From: Peptococcaceae bacterium BRH_c8a
Lineage (GTDB): Bacteria > Bacillota > Desulfotomaculia > Desulfotomaculales > Desulfallaceae
DNA length: 64,000 bases
Assembly: GCA_000961575.1 (NCBI GenBank)
Contig: LADP01000018.1
Location: forward strand, 62,001 to 126,000
Reading direction: 5' to 3'
Part shown: positions 1 through 64,000 of the stretch, piece by piece
Layout: each line of letters opens with the position of its first letter
Position numbering within the stretch: the first letter of the stretch is position 1
Program-made: the position numbers and the translations under genes
Notes under the pieces: generated by a model
Databases searched by the model: none
What the model was told of the DNA's origin: nothing
What the model saw: the letters and a program-made list of their open reading frames with translations, nothing else

Positions 1-61
1 AGCCTATGTAGATGCCGTGAAAGAATCATCATAATGTACAAGATATTTGTTGAACCAATAG

Positions 62-88
62 ACCCCCATCCTTGGATGGGGGTTGTTT
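62..88 (+). terminator. Rho-independent terminator-like hairpin of an upstream gene outside the window
   Basis: ACCCCCATCC-TT-GGATGGGGGT followed by TGTTTC. Confidence 0.6.
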
Positions 89-163
89 CATAATGAAATG
101 GTTCAGGTAAAATTTTGAACCAATAAAATGATTAACTATTCTAAATAGCCAGTAAAATAGAAA

Positions 164-178
164 GGCATCGTAATTGCA
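164..178 (+). promoter_or_regulatory. Candidate weak sigma-54 promoter upstream of the permease
   Basis: GGCATCGTAATTGCA; GG-N10-GC spacing as in the two stronger sites at 3838 and 8991; departs from consensus TGGCAC. Confidence 0.35.
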
Positions 179-233
179 GAATAAAAAGCACAAACATTGA
201 TGATTATACTGGAGGATTAACGGAGGATTATAT

Positions 234-1628
234 ATGAAAGCAGTTGTTAAAAAGAAACCTACCGGCAACTTTTTTTTTTCAACCACGGCCAGATCAATAC
301 TTTGTGTTGGTCTTACCTTGGTTTACTTGGTAGGTGCGTTTATAAATATACCCTATATTAATAACGTATTAAGCATTGTGAGCTTAACCTGTTTGATGGT
401 TTGTATGCCTATTATTAAAAACAATGCCCGGGTAGTGGCATCGACTTTATTTATAGTGGGTGCTGCGATACTAGTTTATGATGGTGCGGGTTTTGAAACG
501 TGGAGAACCGGATTAATCTATAACGTAAATTTAATCGCTTTACTGCTCCTGGTACCCGTTTTCGGTATGCCCCTAAAATACGGGGGCTATTACGGTGTTT
601 TGGATGCGCTGGTGGGCAGGTACATGAATAACCGGAACCGGATTTACTGGGTTCCAGCCCTGCTTACCCATTTTTTCGGGGCGTTAATGAATATGGGTGC
701 CATGCCTGTAGTTTATCAGTTAATTGTGCGTGGTAAACTGCCACGAGCATTTAATTCGGTCCCGGCTTCAATTTTAAGGGGTTTCTCCTCCTCAATATAC
801 TGGTCTCCCAATATGATTTCAGTTGGGGTGGTAACCTATTATCTGGGCATATCCTGGGCCGAATTCGCCCGCTATGGCATTTTTCTTACCGTAATAAGTT
901 TAGTGGTTGGCTGGCTGGTACATATCTTTGCCAATAAAAAAAGCAGTGTTCAATTAAGTCTTTCTTCGCGCAATGACCAGATAGATATTAAAAAACTAGC
1001 GGAATTAATTATATTTTGCACAGCCTTTATCGGTACTATTATCTACATCGCCACCCGGACCTCTATACCAGTGCTAGATGCCGTTCCTCTAGTAGCATTG
1101 GTTTATCCTGTCATATGGTTGGGCGTGCTGGGTAGGGGGAAGGCAATTCCCCCCGCTTATACTGAATATGTGCAAAACGTATTGCCTCGGTTCACATCGG
1201 AAATAGTAATTTTTATGGGAGCGGGATTTGCAGCTACGGCGCTTTTAAGTTCCAATGCCGGAAATAAAGTTTCTGTTCTAATCAGCAGCATTGGTTTTCC
1301 CAACGAGTACTTTTTGTGCTTAGGTATTTTGGCTTCGATAGTGTTATTGGGTGTGCTTGGAGTAACGCCGATGGTAACGGTCATGGCCTACGGTGCCGCG
1401 CTGCAACCGGCTCTGCTGGGTTTGACTCCGATACAGCTTGCCCTGGTACTGGTTGGCGGGTGGGCGACCAGTGTTATTATTTCTCCTTTTACAGGAGTTA
1501 CCTTAATCATGTCCGGGTTGGCGCAGAAATCACCTTTTGAAATAGTCCGTGCCAACTGGCCTTTCACTGTCCTGATGGTCTTGTTAATTGCTGCATTGCC
1601 TTCACTTATTAACTATTTTTCATTATAG
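234..1628 (+). CDS. Polytopic membrane protein, ion-transporter-superfamily-like permease
   Basis: 464 aa ORF with about 12 hydrophobic segments; RBS-like GGAGG upstream; C-terminal GVTPMVTVMAYG...SPFTGVTLIMSG resembles IT-superfamily permeases. Confidence 0.6.
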   Translation: MKAVVKKKPTGNFFFSTTARSILCVGLTLVYLVGAFINIPYINNVLSIVSLTCLMVCMPIIKNNARVVASTLFIVGAAILVYDGAGFETWRTGLIYNVNLIALLLLVPVFGMPLKYGGYYGVLDALVGRYMNNRNRIYWVPALLTHFFGALMNMGAMPVVYQLIVRGKLPRAFNSVPASILRGFSSSIYWSPNMISVGVVTYYLGISWAEFARYGIFLTVISLVVGWLVHIFANKKSSVQLSLSSRNDQIDIKKLAELIIFCTAFIGTIIYIATRTSIPVLDAVPLVALVYPVIWLGVLGRGKAIPPAYTEYVQNVLPRFTSEIVIFMGAGFAATALLSSNAGNKVSVLISSIGFPNEYFLCLGILASIVLLGVLGVTPMVTVMAYGAALQPALLGLTPIQLALVLVGGWATSVIISPFTGVTLIMSGLAQKSPFEIVRANWPFTVLMVLLIAALPSLINYFSL

Positions 1629-1777
1629 TAAAAAAATGTCGAAAGATATCTATTATTGTCTAAATGTCTGCAGTATTGTAAACTACTTAAAGATGCATTT
1701 CGAAAATATATAATAATTTATAAATATAATATTTGGAAATATGACATAAATTTTAGCCAGGCGGGGGGATTAATATT

Positions 1778-3715
1778 ATGGAGGAAACCATGAAGGATAT
1801 AAAAATAGGTGTAGTTTCCACTTATCCGGAAATGTCCAAGTTGATTAACAAAATGGCTAGTGAAATGGAAATTAATTTGGAGGTAAGGGAAGGGATATTG
1901 GAGGAAGGCGTGTCTATTGCTTACCAATTTGAACACGAAGGTGTGGACGTAATCATCAGTCGGGGCGTGACGGGCCGGAAAATAAAAAAGGCTATTTCAC
2001 TGCCTGTTGTTTTAATAGAAATAACTTCATTCGATATATTACAAGCACTTTACATAGCCAAAGGCATGGGGCGCAAGATTGCTTTTTTGGGCCACATGAC
2101 CCATGATTTCAGTTCCGAATTTAAAACCATAACCAACATATTAGACATCCCAGTGGATTGCTATCCATATACCAATCTTTTTGAAATGGATGAACAAATG
2201 GGTAAAATTTTAAGATCAGATATTGATGTTGTGGTTAGTACGGGCTTATGCGTTTATGAGATGGCTAAGAGATCTGGTGTAAATGCCGTCCTGGTACAAT
2301 CCGGTAATGACGCCATTCACGGTTCTATTAACCAGGCCTTGGAATTGGTGCAGGGAATTCGCCGCAATCACGAACGTTCTAAGCGATATCAGGCTGTGTT
2401 GGCATCCACCAATGACGGCATACTGATTATGGATGAGCATAAGCGTATTGTTTTTATGAATAAAGCTGCCGAAAGTCTTTTGGAAATGGATGCCCGTACC
2501 ATAGTAGGGCGGCATATGGAAAATATAAGTGAATCCGTTATTTTAGGCTTTTTGTGTAATGGAGGCGCTAACAGCACAGAGGTTTTTAAAGAAATAGGAC
2601 GCAAACAGTTCTGGATAAACAGTATGCCTATCATTTTGGAGAATAAGCAAAAAGGTACTGTTACTATGTTTCAGGGTGCGGATCGAATTCAGGTATTGGA
2701 ACAAAACTTAAGGCGCCAACTGTTTAAAAAGGGACTTTTTGCCAAGCATACTTTTGAAGATCTTATTGGTAGCAGCGACCAACTTTTGGACACCATAGCC
2801 AGGGCTAAAAAGTATGCCGCTGCAAACGCCACTGTTCTGATATGCGGGGAGACTGGTACCGGAAAGGAATTGTTTGCCCAAAGTATTCATAATGACAGCG
2901 CCAGGCGGGATGGACCTTTTGTGGCCATAAACTGTGCTGCTCTGCCTGAGAATCTGTTGGAAAGCGAATTGTTTGGTTACGAGGAAGGAGCTTTTACAGG
3001 GGCAAAAAAAGGCGGCAAAACCGGTTTATTTGAGATGGCGCACGGGGGTACAATTTTACTTGATGAAATTGGTGAAATGCCCTTGCCTGTGCAGGCCCGC
3101 CTGCTGCGTATTTTGCAAGAACGGGAAATTATGCGATTGGGTAGTGACAGAGTGATTCCGGTGGATGTTAGAATAATTTCCGCCACCAACTATGAACTAA
3201 GCTTAGCCGTTAAAGAGGGTAACTTTCGCAGCGACCTGTTCCATCGTTTAGAGGTGCTAAACCTGGATATACCTCCTCTACGTAAGCGTAAAGAAGATGT
3301 AGAACAACTTGCGGAATTCCTAATTAAAAAGTTCAGTTTCGAGGAGAAAAAACATGTATCGTCTTTAACTGAATCGGCTATGGAAAAATTAAAAAAATAC
3401 GATTGGCCGGGCAATGTCAGGGAACTGCAGAATGTAATGCAAAAGTATGTCCTTTTAATTGAGGAAAATCAAAAGGCTGAAGAATTAATTGCTAGACTGA
3501 TCAATGAGAAAATTAAGAAGTCTTATGCAGTACCATCTGGAGATGAAAACAGCATCACGATTAAAATAGGTAAAATGGATGATATGGAGCTTGAGATTAT
3601 AGAATACTTGCTTTCCACCGGCGCCAGTATTAAAGAAATTTCTCAGATTACTGGTACCAGTCGCACCACCTTATGGAGAAAGCTAAAGGACCTGGATGAA
3701 GCCATGTTTCGATAA
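1778..3715 (+). CDS. Sigma-54-dependent transcriptional activator with PrpR-N sensory domain, PAS domain, AAA+ domain and Fis-type HTH
   Basis: N-terminal IKIGVVSTYPEM...VDVIISRGVTGRKIK is PrpR_N-like; Walker A GETGTGKE; GAFTGA motif; C-terminal HTH SIKEISQITGTSRTTLWRKLK. Confidence 0.92.
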   Translation: MEETMKDIKIGVVSTYPEMSKLINKMASEMEINLEVREGILEEGVSIAYQFEHEGVDVIISRGVTGRKIKKAISLPVVLIEITSFDILQALYIAKGMGRKIAFLGHMTHDFSSEFKTITNILDIPVDCYPYTNLFEMDEQMGKILRSDIDVVVSTGLCVYEMAKRSGVNAVLVQSGNDAIHGSINQALELVQGIRRNHERSKRYQAVLASTNDGILIMDEHKRIVFMNKAAESLLEMDARTIVGRHMENISESVILGFLCNGGANSTEVFKEIGRKQFWINSMPIILENKQKGTVTMFQGADRIQVLEQNLRRQLFKKGLFAKHTFEDLIGSSDQLLDTIARAKKYAAANATVLICGETGTGKELFAQSIHNDSARRDGPFVAINCAALPENLLESELFGYEEGAFTGAKKGGKTGLFEMAHGGTILLDEIGEMPLPVQARLLRILQEREIMRLGSDRVIPVDVRIISATNYELSLAVKEGNFRSDLFHRLEVLNLDIPPLRKRKEDVEQLAEFLIKKFSFEEKKHVSSLTESAMEKLKKYDWPGNVRELQNVMQKYVLLIEENQKAEELIARLINEKIKKSYAVPSGDENSITIKIGKMDDMELEIIEYLLSTGASIKEISQITGTSRTTLWRKLKDLDEAMFR

Positions 3716-3726
3716 GTAACTTCTTG

Positions 3727-3767
3727 GGTTGCATTTTGAACTTTTTAATGGTTGCATTTTGAACTTT
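3727..3767 (+). promoter_or_regulatory. Two direct repeats, candidate enhancer-binding (UAS) sites
   Basis: GGTTGCATTTTGAACTTT at 3727-3744 and 3750-3767, 23 bp apart, about 70-110 bp upstream of the -24/-12 element. Confidence 0.6.
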
Positions 3768-3837
3768 GGCCATGTTGGAACTTAGTTTTAATTGAATTTT
3801 TCTGAGGATTCATAACAATATATATATTTGCAATCAA

Positions 3838-3852
3838 TGGCACAATATTTGC
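3838..3852 (+). promoter_or_regulatory. Sigma-54 (-24/-12) promoter of the TRAP operon
   Basis: TGGCAC-AATAT-TTGC matches consensus TGGCACG-N4-TTGC with correct GG-N10-GC spacing. Confidence 0.8.
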
Positions 3853-3961
3853 TCTTGTTATTGGGCAAGTTAGTTAATTTGGGACGGGAGGTGTGCGTGG
3901 AAGGGGTTCTTGGGGCGGTTAAGTAATCTAATGTAAGTTGACCAAAGAGGAGGAGCAGAAA

Positions 3962-5062
3962 GTGCATAAAAAATCAATATTAGTTCTTATTGCATTACTG
4001 ATAGTTACCCTGCTAACTGCAGGATGTGGTTCTAAGAATGAAGGCGGCGAAGGTGATAAAGCGGCTGATAGTAAGACTTATACTCTTAGTATGAATTGTC
4101 CTTATCCTCCGCCCGTACATGAATGGGAATCAAAGCACATAGCCCATGAAAAATTTGCCGAGCGCGTTAAAGAAGAAACAAACGGTAGAGTAAATATTAA
4201 AGTTTATTATAATGGCCAGTTGTCTTCTACCAATGAAGCATTAGATTCTTTAAAGCGGGGCGTTACTGATATGGAAAGCTCAACTTCCTATTGGGGTGGC
4301 GTTGTTCCCGAATCCGATGTTATCTGGCTGCCATTCTGGAGTAAAGGTCACGAGCATGCCATGCACGTTATGCGTGAGACCAAGGTCGGTGAAATGTTTG
4401 AAGAAGCTTATCAGAAACAGGGATTAAAAGTGTTGTTTTATTGGCCGGTCAGCATTGAAGGGTTAATATCTACTGAACCAATTAAAACATTTGATGACAT
4501 TAAAGGTACCAAACTTCGCATGGGCTCCAGCATGTGGCCCACCTGGTTTAAATCAATGGGAGTAACACCTATAAATGTTGCGCCCTCTGAGCAATATGAA
4601 GCTATGATGAGAGGCACAATGGATGGAACTATTTATGTTTTATATAGCATTGATACTTACAAGTTTTATGAAGTAGCTAAGAACATAACGCTACCCGGCT
4701 TTATTGACCCATTCCTCTGCTATGTTTTAGTAAGCGAAGAATCATGGAATGAATTGCCGGAAGATCTGCAGCAAACTATTGAAGGAATCGCCAAGGAAAT
4801 AGAAGCGGAAGCCGTTATAGGTTCCCAGAAACTCACCGATTCGATATTGGAGATTTCCGATGAAAACGGTGTAACAGTAAACAAATTAAACAAAGAGGAA
4901 TTTGAGAAATTTAGAGCATCAGCCATGCCTCTGTGGGATGAATTCGCTGCTAGAAACGAAAATACCGCGGAAATGGTTGAAATATTAAAAGAAGATCTTA
5001 AGCAATGGGAAGCAAACAATCCCGAATCAAAAGAATGGGAAGAAAGATGGTTGGCCGAGTAG
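3962..5062 (+). CDS. dctP: TRAP transporter substrate-binding lipoprotein (DctP family)
   Basis: Signal peptide with lipobox LTAGC; DctP-type fold features (GRVNIKVYYNGQL..., KLRMGSS). GTG at 3962 with GAGGAGGAG upstream is preferred over the TTG at 3938. Confidence 0.88.
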   Translation: MHKKSILVLIALLIVTLLTAGCGSKNEGGEGDKAADSKTYTLSMNCPYPPPVHEWESKHIAHEKFAERVKEETNGRVNIKVYYNGQLSSTNEALDSLKRGVTDMESSTSYWGGVVPESDVIWLPFWSKGHEHAMHVMRETKVGEMFEEAYQKQGLKVLFYWPVSIEGLISTEPIKTFDDIKGTKLRMGSSMWPTWFKSMGVTPINVAPSEQYEAMMRGTMDGTIYVLYSIDTYKFYEVAKNITLPGFIDPFLCYVLVSEESWNELPEDLQQTIEGIAKEIEAEAVIGSQKLTDSILEISDENGVTVNKLNKEEFEKFRASAMPLWDEFAARNENTAEMVEILKEDLKQWEANNPESKEWEERWLAE

Positions 5063-5073
5063 CAATTGTAAGT

Positions 5074-5115
5074 CTTTATGAAATGACAGGGTTTAGGCCC
5101 TGTCATTTCATAAAG
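5074..5115 (+). other. Perfect 18-bp stem-loop between dctP and dctQ
   Basis: CTTTATGAAATGACAGGG-TTTAGG-CCCTGTCATTTCATAAAG, no poly-T after it. Confidence 0.85.
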
Positions 5116-5131
5116 AAACGGGGGGAAATAA

Positions 5132-5650
5132 ATGAATTCTTTAGAAAAATTAATAGCAAATATAAATGAATATATGATGTGGATATGCGGCTCAATAATT
5201 ATGTTTATGGGTTTGTTAATTACCGTCGATATAATACTGCGTTCCACGATAAACTATTCTATTCAATGGGCTTTTTCTCTTAATGGCTATTTAAGCGCTA
5301 CAGTTGCCTTACTGGCGGGTGGCTATGCTTTACTGCACAAACACCACGTTAAAGTGGATATTTTCTACATGCGGTTTCCCTCTAGAGTAAAAGGTATTGT
5401 TGACATTGGTACATCCTCATTATTATTTCTTCTTTGTGGAGTTTTTGTCTGGACTGGTGGCAATTTATGTTTTGAATCCTTTGTTTCAGGGTACACCACG
5501 GGAGGTGTCCTTGACATGCCGTTATATATTCCCCAAATGCTAGTACCATTGGGAGGGGCATTGCTGGGATTACAGGCATTCGTTGATTTAACCTATAATA
5601 TAAAACTGGCCCTAGGCATAAAAACACTTGTCGAGGAGGGCTCATCATAA
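5132..5650 (+). CDS. dctQ: TRAP transporter small permease (DctQ)
   Basis: 172 aa, 4 TM segments, located between DctP and DctM. Confidence 0.88.
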   Translation: MNSLEKLIANINEYMMWICGSIIMFMGLLITVDIILRSTINYSIQWAFSLNGYLSATVALLAGGYALLHKHHVKVDIFYMRFPSRVKGIVDIGTSSLLFLLCGVFVWTGGNLCFESFVSGYTTGGVLDMPLYIPQMLVPLGGALLGLQAFVDLTYNIKLALGIKTLVEEGSS

Positions 5651-6960
5651 TGGAACCTTCATTATTGGCACTAATTCTGATCGGCGCATTATTAATAATT
5701 ATGGCTTTAGGCTTACCAGTTGCGTTTACCCTGGGTGGTCTTTCACTAGCCATTGGTTTTTTTGTCTGGGGAGGTACTGGTGGTTTTTATGCGGTGGCCC
5801 TGGGGGCACTGGGTAAGGCTACTAGCTTTACCCTGACTGCTATTCCTCTTTTTCTGATGATGGCGGCTGTTTTGCGCTTTAGCGGGATGGCCGATGATAT
5901 GTATGAAATGATTAATCGTTGGATGGGCAAAATTAAAGGCGGACTGGCTCTGGGCACAGTTATTATTTCCGCTATCTTTGCCGCCATGGTAGGCATCAGC
6001 ACGGTGGCCACTGCTACCCTGGGTTTGACGGCTATGCCGGCCATGCTTAAAAGGGGTTATAATAAAAAGCTGGTTGCCGGCGCCATCTGTGCTGGCGGTG
6101 CCTTGGGCATCATCATACCGCCCAGCGTAATCATGATTATCTATGCCGCCGAAGCCGAAGTATCGGCGGGCCAGATGTTTTTTGGCGGTGTTGTTCCCGG
6201 CCTTATTATGTGTTCATTATTTTTAATTTATATCGCCATACTGTGCATAAAAAACCCCGCCTATGGGCCACCTGTGGAAGAAAACTTTACTTTACCGCAA
6301 AAAATGGAGTCGCTTAAAGCAGTGACGTTGCCTATGTTTATTATTTTATTGGTTTTGGGTGTAATTTACACCGGCATTGCCACACCAACTGAAGCTGCTG
6401 CAATTGGTCTTGTGGGTTCTTTAATGTGCGCTGCAATAAAACGCAAGTTGGACCAGGGAAATATAAAGAATATGATGGCCATGGGTGTTGGGGTTAACGC
6501 TATGGTATTTTGGATTATTCTTGGTGCGGTTGCTTATTCTCGACTTGTTACCATGACCGGTGTTGGTGAATGGTTCAGCGAGCTGGTCACGGGGATGGAT
6601 GTAAATAGATGGGTAATATTATTGGGTATGCAGGCTATATTTTTTATAATGGGTATGTTTTTGGACCCTGCCGGCATTATATTAATAACCGGGCCCTTCT
6701 TCCTGCCTGTGGTTAGTGCACTTGGCTTTGACCCGCTTTGGTATGGCGTATTGTTTGTCATCAACATGTGCATGGCTTACATTACCCCTCCATTTGGATT
6801 CAACTTGTTTGTTATAAGAGCGGTTGCTCCCACTGGTATATCAATAGGCGAAGTTTATACAGCCATTTGGCCGTTTGTTTTTATTATGGCCTTGACCCTG
6901 TTAATAGTTGCTTTAGTTCCGCAAACTGTTACCTGGTTACCAAGTTTACTTATTAAATAG
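5650..6960 (+). CDS. dctM: TRAP transporter large permease (DctM)
   Basis: 436 aa polytopic; GIIIPPSVIMIIYA and TPTEAAAIG motifs; ATG overlaps the dctQ stop. Confidence 0.92.
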   Translation: MEPSLLALILIGALLIIMALGLPVAFTLGGLSLAIGFFVWGGTGGFYAVALGALGKATSFTLTAIPLFLMMAAVLRFSGMADDMYEMINRWMGKIKGGLALGTVIISAIFAAMVGISTVATATLGLTAMPAMLKRGYNKKLVAGAICAGGALGIIIPPSVIMIIYAAEAEVSAGQMFFGGVVPGLIMCSLFLIYIAILCIKNPAYGPPVEENFTLPQKMESLKAVTLPMFIILLVLGVIYTGIATPTEAAAIGLVGSLMCAAIKRKLDQGNIKNMMAMGVGVNAMVFWIILGAVAYSRLVTMTGVGEWFSELVTGMDVNRWVILLGMQAIFFIMGMFLDPAGIILITGPFFLPVVSALGFDPLWYGVLFVINMCMAYITPPFGFNLFVIRAVAPTGISIGEVYTAIWPFVFIMALTLLIVALVPQTVTWLPSLLIK

Positions 6961-6984
6961 CCATGATTCTTTGGAGGGATAAAC

Positions 6985-7905
6985 TTGTCAGTCAATAAAG
7001 TAACAACTCTAGCAGAAGCTGTACAGGGGCTTGTTAATGACCATGATACAGTTGCCCTGGGGGGTATACTATCCCGCGAACCGGTGGCTTGTAGTTATGA
7101 ACTGATCAGGCAAAATAAAAAAGAGCTGACCCTTATTGTCGATAGTCATGACGAATCAGTAGAGCTGCTTATAGGCGCCGGCCTGGTAAAAAAGGTAGAG
7201 TCAGCTTATGTATGGGTAGGCGTAATAGGAAGCGGGCTTAACTTTAGAAGGGCGGTTGAAAAGGGACTTCCCAAACATATAGAAGTAGAAGACTATACCA
7301 ACCTTGCTATTGGCATGCGCTTTTTAGCCGGAGCGTTGGGCGTTCCCTTTCTCCCGGTTATGTCAATGTCCGGATCTGACATTCCTAAGTATAATGACAA
7401 AATTATAAGCATGGCAGATCCTTACAAAGGACAACCAGTCAACCTGGTGCCGGCTGCTGAACCCGACGTTGCCTTTATCCATGTTCAACGGGCGGATAAA
7501 ATGGGCAATGCCCAAATTTGGGGGATGCTTGCTAACGATGTAAATATTGCCCGGGCGGCTAAAAAATTGATCATTACCTGCGAAGAAATTATTCCTACGT
7601 CTGAAATCAGAAAGATACCCAATATGACCCAAATACCGCATTATTGCGTAGATGCAGTGGTAGAACTTCCTTTTGGAGCACATCCATTAGGCGTAGCCGG
7701 GTATTATTGGCTGGATACGCCATTCAGGCGAGATTGGCTTAAAGCATCGAAGACACAAGAAGGCTTTGACGCCTGGGTAGAGGAATGGGTTTTAAGCTGG
7801 GATAAATTTGAGGAATACCTGCAGAAATTAGGCTCAGACAGGCTGGCCAAGCTGCGGAAATTGGAAAGAGATAATTATCAAATCCCAAGAATAGAGAATT
7901 ACTAG
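6985..7905 (+). CDS. CoA-transferase subunit A (glutaconate CoA-transferase-like, GctA family)
   Basis: 306 aa; paired with subunit B; CoA-transferase family I features. Confidence 0.85.
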   Translation: MSVNKVTTLAEAVQGLVNDHDTVALGGILSREPVACSYELIRQNKKELTLIVDSHDESVELLIGAGLVKKVESAYVWVGVIGSGLNFRRAVEKGLPKHIEVEDYTNLAIGMRFLAGALGVPFLPVMSMSGSDIPKYNDKIISMADPYKGQPVNLVPAAEPDVAFIHVQRADKMGNAQIWGMLANDVNIARAAKKLIITCEEIIPTSEIRKIPNMTQIPHYCVDAVVELPFGAHPLGVAGYYWLDTPFRRDWLKASKTQEGFDAWVEEWVLSWDKFEEYLQKLGSDRLAKLRKLERDNYQIPRIENY

Positions 7906-7916
7906 GGGGTATTGCA

Positions 7917-8768
7917 ATGAATTATACAACACAAGAATTTATGGTTTCAGCTTGCTCCCGCCTAATTAAGGACAATGAATGTGTTTTTATAGGTGTAGGG
8001 ATTCCTTTATTGGCCGGAGTAGTAGCCAGCAAGATTCATGCGCCAAATTCCGTATTAATTTACGAGGCTGGTGGAATTGGGGCTATAAGCCGCAGGTTGC
8101 CATGGAGTATTTCAGATAACGCTACCACTGATAATGCCCTTGTGGCAACTGAACTATGGAGGGTTCTAGGTGATGTTCAGCGTGGCTACATTGATGTGGC
8201 TGTCATTGGTGGTGCTCAGATAGATAAATTTGGCAACCTTAACACCACAGCAATAATAGGTGCAGGAAAGACCTATCAAAGGCCAACTACACGTTTACCC
8301 GGCTCAGGCGGTGCTAACGATCTGGCTTCTTCAGCTAAGAGGGTGCTTATTGTAATGAGGCTGGAAAAAAGAAAGTTTGTCGAAAAGCTTGATTACATAA
8401 CCAGCCCGGGTTATATAGCGGGCCCTGGAGATAGAGAAAAAGCTGGTTTAAGGGGTGGGGGACCGGAAACGGTAATTACTAATAAATGCATTTTTAGATT
8501 TGACCCTTTAACCAAGGAAATGTATCTAGATGAATTGTTCCCCGGAGTGACTGTGGATGAGGTTAAAGCAGCTGTGGAGTGGGATTTAAAAGTAGGTTCC
8601 AATTTAAAACAAGTTGAGCCCCCTACCGAAGGTGAAGTTGAAATCATGCATCGAATCGATCCGCTTGGGGTGGTTTTAGGAAGCAAAAGCAAACAAGAAA
8701 ACCAATCTTTTGAGGAGTATTATAAAATTATGAAAGAGTGCTATGAATCCATGGCGCTATTAATTTAA
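7917..8768 (+). CDS. CoA-transferase subunit B (GctB family)
   Basis: 283 aa; IYEAGGIGA with the expected catalytic Glu; RLPGSGGANDLAS motif. Confidence 0.86.
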   Translation: MNYTTQEFMVSACSRLIKDNECVFIGVGIPLLAGVVASKIHAPNSVLIYEAGGIGAISRRLPWSISDNATTDNALVATELWRVLGDVQRGYIDVAVIGGAQIDKFGNLNTTAIIGAGKTYQRPTTRLPGSGGANDLASSAKRVLIVMRLEKRKFVEKLDYITSPGYIAGPGDREKAGLRGGGPETVITNKCIFRFDPLTKEMYLDELFPGVTVDEVKAAVEWDLKVGSNLKQVEPPTEGEVEIMHRIDPLGVVLGSKSKQENQSFEEYYKIMKECYESMALLI

Positions 8769-8802
8769 TCATTTTATGGTCCTTTAGCATATTTGAATTG
8801 TA

Positions 8803-8831
8803 AGACCACCGCCATAGGCGGGTCTTTTTTT
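8803..8831 (+). terminator. Rho-independent terminator after the TRAP/CoA-transferase operon
   Basis: AGACCaCCGCC-ATA-GGCGGGTCT followed by TTTTTT. Confidence 0.85.
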
Positions 8832-8866
8832 GCCTTTTTGAGTGTGGTTTTAATAAGCAACTGCCG

Positions 8867-8882
8867 GGTTACATATTGAAAC
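8867..8882 (+). promoter_or_regulatory. Candidate degenerate copy of the UAS motif
   Basis: GGTTACATATTGAAAC compared with GGTTGCATTTTGAACT; about 110 bp upstream of the second -24/-12 element. Confidence 0.4.
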
Positions 8883-8990
8883 CCGGGGCGAAACCAGCTA
8901 GCAAATGTCATTAAGCACTAACTTCAACAAATGTATTGTCTCTTGGCGTTTTTCATACTTTTCAGCATTTTAATTTAATTATTAGAATAA

Positions 8991-9005
8991 TGGCACACGT
9001 TTTGC
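8991..9005 (+). promoter_or_regulatory. Sigma-54 (-24/-12) promoter of the beta-oxidation operon
   Basis: TGGCAC-ACGTT-TTGC. Confidence 0.8.
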
Positions 9006-9090
9006 TTTATTAAGAATAGTAAAAAATGCGCAACTATTGATTCAATAATCGGTGGGAGCGCAAACAGTTTTAAAATGGGAGGGTTAATTA

Positions 9091-10932
9091 ATGGCCGAAT
9101 TTGCATACGATGTTCGGGACATCAAGTTCATACTAAATGAATGGCTGGACATGGAAGAAGTTTTTAATCTGGACAAATTTAAAGAGAATTATGAGCTGGA
9201 TGACGTAGACTTTATACTAAATGAAGTTTATAAGATCTCCAAGGAAGTTGTATTTCCCATTAATAAAGAAGGGGACGAAATTGGCGTCAAGTTTGCGGAC
9301 GGTCAGGTTAAAGTTCCGCCGTCGTATATAGAGGCCTATAAATTTTTGCAGGAAAACGGCTGGGGCTCTGCTAATGAATCGCTGGGCTCCGAAACCATTA
9401 TGCCGTTAACTTTATACAGGGCGTACAACGAAATAATTATGGCAGCCTGCCCGGCACTGTCATCCTATATCAAGTTGACCACCGGTGCGGCCAACCTGAT
9501 CTACAGGTTTGGCCAGGACAAAGACCGGGAACTGTTCATTGAAAATATGCTGAACGGTCGATGGACTGGCACCATGTGCCTAACAGAGCCGAATGCCGGT
9601 TCTGACGTGGGAGATTCCAGCACTAGAGCTTATCCTACCGATGACCCCAGAATATATAAAATTAAGGGCACCAAAATGTTTATTACCGGTGGCGAGGTTG
9701 ATTTAAGCGATAATATCATTCACATGGTGCTGGCTCGCCCAGAAGGAGGTGCCCCCGGTTCTAAAGGACTGGGCCTGTACATTGTGCCCAAAATTTGGGT
9801 TAATGATGACGGCAGCATGGGTGAACCCAACGATGTTGTATGCACCGGCGTTGAGCATAAGATGGGGCTTAAGGCGTCTGCCACAGCTATGTTAAACTTT
9901 GGTGAAAATGATAACTGTCTCGGGATACTGGTGGGCAGCCCACCGGACGACGCAGGGGCTTCCAAAGGTTTGTCCATGATGTTTCACATGATGAATGAAT
10001 CACGCATCGGCACGGGCCACAATGCCCTGGCCCAAATGGCTGCGGCTTATAATTTCGCGGCGCGTTTTGCCACCGAACGGATTCAGGGTCGCCCCTTTAC
10101 CAACCCCAAAGAAGGACGGGTGCCACTGATTAAACACGAAGATGTAAAAAGAATGCTATTAGAAATTAAAGCCCAGGTCGAGGCCATCCGGGCCATGGTA
10201 TTTAAGGGTTTTTACTACCTGGATATTGCCGAACACGGCAGCGACAAGGAAAAGTCCACCAGGTGCCAGGGACTGGCCGAGATACTCACCCCACTCATTA
10301 AGACTTACTCCAGTGAAACCGCCTGGCAGATGATCGGTCAGGCCATTCAAGTATACGGCGGGGTGGGTTACACTGAAGAATACCCCGTCTCCCAGTATGC
10401 CCGTGATGTGAAGATACTTTCCATTTGGGAGGGAACTTCATTTATTCACGCTATGGACTTGGTGGGCCGAAAAATGCGCATGAATGGCGGGCAGTCGTTC
10501 GCTAACTGGATGGATGACCGGAAAGACTTTATCGAGCAAAATAAAGATACTGCAGGGTTTGCCGTGGAATTTGGCAACCTGGAAAAAGCATACTGCTGTA
10601 TGACCGAAGTTAAAGATCTGTACGCTTCGTATTATGCTAACAAGACCGAAAAGGGAGAACTAATACCACTTTACGCACCGCAAGTGCTTACCTGTTGTGC
10701 CCAGTTGTTTGCCGGAGAAGCGATTATGGATCAGGCTTTGCTAGCCAATAGCAAGCTGGCTACCTTGGATGCGGGCCACCCCGATTATAACTACTATAAA
10801 GGTAAAATTGCGGCTGCCCGGTATTTTAGCAATAATATTCTGCCCCATGTGGTTATGCTTACCGAGCTAATTAAAAATGCTGACAAGTCGGCTGTTGAGT
10901 GCCCGGAAGAGGCGTTGGTCATTAATATCTAG
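9091..10932 (+). CDS. Acyl-CoA dehydrogenase, long (about 600 aa, DmdC-like) type
   Basis: 613 aa; CLTEPNAGSDVG, GGVGYTEEYPVSQYARDVKILSIWEGT; extended C-terminal domain. Confidence 0.9.
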   Translation: MAEFAYDVRDIKFILNEWLDMEEVFNLDKFKENYELDDVDFILNEVYKISKEVVFPINKEGDEIGVKFADGQVKVPPSYIEAYKFLQENGWGSANESLGSETIMPLTLYRAYNEIIMAACPALSSYIKLTTGAANLIYRFGQDKDRELFIENMLNGRWTGTMCLTEPNAGSDVGDSSTRAYPTDDPRIYKIKGTKMFITGGEVDLSDNIIHMVLARPEGGAPGSKGLGLYIVPKIWVNDDGSMGEPNDVVCTGVEHKMGLKASATAMLNFGENDNCLGILVGSPPDDAGASKGLSMMFHMMNESRIGTGHNALAQMAAAYNFAARFATERIQGRPFTNPKEGRVPLIKHEDVKRMLLEIKAQVEAIRAMVFKGFYYLDIAEHGSDKEKSTRCQGLAEILTPLIKTYSSETAWQMIGQAIQVYGGVGYTEEYPVSQYARDVKILSIWEGTSFIHAMDLVGRKMRMNGGQSFANWMDDRKDFIEQNKDTAGFAVEFGNLEKAYCCMTEVKDLYASYYANKTEKGELIPLYAPQVLTCCAQLFAGEAIMDQALLANSKLATLDAGHPDYNYYKGKIAAARYFSNNILPHVVMLTELIKNADKSAVECPEEALVINI

Positions 10933-11043
10933 TTAAGAATTATTAATGAGAACTCTGATTAAAAGCCAAATTAGCAGAAAGCACACATGACCGTAGACGG
11001 CTAAGAAACCGATAACATTGTACTGATAAGGGGAATTAATGGT

Positions 11044-12387
11044 ATGAGATACCAAGAGGAGTATAGGAGCAAATTGGTTACCGCTGATGAAGCGGTAAAA
11101 GCGGTAAAATCAGGCGACTGGGTGGCCTACAGCCATTTTGTGACCACCCCTCGGGTTTTGGATGAGGCTCTGGCTAGGCGGAAAGATGAACTAAGTGATG
11201 TTAAGTTAAGGGGCGTTTGTTCACTTTACCCGGTTCATGTTGCCCTGGCCGACCCGGAACAAAAGCATTTTATTTATAATAGTGGTTTTTTTAGCGGCGT
11301 AGACCGGAAACTACAGGACGATGGTATGTCTTTCCATATCCCCGGTCTGTACGCCGAGTCACCGGTGAATATCCGGTTGGGTAATTCTCCAGCAATCAAC
11401 GTGGCCATGCTCGTAACCACCCCCATGGATGAGAACGGTTTCTTCAATTTCAGCTTATCCAACTCTTACGAGCGGGCGCTGTGTGAAAAAGCTCAAACCG
11501 TAATCGTGGAAGTGAACCGGAATGCGCCTCGCTGCCTGGGTGGGGATCAGGAGTGTGTACACATTTCCGAAGTGGACTATATCGTTGAGGGTAGAAACGA
11601 TCCGCTGTTTGAGATACCCGTGCACCCGCCCACCGAGGTGGATAAAAAAATTGCTGCCCTAATAGTGGAAGAAATTGAAGATGGTGCCTGTCTGCAGTTG
11701 GGTATCGGCGGTATGCCCAACACCATTGGCCAAATGCTGGCCGATTCTGATCTAAAGGATCTGGGTGTACACAGTGAAATGCTGTGCGGCTCTTTTGTGG
11801 ATCTATATGAAAAAGGGATCATCACCGGGGCCAGAAAAACGATAGACCGCTTTAAAATGGTTTTTAGCTTTGCCTTGGGAGACGCCAGGTTATACGAATT
11901 TGTAAATAATAACCCTGCCTGCGCCATTTACCCGGTGGACTACACCAACTCGGCGGAGAACATTGCCAAAAATGACAAGCAAATTTCCATTAACAACGCC
12001 ATCGAGATAGATTTATACGGTCAGGTTAGTTCAGAATCAGTGGGTTCCCGGCAGATTTCCGGAACCGGCGGCCAGTTTGATTTTACTTATGGCGCTTTTC
12101 GTTCCAAGGGTGGCAAGGCATTCATCTGCTTGAGCTCGTCCAGGAAGGTTAGGGATAAACAGATCTCCAGGATTGTGCCCACCATTACCCCCGGCAGCAC
12201 TGTAACCGTGCCCAGGTCAGTGGTGCATTACGTAGCTACCGAATACGGTAAGGCTAACTTGAAAGGCAAGCCAACTTGGCAACGGGCGGAGATGCTGATT
12301 GAGATCGCCCATCCCGACTACCGGGATGACCTGATTAGGGAAGCAGAAAAGATGAAGATATGGACCAGAACTAATAAGCGGTTATGA
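11044..12387 (+). CDS. Acetyl-CoA hydrolase/transferase family protein (4-hydroxybutyrate/butyrate:acetate CoA-transferase-like)
   Basis: 447 aa; [28 protein letters not shown]. Confidence 0.88.
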
Positions 12388-12428
12388 TTTGAAAATAAAT
12401 TAATTTTTGAAAAAGAGGTGCAATGATA

Positions 12429-13298
12429 ATGGCAAGTTTTGCAGTCAAAAATATTTGTATTATCGGCGCGGGGAATATGGGACACCAGATAGCCCTCTCC
12501 GCAGCTTTAGCGGGCTACAAAGTGGTCTGTACTGATATCAATCAAGAGATTTTAAAGCAGGCTGAAAATTTTGTTGATACCTATCTACCCCAACGGGTAA
12601 CCAAGGGTAAGCTCACCGAGGACGAATCCAAAGCAGCCCGGGCTAGGGTATCTTTTACCAGCGATTTAAAAGAAGCGGCCCAGGACGCCGATCTAGTGAT
12701 TGAGGCCGTGATAGAAAAACTGGAGCTAAAACGTAAGATTTTTGCGGATTTGGACAAAATTTGTCCCCCGCATGCCATATTAGCCACCAACAGCTCCTAC
12801 ATAGTCAGCTCCAAAATCGCTGACGTAACCGGTAGACCGGACAAAGTTTGCAATATGCACTTCTTTAATCCGGCTCTGGTGATGAAGCTGGTGGAAGTGG
12901 TCAAAGGGCCGCACGTATCCGATGACACGGTGGAGATAGTGATGGAAGTATGCAAAAAGATGGGGAAAGTACCTGTTATGCTGCAAAAAGAAATATACGG
13001 CTTTTTGGTTAACCGGATTGTTTCCGCCATTAAAAACGAAGCACTGTATATCTATGATATGGGGGTGGCTACTCCCGAAGATATTGACACTGCAGTGGTA
13101 CATGCCCTGGGACACCCGATGGGCCCGTTCAGATTGCTTGATTTAACCGGTGTCGACCTCACTTACTATATTAGTACGGAACGCTACCAGGAAACTGGCG
13201 ATCCCAAGTACAAGCCCTCGCCTATTATTGTAGAAAAATTTATCAAGAAAGAATGGGGCCGCAAAACCGGTAAAGGATTCTATGACTATTGCAAGTAA
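12429..13298 (+). CDS. 3-hydroxyacyl-CoA (3-hydroxybutyryl-CoA) dehydrogenase
   Basis: Rossmann motif ICIIGAGNMGHQIA; NMHFFNPALVMKLVEVV; start at 12423, 12426 or 12429. Confidence 0.92.
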   Translation: MASFAVKNICIIGAGNMGHQIALSAALAGYKVVCTDINQEILKQAENFVDTYLPQRVTKGKLTEDESKAARARVSFTSDLKEAAQDADLVIEAVIEKLELKRKIFADLDKICPPHAILATNSSYIVSSKIADVTGRPDKVCNMHFFNPALVMKLVEVVKGPHVSDDTVEIVMEVCKKMGKVPVMLQKEIYGFLVNRIVSAIKNEALYIYDMGVATPEDIDTAVVHALGHPMGPFRLLDLTGVDLTYYISTERYQETGDPKYKPSPIIVEKFIKKEWGRKTGKGFYDYCK

Positions 13299-13358
13299 AA
13301 ATCAAACAATAAAATATAAGCAACACAAATATCCTGCCTAAAAGGGGGCTAATTATAA

Positions 13359-14543
13359 ATGAGAGAAGTTTACTTGGTTGAAGGGGTGCGCACGCCCATA
13401 GCCAAGGCGGGCAAAAGATCTTGGTTTGCCAATGTCAGGGCGGACGACCTGGCTGCCGCGGTGATAAATGAAGTGTTGAACCGGGCCGACGTTACCGGGT
13501 CCAAGAGAGAACAAGTGGATGATGTTATGCTGGGCGGCACTTATTTAATGCAGGATATGGGTTCCAATATCGGTCGCTATGCTACTATCATGGCCGGCAT
13601 GCCGTTTAGTGTCCCCGGGTGTACGGTGGATCGCCTCTGTGGATCCGGTCTGCAAACCATTGCCTTTGCTGTTTCTTCCATTGCTATGGGCTGGTCGGAT
13701 TTAATTATTGCCGGCGGGGTTCAACAAATGACCCATGTGCCGATGGCCTCGGGCTTTAGCCCCAACCCCCGGCTAGCGGAGTTTACCGACCCCGATATGA
13801 TACGGATGGGTTATACCGCGGAAATGGTAGCCAGACGGTACAATATCAGCCGGGAAAAACAAGATCAGATGGCTGCAGAGAGCCATGCCAAGGCCCATAA
13901 AACTACCGAAGCAGGCCTTTTTAAGGATGAAATATTACCCATTGAAGCAGATGTGCCCACCGAGGACGGGGGCACTCAAAAAATGCTGGTTACCCGGGAT
14001 CAGGGTATCAGACCGGGCACTACTATGGAAACGCTGGCCAAGCTAAAGCCGGTATTTATGGATGATGAACTGGCCACCGTCACTGCTGGTAATTCCAGCC
14101 AGACCAATGATGCTTCCGCTGCTGTTCTGGTGGCCAGTAAGGAAAAAATACAAGAGCTGGGTTTAAAGCCTAAAATGAAGCTGGTGGCTTATGCTGTGAT
14201 TGGCGTAGACCCCGTCGTCATGGGTATTGGCCCTGCTTTAGCTATCCCCAAAGCCCTAAAGCAAGCCGGCATGACTATTGATCAAATAGATTTGTGGGAA
14301 ATTAACGAGGCCTTTGCCTCCCAGGCTGTTTATTGCACTGAAGAGTTAGGCATCAGAAACCATCCGCTGCTTAATCCGCGCGGCAGCGGCATAGCTCTGG
14401 GGCACCCGCTGGGCTGCACCGGGGCGCGCATTGCCACCACCCTGATGCACGAAATGCCTTATTACAACGCCAAATTCGCCGTAGAAAGTATGTGTATCGG
14501 TCACGGTCAGGGCGCTGCAGCGATCTGGGAATGGGTTGGCTAA
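13359..14543 (+). CDS. Acetyl-CoA acetyltransferase (thiolase)
   Basis: 394 aa; DRLCGSGLQ, NEAFASQ, GSGIALGHPLGCTGAR, CIGHGQGAA. Confidence 0.93.
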   Translation: MREVYLVEGVRTPIAKAGKRSWFANVRADDLAAAVINEVLNRADVTGSKREQVDDVMLGGTYLMQDMGSNIGRYATIMAGMPFSVPGCTVDRLCGSGLQTIAFAVSSIAMGWSDLIIAGGVQQMTHVPMASGFSPNPRLAEFTDPDMIRMGYTAEMVARRYNISREKQDQMAAESHAKAHKTTEAGLFKDEILPIEADVPTEDGGTQKMLVTRDQGIRPGTTMETLAKLKPVFMDDELATVTAGNSSQTNDASAAVLVASKEKIQELGLKPKMKLVAYAVIGVDPVVMGIGPALAIPKALKQAGMTIDQIDLWEINEAFASQAVYCTEELGIRNHPLLNPRGSGIALGHPLGCTGARIATTLMHEMPYYNAKFAVESMCIGHGQGAAAIWEWVG

Positions 14544-14587
14544 TTAGATTTATTAAAAATTTCGAACCACAAGAGGAAGGGACAAAC

Positions 14588-15367
14588 ATGGATTACCAAA
14601 ATATACTGCTCGAAAAAGACGGTCATATTGCCGTGATTACTTTAAACCGCCCGGAAGTGCGCAATGCCCTGGATCCCCAAACATGGGCTGAGATTCGCGG
14701 CGCCGCGCGGGAATGTCGTTTCGAAAAAGATGTGCGCGTGGTAATTATCACCGGGGCGGGAGGAAAAGCATTTGCCTCCGGGGCAGATATCCGCTCTCTT
14801 AGGGAACGCGAGGCACTGGAAGTACTAAAAAGCGAAGCCCAGGAATCATTGAATGACCTGGAAAACCTGGATAAGCCGGTTATTGCCGCTATTGACGGGT
14901 TTGCCCTGGGCGGCGGATGTGAGCTGGCTCTGGCCTGCGATATCAGGATTGCCACCAGTCGCTCCAAGTTAGGCCAGCCCGAAGTTAACCTGGGCATTAT
15001 CCCGGGGGCGGGCGGCACCCAGAGACTACAGAGAGTAGTTGGCGTTGGCAAAGCTAAAGAACTAATCTTTACCGGCGATATCATCAGCGCCCAGGAAGCT
15101 AAAGAGATTGGTCTGGTGAATAAGGTAGTAGAGCAGCCCGAAGATTTGCTTTCGGTGGCCAAGGAAATGGCCCAAAAAATAATTGCCAAGGGGCCGATGG
15201 CTGTTAGCCTGGCCAAAGTGGCTATCAATGTGGGTGCCAACACGGATATTAACTCGGGGTTGTTATTTGAGAAGTTCGCTCAGGTAATCGCCTTTTCCAC
15301 CGCAGACCGCATTGAAGGTACAACTGCATTCTTAGAAAAACGCAAGCCGAATTTTAAAGCTAAATAA
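14588..15367 (+). CDS. Enoyl-CoA hydratase/crotonase
   Basis: ATG at 14588 with RBS AGAGGAAGGG (the track start 14492 is too far upstream); both crotonase Glu contexts GGGCELA and GQPEVNLGIIPGAGGTQRL. Confidence 0.92.
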   Translation: MDYQNILLEKDGHIAVITLNRPEVRNALDPQTWAEIRGAARECRFEKDVRVVIITGAGGKAFASGADIRSLREREALEVLKSEAQESLNDLENLDKPVIAAIDGFALGGGCELALACDIRIATSRSKLGQPEVNLGIIPGAGGTQRLQRVVGVGKAKELIFTGDIISAQEAKEIGLVNKVVEQPEDLLSVAKEMAQKIIAKGPMAVSLAKVAINVGANTDINSGLLFEKFAQVIAFSTADRIEGTTAFLEKRKPNFKAK

Positions 15368-15502
15368 AGAAGCCGACGGTTATCGGCGCTATCCACTAAC
15401 AAGTTGATGCGGTGCTTACCCGGACTTCGGCGTGGGCATCGCATGCCTTATTTGACGCAGTTACATTACCGGTTAAAACGGGAGTAAAAAGGAGGGCTAG
15501 CT

Positions 15503-16657
15503 ATGGACTTTAGTCTGTCTGATGAAATGAGAGACATGAAACGGACGATTCGCGATTTCGTGGATAACGAAGTGGAACCCTGCGCCATGCAAATAGAAGA
15601 GGAAGACCATATTCCCCAGCATTTGATTGACCAGGCCAAGGAAATGGGCCTTTTCGGCATGAGCATCCCGGAACAGTATGGCGGTCTGGGCCTGAACATG
15701 GTGGAAAAGTGCCTGCTGCTAGAAGAGCTCGGCCGGGCCAACATGAGTTTCACCACCTATATCGGGGCCCACACGGGCATCGGCACCACCGGTATCGTAG
15801 AACTGGCTAACGAAGAATTAAAACAAAAATACCTGCCCGGCCTGGCCAGCGGTGAAAAACTGGGCGCTTTTGCCCTGACCGAACCCGATTCCGGTTCGGA
15901 TGCCACCAATATGAAAACCTCGGCAGTTTTAAAGGGCGATAAGTGGATCTTAAACGGCATGAAACATTTTATCACCAACGCACCAGAAGCAGAAGTATTT
16001 ACAGTTATCGCCGTAACGGACAAGGAAAAAGGGGCCCGGGGCGGATTTACCGCTTTCGTGGTGGAAAAAGATTCTCCCGGCTTCTCCATCGGTACCATTG
16101 AAAGAAAGATGGGCCTGCGCGGCTCGCACACTTCAGAGGTTATCTTTGAGGATTGTGAAGTGCCCAAGGAAAATGTGCTGGGGATAGAAGGCAAAGGTTA
16201 TTCCAGTGCCTTGCGGATTTTAAGCAAGGGTCGGGTGGCGCTGGGGGCCCGCTGTGTGGGCGCTTGTGACAAGCTGGTGGAGTTATCTGCTAAATACGCT
16301 CAGCAGCGGGTGCAGTTTGGTCAGCCCATTGCCAGTTTCCAGGCTATCCAGTGGATGCTGGCTGAAATGGCTACCGATACCGAGGCGGCTAGGGCGCTGA
16401 CCTACCGGGTGGCCTGGATGGTAGACCAGGGCCTGCCGGTGTTGAAAGAAGGCCCCATGGTTAAACTGTTTGCCTCTGAAGCACTGGGCCGGGTGGTTGA
16501 TAAGGCGGTTCAGGTGCACGGCGGCATGGGATATATGAAGGAATTCCCGGTGGAACGTTTTTACCGGGATGCCAGATTGACTCGCATCTACGAGGGAACC
16601 AATGAAATACAGCGGATGGTTATAGCCGCCCGGCTGCTTAAAGAATTACAAATATAA
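15503..16657 (+). CDS. Short-chain acyl-CoA dehydrogenase
   Basis: 384 aa; ALTEPDSGSDA; VHGGMGYMKEFPVERFYRDARLTRIYEGTNEIQ with catalytic Glu. Confidence 0.94.
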   Translation: MDFSLSDEMRDMKRTIRDFVDNEVEPCAMQIEEEDHIPQHLIDQAKEMGLFGMSIPEQYGGLGLNMVEKCLLLEELGRANMSFTTYIGAHTGIGTTGIVELANEELKQKYLPGLASGEKLGAFALTEPDSGSDATNMKTSAVLKGDKWILNGMKHFITNAPEAEVFTVIAVTDKEKGARGGFTAFVVEKDSPGFSIGTIERKMGLRGSHTSEVIFEDCEVPKENVLGIEGKGYSSALRILSKGRVALGARCVGACDKLVELSAKYAQQRVQFGQPIASFQAIQWMLAEMATDTEAARALTYRVAWMVDQGLPVLKEGPMVKLFASEALGRVVDKAVQVHGGMGYMKEFPVERFYRDARLTRIYEGTNEIQRMVIAARLLKELQI

Positions 16658-16685
16658 GCTGCCGAGCAAGAAAGAAGGTGACCGG

Positions 16686-17864
16686 ATGGAAAGCGTAGCC
16701 ATTATTGGAGCCGGGCAGACCAAATACGGTGATTTTCCCGGCCTTGGTGTTAAGGAACTGTTTGCCGAAGCTTACCTGGAAATGCTGCAGAGTGTAGACC
16801 GGGGGCTGGAACAGCAGCGGATTGGGGCCGCCTATATCGGCAGCCTTAGTGCGGGCAGTGGATTTCAACTGGGTCAGTTGGCCCCACTGCTTATGGGCCA
16901 TGTGGGCCTGCCCCACGTGAATGCAGCTCGCATTGAAAATGCTTGTGCCTCGGGTGGGTATGCCTTGTATAGTGCGGCCTGCGCGGTGGCGTCCGGCAAG
17001 TTTGACCTGGTGCTGGCCGCGGGCGTGGAGAAGATGAGGGACGTTTCTTCAAGCAAGGGCAGATACTGGCTGGGGGTTTCCGGGGATACCGAATATGAGC
17101 GCCTGGCCGGTTCCACCTTTGCCGGCATCTATGCCCTGATGGCCGCCAGGTACATGCACGAATACGGGCTGAAAAGGGAGCACCTTTCCATGGTGGCGGT
17201 AAAGAATCACCGTCACGCGGTGTCCAACCCTAAAGCCCAGTTCCGTAAAGAAATTACCATCGAGCAAGCCCTAAAGGGTGTTCCGGTGGCCCACCCCTTT
17301 AACGTGTGGGACTGCAGCCCCACCACCGACGGCGCGGCGGTGGTACTGCTCTGCAACGCCAAGATTGCTAAAGAGTTTACCGATAAACCCGTTTATTTAA
17401 AAGGGTTCGGGGCGGCCAGTGATTATCTGGCCATCCACGACCGGGACAGCATGACCAGGCTGCTGGCTACCCGTAAGGCTGCTGACGAAGCGTATAAACA
17501 GGCTGGTGTCGGGCCTAAGGATATTGATTTTGCCGAGGTGCACGATTGTTTTACCATTGCCGAAATTCTGGCCTACGGTGACCTGGGCTTTGCCGAGGAA
17601 GGACGGGCTCAGTACCTGTTGGAGGAAGGTTTTACCCAATTGGACGGCAAACTGCCGGTTAATGCCAGCGGGGGATTAAAGGCCAAGGGGCACCCCATTG
17701 GGGCCACCGGGTGCGGTATGGCCTGCGAAGTTTTTAAACAACTGCGTGACGAGGCCAAAGAACCCAGCCGGCAGATTAAGAACGCCAGGTACGCTTTATC
17801 CCATAATGTAGGTGGTTCCGGCGGGACAGCCGCGGTATTCATCTACCAGAGGGGGGACGCCTGA
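16686..17864 (+). CDS. SCP-x-type thiolase
   Basis: 392 aa; IENACASGGYAL with nucleophilic Cys, SGGLKAKGHPIGATG, SHNVGGSGGTAAV. Confidence 0.9.
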   Translation: MESVAIIGAGQTKYGDFPGLGVKELFAEAYLEMLQSVDRGLEQQRIGAAYIGSLSAGSGFQLGQLAPLLMGHVGLPHVNAARIENACASGGYALYSAACAVASGKFDLVLAAGVEKMRDVSSSKGRYWLGVSGDTEYERLAGSTFAGIYALMAARYMHEYGLKREHLSMVAVKNHRHAVSNPKAQFRKEITIEQALKGVPVAHPFNVWDCSPTTDGAAVVLLCNAKIAKEFTDKPVYLKGFGAASDYLAIHDRDSMTRLLATRKAADEAYKQAGVGPKDIDFAEVHDCFTIAEILAYGDLGFAEEGRAQYLLEEGFTQLDGKLPVNASGGLKAKGHPIGATGCGMACEVFKQLRDEAKEPSRQIKNARYALSHNVGGSGGTAAVFIYQRGDA

Positions 17865-18868
17865 TGACCAAGAGTATCATATCCGGTGGAGTTTACTTGC
17901 CCACCTTACGGATCAAGCGCGATGAGTACCTGAGCGCCTTGGGCAGTTGTTCTGCCGCCATGCGGGAGAAAACAGTCATGGACATAGATGAAGATGTGAT
18001 TACTATGGCGGTGGCAGCAGCCAGGGACGCCCTGGCTGACCTGGATGTTTCCCGCGTGGGTGTGCTGACCCTGGCCTCCACTAATTTTCCCTATCAGGAA
18101 AAGGCGCTGGCCGGTACCCTGGTAGAGGCGCTGGGGCTGGATAAGCATGTGCTGACCTCTCAGCATGGCAATTCCACCATAGCAGGCACCGAAGCACTGC
18201 TGGCGGCGCTGGGCTTGCTGGAACAAACGGAGCAGCAATACGCCCTGGTGGTTGTATCCGATGCCCCGACGTCCGGGCCTGATGTGGACATGGAACATGG
18301 CTTCGGTGCTGCTGCCTGCGCCTTTGTGCTGGCCAAAGACGAACCGGGTCTGGCATTTGAAGGGGTTTATGCCCAATCCGGGGAAACCATGGGCCTGCGC
18401 TACCGTCTGCCGGGGGAAACCGATATCAGGGATATCGGAGTAAAAGCCTTTGCCACCCTTGACTACAATGAAATGGTCAAGGCCGCAGTAACGGGGTTGG
18501 TAAGCAAGCTTAACCGGAACTTGGCGGATTACCGCCATATAGTTATGCACCAGGCAGATGCAAAAACCGCTGCGGCTTTGGCCAAAAAGATGGGTTGCAG
18601 CGATGTGCAAACCAAAGAAGGATCTGTATTTGCTGATACGGGAGACATCGGGGCCTGTTCATCTTTGCTGGGTTTATGCCGGGTACTGGAATCCGCTGCT
18701 TCCGGGGACTGCCTGTTAATATCTTCCTACGGTTCGGGCTCGGGAAGTCAAGCCCTGAGTTTTCGTCTGCAGGCACCCCTGAAGAACAGCGGTTCGTTCC
18801 AAGCCAGGCTTGAAGATAAAAAATATATCGGGTATATCCAATATCTAAAACAGAAAAGAAGTATCTGA
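17864..18868 (+). CDS. HMG-CoA synthase/KAS-III-like protein lacking the canonical nucleophilic Cys
   Basis: 334 aa; ATG overlaps the thiolase stop; GNSTIAGTEALLAAL aligns to the (F)ACKAGTxxx segment of archaeal HMG-CoA synthases with Cys replaced by Thr; MHQADAK retained. Confidence 0.8.
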   Translation: MTKSIISGGVYLPTLRIKRDEYLSALGSCSAAMREKTVMDIDEDVITMAVAAARDALADLDVSRVGVLTLASTNFPYQEKALAGTLVEALGLDKHVLTSQHGNSTIAGTEALLAALGLLEQTEQQYALVVVSDAPTSGPDVDMEHGFGAAACAFVLAKDEPGLAFEGVYAQSGETMGLRYRLPGETDIRDIGVKAFATLDYNEMVKAAVTGLVSKLNRNLADYRHIVMHQADAKTAAALAKKMGCSDVQTKEGSVFADTGDIGACSSLLGLCRVLESAASGDCLLISSYGSGSGSQALSFRLQAPLKNSGSFQARLEDKKYIGYIQYLKQKRSI

Positions 18869-18877
18869 GGTGATTAA

Positions 18878-19294
18878 ATGGGCGCTCACATATCTATTCC
18901 CATGTACCAGAGGGCGGTTCCCCAGCGTTACAGGCTGGTGGGGCAGCGCTGCGGGGCCTGCGGCAAGATTAACTTTCCTCCCAAGGCAGTGTGCAAATAT
19001 TGTTACCAGGGTACATCCTTCGAAGATGTCCAGCTAAGCGGCAGGGGCACGGTATATTCATATACCGTAATTGCCGGAGGCGGCGCCCCGCCCGAATTTG
19101 CGGCAGAAGCCCGGTGTAAGGGCAGTTACCCCGTAATAATTGTTGAGCTGGCAGAAGGACCCCGGGTAATTGCCCAGATGGTTAATCCCCCCGAAGAGGG
19201 AATTGCCATAGGCATGCCGGTAAAAGCGGTATTTAGAAAGATATATGAAGAAGAAGGGGTAATCAGGTACGGGTTTAAATTTAGCCCGGCCTGA
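18878..19294 (+). CDS. Zn-ribbon/OB-fold DUF35 protein
   Basis: 138 aa; CGACGKINFPPKAVCKYC rubredoxin-like zinc ribbon followed by OB-fold (GTVYSYTVI). Confidence 0.92.
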   Translation: MGAHISIPMYQRAVPQRYRLVGQRCGACGKINFPPKAVCKYCYQGTSFEDVQLSGRGTVYSYTVIAGGGAPPEFAAEARCKGSYPVIIVELAEGPRVIAQMVNPPEEGIAIGMPVKAVFRKIYEEEGVIRYGFKFSPA

Positions 19295-19345
19295 TTGAAC
19301 TGGCCTTTCGCTGGGCCAATAAATATTAAAAAGGTGGGAAAGCTC

Positions 19346-20116
19346 ATGAAATACGTTGTGCTACTGAAACAGGTATATGATACCGAAACAAAAATTACCC
19401 TGGATGCCAATGGCACGATTAGCAATTCCGGCATTACTTTAATTATGAATCCCTACGATGAATATGCCGTGGAAGAAGCTCTGCGCCTTAAAGAAAAGGG
19501 CGAAGGCGAAGTAACAGTGGTCAGTGCCGGAGGCCAGCAGGTGCAGGACGCTTTAAGACAGGCGCTGGCGATGGGGGCCGATAAAGCGGTGCTGGTGGAT
19601 TCGGAGGGTGCAGACCTGGACGAATATGCTACAGCTATAATATTGGCCAAAGCAATTGAGAATATTGGTTTCGATGTTATCTTAGGCGGGTTCCGGGCCA
19701 TTGATGACGGTTCCGCCCAGGTGGCTGGCCGGGTGGCGGAAATATTAAAAGTCCCGGTGGTCAACGTGATCACCAAATTAGAGGTTGAAGGCTCCCAAGC
19801 AACAGCTACCCGTGAGATAGAAGGCGGCAGTGAAGTGGTGGAAGTATCCCTGCCTGCTGTTTTTACTGCTCAAAAAGGACTGAACGAGCCTCGATATCCA
19901 TCTATGAAAGGGATTATGAAGGCTAAGAAAAAGCCGATGGATAAAAAGACGCTGGCCGACCTGGGTCTAGATAACGACCAGATTGCCGCCAGGGTCAAGC
20001 CGATATCCTTCTCGCTGCCGGAAGCGCGCAAGGCCGGCAGGGTTATTCCGGGCGAACCCGGACAAGCAGCGGCTGAACTTGCCAAACTGCTTCGTGAAGA
20101 AGCCAAGGTAATATAA
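19346..20116 (+). CDS. etfB: Electron transfer flavoprotein beta subunit
   Basis: MKYVVLLKQVYDTETKITL; ATG at 19346 with RBS AAGGTGGG. Confidence 0.92.
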   Translation: MKYVVLLKQVYDTETKITLDANGTISNSGITLIMNPYDEYAVEEALRLKEKGEGEVTVVSAGGQQVQDALRQALAMGADKAVLVDSEGADLDEYATAIILAKAIENIGFDVILGGFRAIDDGSAQVAGRVAEILKVPVVNVITKLEVEGSQATATREIEGGSEVVEVSLPAVFTAQKGLNEPRYPSMKGIMKAKKKPMDKKTLADLGLDNDQIAARVKPISFSLPEARKAGRVIPGEPGQAAAELAKLLREEAKVI

Positions 20117-20128
20117 ACATAAGTACTA

Positions 20129-20165
<37 letters not shown>

Positions 20166-20283
20166 AATGAGGGAACCGACGAAATACGGAAAAGCATATT
20201 TTCTGGTTCTTAAATTTTAAATACTGAATAGACCTTGATGTCGCTAATGCAAGCATTCGGTAGCAGTATTAAATTAATCATTT

Positions 20284-20347
20284 ATGTCATTCTGAACGCA
20301 GTGAAGAATCTGGGTTTAAAATCCTTCGCTAGCTCTTATGATGACAT
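20284..20347. repeat. Dispersed palindromic element (TGTCATTCTGA...TC(A/T)nGATGACA family)
   Basis: ATGTCATTCTGAACGCAGTGAAGAATC...ATCCTTCGCTAGCTCTTATGATGACAT; related to 60381-60437. Confidence 0.75.
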
Positions 20348-20416
20348 TCCCGAAGTTTATTTTCAGAATAGTAATAATCACACCATAGTGTACGGAATAC
20401 AAAGGAGGATAAAACC

Positions 20417-21391
20417 GTGGCCAAAGGAATTTGGGTTTTCGCCGAACAGCGTGAAGGGCAAATTAAGAAAGTGACATATGAACTTTTAAGCGAGGGTCGC
20501 CAAATGGCCGACCAGTTGGGTGAAGAATTATGTGCCGTATTGGTGGGTAAAGATGTGGCCGAAATGGCCGGCTCGCTTGGCGAATACGGTGCAGATAAAG
20601 TTTTGGTGGTGGAAAATGAGGCTCTAGAAAACTATACTACCGACGGTTATACTAACGCTATTGCCGAGTTGATTCGCCAGAACGAACCAAGTGCCTTCCT
20701 GCTGGGCTGCACGGTAACAGGGCGTGACCTGGCGGCTCAACTGGCTCAACGTTTGGAAACCGGTTTAATGACGGATTGCACGGGCATGGAAATTGCTGAC
20801 GGTCAACTGGTGTTCACCCGCCCGATATATGCCGGTAAAGCCACTGTCAGGGCTGCCTGTCCTGAAGCGCGCCCGGTTATGGCTACCATTCGCCCTAATA
20901 CGTTTGTTGCTGTGGCTAATGCCAAAACCGCAGAAGTGGTAAAAGCCGCCGTCGATCCAGGCAATATCCGTCAGGTAATCAAGGACATTGTGCGCCAGAT
21001 TTCCGAGCGCCCTGAACTAACCGAAGCCGATATAGTAATTAGCGGCGGTCGGGGCATTAAAAGCCCGGAAAACTTTAAAGTTCTGGAAGAACTGGCTGAC
21101 GTGCTTGGCGGGGCTGTGGGCGCATCCCGGGCAGCGGTTGATGCCGGTTGGATTTCCCACAGTTATCAGGTTGGTCAAACCGGCAAGACCGTATCCCCCG
21201 TGCTGTATATAGCCTGCGGTATATCAGGTGCCATTCAACACCTGGCCGGAATGAGTTCTGCAAAATGCATTGTGGCCATTAACAAAGATGAAGAGGCCAA
21301 CATATTTAATGTTGCGGACTACGGAATAGTGGGCGATATATTTGATATAGTACCTGTATTAACTGAGGAATTAAAAAAGATAACTGCCTAA
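20417..21391 (+). CDS. etfA: Electron transfer flavoprotein alpha subunit
   Basis: GTG start with AAAGGAGG RBS; C-terminal FAD domain ([51 protein letters not shown]). Confidence 0.93.
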
Positions 21392-21464
21392 ACCCCATGC
21401 CCCTGCGGGCATACAATTGATGTTTGGAAAAGGATTTCGATAGCTTATGAAGAAGGATTAATTT

Positions 21465-21510
21465 GGTTGGGGCTAAATTTAGCGCCAACCAGTTAGCCCT
21501 TCTTTTTTTT
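21465..21510 (+). terminator. Terminator/attenuator-like region with two mutually exclusive stems
   Basis: GGTTGGgGCTAAATTTAGCgCCAACC overlaps the alternative GGGCTAA...TTAGCCC followed by TTCTTTTTTTT. Confidence 0.6.
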
Positions 21511-21535
21511 AATGATAAGTTAAGAATTTGTAATT

Positions 21536-22843
21536 ATGGGAGAGTGTGTTTTGATTAGACCGGTGGTTTCTATTGTCAAACATAACGATACCTACAACAC
21601 ACTTAAAGAAGCTTTGGAACTTTGCGACGGGCTAAAAGGTTTTGCTAGGAACGATAAAATCCTGATTAAGCCCAACCTGGTGGCATGGGATTTTGATCTG
21701 CCTTTTCCTCCTTACGGAGTGCTTACCACCAGCGCGTTAATATTTGCACTAGTTCAGATACTGCATGAAGAGGGCTACGCAAATATTACTATTGGTGAAG
21801 CTTCTCTTGGTGGTACCGGGTCAATGACGAACAGAATATTTAAAGTGCTTGGTTACGACAAACTGCGTGAAAAATACGGTGTAGAGATTGTTGACTTTAA
21901 CCAGGAAAAATTTGAGGATGTCGATGTAGGCGGTTTTAGGCTTTCGATTGCTGGCAAAGCCGTAGAAGCTGATAAAATTATCAATGTTCCGGTGTTAAAA
22001 ACACATAACCAGTGTAAAGTTTCCCTGGGCATTAAAAACCTTAAGGGTTGCGTTGACCGGAAATCGAAAAAGTACTGCCACCACAAGGACGAGGAACTAG
22101 AGCATATGTTCCCCAGAATTGCAGAGAAACTGCCTGTGGAATTGACTATTATTGATGGTATATTCGCCCTGGAAAAGGGGCCGGTCCACTCAGGGAAGGC
22201 GTTCCGCAAAGATATTCTGGTAGCTTCCAGGGAACTGCTGGCCTGCGATGTGGTTGGCGCGGCTTTACTTGGTTATAATGCGGCCGAGGTTGAGCATCTT
22301 AATTATTTTGCCCAGCGTAACGGGCGCAGTATTGAGTTGTCGGAGGTCGAAACCCGGGGTGAATCAATAGCCGATCAGTCCCAATTTTTAGATTACAATT
22401 GGGACTGGACAGAGGACAATACCATGCCGGTGGGCTTTAAAAAACGCGGCATTACTGGTTTGGCCATCAGGAAATATGACGATTCCCTGTGCACAGCTTG
22501 TTCCAAGGCATTTAACCCGGTATTGATTTTATTTATGTCGGCCTTTAAAGGTGCGCCATTTCCGAGGGTTGAGTTTGTAAGCGGTAAAAGGCAGGAAGCC
22601 TCCCCTGGTTTTGAGAAAACAGTACTGTTCGGTAAGTGCGCCTACCACCGGAACAAGGATAATCCGAACATCAATAAGCCCATTATCATTAAAGGCTGTC
22701 CGCCGGATTTGAAAGAGTTTCAAAGGTTATTACAAGAAGAAGGCATTAATTGTGATTACAACGAGTATATCAAGTACCGTCACTATATTTTTAACCGCTA
22801 TCAAGCCAAAGATGGGTTTGATATGGATCTTTTTGTGAGGTAA
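21536..22843 (+). CDS. DUF362 domain-containing protein
   Basis: 435 aa; ILIKPNLVAWD, VPVLKTHNQCKVSLGIKNLKGCVDRKSK typical of DUF362. Confidence 0.8.
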   Translation: MGECVLIRPVVSIVKHNDTYNTLKEALELCDGLKGFARNDKILIKPNLVAWDFDLPFPPYGVLTTSALIFALVQILHEEGYANITIGEASLGGTGSMTNRIFKVLGYDKLREKYGVEIVDFNQEKFEDVDVGGFRLSIAGKAVEADKIINVPVLKTHNQCKVSLGIKNLKGCVDRKSKKYCHHKDEELEHMFPRIAEKLPVELTIIDGIFALEKGPVHSGKAFRKDILVASRELLACDVVGAALLGYNAAEVEHLNYFAQRNGRSIELSEVETRGESIADQSQFLDYNWDWTEDNTMPVGFKKRGITGLAIRKYDDSLCTACSKAFNPVLILFMSAFKGAPFPRVEFVSGKRQEASPGFEKTVLFGKCAYHRNKDNPNINKPIIIKGCPPDLKEFQRLLQEEGINCDYNEYIKYRHYIFNRYQAKDGFDMDLFVR

Positions 22844-23006
22844 AGCTAGGTAATCAGGCATCCCATAATATTAACAAGTCAAAGTATACTAAGGAAACAT
22901 AAATGTCAAAAATTACATAGCCGTTGACTAAGGGTCTCACTTCTTTTCGTTCTGCATGACATTCCAAAAACTCCTTCCTGGTGGTGTCGGACAGTGGCAT
23001 GGTAGT

Positions 23007-25745
23007 TTACTCAGGGATCTTTTTCGCATAGGCCTCTTTTCTTTTAAGGATTACCATTCTTCTCAGTGCTTTTTCACCCTCCACGGCCAGTAAAACAGTT
23101 GTGGCTACCAAGGTTACCATGGCCCAGTCGCTTACGCCAAGGGCAGAGGTGCGAAATACAAATCGGAAAGACGGTACATAAATAATGGCAATCTGGGCTG
23201 CTATCGAGGCTAGGACACTGTAAAAAAGAAAGGGATTAGACAACATTTTCATCTGAAAGATGGATAATCTCTCCGAGCGCACGTTAAATACGTTAAAAAG
23301 CTGAAACAAAACGATTGTCGTTAGCGCAACGGTGCGGGCGTGGTCGATGTCATATCCCCGGTTTAAGGCCCAGGTAAAAGTAAACAGTGTTCCGGCCGCG
23401 ATAACTACACCAATAATTAACAGCCGCTCGGCCATAAGCCTTGATATGACCGGTTCATCCCGCCTGCGGGGCGGTCGGTTAATCAGCCCCTTTTCACCGG
23501 GTTCAAAAGCCAGGGCCACATCCTGCAGGCCGTTGGTAACCAGGTTTAGCCACAGGATTTGAGCGGGCAAAAGCGGCAGGGGCATTAAAACGACCAGTGC
23601 GGTAAGGATGAGTATAATTTGAGCCAGGCCGGTGGAAAGCAAAAACAGGATCACTTTGCGAATGTTATCAAAGACCACCCGGCCTTCTTTAACCGCCTCA
23701 AAAATGCTGGCAAAGTTGTCATTGGTTACGATCATATCCGAAGTTTCCTTGGCCGCATCGGTACCGCCTTTACCCATGGCCACCCCGATATGGGCTGCCT
23801 TTAGCGCGGGTGCGTCATTAACCCCGTCGCCCGTCACGGCAACTACATCGCCTCTTTTGATTAACTGCTGCACGATCCTTAACTTGTGTAAAGGGGCGAC
23901 CCGGGCAAATATATTTACATAACGCACCTTCTGAAACAGTTCCTCATCCGTCATTTCTTCCAGTTCCTTACCGGTTAAAACGGGGACGTTATCCCCTGAC
24001 ACCATTTTTAGTTTTTCCGCAATGGCCATGGCTGTCACCTGATGGTCACCCGTAACCATAATCACACGCACCCCGGCCTTGCGGGCCTGAGACATGGCAT
24101 GGAAAACCTCTTCTCGAGGTGGATCCATCATCCCTTGCATTCCGATCAGGGTCAGGCCTTCCTGAAGCTTGTCAGGTTCAATGGCAGTTGTACCGACGGG
24201 CTCACGCCGGTAAGCCAGCGCCAGTACCCTTAGACCCTCCCTAGCCAGGCCATGGTATTGCTTTAAGAAGGTCTCCCGGTCCTTCAGGGGTTCTTCCGTA
24301 CCTTCGGTACCGGTTATCGCCTTCGAACACATCTGTAGTACCCGCTCGGGTGCACCCTTTACAAAGACCAGGTTTTCGCCACTCGCTCGATTTTGTTGTA
24401 AGGAAGCCATATACATAAGATCCGACTCAAAGGGAATCTCATCCATGGTTTTATAAAGGCCGGCCTGAACCTCGGTGTCGAGACCGGCTTTATTAGCAGC
24501 AACGATTAAGGCCACTTCGGTGGGATCTCCCTCCGGGTAATAGTGCCTTTCCTGGCTAAAACCCAGTTTTGACTCGTTGGCCAGCAACCCTGCCTGCAGG
24601 CAAAGTTCCAGTGCCGGGTGTTCCTGCAGTTTTACCCGTTCTCCTTCGGAGTCGTATATTTCACCCCGTGGTTCATAACCTACCCCGGACACTCGGTAAA
24701 GCCTTTCACCGATGGCAATGGACTGAACCGTCATTTCATTTTTAGTCAGGGTGCCGGTTTTGTCCGAAGCAATCACGTTGGTGGAGCCAAGTGTTTCCAC
24801 TGCGTTCAGGCGGCGCACAATGGCATGGCGGCCTGCCATCCGGTTAACCCCGATGGCCAGGGTAATGGTTACCACGACGGGTAAACCTTCGGGGATGGCA
24901 CCGACCGCCAGGGCAATGCCTATTAGCACCATATCGGGCAGTGGGCGCCCCAGAGCTAGCCCCAGCAACACGGCCAAGATTGAAATGGCCAGTATGCCGT
25001 AACCAAGCCAACGCCCGAAGCGCCCTAATTGCACCTGCAGCGGCGTTGGCGCGGGCTTTACTTTTTGTACCTGCTCGGATATTTTACCCAGTTCGGTGGA
25101 CTGCCCGGTGGCTACCACCAGACCTTTGGCCCGGCCCGATACAACCAGGGTGCCCATGAAAGCCATGTTGCGCATGTCCCCCAGGGCCAGGTGGTGCTCC
25201 ATTATCGGGCCTGTTTCTTTAATCACGCTGAAGGACTCGCCGGTGAGGGCAGATTCATTAATTTCCAGTCTGTTTGTTTCAAACAAACGCAGGTCGGCCG
25301 GGATGCGGGCACCCGAGGTCAGTGTTACAACGTCTCCCGGCACAAGTTCGGTGCTATCTAATTCAATTTTTGTCCCGTTACGTAGCAAGGCGGCCCGGGG
25401 GGCTGAAAGGGCCACCAGGGATCGGATAGCCTGCTCGGCCTTCATTTCCTGGGTGAAACCGATGACAGCGTTGACAATAACCACCGCCAGGATCACCCAC
25501 ATGTCTATGTAATGCTGTATGAAGGCGGTAAATGCAGCCGCGATTAGCAGGATATAAATAAGGGGGTCGGCAAACTGGCGCAGGAGTGTTTTGAGTGGAC
25601 TGGTCCTTTCCTCGGCCTCTAGGGTGTTGGGGCCGTATTTTTCCAGTTTGTGGGCAGCTTCTTCGTCTGTAAGCCCAGCGGGGCCGGAATTAAACTCTTG
25701 AAATAGTTCATCCATGTTTTTCTGATGGTACAGTTTAAACGCCAC
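23007..25745 (-). CDS. Cation-translocating P-type ATPase (Ca2+/PMR1-type)
   Basis: 912 aa; DKTGTLTKNEM phosphorylation motif, TGES, GDGVNDAPALKAA. Confidence 0.93.
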   Translation of the reverse strand: MAFKLYHQKNMDELFQEFNSGPAGLTDEEAAHKLEKYGPNTLEAEERTSPLKTLLRQFADPLIYILLIAAAFTAFIQHYIDMWVILAVVIVNAVIGFTQEMKAEQAIRSLVALSAPRAALLRNGTKIELDSTELVPGDVVTLTSGARIPADLRLFETNRLEINESALTGESFSVIKETGPIMEHHLALGDMRNMAFMGTLVVSGRAKGLVVATGQSTELGKISEQVQKVKPAPTPLQVQLGRFGRWLGYGILAISILAVLLGLALGRPLPDMVLIGIALAVGAIPEGLPVVVTITLAIGVNRMAGRHAIVRRLNAVETLGSTNVIASDKTGTLTKNEMTVQSIAIGERLYRVSGVGYEPRGEIYDSEGERVKLQEHPALELCLQAGLLANESKLGFSQERHYYPEGDPTEVALIVAANKAGLDTEVQAGLYKTMDEIPFESDLMYMASLQQNRASGENLVFVKGAPERVLQMCSKAITGTEGTEEPLKDRETFLKQYHGLAREGLRVLALAYRREPVGTTAIEPDKLQEGLTLIGMQGMMDPPREEVFHAMSQARKAGVRVIMVTGDHQVTAMAIAEKLKMVSGDNVPVLTGKELEEMTDEELFQKVRYVNIFARVAPLHKLRIVQQLIKRGDVVAVTGDGVNDAPALKAAHIGVAMGKGGTDAAKETSDMIVTNDNFASIFEAVKEGRVVFDNIRKVILFLLSTGLAQIILILTALVVLMPLPLLPAQILWLNLVTNGLQDVALAFEPGEKGLINRPPRRRDEPVISRLMAERLLIIGVVIAAGTLFTFTWALNRGYDIDHARTVALTTIVLFQLFNVFNVRSERLSIFQMKMLSNPFLFYSVLASIAAQIAIIYVPSFRFVFRTSALGVSDWAMVTLVATTVLLAVEGEKALRRMVILKRKEAYAKKIPE

Positions 25746-25852
25746 CTTTTAATAGCCTGAAAATTTTTTAGCCATTTCATTAGAATTACAAGCACCGTCT
25801 AAAATATACGGTACAGCTTAAAAACTAATGGCTGCCATTTTTAGGTGGGAAG

Positions 25853-25884
25853 GCAAAAAAAAGGAGCCAGGCGTCTGGCTCCTT
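25853..25884 (-). terminator. Rho-independent terminator for the minus-strand transporter
   Basis: AAGGAGCCAG-gcgt-CTGGCTCCTT with an A-tract on + (U-tract on -). Confidence 0.85.
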
Positions 25885-25888
25885 ACAA

Positions 25889-26563
25889 CTAATCAATGTC
25901 TTTAAAAGAAACACGGAAGGGATTGAAATCCGTGTCCTTGTCAAAGTAGTCAATGGACTCTACTTTCTTTACATAACCAACTGCTGCATAGGTCAGGGGG
26001 GTGGCTAATATCTCAAAGGCGGTTTTAAAGATGTAATTTGACAGTATCATATATAGCAATAAGTTTCCCGGTATAACCCCTGCAAATGCGATTACCACAA
26101 AGATTACTGTATCTACACCCTGCCCCAGTATGGTGGACCCAATGGTTCTGCTCCATAAATGACGTCCCTGGGTGGCTACTTTCATCCTCGCCAGTATATA
26201 AGCATTAACAAATTCTCCGCACAAGTAAGCGGCCATACTTGCGGCCACTATCCTTGGTGTTTGGCCCAAAATGGCCATATACGAGCTTTGGGCATGCCAG
26301 TCCTCGGCAGAGGGTAAAATGCCAACCAGCCAGTAAATAAATGACATAATTATACAAGCCAAAAACCCGGTCCAAACAACAACTCTACTGCGCTTATAGC
26401 CATAGACTTCGGTCAATATGTCACCGAAGATATAGGCAATTGGAAAAAGGATTGTTGCCCCGTCAAAATAAAAAGGGCCAATATGGGTTATCTTTACTGC
26501 CACCGTGTTTGATACCAGTAATACTGTTACAAATAAGGCCATGATGATGGGGAATAAACGCAA
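25889..26563 (-). CDS. Queuosine precursor transporter (YhhQ/VUT family)
   Basis: 224 aa; GPFYFDGATILFPIAYIFGDILTEVYGYKRSR signature. Confidence 0.9.
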   Translation of the reverse strand: MRLFPIIMALFVTVLLVSNTVAVKITHIGPFYFDGATILFPIAYIFGDILTEVYGYKRSRVVVWTGFLACIIMSFIYWLVGILPSAEDWHAQSSYMAILGQTPRIVAASMAAYLCGEFVNAYILARMKVATQGRHLWSRTIGSTILGQGVDTVIFVVIAFAGVIPGNLLLYMILSNYIFKTAFEILATPLTYAAVGYVKKVESIDYFDKDTDFNPFRVSFKDID

Positions 26564-26783
26564 AATTATCTTCCTCCTTGTTTTGTTAATCCGGGTGGTC
26601 TGCGACCGGAAATCTATATTAAAGCTAGGTTTTACCTTAGCCTACAATAATCTATGGGCACTATCACTAACTAAGTATACCAAAATTAAGTTGCTAAAAG
26701 GAAGACATAAGCTGGATGATGATGAAAAAGTCTAGGTTCGTGTCATTATGAGTAAAACAAAGAGCGCCGGCGCTTAAATACTC

Positions 26784-26810
26784 AGATTCTTCGCTACGCT
26801 TGAGATGACA
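26784..26810. repeat. Half/degenerate copy of the dispersed palindromic element
   Basis: AGATTCTTCGCTACGCTTGAGATGACA; possible left half TGTCATTATGAG near 26740. Confidence 0.6.
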
Positions 26811-26913
26811 ATCTTGTATATTAATAGACTTTTTTCATTGGTTTCAAAAAGCTGCTATTTATTTTTCTATGTATATTGACTAAAGTTGGCACCGTCACTT
26901 AAAATAGCTACAG

Positions 26914-26927
26914 ACAGACCAGTCGGT
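26914..26927. promoter_or_regulatory. TetR operator upstream of the tetR gene
   Basis: ACAGAC-CA-GTCGGT, near-palindrome matching the site at 27548. Confidence 0.7.
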
Positions 26928-26937
26928 CGGTGGGGGT

Positions 26938-27525
26938 GTGGTCATGAGTAATGGTAAAAAAGATATCATAGCCGATGCAGCTATGACGTGTTTCCTGTCA
27001 TCAGGTTACGGCGCCACATCCGTGGATGAAATCGCCAGAGCATCAGGATTTAGCAAAGGGGGTATCTACTGGCATTTTAAAAGCAAGGAAGATATTTTTA
27101 TTTACCTGGTGGAAAAATGGGTTCGTGAATTCGACAACGGATTTATTAGCAGGCTAAAAGAAGACGATTCGGCCCGGGAGAAACTTAACAAGTTTATGAT
27201 CCACTTTTTGGACAATGTGGACAACAATGTGCCGGGCTTAATTATGGAGTTCTTTATGCAGGCCAAGAATGAACTGGTTATCAATAGGGTCAAATCCTGT
27301 ATCGATAAAACCAGGCTGGAAAAAATAATCAGGGACATCGTTCAAGACGCCATACATAAGGGGGAGTTCAAACCTGTGGATGCCGGTGCGGCCACAGATA
27401 TTTTTATCAGCATTTTTCATGGTATCGGTTTTCGTTATAACACTGGACACCGTGATAAACAGTTTATGGAACATACCGGAGTTACTGCTTTGGATATCTT
27501 CCTGGAAGGAATATTAAATAAGTAA
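26938..27525 (+). CDS. TetR/AcrR family transcriptional regulator
   Basis: N-terminal HTH GYGATSVDEIARASGFSKGGIYWHFKSKEDIF. Confidence 0.93.
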   Translation: MVMSNGKKDIIADAAMTCFLSSGYGATSVDEIARASGFSKGGIYWHFKSKEDIFIYLVEKWVREFDNGFISRLKEDDSAREKLNKFMIHFLDNVDNNVPGLIMEFFMQAKNELVINRVKSCIDKTRLEKIIRDIVQDAIHKGEFKPVDAGAATDIFISIFHGIGFRYNTGHRDKQFMEHTGVTALDIFLEGILNK

Positions 27526-27547
27526 TATTTTTTTTGCCAGTCAACAG

Positions 27548-27561
27548 ACCGACCAGTCGGT
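27548..27561. promoter_or_regulatory. TetR operator between tetR and the RND genes
   Basis: Perfect dyad ACCGAC-CA-GTCGGT. Confidence 0.75.
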
Positions 27562-27586
27562 TAGTAATTCGTGGAAGGGGAAGCAT

Positions 27587-28726
27587 ATGTTGAGAACGCT
27601 GACTAAATGTATATTAGTTGCACTTCTGTTTATATTACTGGCCGGAATCACCGGTTGCGGCAACCAGGAGGTGGTTCAAGATGAGCCCCTGGTGCCCGTG
27701 GAAACCGTCCAGGCTAAAAAAGCCGACCTAACCCATTCCTTGAATACTTCCGGTGAAATAGCGGCAGATGTCGAAGTGGCTGTAGCCCCCAAGGCCTCGG
27801 GACGAGTGACAGCGGTTCGTGTTCGGGTAGGTGACCGGGTCGGCCAGGGGCAGACGCTTATCCAGCTTGACGATACTGACGCCCAAAACGGAGTGGCCCA
27901 GGCCGAGGCCGGCCTGGGGATAGCCGGGGTTAATGTAGAGATGGCCGAACAGAGCCTGGCTGATGCCCAATTAAACTACGACCGCAATAAAGCACTTTTT
28001 GAAGCCGAGGCTATAGCCCAATCCCAGCTGGATCAGGCCGAAAGCGGTTTGAAAAACGCCCGGGCCGGGCTGAAGCTGGCGCAGGAACAACTGAACCAGG
28101 CCCAGACTGGCCTGAATAACGCCCGGCAAAGTGTGAGCAGTTTTACTGTGGTCTCCCCTATGGCCGGGCTGGTGGCTGCGGTTAATGTGGAAATCGGTGC
28201 CATGGCCGGACCCCAGGCTCCAGTGGTTACGGTGGTGCAATTGGATACGGTGCGGGTCAAAGTTAACTTATCCGAAAAATTTATCGGTTCGGTCAAGCCG
28301 GGCCTGGAAGTGCCGGTGACCATTAACTCCCTAAACAAACAATATACTGGAATTGTGGCTACCGTTGGGCCAAAGGCCGATCCCGTTACCAGGGCCTTTC
28401 CCGTCGAAATTAAGCTGGATAATCAAGAGGGTGCTATAAAATCCGGCATGGTAGCCGATCTGCTCCTGTCCACCGGTACTTCTAAAGATGCGGTGACCGT
28501 GCCGGTGGACGCAGTGATAGAACGGGAAGGGCAATTTACGGTGTTTGTGGTGGAGGACGACCAGGCCAAAGAGGTCAGTGTCAAAGTGGGGGTCTCCGCA
28601 GGTCAATTGACCGAGATTAAAGAAGGCATTAAAGAGGGCCAGTCGGTGATAGTAAAAGGCAACCGGTTGGTAGTGGACGGGCAGTCGGTCAGGGTGGTTG
28701 ACGGGCCGGGAGGTGCCGCCCAGTGA
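27587..28726 (+). CDS. RND efflux periplasmic adaptor (MFP) lipoprotein
   Basis: Lipobox ITGC; biotinyl-lipoyl-like and coiled-coil hairpin; overlaps the RND permease ORF. Confidence 0.92.
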   Translation: MLRTLTKCILVALLFILLAGITGCGNQEVVQDEPLVPVETVQAKKADLTHSLNTSGEIAADVEVAVAPKASGRVTAVRVRVGDRVGQGQTLIQLDDTDAQNGVAQAEAGLGIAGVNVEMAEQSLADAQLNYDRNKALFEAEAIAQSQLDQAESGLKNARAGLKLAQEQLNQAQTGLNNARQSVSSFTVVSPMAGLVAAVNVEIGAMAGPQAPVVTVVQLDTVRVKVNLSEKFIGSVKPGLEVPVTINSLNKQYTGIVATVGPKADPVTRAFPVEIKLDNQEGAIKSGMVADLLLSTGTSKDAVTVPVDAVIEREGQFTVFVVEDDQAKEVSVKVGVSAGQLTEIKEGIKEGQSVIVKGNRLVVDGQSVRVVDGPGGAAQ

Positions 28727-31700
28727 AATTAACCAATCTATCGGTGGACCGGCCCCTGGCCATTAGCATGCTATTAGTTGCCCTGGTATTGTTGGGCTTG
28801 TTTTCCCTGCCCCGCCTGGCGGTGGATCTATACCCGGAAATGGAACTGCCCTTTGCCGCCATAATCACATCTTACGAGGGTGCCGCCCCGGCCGAGGTGG
28901 AAAAATTGGTCACCAAGCCCGTTGAGTCGGCGGTGGCCACGGTGAGCAACGTTAGTGAAATTCACTCTATCTCCCAGAACGGCAGCTCACTGGTACTGAT
29001 ATTGTTCAACTGGGGCACTGATGTGGACGACGCCGTTAACGATCTGCGGGAAAAGGTGGATCAGATGAAGGGCATGCTGCCCGACGGTATCCAGACGCCC
29101 CGCACCATGAAGGCCGACCCCAACTCAATGCCCATCATATCCTTTGCGGTCACCGGCGGCGATGTGGTTAAGCTGAAGAAAATCTCCGAAGACACCATCA
29201 GGCCCCGGTTAGAGCGGATTGAAGGAGTAGCTTCGGTTACAGTGAACGGGGGCCGGCAGCGGGAGATTAAAGTGGTGCTGGACAAGGCCAAGCTGGATGC
29301 TTATGGCCTGGGCGTGAACCAGGTGACCCAGGGGCTGGCCGGTGACAATGTTTCCGGTACCGCGGGCACGGTGCAAAAGGGTACCAGCGAAATGTCCCTC
29401 CGGGTAATTGGAGAGTACAGCAGTCTGGAAGACTTGCGCAACGTGCGCATCTACTTACCCACTGGAACCACCGTGGCGTTAAGGGATTTGGCCGTGATCG
29501 AGGATTCATTTCAAAAGGAAACTCAGCACGCCTTTGTGGACGGCGAGCCGTCCCTGGGACTGGATATCATGAAATCTTCCGACGGCAATACTGTTCAGGT
29601 GGCCAGGCAGGTGCACCAAGAAGTTGAGCAGCTCAACAAAGTGCTGCCTGCCGGGGCCACAATCGAAGTCATCATCGACCAATCTAAGTTTATCAACCAG
29701 TCTATCAATAATGTAATCCATCATGGCCTACTGGGTGCTTTCTTTGCCGTTGCCATTTTGTACTTGTTTTTGCGCAGCGTGCGCAGCACCTTGGTGGTCG
29801 CCCTGGTAATACCCATTGCCATTATCGCCACCTTTACTATGATGTACTTCGGCAATCAGACCATTAACCTGCTGTCACTGGGCGGGCTGGTGCTGGGGCT
29901 GGGTTCACTGGTAGACTTCTCGGTAGTGGTGTTGGAAAGCATCTACCGCTACCGGGAGAACGGGTACGGCATCATCGAGTCGGCCAAGCTGGGCAGCGCC
30001 GAGGTGGGCAACGCCGTTATGGCGTCGGCAGCCTCCCAGGTGGTAGTGTTTTTGCCCATAGTATTTGTACAGGGATTAGCCGGCATTTTATTCGGCCCCC
30101 TGGCTTTAACAGTAAGTTTTTCGCACATTGCCGCCTTGTTTGCCGCCCTGACCCTGGTGCCCATGCTGGCCTCCAAACTGCTAAGGGATGTGCCCCCGCC
30201 AATTGCCATCAAGGCCCCGGTGAAGACCAAAAACCCGGTGCTTATCTTCGGGCGGTTCATTAACATATTGAACGAGCGGTACGGTAAACTCTTAAAATGG
30301 TCCCTTGCCAATCGTAAAAAAGTGGTGGCTTTCACCATGGTGCTGCTAATGGCGAGCATTGCAGTTACCCCATTGATTGGCACCGAATTTATACCGGGGA
30401 TGGACCAGGGGGAAGTAACTGTAACCCTGGAAATGCCTGCGGGGACCAAACTGGCCGAAACCACCCGGGTGGCCGGTGATCTGGAGTACTTAATCCGGCA
30501 TGAGATTGATGAAGTGGAACACGTCTTTACCACGGTGGGCACCGGTGCCATGGCCATGCTGGGTCTGGGCAGCGGTGATACTGCCACCATCCAGATTAAA
30601 TTGAAGCCCTTGGCCGAACGGGAACTAACCACCCAGGAGGCGGTGGAAAAACTGCGCCTGGCCATGTCCGGCGTTCCCGGCGCGGACATAACCGTGGCCG
30701 CAGCCGACAGCAGCGGTGGCATGACCGCTAGCCCGGTTGAAATAACCATTCGCGGTGATGACCTGCAGGTACTGGAGCAACTGGGGGATACTGTAGCAAC
30801 AATAGTGGCGGATGTGGAGGGAACTAGAAATGTGGCCAACTCCCTCACCGAGGCCAACTCGGAAATCCAGCTGGTGGTGGATCGGGAAAAGGCGGCCCGC
30901 TATGGCCTCACTGCCGGACAGATACTGTCCGCGGTGCGGTTATCCTATGACGGTAGCGTGGTCAGTCGCATGCGTACCGGTGATGATGAAGTTAATATCA
31001 GGCTGTTGACATCCGGAGATTTTGAAAAAACGCCGGATACCCTGTCCGGGATGATGATCGTGACACCCACCGGGGCCCTGGTGCCCGTGGGGGCAGTAGC
31101 CAGCATTGAAACCAGGGAAGTGCCGCAGGTAATCAACAGATCCGGTCAAAACCGTCAGGTCAGTATTACAGCCGATGTGGCCGGTCGGGATACCGGCAGC
31201 GTGAACAGGGATATTCAAACCCGGTTGGACGGGTTGACCATGCCCGAGGGGTACCTCGTGGAAACCGGCGGTCAGGCCCAGGACATGGCTGAATCATTCG
31301 GTTCCCTGGGCACGGCGCTAATTCTATCTGTAATACTGGTGTTCATGGTGATGGTGGCCCTGTTTGAATCACTGTTTCAGCCCTTTATCATCATGTTCTC
31401 CCTGCCCCCCACATTCATCGGGGTTGTTATGGGCCTGCTGGTGACGGGGCACCGCCTGAGTGTGACCGCCCTTATCGGCGCCATCATGCTGGTGGGCATT
31501 GTGGTGAACAACGCCATTGTGCTGGTGGACTACATCAACACTCTGCGCAAACGGGGCTACGAGCGGAACCAGGCCATATTAGAGGCCGGACCGGTGCGCT
31601 TGCGCCCTATTATCATGACTGCTCTGACCACAGTGCTGGCGCTGCTGCCCATGGCTTTTGGCGGCGGTGAGGGCGCTGAAGCCCAGGCGCCCATGGCGGT

Positions 31701-31842
31701 GGTGGTGGCCTTTGGCCTTACGTTATCCACCCTGATTACTCTGGTATTCGTCCCGGTGGTCTATACCATCTTCGACGATCTGGGCCAAAAGCTGGCCGCT
31801 AGGTTCGGCAGGTTAACTAGTCCCAAAACTAAGGACGCTTGA
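28723..31842 (+). CDS. RND efflux transporter permease (AcrB/MmpL-like, HAE1 type)
   Basis: 1039 aa; repeated 6-TM architecture; GIVVNNAIVLVDYIN, RPIIMTALTTVLALLPMA. Confidence 0.95.
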   Translation: MKLTNLSVDRPLAISMLLVALVLLGLFSLPRLAVDLYPEMELPFAAIITSYEGAAPAEVEKLVTKPVESAVATVSNVSEIHSISQNGSSLVLILFNWGTDVDDAVNDLREKVDQMKGMLPDGIQTPRTMKADPNSMPIISFAVTGGDVVKLKKISEDTIRPRLERIEGVASVTVNGGRQREIKVVLDKAKLDAYGLGVNQVTQGLAGDNVSGTAGTVQKGTSEMSLRVIGEYSSLEDLRNVRIYLPTGTTVALRDLAVIEDSFQKETQHAFVDGEPSLGLDIMKSSDGNTVQVARQVHQEVEQLNKVLPAGATIEVIIDQSKFINQSINNVIHHGLLGAFFAVAILYLFLRSVRSTLVVALVIPIAIIATFTMMYFGNQTINLLSLGGLVLGLGSLVDFSVVVLESIYRYRENGYGIIESAKLGSAEVGNAVMASAASQVVVFLPIVFVQGLAGILFGPLALTVSFSHIAALFAALTLVPMLASKLLRDVPPPIAIKAPVKTKNPVLIFGRFINILNERYGKLLKWSLANRKKVVAFTMVLLMASIAVTPLIGTEFIPGMDQGEVTVTLEMPAGTKLAETTRVAGDLEYLIRHEIDEVEHVFTTVGTGAMAMLGLGSGDTATIQIKLKPLAERELTTQEAVEKLRLAMSGVPGADITVAAADSSGGMTASPVEITIRGDDLQVLEQLGDTVATIVADVEGTRNVANSLTEANSEIQLVVDREKAARYGLTAGQILSAVRLSYDGSVVSRMRTGDDEVNIRLLTSGDFEKTPDTLSGMMIVTPTGALVPVGAVASIETREVPQVINRSGQNRQVSITADVAGRDTGSVNRDIQTRLDGLTMPEGYLVETGGQAQDMAESFGSLGTALILSVILVFMVMVALFESLFQPFIIMFSLPPTFIGVVMGLLVTGHRLSVTALIGAIMLVGIVVNNAIVLVDYINTLRKRGYERNQAILEAGPVRLRPIIMTALTTVLALLPMAFGGGEGAEAQAPMAVVVAFGLTLSTLITLVFVPVVYTIFDDLGQKLAARFGRLTSPKTKDA

Positions 31843-31873
31843 TGCCTAATTAATTATTTAACAATAATGGCTT

Positions 31874-31916
31874 GCGGTGCCCATGTTTAGCACTTAAACA
31901 TGGGCACCGCTTTTTT
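31874..31916 (+). terminator. Rho-independent terminator of the RND operon
   Basis: GCGGTGCCCATGTTTA-GCACT-TAAACATGGGCACCGC-TTTTTT, perfect 16-bp stem. Confidence 0.95.
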
Positions 31917-31924
31917 AACAGCAA

Positions 31925-31951
31925 AAAGAGTAGCAGTTACTGCTACTCTTT
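31925..31951 (-). terminator. Hairpin terminator for the convergent ABC-F gene
   Basis: AAAGAGTAGCAG-TTA-CTGCTACTCTTT, perfect 12-bp stem. Confidence 0.75.
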
Positions 31952-31962
31952 AAATTAAAACC

Positions 31963-33552
31963 TTACTTAATCATTTTTTCTAGGTACTCATCATAGGTTA
32001 GCTGCTTATCTATCAACCCGTTGGGGGTAATTTCGATGATTCGGTTGGCAATAGTTTGAATGAACTGGTGGTCGTGGGATACAAAAAGTACGGTACCACC
32101 AAATGCTATTAGTCCATTATTGACCGCGGTTATCGATTCCAGATCCAGATGGTTGGTTGGCTCATCCAGGAGTAAAACATTGGCGCTACTTAACATCATC
32201 ATGGTAAATATTAAGCGTACTTTTTCGCCGCCAGAGAGAACACTAACCTCTTTAAGTGCCTCATCTCCGGAAAACAGCATTCTACCCAGGAAGCCCCTGA
32301 TAAAGGTCTCGGTTAAATCTGTAGAGAATTGGCGTAACCAATCTATCAAATTTAACTCTACATCGTTAAAGTAGTGGGAATTATCCTTGGGAAAATAAGA
32401 TTGCGTAGTAGTAACTCCCCATTTGAATGCTCCGCTGTCAGCCTCTAGCTCACCCATCAGAATTTTAAATAAAGTGGTTTTAGCAGTTTCATCCTGGCCG
32501 ACAAAAGCTATTTTATCGCCTTTGTTTACCGTAAAGCTAATATTATCTAAAACCTTGTGGCCATTGACCGTTTTACAAAGACTATCAACGGTTAACAAAT
32601 CGTTTCCTGCTTCTCGATCCGGCTTAAACCCAACAAAAGGATATTTTCTTGAAGATGGTTGAATATCTTCTAAGGTAAGTTTTTCTAATTGTTTTTTTCG
32701 TGAAGTTGCTTGCTTTGATTTTGAAGCGTTGGCACTAAATCGTTTAATGAATTCCTTTAAATCATTAGCCTTTTCTTCCAATCTTTTGTTCTTGTCCCTG
32801 GCCAGCTGAAGTATAAGCTGGCTAGATTCATACCAGAAATCATAGTTACCGACAAATATTTTAATTTTGCCAAAATCAATATCTGCAATATGGGTACAAA
32901 CTTGATTAAGAAAATGTCTATCGTGGGAAACCACAATAACCGTGCCTGCAAAGTCATGTAAAAAATTTTCCAGCCAAACAATGGACTTTATATCCAGGTG
33001 GTTTGTTGGCTCATCTAGTAGCAATATGTGGGGGTGGCCAAATAATGCTTGGGCTAGTAGCACTTTTACCTTTTCAGTACCTTTTAATTCTTGCATTGTT
33101 TTGCGATGCAGACTTTCGTTAATGCCTAAACCCGAAAGCAACAATGCCGCCTCATATTCTGCATCCCAGCCGTTTAGTTCTGCAAACTCACCCTCTAATT
33201 CAGAAGCTTTAAGACCATCGGCATCAGAAAAGTCTTCTTTAGCATATAACTCATCTTTTTCCAACATGATGGAGTAAAGCCTGGCGTGCCCCATGATTAC
33301 AGTTGACAGCACGTCATATTGGTCAAATGCAAAGTGATCCTGTTTTAATACCGCCAGCCTTTCACCGGGCGTAATGCTTACCTCTCCTGTGCTGGGTTCC
33401 AGGTCACCTGAAAGGATCTTTAAAAATGTGGATTTACCTGCTCCATTAGCGCCGATTAATCCGTAACAGTTGCCAGGAGCAAATGTAATATTCACATTGT
33501 CGAATAGTTTTCTGTCACCATATCTTAAACTTACATTATTTGTACTGATCAA
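31963..33552 (-). CDS. ABC-F family ATPase
   Basis: Two ABC domains, LSGGEKVRL, DEPTNHLD; probable TTG start at 33552 (ISTNNVSLRYGDRKLF) rather than the track start. Confidence 0.92.
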   Translation of the reverse strand: MISTNNVSLRYGDRKLFDNVNITFAPGNCYGLIGANGAGKSTFLKILSGDLEPSTGEVSITPGERLAVLKQDHFAFDQYDVLSTVIMGHARLYSIMLEKDELYAKEDFSDADGLKASELEGEFAELNGWDAEYEAALLLSGLGINESLHRKTMQELKGTEKVKVLLAQALFGHPHILLLDEPTNHLDIKSIVWLENFLHDFAGTVIVVSHDRHFLNQVCTHIADIDFGKIKIFVGNYDFWYESSQLILQLARDKNKRLEEKANDLKEFIKRFSANASKSKQATSRKKQLEKLTLEDIQPSSRKYPFVGFKPDREAGNDLLTVDSLCKTVNGHKVLDNISFTVNKGDKIAFVGQDETAKTTLFKILMGELEADSGAFKWGVTTTQSYFPKDNSHYFNDVELNLIDWLRQFSTDLTETFIRGFLGRMLFSGDEALKEVSVLSGGEKVRLIFTMMMLSSANVLLLDEPTNHLDLESITAVNNGLIAFGGTVLFVSHDHQFIQTIANRIIEITPNGLIDKQLTYDEYLEKMIK

Positions 33553-33701
33553 ATTATAATACCGCCTTAATATATTTTTTAGTGTTAAAACTACCAAAGC
33601 ATTATATCACATAATAAGATGGAGTCATTCTTGAATTAAAAGGGTAAAGTGAATAATCTGACGAAATATAGGTTTAATTGTAAAATTAAGGGGCGTTATG
33701 A

Positions 33702-36700
33702 TTGATTTTCGAGGACATGTCAAGGGAGCAGCTAATTGATGCCTTGCTTCAAAAAGACCAGGTAATAAAAAAACTTGACCATGACTTAAAAAGGCTGGAA
33801 TTGATTTTTAACCATACTAAAATAGGTATTGTTATCGGCAGTGCGGAAGGGAAAACGCTGGAATACATGAACCCCGCATTTGCACAGATGCATGACTATA
33901 CTGTGGATGAATTGACCGGTAAGCCAATTAAAGATGTTTTTGATCCTAATTTTAGAGCTAAGCTACCATTCATAACAGAAATAATCCATAAAAAAGGTTC
34001 CCATAGCTTTGAATGCCTACATATGCGCAAGGACGGGACATTGTTCCCGGTTCTGGTCGAATCAATAGCCATATATAGTGATGATGGCACTGTTCTCTAT
34101 CGTGTTGTCAACGTCCAAGACATTACGGAACAAAAGAATTTGCAAGAACAAAACAAGTTAGCACTTCAAAAATCCCGGGATTTTTATCAAGCAGTACTTG
34201 AAGAGTTTCCCGCGCTGTTATGGTGCTCGGGGCCAGACGGAAAATGTAATTACTTTAATAAAGGCTGGCTGCAGTTTACAGGTCGAACAATAAAACAGGA
34301 ATTGGGTGAAGGTTGGACTGAAGGCGTCCATCCTGAAGACTTGAATAAATGTCTGAAAATATTCCATGGGGCAATTAAGGAGCATAAGCCATTTAGTATG
34401 GAGTACCGCCTGCGGTGTGATAGTGGGGATTTTAGATGGGTTGTTGATAATGGAACGCCATACACTAATCTTGATGGAAGATTTGCGGGGTATATGGGAG
34501 TATGCTATGACATTACTGAAAGGAAAGAAACCAATAAAGTATTAAGCATGTACCAGCTTTTGTCCACACAAGCCCGTGACATCGTGCTGTTTATAAAACT
34601 TGATAGTATGATCATTGAGGCCAACAATGCCGCCCTTAAAGCTTACGGTTATACCCGGGATGAATTGCTTAATAAAAGTATTTATGATTTACGCCACCCC
34701 GATACTGTGCAAATGATTAAACAGCAAATGGTGCAAGCTCAAAAGCAAGGTATTACTTTTGAAACTATTTACCGTAGAAAAGACGGCAGCGTTTTCCCGG
34801 CCGAAGTAAGTTCAAAAGGTGCAGATATTAATGGAGAGCGTGTGCTGCTCAGCATCATTCGAGATATTTCAAAACGCAAACGTCTAGAGGATGCACTACA
34901 TAGGTCTGAAATATTGTATCGTACCATTTTTGAGGCAAGCAGCACTGCCATGGCAATTATAGAAGATAACGGATTATTATCCGTGGTTAATATGGAATTT
35001 GAAAATATTTTTGGTTTCACCAGGGCTGAAACAGAGAACAAGCTTTATTGGAAAGAAATGATTGCCCAGGAACATATCTCAGAAATAAAAATATTCCACC
35101 GCTGTATCAATCTAATTGATTCCGATGCTGCGCCAAGGGGTTATGAATTTACTGCTATAAATAAGCTTGGCAATCTAATAAATGTATTTGCAACATTCTC
35201 TTTAATACCTGGATCCCAGAGGATAGTTGCATCCCTAACAGATATAACCGACCGTAAGCAGAGCGAAGAGGCGCTAAGAAGGGCCACCCAGGAAAAAACA
35301 CTGATATTAAATGGCATTTCAGAGATTGTATTATACTATGACCTGGATATGAAAATATTATGGGCCAATAGGGCTGCTTCTATATTTACAGGCTTAACAC
35401 AGGGACAATTAAGAGGGCGTCATTGTTATGAAATCTTCTTTAATAGTTTTAATGTATGCGCAGATTGCCTTTTTATAAATATCATGTCAAGTGGTAAACC
35501 GTCTAATGGAGAAATAAAAAAAATCATGGGTAGAACTTTCTTTGTTCGTGGCTATCCGGTTGGGGATCAAAACGGAGTGACAATCGGATTTGTTTTTGTA
35601 ATGACGGATTTAACTGAACGTAAGCAGATTGAGAGGGCGTTAAAAGAGAGCGAAAGTAAATTTCGAGCAGTTTATGATGCGGTAAATGTGGGTATAGCCC
35701 TTGTAAATCTTGGTGGTAAAATCTTTGACATTAATAAGACCTTTCAAAAAATGCTTGGCTATAATGCTGACGAACTTGACGGTATGCACTTTAAGGATAT
35801 CACTCATGAAGAAGATTATGAGCAGGACAGGCAGTTATTTAATGAGTTAATAAGCGGAACACGTAAGTGCTACCAGTTGGAAAAGAGATACCGGCATAAG
35901 AATGGCAATATAATTTGGGTGCGTCTTAATGTTTCCGTGGTGCAAGACGGAAATGGTAAGATTAATAATGTTATTGGCGTCGCAGAAGATATAACACAGC
36001 ACAAACTGGCAGCAGAAGCGTTGCGCATCAGTGAGGAAAAATATCGACTACTGTTTCATAATGCTAACGATGCGATACTTTTATATGATATAGGTGATTA
36101 CAACGGGTCAGGCAGGTTTATTGAAGTAAATGATGTAGCTTGTCGAGTATTAGGTTATAGCAGAGAAAAACTTCTTACAATGACTCCCGTGGATATTAAC
36201 CCACCCTGCAATTTTAATTTTATTAGCAACTTTATTTCTATTGTAATCCAAAATGGTTTTGGAATCACTGAAACATTCCACGTTACCAAAACAGGTATCA
36301 AAATACCCGTAGAAGTAAACGCTCATTTATTTAATTTAAGGGGTGCAAATGTTATTCTTGCCATTGCCCGTGATATCACCGAACGTAAAAAGGCCGAAGA
36401 TGCGCTTAGTGAGGCCAAAACCAAGGCTAATCGGGCAGAGAGGCTGGCCTCTCTTGGGACTCTGACTGCCGGAGTGGCCCATGAAATCAATCAGCCTTTA
36501 AATTCAATAAAGATGACTGCTGATTCCCTGCTTTACTGGCATTCGTTAAACGGTACATTAGATTTAAACGAAGTAGTCGAAGAACTTAATAATATTTCCA
36601 ATCAGGCCGAACGTATTGGAAGTATTATCAACCGCATGCGTGTCTTTGTTAGGAGTGAACACAACGCTCAACTTGATTACTGCGATTTAAACAACGCGGT

Positions 36701-37139
36701 GGAAGGTGCGTTAAATATGGTTGAATGTCAACTTACCGCACACGGGGTTAATGTAAAAAAATCCTTACTTTATCCTATGCCACCAATTATGGCTGACAAA
36801 CATAAGCTGGAAGAGATAGTTATTAACGTGACTATAAATGCCATGCAGGCGTTGGACACATCAGGCAAATCTAATAAAGAACTTTTAATTTCTACTGATT
36901 ATAAAAACAACGTCATACTTGAAATCAGTGACAATGCCACCGGGGTGGATAAAAGTATTACCCACAAGATATTTGAGCCCTTTTTTACCACCAAGGAAGC
37001 GGGAGTAGGCATGGGATTGGGGTTATCAATTGTTCATTCCATTATCACTTCATTTGAAGGGCAGGTTTATGTAAAAGAAAACCAAATGGGCGGTGCCACA
37101 TTTAGGATTGAATTTCCGGTGGCCAAGCCCCAATCTTAA
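33702..37139 (+). CDS. Multi-PAS sensor histidine kinase
   Basis: 1145 aa; repeated PAS/PAC segments (DITERK...); HisKA LASLGTLTAGVAHEINQPLNSIK; HATPase GVGMGLGLSIV; TTG start with AAGGGG RBS. Confidence 0.93.
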   Translation: MIFEDMSREQLIDALLQKDQVIKKLDHDLKRLELIFNHTKIGIVIGSAEGKTLEYMNPAFAQMHDYTVDELTGKPIKDVFDPNFRAKLPFITEIIHKKGSHSFECLHMRKDGTLFPVLVESIAIYSDDGTVLYRVVNVQDITEQKNLQEQNKLALQKSRDFYQAVLEEFPALLWCSGPDGKCNYFNKGWLQFTGRTIKQELGEGWTEGVHPEDLNKCLKIFHGAIKEHKPFSMEYRLRCDSGDFRWVVDNGTPYTNLDGRFAGYMGVCYDITERKETNKVLSMYQLLSTQARDIVLFIKLDSMIIEANNAALKAYGYTRDELLNKSIYDLRHPDTVQMIKQQMVQAQKQGITFETIYRRKDGSVFPAEVSSKGADINGERVLLSIIRDISKRKRLEDALHRSEILYRTIFEASSTAMAIIEDNGLLSVVNMEFENIFGFTRAETENKLYWKEMIAQEHISEIKIFHRCINLIDSDAAPRGYEFTAINKLGNLINVFATFSLIPGSQRIVASLTDITDRKQSEEALRRATQEKTLILNGISEIVLYYDLDMKILWANRAASIFTGLTQGQLRGRHCYEIFFNSFNVCADCLFINIMSSGKPSNGEIKKIMGRTFFVRGYPVGDQNGVTIGFVFVMTDLTERKQIERALKESESKFRAVYDAVNVGIALVNLGGKIFDINKTFQKMLGYNADELDGMHFKDITHEEDYEQDRQLFNELISGTRKCYQLEKRYRHKNGNIIWVRLNVSVVQDGNGKINNVIGVAEDITQHKLAAEALRISEEKYRLLFHNANDAILLYDIGDYNGSGRFIEVNDVACRVLGYSREKLLTMTPVDINPPCNFNFISNFISIVIQNGFGITETFHVTKTGIKIPVEVNAHLFNLRGANVILAIARDITERKKAEDALSEAKTKANRAERLASLGTLTAGVAHEINQPLNSIKMTADSLLYWHSLNGTLDLNEVVEELNNISNQAERIGSIINRMRVFVRSEHNAQLDYCDLNNAVEGALNMVECQLTAHGVNVKKSLLYPMPPIMADKHKLEEIVINVTINAMQALDTSGKSNKELLISTDYKNNVILEISDNATGVDKSITHKIFEPFFTTKEAGVGMGLGLSIVHSIITSFEGQVYVKENQMGGATFRIEFPVAKPQS

Positions 37140-37155
37140 CGGGGGTTACTTTTTT

Positions 37156-38625
37156 ATGCATATCCTTTTGGCTGAAGACGATATAGACAGCCGCATTACC
37201 CTGGCTAAATTTTTACGTAAACTTGGCCACACTGTGGAAGAGACCGATAACGGGCTGGACGCGCTAACATTATTTAATAATGGTAATTTCCATATGATTC
37301 TTAGTGATTTAAAGATGCCCAAACTGTCGGGTATTGACCTGTTAAAAAATATTTCTACCGGGTACCCGGACCGGGATGTGGCCGTGGTCCTTTTTACCGG
37401 TCACGGCGAATTAAACTCGGCCATTGAGGCGTTAAGAGCAGGGGCTTATGACTATCTGCTTAAACCAATTAATATTAAAGAGCTGGCTGTTATGGTAGAG
37501 CGAATCGCCGAACACCAACACCTAAAAAAAGAAAACAAAGTTTTAACTGAAAGGTTTGATTATGAAGTAAGGACTGCCACCGAAGAAACGAAAAAAGAAC
37601 TAATGCGTATTAAAAAGGCCTATGCCGTAAAAATAGGTATTGGTGGAATTGGTGTTTTTTCCGAAGCAATGAAGCGCATTTTTGAACAGGCTGCAAAGTT
37701 TCACGGTGACCGGTCAATACCTGTTTTAATTCAGGGCGAAACGGGGACAGGGAAAGAAATTATAGCCAGGTACATTCATTATGGAGACGCGATTGTTACT
37801 TTACCATTTATAGATATTAATTGTGCAGCAATTCCACCCAACGTATTCGAAAGTGAGCTGTTTGGCTATGAGGCTGGCGCGTTTACAGGTAGTATGCCGA
37901 AAGGTCAAAAAGGCAAGTTGGATTTGGCCGCTGGGGGAACATTATTTCTTGACGAGATTACTGAACTGCCCCTGGAACTGCAAGCCAAGTTGCTGCGGGT
38001 GATTCAGGAGAAAGAGTACTACCGGGTAGGCGGGCTGAAAAAAATAAAAACAGATTTACGATTCATATGTGCAACCAACGCTGATATTGAAAAGAGTGTA
38101 AACCAGGGACAATTCAGGCAAGACCTTTTTTACCGTTTAAATATTGGTCGCATTATATTGCCCCCGCTGCGCGAAAGGCAAAACGAAATTTTGCCGTTGG
38201 CTAATATGTTTTTAAAAAGGTTTGCGCAAAAAAGAGGCAAAAATTTTGTGAAGGTCAGCAATAATGCAGGCGAGGTTCTACAATCTTATCACTGGCCCGG
38301 TAATGTTAGAGAACTGATGAATGCTGTTGAATATATTGTCTTCATGCATGATGATGAAGAATTAAATATTAAGCATCTTAACAATATACCACAGTTTCAA
38401 AATAAACATTATGTTAGAGGTAACCGCGAATACCCGACTACCTTTGAAACCTGCCCACTTCCCCCGGACAGTTTAAATTTGACCCAACTAAACAATAATC
38501 TCATTAGGCGGGCATTAGAAATGCATAATGGAAATAAAACCAAAACAGCTGAATACCTTGGCCTAACAAGACGAATATTGCAGTACCGGTTAGAACGCTT
38601 GGAAGAAAGAAAGATAAACACATGA
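37156..38625 (+). CDS. Sigma-54-dependent response regulator (NtrC family) with GAFTGS variant
   Basis: REC domain MHILLAEDDIDS...ILSDLKMPKLSG, AAA+ GETGTGKE, Fis-type HTH; ATG at 37156. Confidence 0.92.
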   Translation: MHILLAEDDIDSRITLAKFLRKLGHTVEETDNGLDALTLFNNGNFHMILSDLKMPKLSGIDLLKNISTGYPDRDVAVVLFTGHGELNSAIEALRAGAYDYLLKPINIKELAVMVERIAEHQHLKKENKVLTERFDYEVRTATEETKKELMRIKKAYAVKIGIGGIGVFSEAMKRIFEQAAKFHGDRSIPVLIQGETGTGKEIIARYIHYGDAIVTLPFIDINCAAIPPNVFESELFGYEAGAFTGSMPKGQKGKLDLAAGGTLFLDEITELPLELQAKLLRVIQEKEYYRVGGLKKIKTDLRFICATNADIEKSVNQGQFRQDLFYRLNIGRIILPPLRERQNEILPLANMFLKRFAQKRGKNFVKVSNNAGEVLQSYHWPGNVRELMNAVEYIVFMHDDEELNIKHLNNIPQFQNKHYVRGNREYPTTFETCPLPPDSLNLTQLNNNLIRRALEMHNGNKTKTAEYLGLTRRILQYRLERLEERKINT

Positions 38626-38738
38626 TTAATATCGTGCAAAAACAGGTTAATGTGACAAAATTGTACACTTGGACAATTTTGTATATACATTCTTGTACAC
38701 ATTATACATTAAGGCAAAATAACGACATATAATACCAC

Positions 38739-38764
38739 AACTCGCCATATGGCGAGTTTTTTGC
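38739..38764 (+). terminator. Rho-independent terminator after the response regulator
   Basis: AACTCGCCATATGGCGAGTT followed by TTTT. Confidence 0.85.
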
Positions 38765-38863
38765 TTATATTAGGCACTTGGGAACCATTACCACCACCAT
38801 TTAGCTGGTGATTTGAGAGTGGTTGGGCATCATAACCACTAATATATAAAGGTAGGATTTGGA

Positions 38864-40378
38864 ATGAGAAATCTTTGCAACCTTATTTCCAGTAGTGAGA
38901 ATTGGCTTGTCAATCAAGTGATTCATTATGCTAAAGCACATAATTTTACCAAGTACTCTTCTACGCTGAGTGAAGCCTGGCGTATGTCTATCGTCAACCT
39001 GTCCGATACGATTATTTCAGCCCTGCAAAATAACGATAATTCCCTGGAATTAGACCCGGATGAGAATTATGTCCTGGACCCCATTGCGGCTTATGGTATC
39101 ACGCAGGCTAAAAAGCACCGTGTGCGCGGTATCAGCCTGGGCATGTTTCTTGGCTTGTTTAAATATTACCGGCAAAGTTATCTTGACCTTGTAAAGATAG
39201 AGAAATTTGAACAAGAGCTAAGTGAATTTTATTGCTTATTTATAAGTAGGATTTTTGATCGCATAGAAATAGGTGTCTGCTTGGAATGGGCCAAAGAAAA
39301 TGAAATTAACGATTATGTTGCTGGTTTACAAAATAATAACCGGATAATTACCAATGAAAAAAATAAGTATCTTACTATTTGTGAAAGCTTACCTAATCCC
39401 ACTATCCTATTAGATGAAAATAATCAAATTGATTATATGAACCACTCTGCGTCAGTCTTTCTTAATTCCTCTCATAATCCAGGCGCCAATTATTATAATT
39501 TTAAGCACGCTCAAGCGCAGGTGCCTTGGCTAATTGAAGAATTAAATACTTTTACTAACGGTCATGAACAAGAATTATTTTTCGAGAAAAGGATTAACGT
39601 TTCAGATGGCACTCATTATTACGAAATAAAAATGAAAAAAATGCTTGATATTAGTGGTAAATTTAACGGTACTGTAATTTCGATGAATGATATTACAGAG
39701 CGCATTAAAGCATATATCAACCGGTTTGCTGTTAGTGCCGAAGGCCCACTAAACTTAAGTAATTTGTTTAAAGAAGCAGATAACAATATGTACCGTGAAA
39801 AGCTGTACCATAGCCAAAGTTCGCGCAGTGCCATTGTAAAAACACTTATGAAAGCGCTAGAAGCCAGAGATTATATCACCGAAGGTCACGCAGATCGACT
39901 GCAAACACTCGTGTCGAGCATGGCTTCTTTTATCGGTCTACCCGAACAAAAAATAATTGATTTACGCCTTTTTGCTCAATTCCATGATATCGGCAAGGTA
40001 GGCATACCTGATCGCATTCTTTTTAAAGCCGGACCACTGACAGCCGAGGAATTTACTGAGATGCAGCGACACTGCGAAATCGGTTATCGCATAGCAAAAT
40101 CTGCTCCGGATCTTAATTATGTTGCGGATTGGATTCTTAATCACCACGAGTGGTGGGATGGCCAAGGTTATCCCCTTGGTTTGCAAGGAGAAGAAATACC
40201 TCTGGAATGTCGTATTTTAGCTATTACTGATGCTTATGATGCTATGACTAGTCATAGACCTTATCGAAAGGCGATGTTGCATGAAGAAGCCCTGCAAGAG
40301 TTAAAAAAGTGCGCCAACATTCAATTTGACCCGCAATTGGTACAAGCATTTATTAAAGTTATTGAAGAACGCCCATAA
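38864..40378 (+). CDS. HD-GYP domain protein (putative c-di-GMP phosphodiesterase) with N-terminal helical and PAS-like domains
   Basis: FHDIGKVGIPDRIL; NHHEWWDGQGYPLGLQGEEIPLECRILAITDAYDAM. Confidence 0.93.
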   Translation: MRNLCNLISSSENWLVNQVIHYAKAHNFTKYSSTLSEAWRMSIVNLSDTIISALQNNDNSLELDPDENYVLDPIAAYGITQAKKHRVRGISLGMFLGLFKYYRQSYLDLVKIEKFEQELSEFYCLFISRIFDRIEIGVCLEWAKENEINDYVAGLQNNNRIITNEKNKYLTICESLPNPTILLDENNQIDYMNHSASVFLNSSHNPGANYYNFKHAQAQVPWLIEELNTFTNGHEQELFFEKRINVSDGTHYYEIKMKKMLDISGKFNGTVISMNDITERIKAYINRFAVSAEGPLNLSNLFKEADNNMYREKLYHSQSSRSAIVKTLMKALEARDYITEGHADRLQTLVSSMASFIGLPEQKIIDLRLFAQFHDIGKVGIPDRILFKAGPLTAEEFTEMQRHCEIGYRIAKSAPDLNYVADWILNHHEWWDGQGYPLGLQGEEIPLECRILAITDAYDAMTSHRPYRKAMLHEEALQELKKCANIQFDPQLVQAFIKVIEERP

Positions 40379-40436
40379 TAGCTAAGTCGTCAAATAATTA
40401 GTGCTAATTTATAAGTATAGAAAGTGAAAAATTCCT

Positions 40437-40530
40437 TATAGAATAATCCCGAGGGCAAACCCGGTGAAAACCAGGGACGCAAAGTTCTGGGTCTAAGGTC
40501 GTTATGACTATGATTGCCAGACTGCATGGA
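40437..40530 (+). ncRNA. Cyclic di-GMP-I (GEMM-I) riboswitch
   Basis: GGGCAAACCcGGTGAAAACCaGGGACGCAAAG...GGTCTAAGGTC...GATTGCCAGACTGC matches GEMM-I core (GGCAAACC, GNRA loop, GACGCAAAG, GCCA-type 3' segment). Confidence 0.88.
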
Positions 40531-40533
40531 ATA

Positions 40534-40561
40534 AAGCCCTCTTTGTTTTAGGGGTTTTTTT
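40534..40561 (+). terminator. Terminator of the c-di-GMP riboswitch expression platform
   Basis: AAAGCCCTCTTTGTTTTAGGGGTTTTTTT directly 3' of the aptamer. Confidence 0.7.
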
Positions 40562-40703
40562 ACTTTTTAATAAACACACACTTATTAAAAAGTAAAGTGG
40601 GGGTGACGGTTATAAGTCAATTATTTTTAGCAGCATAAATAATTAGCATAAAAAAAATTAAAACGGCTTAAAAAGTGTTTTACTTACAAGGGAGGAAAAT
40701 AGG

Positions 40704-42611
40704 TTGCATAGTTTAAAAATCAGGTTAACTTTAATTATTTCTATTATATCCATTTTAATTTTTGGCGCCATATCTTATATTAACTACAACAAGGCATCCA
40801 GCATCTTGATGAACCAAATACAATCTGCGGCAACTGACAGCGCTGAACACAATGGCCAAATAATAGACGAATGGTTGTTGGGCATAAAAAAGGAAATTGA
40901 AGTTTTGTCACAGACAGAAGTGGTACAAAGCTTAGAATCAAAAAGATATATGCCTATCATCAAAGGTATTGCCAAGAAACAAAAAGACTACGATATGATA
41001 TATGTAGTAGATAGCAGCGGAAACGGTGACACAACTACCGGCGCCGCTGTGAATATTGCCGACAGGCCCTATTTTATGGAAGCTATGGCATCTGGTAAAT
41101 CCGTTATCTCGGAACCTATCATCAGCCGGGCTACTAACGAACAGGTTATTGCCATTGGTACACCAATTTTCCGTGCAGGAGAAATTATTGGTTTTGTCGG
41201 TGCATCAGCCACACTAAGCCACCTGCAGGAATTAGTTCAGGATATGAAATTAAACGGTTACGGCTACGGTTTAATTCAAGGCACAGATATGACTACCATT
41301 GCCCACCCGGACGTAAAATGGTTAGGAACCAAAGATATTGTAAGCGCTGGCGATGAGAGTTTAACCAAAATTTTTGAGCGCATGAGCTATGGCGAAACGG
41401 GTTATGGAGAATACTATTTTGGCGTTGGAAAAGTTATGGCTTTTGCGCCAATAAACACCACAGGTTGGTCCATCGCCCAAACTGCCGACATGTCTGACAT
41501 AATGGCGCCGTTGGCTGATATGCGCCAAAGTATTCTAATGATGACTATTATAGGCTTATTAATGATGATTGTAATTTCTGTTTTTATAGCTAATTTTGTG
41601 GCCAAGCCATTGGTTAAATTAAGCGATATCGCAAATTTGGTTGCCCAAGGTGATTTAACCCAAAAAGCAGACATTAATGACAAAAGTGAGATTGGTATGC
41701 TGGCCTCAGCCTTTAATGAAATGATTCAAAACCTCAAGGACATGGCCTTTGTTCTTCGAGATAAATCCACCAGCTTGGCTTCTTCCGCCCAACAGTTATC
41801 AGCAAACGCTGAAGAAACTTCTGCTGGGGCCAACGAAACCGCCTCAACCATTGTTGAAGTCTCCTCCACTGTGGAACAAACAGCTCAAAACGCACAAACT
41901 ATAAAGGATACTGCAGAGGCGACTGCAACGGAAGCAGAAAAGGGCCGCGATGGAATTCAAATGGTAACCGGCCAGATGCAGAATATCAGCAGTTCAGCGC
42001 AGGGCGTCGCCGAAGCAATCAATAACCTTAACCACACATCTGGAAAAGTTGGTGTAATCGTACAAACTATCACAGACATTGCCGACCAGACTAACCTGTT
42101 GGCCTTAAATGCTGCCATAGAAGCGGCCCGTGCTGGTGACCAAGGCCGGGGGTTTGCAGTTGTGGCTGAAGAAGTACGTAAGCTGGCCGAACAGTCTGCA
42201 CGTGCCGCCCAGGAAATCCAACAACTTATTGCCAGTGTACAAACTGAATCCAAACAAGCCTCGGAAGCTATGGGGCTTGGTGCTAGCGAAGTTCAAAAAG
42301 GCGTTAATATAGTTGATGATGTCGGGCAAGTGTTTGCCGGTATTATTAATAAGGTTAATGGGTTGGCCGAACAGATTGAAGAAATTGCATCTGGTACCGA
42401 GCAAGTATCCACTGCCGTACAAAGCGTTGCAAGTACCACTGAGGAAGTGACAGCGGCTATGGAAGAGATGGCCTCTTCTACCGAAACGTTAAACGAAATG
42501 GCCGAAGAACTGCAAAATATGGCTGCCAGATTTAAAGTGGATAACACTTCGAAAGCAATTGCCTTATCAAAAAATAAAATTAACCCAGAAGATGGTGAAA
42601 TGTATGACTAA
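40704..42611 (+). CDS. Methyl-accepting chemotaxis protein (Cache sensor, HAMP, MA domain)
   Basis: 635 aa; 2 [45 protein letters not shown] start. Confidence 0.95.
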
Positions 42612-43023
42612 TAATGATAACCAATTAGTTATTTTCTGGATAGCTAAACAAAAATATGCCGTACCAGTTGGCTGTACCAACGAGATAATCCGTATGGTTG
42701 ATATTACACCCTTGCCTCAAACTAATGACTATGTGTTAGGTATAATTAATCTGCGGGGAAAGGTCATACCGGTGATTAACCTACACCGCAAGATGGGTCT
42801 GCCTGAGCAAGAAAAAAACAAAGACAACAGAATTATTGTGATTGAGAACGAGGGCAAAAATATGGGTATGGTTGTAGACAGGGTGGATGAGGTTAGCAAA
42901 TATAATGAAGAGGAACTAGGGTTGGTGGATGTTGAATTTGGTGATAACCCTTTTGTTAAAAATATAGTAAAACGCAATCAAGACATATGGTTAATTTTAG
43001 ACTTGGAAGTTATAGTTCATTAG
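42604..43023 (+). CDS. cheW: Chemotaxis coupling protein CheW
   Basis: [22 protein letters not shown]..., [23 protein letters not shown] overlaps the MCP stop. Confidence 0.9.
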
Positions 43024-43073
43024 TCATTCTAAAAAAGTTAATACGGACTAAGTTTTACTTTATTGTCAGTGTT

Positions 43074-43101
43074 ATGGTGGCCTTGGCCACCATTTTTTTT
43101 G
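43074..43101 (+). terminator. Rho-independent terminator after cheW
   Basis: ATGGTGGCC-TT-GGCCACCAT-TTTTTTT. Confidence 0.92.
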
Positions 43102-43244
43102 TCTTCCAAAAGAATTAAAAATAGCACCTGCCAGTGACGTTGTCTAAATGCTGTCAAAGTTTAGAAATTGACAAGTTGTCGAAATATTGTTTAAACTTAA
43201 CTAAGCCTTTGGTTTAAGACAACGTGTTGAAGGGGGATTAGACA

Positions 43245-44702
43245 TTGAAAAGCGGTGCGGAATTTATTGCTGATCTAAAGGAGTTCAACCCGTTAATTTA
43301 TTGTATGGGTGAAAAGATAGAAGACTTTATGGGGCACCCGTTGCTGCTGCCGGTCATAAACGCCGCCAGGGCTACTTACGACCTGGCTCTGGATCCGGCC
43401 CATGCAGCACTCATGACCACCACTTCATCGCTCACCGGGGAGAAGTGTAGCCTGCTGGGAACACTGTTTCAAAGCCGGGATGAGCTGGTGCGTACTGTTA
43501 AACAGCGCCGCTGGTGGCATAACACCACCGGCACCTGCAACGCCGGTAGGTGCGCCGGGACGTGCGTGTCCAACGCCATTTACAACGGCACCTTCCTGCT
43601 GGACCGGGAGTATCATACCGAGTACCACCAGCGGTTTAAAGAATTTTACCGGACGGTACAGAAAGAAGACAAGATCTGCGCGGCGGGGGTAATGTGCGTT
43701 AAAGGCGACCGGAGCAAAGGGCCCCTGGGGCAAGAGGATCCCGATTTATACCTGCGGGTGGTTGATAAAAACGCCAAAGGCATCGTGGTGCGAGGAGCTA
43801 AAGCCCACCAGAGCAACGGTGCGCTGGCCCACGAAATCCTGGTCGTACCTTTTAGGCCCATGGGCGAGGGCGAGGAAGACTACGCAGTTTCTTTTGCCGT
43901 GCCCAACGGTGCCCCGGGGCTCGTCCACGTCTGGCAGCATAACCTGCACGATTCTCGCCGGTTGGTGGCTAAGGGCACGGATTTGGGCAGCCAAGCATAC
44001 GGAATTGAGTACCACGGTACCTGTTTGACTATTTTTAACGATGTCTTTGTCCCTTGGGAAAGAGTTTTTATGTGCGGCGAATATCGCTACACCGGAGTGT
44101 TTGTGGAAAAGTTTGCCGACCTGATCCGCATGTGCGGCGCGGGCTGCCGGCCGGGGGCGGTGGATTTGGCCATGGGTGTGATGGCCCTGCTCGCCGAATA
44201 TAATGGAGTAGAAAAGTCCCATCACATATTGGATAAAATAACAAATATTGCCGGCATGAACGAGGTAGGTTACGGGTGCGCGCTGGCTGCTGCCCATGAA
44301 GGGGAAGAGACCGCATCCGGCCTCTTCTTTCCCAACGGGCTATACGTTAACGCCGCTCGGCTAAACGGTACCCTGACCTTTGCCGAGGCCAACAAATGGC
44401 TGGGCGACGTGGCCGGCGGCCTTATTGCCACTATGCCGTCAGAGTCTGATTTTGCTCAGGCCGAAATAGGCCCGCTGCTTAAAAAATACCTGCGGGGCAG
44501 GGCGGACATCCCCACTGAACACCGGGTTAGGGCCTACCGCTTTGCCGAAATGCTGGGCAGCGGCGCAGTGCTGCACGGCTTGCTTTGCGGCGGTGGGACC
44601 ACAGAAACCCAGAAAATGATTATTCGCCGGGGCATGAAACTGGAGCAAAAGAAAGACTTGGTGAAAAGATTGGCTGGAATAAAGTTAAAAAGGCAAATAT
44701 AA
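43245..44702 (+). CDS. 4-hydroxyphenylacetate 3-hydroxylase/4-hydroxybutyryl-CoA dehydratase family protein, divergent
   Basis: 485 aa; GDRSKGPLGQEDPDLYLRVVDKNAKGIVVRGAKAHQSNG...AHE typical of AbfD/HpaB family; TTG start with AAGGGGG RBS. Confidence 0.88.
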   Translation: MKSGAEFIADLKEFNPLIYCMGEKIEDFMGHPLLLPVINAARATYDLALDPAHAALMTTTSSLTGEKCSLLGTLFQSRDELVRTVKQRRWWHNTTGTCNAGRCAGTCVSNAIYNGTFLLDREYHTEYHQRFKEFYRTVQKEDKICAAGVMCVKGDRSKGPLGQEDPDLYLRVVDKNAKGIVVRGAKAHQSNGALAHEILVVPFRPMGEGEEDYAVSFAVPNGAPGLVHVWQHNLHDSRRLVAKGTDLGSQAYGIEYHGTCLTIFNDVFVPWERVFMCGEYRYTGVFVEKFADLIRMCGAGCRPGAVDLAMGVMALLAEYNGVEKSHHILDKITNIAGMNEVGYGCALAAAHEGEETASGLFFPNGLYVNAARLNGTLTFAEANKWLGDVAGGLIATMPSESDFAQAEIGPLLKKYLRGRADIPTEHRVRAYRFAEMLGSGAVLHGLLCGGGTTETQKMIIRRGMKLEQKKDLVKRLAGIKLKRQI

Positions 44703-44732
44703 ATTTTTGGATTGTTATTAAGGGGAGATCTT

Positions 44733-45617
44733 ATGCTTATCAGCCCTTCAGTAAAAGTTTTAGGTAACCAGTTATTTAACGTTTACCTGGTTGGGAAGGA
44801 AAATAAAATAATAGTTGAGTGTGCGGTTAGTGGTATAATCCCAAAGCTAAAAAAACAAGCAGCGGAAATGGGTGGCATTGGTAATATTGAGCGTCTAGTG
44901 ATTATGCATGCCCACTTTGACCATGTTTGCGGGCTGCCCGGGTTGAGGGGGTTATTTCCGACAGCACGGGTAGCTGCTTCTGCCAAGGCCGCTGATATCC
45001 TGGCTCGCGAAACCGTGGTCGAAAACTTTTTTCGAGAAGATAAAGCGATGACGGTCACTTTGAAAGAATCCGGGCACGACGGTGATGTACCGGCCGAAAG
45101 TATAGCGCATCCCCGAACCTTACCAATTGATGAAATAATACAGGACAAACAAGTGCTGCACCTGGCAAATGATTTCAACCTTTATTTTCATCATGCCCCG
45201 GGGCACAGTCCCTGCAGCCTAATGGCTTATAGCCCGGAAGATGAAATACTGTTCTCTTCGGATAGCGCCGGTTTCCCAGTTGATGAGCAAATGGTTTTCC
45301 CCATATTTTTTCATAGTTATGAATTGTATATTCAGACTATTAGAAGGATGTTGGAACTTTCGATTAACGTCCTGGCAGCCGCCCACGGTGATGTTATTAC
45401 CGGCCCATCGAATGTACGGTCATACCTTAAGTTAGCGTTGTACTGGGCGGAAAGGGTCAGGCATATGGTGCTTGAGGCTGTAAAGAGGGGGGATGACAGG
45501 GAAGAGGTGGCGGTGCGCATTTTTGACCTCTTTTACCACAGCAGGCTTAAAATATATACCCCGGAGAATATCATGATGTGCTCCCGCCTGATTGTGAAAA
45601 GGGCTATGGATAAATAA
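44733..45617 (+). CDS. MBL-fold metallo-hydrolase
   Basis: MHAHFDHVCGL (HxHxDH), HHAPGHSPCSL, SSDSAG, AAHGD. Confidence 0.9.
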   Translation: MLISPSVKVLGNQLFNVYLVGKENKIIVECAVSGIIPKLKKQAAEMGGIGNIERLVIMHAHFDHVCGLPGLRGLFPTARVAASAKAADILARETVVENFFREDKAMTVTLKESGHDGDVPAESIAHPRTLPIDEIIQDKQVLHLANDFNLYFHHAPGHSPCSLMAYSPEDEILFSSDSAGFPVDEQMVFPIFFHSYELYIQTIRRMLELSINVLAAAHGDVITGPSNVRSYLKLALYWAERVRHMVLEAVKRGDDREEVAVRIFDLFYHSRLKIYTPENIMMCSRLIVKRAMDK

Positions 45618-45705
45618 ATTTTTCACTAACCATTGGGACAAACGTTAATAATTATAATACTAAAATTTTAATAATTTATAAAATGGGATAGTATTAAAAA
45701 ATAAA

Positions 45706-45734
45706 AGCCCTTGCATCTGAATGGTGCAAGGGCT
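45706..45734. other. Stem-loop, probable terminator (direction uncertain)
   Basis: AGCCCTTGCA-tctgaatgg-TGCAAGGGCT. Confidence 0.6.
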
Positions 45735-45959
45735 AAAATAATGCTTTACTTTTATGTAAAAATTATATATAATAAATTTTATGGCCTAATAATTAAATAT
45801 AAACATTCTACAAAATAATATTATCACATATTAATATATATGTCAAGGGCGAAAGTGAAAATATGTAAAAGGGCTACAAATTTAACAATAGTTATGGGAA
45901 ATAGTCTTTGGCCAAACTCTAATGGCGATCTTTAAACTATTGGAAAGCGGGGAAACAGT

Positions 45960-47999
45960 ATGTGCGCTCTAAGATCACAGCTACCGTTTACATATCAAGG
46001 TAAACACGATTTTTCAGCCAAACTCACGGAATGGGTCGGGCAAGTATTTTATGATGTCTTGCCGGGGTACGGATATGAAATCCGTGAGGAGCAAGTTTAT
46101 ACGGCTTTTCAGCTTGCCGAAGCTGTTTGCAAGGGCAAGGTGCATTTTGCCGAGGCCGGACTAGGCACTGGTAAAACCTTTGCTTATTTACTTACCGCGG
46201 TTGCTTACGCCCGGTTTAAGGGCCGGCCCGCTATAATCGCCTGCGCTTCCACGGCGCTTCAGGAACAGCTTGCCGGACCCAAGGGAGATATTGAAAAGTT
46301 GTCGCGCCTGCTGGGCCTGGATATCGATGCCCGCATGGCCAAGGATCCGCGCCAGTACATCTGCGACGTAAAAGTCAACCAACTGCATAATCCCCTCTTT
46401 GCGCAACCGAGTAAAGCGCTTACCAGTGTGCTGCACTGGGCAGGAGAAACCGGGCGGGGCGAGCGCTCCGAGATGCCCAACGTGCCGGATCGGGTGTGGA
46501 CACAGGTGGCCTGGGATGAGGCCATGTCCTGCGAGACATGCTCTTCCCGGGGGTTCTGTAGGCTGGTCAAGGCCAGGCAGCATTACCGGTCGGCTGTGGA
46601 TTTGATTGTATGCGACCACGGCATTTTCTTTGATGACTTGTGGACGCGGGACGAGCGGGAGGCTGACGATAAGTTGCCCCTCCTGCCGAATTACTCGACG
46701 GTAATCTTTGATGAAGGCCATAAAGTGCTGCTTCCTGCAGCGCTAAGGGCGGGGCGCCACGTGGTCCAAGAGGACATTGACAGTATGCTCTCCTCCATCG
46801 AGCAGGTCCAGGGAGCCAGAACTTCTCTGATTTCTATTGCCTATGCCATGGATAAGGCGAATTCGCGGTTTTTTAAGCTCCTTTACCGTTCAGCCAGCGA
46901 GGATGAGCGAACGGATCGGCTGACCGTCCAGATTAGTGATGAGCTGCTCAAAGCAGCTGATATCTTGCGGCGCGCCCTGCTTACCTTGCATTTTGAACTG
47001 CAGAATGAACAGGAACTGCACATCGAATCCCTTTCCCATACCCGACTGCAGGCATATGAGGCGATGGTGGAACGGGCGACGCTGGCCCTGGAGCGGTTTG
47101 GCCGCAACAGGGGTAAAGATACCATTGTCTGGGCCGACCGGGAGGAAAAGAGCTTCTGGGTGGTGCCCCGGGATCTCAGCGGCATGTTAAACAAGCACCT
47201 GTTTGCCAGGAAGCTGCCTGTGGTGTTTTCTTCTGCTACCATAAGCACCGGAGGGGATTTTAGTTACTTTGCACGCACCCTTGGTGTGCAGGAGCCGTCA
47301 AGCTCGTCAGTGGGCAGTTCCTTTGACTTTGATAAGCAGGTATTAGTCTATCTGCCGCAACGGCTTCCCAATGGCGACCCACAAAACTGGTTCCCCAAGG
47401 CCTTGAAACGGTTGGCTTCTCTTTTACGGCTTGCCAAGGGGCGAGCGTTGGTGCTGACCAATGCCCCATCTGATGTGCGCAGGATTCGATCCGGACTAAA
47501 AGAATACCGGCTGCCCTATGAATTTCTCTGGGAAGATAGTGCGGAGCGGGGATATCTAGTCCGAAAATTCCGTGAAGAAGTCTCGTCGGTGCTGGTTGGA
47601 TCCGGGTTCTGGGAGGGCATCGATGTGCCTGGTGAAGCACTGTCACTACTGGTGATCTGGCAGCTGCCTTTTCCGCCACAGGATCCGCTGATCGAAGCCC
47701 GGAGGCGCGAGGCGGTTGAACAAGGGCTTGACCCGGTAATCGCGGTTGACTATCCCGAAATGGGCCTGAAATTAAAGCAGGGGTGCGGTAGACTGATCCG
47801 TACCCAGGATGACCGGGGCACCATAGCTATTCTGGAACCGGTACTGGGCATGCCGTGGCAGCAGGCCGCCATGGGAGCATTACCGGTAGGAGCTAAAGTA
47901 GTACACAATCTGGATGGTCTTGACATCCTTAAACCACGCTCTTCGTCTGAGCAGAAACGCCTTGTCCAGGCTGCCGCAAATATAAATTCTCATTTATAA
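45960..47999 (+). CDS. DinG/XPD-like ATP-dependent DNA helicase
   Basis: 679 aa; Walker A EAGLGTGKTFAYL, DEGH box, C-terminal QGCGRLIRTQDDRG; Cys cluster (CETCSSRGFC) compatible with an Fe-S domain. Confidence 0.9.
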   Translation: MCALRSQLPFTYQGKHDFSAKLTEWVGQVFYDVLPGYGYEIREEQVYTAFQLAEAVCKGKVHFAEAGLGTGKTFAYLLTAVAYARFKGRPAIIACASTALQEQLAGPKGDIEKLSRLLGLDIDARMAKDPRQYICDVKVNQLHNPLFAQPSKALTSVLHWAGETGRGERSEMPNVPDRVWTQVAWDEAMSCETCSSRGFCRLVKARQHYRSAVDLIVCDHGIFFDDLWTRDEREADDKLPLLPNYSTVIFDEGHKVLLPAALRAGRHVVQEDIDSMLSSIEQVQGARTSLISIAYAMDKANSRFFKLLYRSASEDERTDRLTVQISDELLKAADILRRALLTLHFELQNEQELHIESLSHTRLQAYEAMVERATLALERFGRNRGKDTIVWADREEKSFWVVPRDLSGMLNKHLFARKLPVVFSSATISTGGDFSYFARTLGVQEPSSSSVGSSFDFDKQVLVYLPQRLPNGDPQNWFPKALKRLASLLRLAKGRALVLTNAPSDVRRIRSGLKEYRLPYEFLWEDSAERGYLVRKFREEVSSVLVGSGFWEGIDVPGEALSLLVIWQLPFPPQDPLIEARRREAVEQGLDPVIAVDYPEMGLKLKQGCGRLIRTQDDRGTIAILEPVLGMPWQQAAMGALPVGAKVVHNLDGLDILKPRSSSEQKRLVQAAANINSHL

Positions 48000-48107
48000 G
48001 AAAGCTGCCACGGTTGAAAGCACTGAAAAGCTTGGTTCGTGATTTTGTAATGAAACGAAGTCAATACCCTCACCATGGGTACGTTTTGTTGTTAAGGAGG
48101 ATATAAA

Positions 48108-49025
48108 ATGCAAGAGTACCAAATAAGCCTTACCGCCATAATGTCAGCCTACCTTAGGGCTTACCATTCTCGGCACGATAACCCCAAAATTTTTGATGAT
48201 TTTTTAGCCCACCGTATCATACCGGAGGAGAGACAGGCACTCATTGAACAGGGCTTGGCCAATTCTCTCAAACTTAGCGATCCTGAACGGGCTGCGGTAT
48301 GTCCTGACCAGGCAACTGCCCTGGCATGGGTGCTTAGGGCCATGACCGGCCCACCCAACATACTTAGTCGTTCACGGTATACCGAAGACAGCCTTGAAGA
48401 GGCCATCCGTCAGGGTGTGGAGCAATATGTGATTCTCGGGGCCGGGTTGGATACCTTTGCTTTCCGGCGTCCTGACTTGGTTAAACAGCTGAGGGTTTAT
48501 GAGCTCGATCACCCTGCCACACAGACCTTTAAGCGCCATCGTCTCGCGGAGCTGAAGTGGAAAATTACACCGAATCTTAATTATGTACCGATCGATTTCA
48601 CCCAAGGTAATCTAACCGCAGCACTAACACAATCTTCATATGCCCCGCAGGCTAAAAGCTTTTTCAGTTGGCTCGGTGTAACTATGTACTTAACCCGGGA
48701 CGAGGTGTATACCACTTTGCGGGCCATTGCCAATATTGCCCCCGCAGGCAGCACAGTGATTTTTGATTATCTGGATACCGACGCCTATGACCCCGGGAAA
48801 GCAGCTTCGCGTGTGCAAGGGATGCTAAAACTGGCGCAGCATGCGGGTGAGCCAATGAAAACCGGCTTTGAACCCTCCACGCTGGCTGCAGATATTGCCC
48901 GGTTGGGCCTGCGCATCCAGGACAACCTAAGCCCGGCCGATATTGAAGAAAGATATTTCCAGGGCCGTGTGGATGGGTATTATGCCTGTGAACATGTACA
49001 TTTTGCACGGGCAGTAATCAAATAA
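48108..49025 (+). CDS. Class I SAM-dependent methyltransferase (TIGR00027/LCMT-like)
   Basis: YVILGAGLDTFAFRRP, VYELDHPATQTFKRHRL. Confidence 0.9.
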   Translation: MQEYQISLTAIMSAYLRAYHSRHDNPKIFDDFLAHRIIPEERQALIEQGLANSLKLSDPERAAVCPDQATALAWVLRAMTGPPNILSRSRYTEDSLEEAIRQGVEQYVILGAGLDTFAFRRPDLVKQLRVYELDHPATQTFKRHRLAELKWKITPNLNYVPIDFTQGNLTAALTQSSYAPQAKSFFSWLGVTMYLTRDEVYTTLRAIANIAPAGSTVIFDYLDTDAYDPGKAASRVQGMLKLAQHAGEPMKTGFEPSTLAADIARLGLRIQDNLSPADIEERYFQGRVDGYYACEHVHFARAVIK

Positions 49026-49175
49026 TTGGCTAGAGGTTATCACGTGTCATCAAAGGAACTATTTGGATTAAAGGAAGAGGGAGATACCGGTACTGGGAAG
49101 TAACTGTTGGAATTGGGAACCAGGGATTATCATGGTATTATAGTTCTATAAATTCATTAAGCCCTGAGGAGTATC

Positions 49176-50204
49176 ATGATGAGAACCTGGTTTGCCCTGG
49201 TTATGGTTATATACATACTTTTAAACTTGCTTATTGTCAGGCAGCTTTATGACTTATTGAGGATTAACCAGGTCGCTTTTGCGCTGGTCTATAGTTTTCT
49301 TGCCGCCACCCCGCTATTAAGCCGGGTTGGACATTTGGGTTTGTTCGAAAAAGTGGGAAATTATTGGGTGGTGTTTTTTTATTACGCCGCTATTGTCGCG
49401 GTGCTGGGTATATTGATCAAGAATAAACCGGTGATTATCGGCTGTTATTTGCTAATCATCATCATAATTGTTGTTGGTTCAGTACAGGCCAAAAAAGTGC
49501 AGGTAGTATCTTATGAATTAAAAATCCCCAAAAATGCAGCCAACCTTCATGCAGTCCTAATTTCTGACACCCATATCAACAAAACCAAGGGTAGCAGCTA
49601 CGTGGCCAAAATGGTTGAGGATATTAACAGCCTCAATCCGGATATTGTTTTTTTGGCCGGAGATATCTTTGACGACCGGGACATTAACATCCTAAGGGAA
49701 GAAAAAGAGACATTGAAGGGTATTAAAGCCCAATTAGGTGTTTATGGTGTGGTGGGAAACCATGAATATTATAGCAATAATCTTAGTGATAGTTTGGCCA
49801 TTTATGAGGAAGCGAATATCAAAATACTAATAGATGAAGTTGTTCAACTGGATAGCTTTTATATAGTGGGCCGGGATGACGTTCATAACAAACGCAAAGG
49901 TTTGCCTGAGCTGCTGCAGGGCGTGGACAAAAATAAGCCTGTCATACTATTGGACCATCAACCTGTGTCACTGACGGAAGCCGAAAACAACGGTGTTGAC
50001 CTGCAATTATCCGGTCATACTCATAAAGGACAATTCTTTCCCAACCAGCTGTTCACCAAAAGGATTTTTGAGGTGGACTACGGGTACCTGGTCAAGGACA
50101 GCTTGCAGGTAATTGTCACCTCGGGCTATAGTACGTGGGGGCCGCCCGTCCGTATTGGAACACAATCAGAGATTGTAGACCTGTACATTAAATTTAATCA
50201 ATAG
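49176..50204 (+). CDS. Membrane-anchored metallophosphoesterase
   Basis: N-terminal TM segments then LISDTHI, FLAGDIFDD, VVGNHEYY, LSGHTHKGQ. Confidence 0.92.
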   Translation: MMRTWFALVMVIYILLNLLIVRQLYDLLRINQVAFALVYSFLAATPLLSRVGHLGLFEKVGNYWVVFFYYAAIVAVLGILIKNKPVIIGCYLLIIIIIVVGSVQAKKVQVVSYELKIPKNAANLHAVLISDTHINKTKGSSYVAKMVEDINSLNPDIVFLAGDIFDDRDINILREEKETLKGIKAQLGVYGVVGNHEYYSNNLSDSLAIYEEANIKILIDEVVQLDSFYIVGRDDVHNKRKGLPELLQGVDKNKPVILLDHQPVSLTEAENNGVDLQLSGHTHKGQFFPNQLFTKRIFEVDYGYLVKDSLQVIVTSGYSTWGPPVRIGTQSEIVDLYIKFNQ

Positions 50205-50458
50205 TAAAAACAGTTAGGGTTCAAGCAGACTTTTTTCATAGTTATGCCTGAACCCAGCTTTTTAGTGGGAAGACTAAATTAATTAAACCTTAATAAAAAC
50301 GTCATGGTTAAATAATTATTAAAGTTTATAATAACTGCCTAATAGCTTTGCCAGTACGTTCTTAAATGTGAGCAATATCATAGCATCCGGTGGCCATAGC
50401 CAGTAAACTATGTACAGGAGCTAGCACCAGGCCAAAACTTTAACAGACCGGAGGGTCA

Positions 50459-51283
50459 ATGATGAAAGTCATTGTACTGATTAAACAGGTACCCGGAACA
50501 GCAAATACCCGCATGAACCCTGAAACAGGCGTAATGATCCGTGATGCGGGCGAAACCATTTTGAACCCGCTGGATGAACATGCGGTTACCGAAGCCGTTG
50601 CCATTAAGAAAAAACATCCGGGTACAGAAGTTATAGCCCTGACTATGGGCCCGCCTTCCGCGCAGAAGGTGCTGCGGGAGGCCTGCGCCAGGGGTGCTGA
50701 TAAGGGAATTTTGCTTTCGCACAAAGCTTTTGGCGGGTCGGATACCCTGGCTACTTCGCGCGTCCTGGCAGCGGCCATACAAAAAATCGGTGCTATTAAC
50801 CTGGTTTTGGCCGGGGAGAAAGCCACCGACGGGGAAACCGGGCAAACCGGTCCCATGACAGCAGCGCTGCTCGACATCCCGGTAATTACCTTTGTACACC
50901 GGTTAGAGGTTAATGAGATGCATATTATTGCCCGTCGCATGGTGGAGGAAGGGATTGAGGAAGTTAAGGCAAGTCTGCCGGCACTGGTGACGGTGGTCAA
51001 GGACATCAACAACCCTCCCCTGCCCACGATAAAAGGCTATATTTTAGCCAAGAAACAAACCTTTCCTGTGTGGGGGCCTGCAGACCTGGCCATTGAAGAA
51101 GGTACACTGGGTCTAAAAGGATCCCCAACCCGGGTGGTCAAAATATTCACCCCCAAACTGTCTCGGCAGACTACCTTTTACACCGCTGCTAATGAAGAAC
51201 AGATGCCGGGTGCAGCGGAAGCGGTTTTAAAGGTGCTCCTAAACCGCAGTCTAATAGAAAAAGGTGATCGCTATGGAGCCTAA
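50459..51283 (+). CDS. etfB: Electron transfer flavoprotein beta subunit (second copy)
   Basis: MMKVIVLIKQVPGTANTRMNPETG; GEKATDGETGQTGP. Confidence 0.93.
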   Translation: MMKVIVLIKQVPGTANTRMNPETGVMIRDAGETILNPLDEHAVTEAVAIKKKHPGTEVIALTMGPPSAQKVLREACARGADKGILLSHKAFGGSDTLATSRVLAAAIQKIGAINLVLAGEKATDGETGQTGPMTAALLDIPVITFVHRLEVNEMHIIARRMVEEGIEEVKASLPALVTVVKDINNPPLPTIKGYILAKKQTFPVWGPADLAIEEGTLGLKGSPTRVVKIFTPKLSRQTTFYTAANEEQMPGAAEAVLKVLLNRSLIEKGDRYGA

Positions 51284-52289
51284 ACATAGTGTGATGGTAC
51301 TGGCGGAAATACGCAGCCAAAAGGTGCACGAATTGACTTTGGAGATGATCGCTTGGGGCAGAAAGCTTGCCGACAAGCTGGGAGTGCCGGTTGACTGTGT
51401 GGTGCTGGGCATTGAACAGGCAGATTTTCAAAAACTTGTGCATTGGGGAGCAGACCGGGTGCTGGTGGTGACTAACGGCAGGCCGGACAGCCTTTTAGCC
51501 ACCCCCGCAGCCCGATTGCTGGTGGAAACTATCCGTGCTGAACAGCCCGGGATAGTAATCGCTCCGGCAACTACTTTTGGGAGAACCATCATGCCCATAA
51601 CAGCCGCCAGGCTGGCGACGGGGCTGACCGCAGATTGTACTGAACTGGATATAGATCCCAAAGACAACTTGCTATTGCAAACCCGCCCGGCCATTGGCGG
51701 CAATATCATGGCTACCATTAAAACCGCCCGCACCAAGCCGCAGATGGCCACCGTCAGGCCCCGTTCCATAAAACCTGGCGGGTTTGACCCGACAAGTCAG
51801 GGTGAAGTAATTATTAAACATTATGATACCGGTAATGCCTGGCAGGAAACTTTATTATCCTTCATGGGCAATGAAGAAAACGATATTAACCTGGAAAATG
51901 CCGATATTGTTGTTAGCGGTGGTAAAGGGATGAAGAGTAAAGAGAATTATCAGCTACTGGAAGAGCTGGCCGGTTTACTAGGTGCCGGATTGGGGGCAAC
52001 CAGGGATGCTGTGGAGGCCGGGTGGGCGCCCTTTGCCCGCCAGGTAGGTCTGACAGGTAAAACCGTGTCCCCGAAAGTTTATCTAGCGGCCGGGGTATCC
52101 GGTAAAATACAGCACCTGGCCGGCATTCTCACCTCTGAGTACATTATTGCCATCAATGAAGACGCCGATTCCCAGATTTTTAAAGTGGCTGACCTTGGTA
52201 TTATAGGCGATGCGCCCACTGTGGTCACCTGTTTAATTCAGGCCTTTAAAGACCTAAAAACAGATGGGAAGGAGCATGAAAATGGCTGA
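51273..52289 (+). CDS. etfA: Electron transfer flavoprotein alpha subunit (second copy)
   Basis: SGGKGMKSKENYQLLEELAG, GATRDAVEAGW, GLTGKTVSPKVYLAAGVSGKIQHLAG; start overlaps etfB. Confidence 0.92.
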   Translation: MEPKHSVMVLAEIRSQKVHELTLEMIAWGRKLADKLGVPVDCVVLGIEQADFQKLVHWGADRVLVVTNGRPDSLLATPAARLLVETIRAEQPGIVIAPATTFGRTIMPITAARLATGLTADCTELDIDPKDNLLLQTRPAIGGNIMATIKTARTKPQMATVRPRSIKPGGFDPTSQGEVIIKHYDTGNAWQETLLSFMGNEENDINLENADIVVSGGKGMKSKENYQLLEELAGLLGAGLGATRDAVEAGWAPFARQVGLTGKTVSPKVYLAAGVSGKIQHLAGILTSEYIIAINEDADSQIFKVADLGIIGDAPTVVTCLIQAFKDLKTDGKEHENG

Positions 52290-53346
52290 TCAATTTAATA
52301 TCATAGTGCGACAGCTTGTATCCCTGCTGGGTGAACAAAATGTTACCCCGGGTAAGGAAAACATTGTGGCCAGGCCGTCTTCAAGCGAAGAGCTAGCCGG
52401 CATATTTGCCCTGGCCGCGCAAGGGGCGATGACCGCCACAGCAGCCGGGTATACAGTAGGTCCTGCCACTGAGGTTATTGGTCAAGCGGATATATTGATC
52501 TCACTCGAGAGAATGAATGAAATTAGGTTTGACCGGGAAAGTTTAACCATTACTGTCCAACCGGCGGCAGAAATGGATAAGATAATTAATGCCGCCCAAA
52601 AAACAGGTTGTAAATTTCCCGGGATAACCTGCCGGCATAAACATGCAACCGCCGGTGAAAATGTAGCTGCTTGTTTTAATGAAGGTGAACCGGATTTTAA
52701 ATGCCCCACTGCCTGCCTGTGCGGCCTGGAACTGGTGCTGGCTGACGGTAGGATCATCACTGTGGGAGAGCGCTCCGTAAGGGATTTGGATAATTATCAA
52801 CTGACCTATATTTTGGGGGGGTACAAAGAAGAAAAAGCGGTGCTGGGCGGCATATATTTGAGGCTGTTGCCCGAGGAGCAGGATCAATACTGGCTAATTA
52901 CAACCTTTAAGGACTTAGATATATTCCCTGGAATTTTGTCTTCCCTGATGCAAAAATACCGTCGTGAACTTGACGCCGTTGTTGGTATTAAGTTGGCCGA
53001 TTATCCCGATTTGGCAGCCATGCTGCGCCAATGGATACCGGTTCTTAATGAAGTTGACCATCCATCAACTTCATGCATGCTGGTGTCTATAAATTGCCAC
53101 CCGGTAGAATTGGAACCGCTTTTAGAGTTGCTTGCCGGCGACACATCTATAGCCGGTGGTACATATCAAAAACTTGTCATATCAACTTTTTACAATAATT
53201 TGATGAGAGATCTTAAATTTAACCCACAATTATCTAACGTCAGTGTTAATGAACAGGATTGTGATCAACAATTCAATACCGGGCGATTACATGCGTTTTA
53301 TTGGGTAAAAGAAGAAAGTAAAATTCATTTGTTTTATGAGGGTTAA
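52276..53346 (+). CDS. Divergent GlcD-like (PCMH-type FAD-binding) oxidase subunit
   Basis: Operon-linked to etfBA (overlapping start); FAD_binding_4-like order of segments but degenerate motifs; about 355 aa. Confidence 0.6.
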   Translation: MKMADQFNIIVRQLVSLLGEQNVTPGKENIVARPSSSEELAGIFALAAQGAMTATAAGYTVGPATEVIGQADILISLERMNEIRFDRESLTITVQPAAEMDKIINAAQKTGCKFPGITCRHKHATAGENVAACFNEGEPDFKCPTACLCGLELVLADGRIITVGERSVRDLDNYQLTYILGGYKEEKAVLGGIYLRLLPEEQDQYWLITTFKDLDIFPGILSSLMQKYRRELDAVVGIKLADYPDLAAMLRQWIPVLNEVDHPSTSCMLVSINCHPVELEPLLELLAGDTSIAGGTYQKLVISTFYNNLMRDLKFNPQLSNVSVNEQDCDQQFNTGRLHAFYWVKEESKIHLFYEG

Positions 53347-53371
53347 ACAGATGATTTATTGGTTTAAGGAA

Positions 53372-53420
53372 AGTCTTGACTTATAAGCTTTTCTTGAAAA
53401 AAAGTTAATAAGTCAAGACT
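53372..53420. repeat. Long hairpin element, copy 1
   Basis: AGTCTTGACTTATaAGCTTTTCTTGAAAAAAAGTTaATAAGTCAAGACT. Confidence 0.8.
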
Positions 53421-53447
53421 GACCAGGTGAAGAAAACAAATGATTGC

Positions 53448-53606
53448 TTAATAATTCTTTTGGTTTAGACGGTAATGAATAGATGCCAGAAGCCAAAATA
53501 TCGCCGCTAAAATAATGGTTTCACTGTCATCACCATCACCCATAGCGATAGCACTTATAAAGCCAAAAACAATACTGGTCAAGATGTAAATAATAGATTT
53601 GTACAT
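53448..53606 (-). CDS. Small 52-aa hypothetical membrane protein (absent from the ORF track)
   Basis: Minus-strand ORF MYKSIIYILTSIVFGFISAIAMGDGDDSETIILAAIFWLLASIHYRLNQKNY* with RBS GAAAGGTGG upstream of the ATG. Confidence 0.65.
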   Translation of the reverse strand: MYKSIIYILTSIVFGFISAIAMGDGDDSETIILAAIFWLLASIHYRLNQKNY

Positions 53607-53690
53607 AAATTTACCACCTTTCAAAATAGTGAGTTTAGATAATGATTGTTTTAAATAAGATATTTGAAAATACTTGAGATAATACCAATA

Positions 53691-53756
53691 TTAGGGGTCA
53701 GGCTTAAACTTATTGACTTTTGGTCAAAAAGCCAATAAGTTAAGCCTCACCCCTAA
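53691..53756. repeat. Long hairpin element, copy 2
   Basis: TTAGGGGTcAGGCTTAAACTTATTGACTTTTGGTCAAAAAGCCAATAAGTTAAGCCTcACCCCTAA. Confidence 0.85.
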
Positions 53757-53901
53757 ACTTTTGGGCCTTTAAATTCGTGATTCACTGTAATCAGCCTATA
53801 ATCTCTATCTAAACGATGTACACAAGTTTTTGCTCCATCTGTCGAAACATCCTTTGAGGTAATTTGATATAATGGTAAGATATATTAAAGGGGGAATTGG
53901 T

Positions 53902-55197
53902 ATGAGCGTGCATGATTTGGCCCGCCGGGTAAAGGAAGCTTCCATCAAACTGGCCGCTGCCGAAACGGAATTAAAGAACAAAGCCCTGACTCAAATAGCT
54001 GAGTCATTAAAAAATAGTAAGGAAAAAATCATCAAGGCCAACAGGGATGATTTAATCAGAAGTGAAAACGAGCATCTTTCCGCACCCCTTTTAAAAAGAC
54101 TAAAATTTGACGAGGCGAAGATCCAGGATGTGGTTGACGGGATCTACAGCCTGATTGAACTAGAGGATCCGGTCGGTAAAACCCTTTTGTCCACTGAACT
54201 GGATGACGGCCTGGAATTGTACAGGGTGACCTGTCCCATAGGGGTAATCGGGATGATTTTTGAATCCAGGCCCGACGCCTTGGTGCAGATTTCCACCCTT
54301 TGCCTGAAAAGCGGGAACAGCGTGCTGCTTAAAGGCGGTTCCGAAGCCAGAGAGACTAACCGTATCCTGGCCGAGATTATCGTCAGGGCCACCGATGAAG
54401 CCGGCATTCCCGCCAACTGGCTGGCGCTGCTGGAAACGCGTTCCGACGTCAACGAAATGCTTAAAATGGATCGTTATATCGACCTGATCATTCCGCGCGG
54501 ATCCAATGATTTCGTCCGTTATATCATGGATAACTCAAGAATTCCGGTGATGGGCCACGCGGATGGCATCTGCCACTGCTACGTGGATCAAGAAGCAGAT
54601 TTACTGATGGCGGTTAATGTTGCCGTCGACTCCAAAACTCAGTACGTGGCTGTCTGTAACGCCACGGAAACCCTGCTGGTGCACAAAAAAATAGCCCCGG
54701 CTTTTTTACCTGAACTGAAGCAGGCGTTGGCAAGCAAAGATGTGGAATTATTGGGCTGCCCTAAAACCACGACTATTATTCCGGCCAATCCAGCTTCAGA
54801 AGAGGATTGGAAAACCGAATACCTGGACTATAAGCTGGCCGTGAAAGTGGTTGCGGGGTTGGATGAGGCCATTGAACATATTAATACGTACGGTTCGGGA
54901 CATACCGACAGCATCATCACCGGGGATAAACAAACAGCGGCCCGGTTCATGGACTACGTTGATTCGGGGAATGTTTTATGGAATTGTTCCACCCGTTTTA
55001 GCGATGGGTTCCGGTACGGGTTCGGGGCAGAAGTGGGGATAAGTACCAGTAAAATTCACTCCAGGGGCCCGGTCGGCCTCGAAGGGTTGGTTATTTACAA
55101 ATACAAGTTAATCGGAAACGGACATATTGTAGAGGATTACGCTAACCATACAAAAAGCTTCAAACACAAAAAAATGAACAAGGAATTTGAGCTATAG
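53902..55197 (+). CDS. proA: Glutamate-5-semialdehyde dehydrogenase (gamma-glutamyl phosphate reductase)
   Basis: 431 aa; CPIGVIGMIFESRPDALVQIS, LKGGSEA, YVAVCNATETLLVH; ATG at 53902. Confidence 0.94.
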   Translation: MSVHDLARRVKEASIKLAAAETELKNKALTQIAESLKNSKEKIIKANRDDLIRSENEHLSAPLLKRLKFDEAKIQDVVDGIYSLIELEDPVGKTLLSTELDDGLELYRVTCPIGVIGMIFESRPDALVQISTLCLKSGNSVLLKGGSEARETNRILAEIIVRATDEAGIPANWLALLETRSDVNEMLKMDRYIDLIIPRGSNDFVRYIMDNSRIPVMGHADGICHCYVDQEADLLMAVNVAVDSKTQYVAVCNATETLLVHKKIAPAFLPELKQALASKDVELLGCPKTTTIIPANPASEEDWKTEYLDYKLAVKVVAGLDEAIEHINTYGSGHTDSIITGDKQTAARFMDYVDSGNVLWNCSTRFSDGFRYGFGAEVGISTSKIHSRGPVGLEGLVIYKYKLIGNGHIVEDYANHTKSFKHKKMNKEFEL

Positions 55198-55230
55198 GAT
55201 GAAAATAATATAATGGTAATGGTACAACAA

Positions 55231-55272
55231 GAATGCGACAGGGAACACATCCCCGTCGCATTCTTTATTTTT
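55231..55272 (+). terminator. Rho-independent terminator after proA
   Basis: GAATGCGACaGGG-aacacat-CCCcGTCGCATTC then TTTATTTTTT. Confidence 0.88.
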
Positions 55273-55341
55273 TCTTATCAATTAATGAAATTTCTCTAGT
55301 TTCTTCAACTCGTTCATTATGATTTAAGGCTAAGCAGTCAA

Positions 55342-56151
55342 CTAATTTTTTATTGTCTTTTTAACAAAATAGCCTTTGGGATCAATTACTTCCCGGATTA
55401 AGTGGATCTCTTCGACGGTTGGCGGTTCAAATGCGTAGACATCGTCGGGTATAATCAGTTTAAAGCCGGTGGCATCTTGGATACTCCGCACAGTTTCACC
55501 GGGCAGAGTGGCGATAAGTTTCATCCGCCTGGTGTCATCGTCAAAGCCCAGGATGGCTTTGGTGGTAATAACCCGCTGCGGCCCCTGTCCGACAAGACCG
55601 GCGTTCCACCGGGCATTGGGTGAGCCGTCCAGGTAACCGGGACTGGTGACGTAATTGAGTTTTTCGTTAAATCGCCTTGGCTCGTGCACCATTATAATGA
55701 TGGTTTGCTCACAGGAGCAGGCCATGTCACTGGCGCCACCGCTGCCCGGCAGGCGGGTCTTCGGTGATTGGTAATTGTCGGGGAATGCACCCATCATAGT
55801 AGAGTTCAGGTTCCCGTAAGGATCGATTTCCGCGCCGCCGATAAACCCTATGTCGGCAAAGCCCCGCTGGGTTAATTCAAACGCCGAGTTCAGGCCAAGT
55901 AGATAATTGGCCTTATTAGTGGTTCTGGAATCACCAACCGACAGCGGCAAACCGCGAGATAAGCTGGGGCCTACGGCACCGGCCTCGAACACAGGCACAA
56001 TCCCGGGGGCGTGCGTCAACTGGGCCAAAGTAATAGCCACCAGGGGTAGTCCGGTTCCGGCAAATATAACTTTATTATCCGGCAGGGTTCGGGCGCCGGC
56101 CACTACGATCATTTCCTGTATGGTAAAGTCAGTTGCATATTGCTTGTCCAA
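55342..56151 (-). CDS. CoA-transferase subunit B (GctB family)
   Basis: VFEAGAVGPSLSRGLPLSVGD; TRLPGSGGASDMACS; paralogous to 7917-8768. Confidence 0.88.
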   Translation of the reverse strand: MDKQYATDFTIQEMIVVAGARTLPDNKVIFAGTGLPLVAITLAQLTHAPGIVPVFEAGAVGPSLSRGLPLSVGDSRTTNKANYLLGLNSAFELTQRGFADIGFIGGAEIDPYGNLNSTMMGAFPDNYQSPKTRLPGSGGASDMACSCEQTIIIMVHEPRRFNEKLNYVTSPGYLDGSPNARWNAGLVGQGPQRVITTKAILGFDDDTRRMKLIATLPGETVRSIQDATGFKLIIPDDVYAFEPPTVEEIHLIREVIDPKGYFVKKTIKN

Positions 56152-56166
56152 GAACTACACCTCTTC

Positions 56167-57177
56167 CTATTCCAATACTGTAAAACCGGCATCCAAGCGA
56201 CTGCCGGACTCTATTTTTTGCACCTGCTGAACCTGGCTGAATGGAATCTTGTCCATAAACCTGGCGGTATTCTTTACCCCGAAGATAAAAGTCTCATAAT
56301 AATCTTTAAGTGAAGAATAGTCGCCCTTTCTGGCTTGCTCACAGACTGACCTGAATTCGGGAATATGTTTTTCATCAAAATAATGAACGCCGTGACTATT
56401 GCCCGGGTAGGACCCAAATGGCACCTCTACGACAGCGTCAACAGCAAAGAATGGTATGCTAATCCGGTTGGGGAACCTGACCATATCGTCATGCTCGATG
56501 AGCCGGTCGCAAGTAACAATTGTATAAGCAGAGGCCATGGCGATTTCCGGACAGGTAAAAAGAGGACCCTGGATCCGGCAGTTGCCATAAATATCTGCCT
56601 CTTGGACGTGAATAATGGCCACGTTTGGATGGGAGGCCGGTAAAAGCATAATCGGCCTTTGGGTAAAGGGGCATTCCATTACTTTGGCCCGGTTGCGCTG
56701 AATCATGTCACTGCCCAGTGGGCTACGGCACGGGATGAAGGGTAAGCCCATAGATCCGGCTTTAAAACGGGCAGACATGTTATAATTGCTCCAATCTTCC
56801 AATTCAAGCTTACTGTTTTCGGCCAGGTAGCGGAAAAGCGGAGAAATACCAAAAGCTTCATGTGCCCAGTAGGCGAACTCCATCCTTTTTATATTTAGGT
56901 GCTCTTCATTTAAAACCATTGCTCCGGCTAAGTATTCAACGGCCAGGCCTGCGGACTGGTAGGAAAGGGTCAGATCTTTCCGCCCCTGCCGGATAATCTC
57001 ATGTACGATGGAAACGGGCTGCCGGCTGTTGACAAAACCGCCTATACCGATATTGTCTCCGTCATTAATAAATTCTTGGACTGCATCATGAAGGCTCTTT
57101 CTTTTGTCTCTTTTGGATTTGTTTTTATCTGCCGTGAATTTCCTTGCTTCGTCTGGGGAAAGTCCTGTCCAGTGCAT
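56167..57177 (-). CDS. CoA-transferase subunit A (GctA family)
   Basis: DNIGIGGFVNSRQPVSIVHEIIRQG; paralogous to 6985-7905; preferred ATG at 57177 (MHWTGLSPDE) behind AAGGGGG. Confidence 0.85.
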   Translation of the reverse strand: MHWTGLSPDEARKFTADKNKSKRDKRKSLHDAVQEFINDGDNIGIGGFVNSRQPVSIVHEIIRQGRKDLTLSYQSAGLAVEYLAGAMVLNEEHLNIKRMEFAYWAHEAFGISPLFRYLAENSKLELEDWSNYNMSARFKAGSMGLPFIPCRSPLGSDMIQRNRAKVMECPFTQRPIMLLPASHPNVAIIHVQEADIYGNCRIQGPLFTCPEIAMASAYTIVTCDRLIEHDDMVRFPNRISIPFFAVDAVVEVPFGSYPGNSHGVHYFDEKHIPEFRSVCEQARKGDYSSLKDYYETFIFGVKNTARFMDKIPFSQVQQVQKIESGSRLDAGFTVLE

Positions 57178-57357
57178 TATGTGCCCCCTTAATTCTGTGT
57201 GTTCTGTGGTAAACCCATCACTCAACCTCTGTATTCACAGACGATTGGTCATCTGATAAATACATGCTCATTACACTTTATTGATAGTATCATATATAGC
57301 CTTGTTTCCGCACTACCCAAGAATTACCGGTAATAATTAAACGCTTTATTCACTAAC

Positions 57358-58233
57358 TCACTTTAAAAGAGTCAAAAGTTCTTCCTTGGCAGGCTGCAAG
57401 GCCAAATTAATTTCACTTACAGACCGGTCAGACCCTGCCGCAACCGATAGACACTCCTGGAGGAGTTTAGTCAGGCAGTACTGGGATGCCAGTACACCCT
57501 GCAGCAGGTTATCCAGTTTGAGGATGTTTTCCAACCCTTGGCTGCCCTTGTGTTCCACTGTCTCATTAACCAGGGCCATGTAGGCCACCGGATCCTGGCT
57601 CAACAGGTTCATGAATTCAGTAAAAAATTCTTCCTCTGCAAAAACCCACAGGTTGTCCAAACAGTAATTAACCCCGCCAGGGCCTCGTAGGCAGCGGTGC
57701 CATGCAGTAGCCCCGGCGGCCAGGGTTTCCGCCAATAAAATATTCATGTAACTGTTGCTGTTGGTTTTAAATATGCCCCCGTCGGGTTTATGCAAAATTA
57801 ACTCTGCCTTTAACGACCGGCAGTTTTCTTTTGTCTTTCTGAAACATTTCGTTAGCCACGCCAAGTCTGCCGGGCTTTCCGTATCCGGCTGCCAGCGCAG
57901 TAACGAAGACCTAAGCAAGGTTAAAAGCTCTGTCCAATTATTTGCTTTGCCTAGTTCGTTTGCAATTTCTTCCCGGTCATGGCAGTATTCAATGTGCAGA
58001 GGCTGCTGTTTCTCCTCTAGGCCGGCCAGGGCTGTGATTATAGGCATTTTTTTCTGCAGCCCCTTTTCTTCATACACCATGGTGGCTAGGGTTAGGGACA
58101 GCCAGCGCCGGTTGTCGGCATCAGGACTTTGGGCCAGCAGTTCATTAGCCAGCCGGCTGACTTCAGGAGTATTGCCAGACATAGTTAATTCCCTTATTCT
58201 TTCAAGTGTTTCCTGTTTATGCACCGGGGTCAC
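57358..58233 (-). CDS. Hypothetical protein
   Basis: 291 aa single long ORF; family not recognised. Confidence 0.6.
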   Translation of the reverse strand: MTPVHKQETLERIRELTMSGNTPEVSRLANELLAQSPDADNRRWLSLTLATMVYEEKGLQKKMPIITALAGLEEKQQPLHIEYCHDREEIANELGKANNWTELLTLLRSSLLRWQPDTESPADLAWLTKCFRKTKENCRSLKAELILHKPDGGIFKTNSNSYMNILLAETLAAGATAWHRCLRGPGGVNYCLDNLWVFAEEEFFTEFMNLLSQDPVAYMALVNETVEHKGSQGLENILKLDNLLQGVLASQYCLTKLLQECLSVAAGSDRSVSEINLALQPAKEELLTLLK

Positions 58234-58438
58234 CCTTTCGGATATAATACTAGCTTTCTTCTATTGCATAACAATGTCGTAAAGTTTATTTTACACTTAG
58301 AATAGCAACCTTGCCAGATACGTTTTTTGTATGCCTAGCCGGTCTTGTAGTTAAAAAAACGCAAAAAAGTGTTAAAATTATAGATGTGGCATAATACCAT
58401 CAGGAATGATGGTAAGTAAAGTGCAGAAAGGAAAGCCA

Positions 58439-60325
58439 ATGCATCTATTAAGTGCTGAAAATATAGTCAAAAGCTACAGCGAAAAAAATCTGCTTAGCCA
58501 AATAAATCTTGGTATCAATGAAGGGGATAAAATAGGACTGATTGGAATTAATGGCACGGGCAAGTCCACGTTGCTTAAAATCATTGCCGGTGTGGAAAAA
58601 GCAGACGGAGGAACCATAACTAAGGGCAAGGCAGTTAAAATAGAATACTTGCCCCAAAACCCGGTTTTTAATCCCGAAGCTACGGTACTGGAGCAGGTTT
58701 TTAAAGGGAACGCCAAGATTATGAAGTTAATCAGGGAGTATGAAGAAGCAATTGGCAGACAGGATACGGCAAGCGATACTATTTCGAACCTTATTCACGA
58801 GATGGACGCAATGGATGCCTGGAATATTCAGAGTGAAGCAAAAGCTATTCTGACCAGGTTGGGTAGTTTGGATCTTAATGCCCTAGTAGATACCTTATCC
58901 GGGGGGCAGAAAAAGAAAATAGCTTTGGCTGCCGCATTGGTTAACCCTGCGGACTTACTTATTTTAGATGAGCCAACAAACCACTTGGACAATGATACCA
59001 TTGACTGGCTGGAACAATACCTAAATAAGCGCAAAGGTGCGCTGCTGATGGTCACTCATGACCGTTATTTTTTAGATCGGGTGGTAAATCAGATCGCCGA
59101 GTTAGAAAACGGTAATCTTTATTTATACCAAGGTAATTATAGTTATTATTTGGTTAAGAAAATCCAGCGGGTCGAAATGACGGAAGCAAGCGAGAAAAAG
59201 AGACAGCGGTTGCTTAAAAAAGAGTTGGCCTGGATTAAGAAGGGTGCTAAAGCTAGAACCACAAAGCAGAAAGCTCGCATTGACCGTTTTAACAAGTTAA
59301 GTGAACAGACTGGGACTCCAACCGATGAAAAACTGCAAATATCAGTAGCTTCCAGCCGTCTGGGTAAAAAGATTATTGCACTAGACAATATAAATAAAAC
59401 CTTTAATCAGATTAAGATCATAGATGATTTTAGTTACTCCATGCTCAGAAATGACCGGGTTGGTATCGTTGGGCCAAACGGATGCGGTAAGTCAACGCTT
59501 TTAAATATTATCTGCGGTAGGGTCAAGCCCGATAGTGGCACGGTAGAAGTGGGCGAAACAGTTAAAATTGGTTTTTACTCCCAGGAAATGCAGCATATTG
59601 ACGACAGCTTAAGGGTTATAGAGTATATCAAAGAAACGGCTGAGTATTTAAACACCGCTGAAGGGTATCAAATAAGTGCATCGCAAATGCTGGAGCGGTT
59701 TTTATTTCCTCCTGCACTACAATGGTCTCTAATAGAGAAGCTTTCCGGCGGGGAAAAAAGAAGGTTAAACCTGCTTAAAATACTTATGGAAGCGCCCAAC
59801 ATACTGCTGATGGATGAACCAACCAACGACCTGGATATAGAAACACTGGCTGTTTTGGAGGATTACCTTGAAGATTTTAACGGAGCTGTTATTGCTGTTT
59901 CTCATGATCGATATTTCCTAGACCGGATGGCTGAAAAGATATTTGCCTTTGCAGGGGGCGCAAGCATTGTGCAGTATCCGGGGAATTATACTGATTTTAA
60001 AGAAAGAGTTATGCATAACCAAAATACAGCCGCTGCGAATATAATTGACGGTAAAGTTAAAAAGGATATTACTGTAAAAACAAAGGAAAAGCCGTTAAAG
60101 TTATCTTTTAATGAACAAAGAGAATATGCTGAAATAGATACTATAATTGCTGAGATTGAGGTTAAAATTAAAAAACTGCAAGAAAAAATCGATCAGGCGT
60201 TTGACAATTATGTACTCTTGCAGCAATTATTAGACGAAAAGGAAGATCTGGAAAAGCAGCTGGAAGAAAAGATGGAAAGATGGGTTTATCTCAATGAGCT
60301 GGCCGAAAAAATATCTAAGGTGTAG
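58439..60325 (+). CDS. ABC-F family ATPase
   Basis: Two ABC domains, LSGGQKKKIALA, LSGGEKRRLNLL, DEPTNHLDNDTI, coiled-coil C-terminus; ATG at 58439 with RBS AAAGGAAAG. Confidence 0.93.
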   Translation: MHLLSAENIVKSYSEKNLLSQINLGINEGDKIGLIGINGTGKSTLLKIIAGVEKADGGTITKGKAVKIEYLPQNPVFNPEATVLEQVFKGNAKIMKLIREYEEAIGRQDTASDTISNLIHEMDAMDAWNIQSEAKAILTRLGSLDLNALVDTLSGGQKKKIALAAALVNPADLLILDEPTNHLDNDTIDWLEQYLNKRKGALLMVTHDRYFLDRVVNQIAELENGNLYLYQGNYSYYLVKKIQRVEMTEASEKKRQRLLKKELAWIKKGAKARTTKQKARIDRFNKLSEQTGTPTDEKLQISVASSRLGKKIIALDNINKTFNQIKIIDDFSYSMLRNDRVGIVGPNGCGKSTLLNIICGRVKPDSGTVEVGETVKIGFYSQEMQHIDDSLRVIEYIKETAEYLNTAEGYQISASQMLERFLFPPALQWSLIEKLSGGEKRRLNLLKILMEAPNILLMDEPTNDLDIETLAVLEDYLEDFNGAVIAVSHDRYFLDRMAEKIFAFAGGASIVQYPGNYTDFKERVMHNQNTAAANIIDGKVKKDITVKTKEKPLKLSFNEQREYAEIDTIIAEIEVKIKKLQEKIDQAFDNYVLLQQLLDEKEDLEKQLEEKMERWVYLNELAEKISKV

Positions 60326-60380
60326 GAGACGCTGCCACGGCATCGCTAGAAGGATGAAAACTTTTTTCAGGACAGTATTA

Positions 60381-60437
60381 TGTCATTCTGAAACGAAGTG
60401 AAGAATCTTAAGATCCTTCGCTTCGCTCAGGATGACA
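60381..60437. repeat. Dispersed palindromic element, most complete copy
   Basis: TGTCATTCTGAAACGAAGTGAAGAATCTTAAGATCCTTCGCTTCGCTCAGGATGACA. Confidence 0.88.
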
Positions 60438-60477
60438 ACATAAAGATTGTTTTCCGGGTATCCGAGGATTCCAAATC

Positions 60478-60493
60478 GTAGGGGCACCCCTAC
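60478..60493. repeat. GTAGGGGCACCCCTAC palindrome
   Basis: Near-palindromic sequence; partial copy at 62168. Confidence 0.75.
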
Positions 60494-60508
60494 GACAAAC
60501 AACCAAAA

Positions 60509-61183
60509 CTACCCCCGAGCCTTTAGTCGTAATAATTCCTTTCGGATACCTAGGTATAAAAATAAAGCAACGATAACAGTTACCACTAGATTCCAATAGT
60601 TATTGCTTAAATTCAATAGATTATAACTGAATGCTGATTCCAGTGCCAGTGAAGGAATTTTACCGATAGCCGTGGCAATAAGAAAATTAACCACTGAAAC
60701 AGATGTTATGGCCCCCAATAGGTTGATTAACCCGGAGGGAATAAAGGGAGCAACGCGTAAGACTGCAAGAAAATAGACCTGCTTTAACCGGGGTAAATTA
60801 TTGATAAACTCTGAGAGTTTTAGTTGATCTGTTGGCAGCTTGGCTGCTGTCTTGATCCCCCACCGGTAAAGAATCAGGGAAATTACCGCACCGATTATTT
60901 CTCCGGCCCAAGACACCAAGAAGCCGCCATAAATGCCAAAGACAATAACATTTGCCGCGGTTATAAAAATAGAGGGCAGGATACCCAGGATATTGATTAA
61001 AACATTAATTAAAATACTGATTAAAATGGCAATGCTTCCTGCGTTGGCAATGACCTCGGCCATTTGATGCGTGTCCCCTGAGCTTATAAACCTAATCAGC
61101 TCGGACAAGCCGTAATCCCAAAATAATATGATTGATATGATAATGGTAAACAATAAAAAAAGACGGAACATTGATATATTCAA
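60509..61183 (-). CDS. TVP38/TMEM64 (DedA-like VTT) family membrane protein
   Basis: 224 aa; ILPSIFITAANVIVFGIYGGFLVSWAGEIIGAVISLILYRWG; RVAPFIPSGLINLLGAIT. Confidence 0.88.
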   Translation of the reverse strand: MNISMFRLFLLFTIIISIILFWDYGLSELIRFISSGDTHQMAEVIANAGSIAILISILINVLINILGILPSIFITAANVIVFGIYGGFLVSWAGEIIGAVISLILYRWGIKTAAKLPTDQLKLSEFINNLPRLKQVYFLAVLRVAPFIPSGLINLLGAITSVSVVNFLIATAIGKIPSLALESAFSYNLLNLSNNYWNLVVTVIVALFLYLGIRKELLRLKARG

Positions 61184-61208
61184 TGAATCAACTCCGCTCT
61201 ATCATGAG

Positions 61209-62057
61209 CTATGAAATGTTGTATTCAATATCCAATACCTCAAATTGGTACCAGCTAAAATCGCCGGTTTTTAATTTCCAGATCACTTCCCCTTTGGCCG
61301 GCACCAACACACCGTCAAATTCCTTGTAGTCTTCCAGGATGATCTGCCATGTTTCCATTGAGTAATGCCCGTCAAAATCCCCGTACCTGGGCGCCACAAA
61401 ATCGATTACTTCGCCCCGGTCGTTAAAACTAAATACCCCTGACGCATTTACTCCTCTGTAGTTCATGGTGGCTCTGGCTGTATTGGCGTCGACTTCTTCC
61501 CACGTAATATAACTGCTTAGGGCCGCAGTCGGAATCCATACAGTCTCAGCGAGAAATCTTACCATTGAACCCTGGTCAACTTCTTTGCCCTTGGCATCTG
61601 CCACTGTTATTAAGGCTAGCAATTTAATAAGCACGTTTCCCTGGCCATCGTCGTATTTATCCCTTGCCGTCAGGGTTACAAAAGGGGCGGCTTTAACCTT
61701 TGCGTTCCATATGTAACCAGGTTTTTCTACCGTAAAGTGTTGCTCTGCTTCCAGGGGCATCCACGGGTTTTCTTCTTTCATCCGCATAACCGCTTTTTGT
61801 TGTGAACGGGCCGAGGTAATTTTTTCTTTTCCAATCACCTGGGAGTGCTCCAACCATTTTTGCACCACAGGCGGCAGACCTGCCAAATCGGCCTCTTGAA
61901 TGATTTGACCTGGATTTTCCACGTTGTTGCTTAAGAATTCGCTTACTTCTTTAGCTACTTTCTTCTCAAACAGGCTCTGGGCAATAAATGAAACTGTTAA
62001 AAATAAAAAAACAATAATGGCTAAAACAACAAGCATTACTAATAGCGCCTTAGGCAT
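61209..62057 (-). CDS. Hypothetical protein with N-terminal TM segment (DUF6544/DUF6920-like)
   Basis: 282 aa; LPPVVQKWLEHSQVIG..., WMPLEAEQHFTVEKPGYIWNAKV. Confidence 0.65.
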   Translation of the reverse strand: MPKALLVMLVVLAIIVFLFLTVSFIAQSLFEKKVAKEVSEFLSNNVENPGQIIQEADLAGLPPVVQKWLEHSQVIGKEKITSARSQQKAVMRMKEENPWMPLEAEQHFTVEKPGYIWNAKVKAAPFVTLTARDKYDDGQGNVLIKLLALITVADAKGKEVDQGSMVRFLAETVWIPTAALSSYITWEEVDANTARATMNYRGVNASGVFSFNDRGEVIDFVAPRYGDFDGHYSMETWQIILEDYKEFDGVLVPAKGEVIWKLKTGDFSWYQFEVLDIEYNIS

Positions 62058-62110
62058 ATTATTTAACCCCCTAGGTCATAACCCAATTATTACGCCATTC
62101 AGATAAAAGT

Positions 62111-62147
62111 GAAAGATCTAGATCCTTCGCTAACGCTCAGGATGACA
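62111..62147. repeat. Half copy of the dispersed palindromic element
   Basis: GAAAGATCTAGATCCTTCGCTAACGCTCAGGATGACA. Confidence 0.7.
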
Positions 62148-62167
62148 TCATAATAGGGTTCCAGTTA

Positions 62168-62200
62168 GTAGGGGCACCCCTCGCGGGTACCCGGTTCACC
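62168..62200. repeat. GTAGGGGCACCCCTCGCGGGTACCCGGTTCACC element
   Basis: Shares GTAGGGGCACCCCT with 60478-60493. Confidence 0.6.
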
Positions 62201-62301
62201 CATACTCCCGTGGTTCCAAAGTTTATTTTCTAAGTAGAAAGGCATATGAGTCAAGGGAAAATTTCCTTGACTCAATGTATTATGCGGGTTTTATATGCCA
62301 A

Positions 62302-62604
62302 TTATATCTTTACTGCAGTCCCGTAAGCAATAATTTCGGCCGCTCCGGCGGAAACATTCGATGTACCGAATCTGATACCGATAATTGCGTTAGCCCCCAG
62401 GGACTCAGCTTCCCGGATCATCTGGGCAATCGCCTCTTCCCGGGCCGACTTAAGCAGGTCGGCGTATTCTTTGACTTCACCGCCAATCAGCTGGCGGAAG
62501 AAAGCAACAATATCCTTGCCCAAGTGTTTAGCCTTCATGGAACTGCCTCGGACCATGCCGATTACCTGGTATTCGGTCCTGATATCAACGGTTGTTAAAA
62601 GCAT
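62302..62604 (-). CDS. YbjQ/UPF0145 family (heavy-metal-binding domain) protein
   Basis: 100 aa; AIAQMIREAESLGANAIIGIRFGTSNV...AAEIIAYGTAVKI. Confidence 0.92.
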   Translation of the reverse strand: MLLTTVDIRTEYQVIGMVRGSSMKAKHLGKDIVAFFRQLIGGEVKEYADLLKSAREEAIAQMIREAESLGANAIIGIRFGTSNVSAGAAEIIAYGTAVKI

Positions 62605-62642
62605 ATTTGTACCCCCAATTTGTTTTAATTTATTTGTAATGC

Positions 62643-63392
62643 CTAAAAATCCTTTTTCAGCAATTGACTCAGCCCAATCCGGTAAAAAATCCAGGCCACC
62701 AAAGTCATGATTACTATGGCTCCAAGCTGGAAACCGTCTCCGGTATAAACAGGCCAGGCATGCATCTGGCGGTATACGGAGTACATGCCATAACCGGGAA
62801 TCCAGCCGGGTATGCTCAGTACTAATGCGACTCCACAGGCCGCCGCCCCAGCTTTGAGCTGGTCGTCAAATATTACCGAAAACATCAAAGCTAGACTGTA
62901 AATTAACAGCAATCCCGCCGCGTTTACAACCAAACCGGCCATAAATAGGGCCGGCAACCCCTTTCCGGCTGTCAGGGCAGCCAGGTAAGTGAGGGTGGTA
63001 GCGACCGTCATCACTGTCAGCATGGCTGCCGCCCCGGCAATAAACTTGGAGCGGTATATTGTTTCCCGGCCCAGGGGCTTGCTGAATAAAAAGCCGGCGG
63101 TATTGCGGCCGGTTTCTCCGGCTAACTGAGCCATGCCCACGACAACGGCGTAAATAACCAGGATTTGATACAGGTTTTTACTGTACCAGTTAGCCCACAT
63201 ATAAAGTGTAAAGTCACTCATCTGACGACGGTACGTTTCACCCAGGGCACCACCGATGTCTACCTGGAATTTGCCCATCCACTCAAATACAAAGGGGAGC
63301 GTGATGCCCAGAACTGATAACAGTACCAGGGCCAGGGCATGTTTCCAGGCGGTTTCACGTAGTTCCTTTTTCAGCACAGCTCCATTAACCAT
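62643..63392 (-). CDS. ABC transporter permease (ABC-2 type)
   Basis: 6-TM protein; ATG at 63392 with GAGGGGG RBS, overlapping the end of the ATPase gene. Confidence 0.85.
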   Translation of the reverse strand: MVNGAVLKKELRETAWKHALALVLLSVLGITLPFVFEWMGKFQVDIGGALGETYRRQMSDFTLYMWANWYSKNLYQILVIYAVVVGMAQLAGETGRNTAGFLFSKPLGRETIYRSKFIAGAAAMLTVMTVATTLTYLAALTAGKGLPALFMAGLVVNAAGLLLIYSLALMFSVIFDDQLKAGAAACGVALVLSIPGWIPGYGMYSVYRQMHAWPVYTGDGFQLGAIVIMTLVAWIFYRIGLSQLLKKDF

Positions 63393-64000
63393 TCCGGTCA
63401 GCCCCCTCTCGGCGGGTATATTCAATGAAAATATCCTCTAAATCCAGGTCGATTATTTCCAGGGCGAAATGAGGGTATTGGGATAACTTTTCCAATACCT
63501 CGTGGACATTCTCAGTGACCGTCAGCAGGTAACCGGAACCTTCAGGCTCAACCCGGGCAATGCCTGTCTGTTTAAACACATCTTCCGGCGGTCGGCCTTG
63601 GAATACAACCCTGATCCTTTTTTCAGCGGTTTTCAGATCGGCTACGTCCTTAACCGCTACCAGGCGTCCCCGGCTAAGAAAAGCTACCCGGTCGGCCAGT
63701 CGCTCAACCTCATGGAGGGTATGGGATGATAAGAGTACGGTGCTGCCCAGGGCCACCACCTGTTCCATCAGCAGCTTAAAATAATCCCTTCTTTTTATGG
63801 GGTCAAGGCCCGCCCCCGGTTCATCCAGAATCAGCAATTCGGGTTCAGGACCCAGAGCCAGAGTTAGGGTTAGGGCGCTTTTTTGGCCGTGGGAAAACTC
63901 TTTTATCTTTTTGTCTACCGGGATGCTAAATTGCTTAAAAGCCGAGTCCACCAACCTTGGATTCCAGCGGGGATACAAGGAAGCGCAAAAGTTCGCCATT
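63385..64000 (-). CDS. ABC transporter ATP-binding protein (5' part beyond the window)
   Basis: EFSHGQKSALTLTLALGPEPELLILDEPGAGLDPIKRRDYF; N-terminus with Walker A not in the window. Confidence 0.9.
   Translation of the reverse strand, partial: MANFCASLYPRWNPRLVDSAFKQFSIPVDKKIKEFSHGQKSALTLTLALGPEPELLILDEPGAGLDPIKRRDYFKLLMEQVVALGSTVLLSSHTLHEVERLADRVAFLSRGRLVAVKDVADLKTAEKRIRVVFQGRPPEDVFKQTGIARVEPEGSGYLLTVTENVHEVLEKLSQYPHFALEIIDLDLEDIFIEYTRREGADRNG

Follow-up and report, generated by a model that had tools for sequence, protein, structure and literature searches.

In the 64,000-nucleotide window analysed here (contig LADP01000018.1 of the sulfate-reducer-like Peptococcaceae bacterium BRH_c8a, positions 62,001 to 126,000), the gene of a thiolase is followed by that of a protein resembling HMG-CoA synthase and by that of a DUF35 protein, which raises the question of whether the three act together and, if so, what a synthase deprived of its catalytic residues contributes. 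The SCP2/SCP-x-type thiolase, the putative catalytic subunit (T; 16686-17864, 392 aa), the HMG-CoA-synthase/KAS III-like protein lacking the catalytic Cys, Glu and Asn, proposed here to be a scaffold (H; 17864-18868, 334 aa), and the DUF35 zinc-ribbon/OB-fold protein, proposed to bridge the other two (Z; 18878-19294, 138 aa), are all encoded on the forward strand. The stop codon of T (TGA, 17862-17864) and the start codon of H (ATG, 17864-17866) have one base in common (TGATG), and a gap of 9 bp separates H from Z. Pfam and NCBIfam models assign T to the SCP2/SCP-x-type thiolases and Z to the DUF35 zinc-ribbon/OB-fold proteins, and they place H near the archaeal HMG-CoA synthases, at scores under the cut-offs of both models (TIGR00748, 137.8 bits against a cut-off of 353.35; NF003274, 225.8 bits against 244). 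Each of the three adjacent genes is homologous to a subunit of a solved three-part complex, the archaeal thiolase/HMGS/DUF35 complex (6ESQ), which is the best solved relative for all three (306.6 bits for T, to 6esq_A; 111.3 bits for H; 97.1 bits for Z, to 6esq_E). The thiolase motifs of T are intact, comprising the nucleophilic Cys86 (NACASG), HDCF and the GHP histidine (GHPIGATG), and they are kept with small changes in all close orthologues. Both zinc CxxC pairs of Z (CxxC...CxxC) are likewise intact.

The neighbouring genes, all on the forward strand, constitute a butyrate-type beta-oxidation operon. Upstream of the triplet lie genes for a 613-aa acyl-CoA dehydrogenase (9091-10932), a CoA-transferase near butyryl-CoA:acetate CoA-transferase (11044-12387; 583 bits, cut-off 674.8), a 3-hydroxybutyryl-CoA dehydrogenase-like protein (12423-13298), a conventional acetyl-CoA C-acyltransferase, which is the second thiolase of the operon (13359-14543; TIGR01930, 424.5 bits, over the cut-off), a short-chain enoyl-CoA hydratase (crotonase)-like protein (14588-15367) and a 384-aa short-chain acyl-CoA dehydrogenase-like protein (15503-16657). 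Downstream follow the beta-type (19346-20116) and alpha (20417-21391) subunits of an electron transfer flavoprotein (ETF). This gene order is largely kept across the family, and scans of the operon for promoters and terminators gave counts near or modestly above those in shuffled sequence. Besides T, the operon of the window encodes a conventional thiolase, as it does in most close relatives, while several relatives have no close copy of it within the stretch fetched around the triplet. That T is the only thiolase in such relatives was considered and rejected, as conventional thiolases are present in all 17 genomes searched. The window also holds two pairs of CoA-transferase subunit genes. The first (6985-8768; PF01144) adjoins a TRAP transporter (3938-6960) and a PrpR-type sigma-54 regulator (1778-3715); the second (55342-57225), and a second ETF-like pair followed by a FAD-linked-oxidase-like ORF (50459-53346), were read from ORF sequences only.

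The catalytic residues of a synthase are largely gone from H, which carries QHGNSTIAGTEAL in the region of the catalytic Cys. In an alignment of 50 sequences, T105 of H aligns with the catalytic Cys of the 6ESQ HMG-CoA synthase. None of the 20 members of the H family has Cys in this column (13 Thr, 3 Ala, 2 Ile, 1 Ser and 1 Gln), against six of six archaeal synthases, in all of which the Glu and the Asn are kept as well; the difference is not fortuitous. The Glu column holds T73 in the window protein and Thr, Ala or Ser across the family, while the Asn column holds D261, an Asp in 20/20 members. Of the catalytic set Cys/Glu/His/Asn (here T105, T73, H229 and D261), only the His is present, and it is kept in 15 of the 20 members and replaced in the other five. 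The alignment contains no Cys that is invariant at any position among the 20 family members. The best kept, and the only near-constant one, is C29 (window 17948-17950), absent from the live synthases, which is found in 18 members and is Phe in the other two. A relocated nucleophile was rejected on these grounds. The free variation at the Cys column means that no substitute nucleophile stands there, and because invariant Cys is absent elsewhere too, the synthase machinery of H has been lost and not relocated. The Thr in place of the nucleophilic Cys, the Cys retained by T and the tight spacing of the genes with a stop/start overlap had all been pointed out in the preliminary description and hold, the losses at the Glu and Asn columns going beyond it. 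Its further statement that the segment is free of Cys stands for the window protein, in which the 10 residues on either side of T105 include no Cys, but not for the whole family, since four orthologues have a Cys, inconsistently, a few residues upstream of this position (TCQHGNS).

H is maintained, because its reading frame is open in every relative and dN (0.12-0.29) is far below dS (about 0.7 or more) among the closer relatives; that it is a decaying pseudogene was discarded for the same reasons. Its dN is mostly three to four times that of T in the same relatives (0.12 vs 0.03, 0.19 vs 0.05 and 0.29 vs 0.08), with Z between the two and dS saturated for many pairs. This fast evolution fits a subunit freed from catalysis and held by structure. 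The AlphaFold model of H (pLDDT 84.6, pTM 0.86) reaches a TM-score of 0.87 by query length against the archaeal complex, and its ten best fold matches are only HMGS-like chains of 6et9/6esq, PhlA of the PhlABC acyltransferase and MucA of MucABC. The C-terminal K..Y..Y..Y tail, common to live and dead HMGS versions, is a candidate interface.

The distribution of the genes bears on whether their products belong together. The strongest matches to T and H (at least 72% identity and E <= 1e-191 for T, at least 41% and E <= 1e-76 for H) fall together in one set of 13 among 61 related genomes, as neighbours in every case, and no genome has one without the other; these 13 genomes are related and so do not represent 13 independent events, and presence is patchy across six families. 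Wherever an orthologous locus was examined, the genes run T-H-Z; such loci come from Desulfoscipio, Desulfotruncus, Desulfofundulus, Desulfallas, Desulfovirgula, Carboxydothermus and several metagenome-assembled genomes (MAGs). More distant relatives, Firmicutes, Actinomycetota and haloarchaea among them, have H and Z as a single fused protein beside the thiolase, which is a good though indirect sign of contact between H and Z. These fusions, together with the co-occurrence of T, argue that the three proteins form one unit. A paralogue of the fused type is found in the organism's own genome, where a second cluster on the reverse strand (L034:4445-10164; G000:C22) encodes a Cys-less HMGS-DUF35 protein (470 aa) and a thiolase together with an acyl-CoA dehydrogenase, an SDR and two MaoC-like proteins, and adjoins an acyl-CoA ligase gene, the roles of these neighbours being read from sequence. 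In Haloferax mediterranei, a thiolase and a long protein with a full-length match to H are encoded next to 3-hydroxyacyl-CoA dehydrogenase, enoyl-CoA hydratase and PaaK, which is again a beta-oxidation setting. Haloarchaeal plasmids also have a thiolase gene followed by one for a long protein that carries no annotation beyond 'zinc ribbon domain-containing protein' and likewise has a full-length match to H (e.g. L091:5841-8431), and such pairs of a thiolase and a long H-like protein occur in many plasmid records of haloarchaea and in some of Sphingobium. A search of plasmid DNA gave partial thiolase matches only.

The explanation that we favour, and regard as probable, is that T, H and Z constitute one CoA-dependent beta-ketothiolase with a non-catalytic HMGS-like scaffold subunit, comparable to PhlA. 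The three proteins would assemble physically as subunits of a single enzyme, in which T would perform the chemistry through Cys86, the HDCF motif and the GHP histidine, H would be a catalytically dead subunit kept as a scaffold and with no chemistry of its own, and Z would bridge T and H as its counterparts do in the archaeal complex and in PhlABC. With regard to direction and substrate, we infer that T catalyses the thiolysis step of the butyrate-type pathway, with acetoacetyl-CoA as the likely substrate. It could instead act on another 3-oxoacyl-CoA, because conventional thiolases are available both in the operon and in all the genomes searched. The archaeal complex differs in that its HMGS is catalytic, retains Cys, Glu, His and Asn and supplies the mevalonate pathway with HMG-CoA, whereas H lacks three of these residues and lies in a catabolic operon. 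The benzoylsuccinyl-CoA thiolase BbsAB (7PXP), which belongs to anaerobic beta-oxidation, resembles T and Z in combining a thiolase with a zinc/OB-fold subunit, and is not known to contain an HMGS-like subunit. The window proteins score far under the cut-offs of the BbsB and BbsA equivalog models (199.5 of 750 and 40.1 of 250 bits, respectively).

Besides scaffolding, H could have a further function, as suggested by residues that are foreign to the synthases. S104, E174, G177, R179, D190 and G263 are invariant in all 20 members and absent from the live synthases, and together with D261 they stay identical while overall identity in the family falls to about 40%. One possibility is that H has gained a new chemistry or a specific binding capacity, these seven residues forming a rebuilt pocket that holds or acts on an acyl-CoA, for example as a docking site from which the substrate is handed to T. 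Their strict identity and their difference from all live synthases would agree with such a pocket, as would the archaeal complex, in which the CoA site is shared by subunits (PMC12329534, PMC6392133). However, H has no invariant Cys, the replacement of His229 in five members leaves no conserved Ser-His pair, H has changed more quickly than T and Z, and D261 and G263 are also found in PhlA, which has no part in acyl transfer. We therefore consider a rebuilt pocket of this kind unlikely.

It is more improbable still that the triplet is an acyltransferase of the PhlABC/MucABC type, in which a PhlC-like T would transfer acyl groups onto a carbon acceptor independently of CoA. The three-part architecture is the same, and PhlABC (5M3K, 5MG5, 9SKH) likewise combines thiolase-like and DUF35 subunits with a Cys-less HMGS-like one, a feature that H shares. 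PhlA has Gly115 for the Cys and Cys83 for the Glu, only residues of PhlC take part in the acyl transfer, and co-expression of all three proteins is required for a functional enzyme (PMC6392133); an inactive member of the thiolase superfamily was noted in phlABC in 2010 (PMC2954200). MucABC of Streptococcus macacae (9VBO, 9VBT), identified as a multi-component acyltransferase by its PDB title, has the three-part architecture too, and its subunit A, only 18-19% identical in the fold comparison, has Glu in the column of the Cys. On the other hand, the scores of T and Z against the CoA-dependent archaeal subunits far exceed those against PhlABC (T, 306 bits versus 109-124 bits to PhlC; Z, 97 versus 26-28 bits to PhlB). 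No polyketide or secondary-metabolite genes are found near the triplet, which has beta-oxidation genes on both sides, and while PhlABC transfers to phenols independently of CoA, the setting in the window is catabolic and presumably CoA-dependent. Nor does H group with PhlA in the best tree, in which PhlA joins the live archaeal HMGS (98/97), apart from the window's H family. This grouping would mean that the Cys was lost twice; the tree favours two losses, although a single Cys-less clade of PhlA and the H family is not rejected by the AU test (p = 0.199, on an alignment without the long branches 9VBO, L076 and L058). A genome of the same phylum encodes, at a contig end, a PhlA-like protein (QFAGKSGT; L088:4394-5509, G333) that groups with PhlA in the tree. 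The likeness to the archaeal complex and PhlABC drawn in the preliminary description is borne out by the sequences and by how H is predicted to fold, and H as a structural partner of the thiolase, without catalysis of its own, is also the best reading here. Its candidate novel acyltransferase, in contrast, is not upheld, since the closeness of T and Z to the archaeal CoA-dependent complex, the full thiolase motifs and the operon make an ordinary beta-ketothiolase step more likely.

That T, H and Z have separate functions, with H as a working HMG-CoA synthase or KAS III that uses another nucleophile, is very improbable, for although HMGS models match H below their cut-offs and annotation by homology would name it HMG-CoA synthase, Cys, Glu and Asn are absent in all members, no Cys is better kept than C29, and the H-Z fusions and the co-occurrence of T speak for one unit.

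A Cys-less HMGS-like partner as such is already known in PhlA. New, as far as we have found, are the catabolic setting, the wide spread, the conserved residues of the inactive H and a mirror-image case from two archaeal MAGs, and a literature search found neither a published description of the bacterial triplet nor work on butyrate in the host organisms. In the mirror case (Bathyarchaeota and Ferroglobus MAGs; L050:10969-12180 and L054:2452-3609), the HMGS keeps Cys, Glu, His and Asn while the adjacent thiolase lacks the nucleophilic Cys (EAASASG, EAADASG) and has an altered HDCF motif, in two MAGs only, where assembly errors are possible.

Naming the H family HMG-CoA synthase by homology would wrongly suggest a mevalonate pathway, against which the residue losses argue. 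If our reading is right, one and the same architecture exists with both enzymes alive (archaea), with the synthase dead (the bacteria studied here and PhlABC) and with the thiolase apparently dead (the two archaeal MAGs), and it would offer a testable case of complexes that keep a dead subunit. A bolder and doubtful idea is that H is a dead synthase rebuilt to a non-catalytic role, in which a pocket of S104, E174, G177, R179, D190 and G263 would bind or dock an acyl-CoA and control the substrate choice or direction of the beta-oxidation thiolase; if true, a large class of regulatory pseudo-synthases would exist in bacteria and haloarchaea. For the sulfate reducers and their relatives, the favoured reading suggests that a thiolase of beta-oxidation needs two partners for its activity, which is relevant to its expression.
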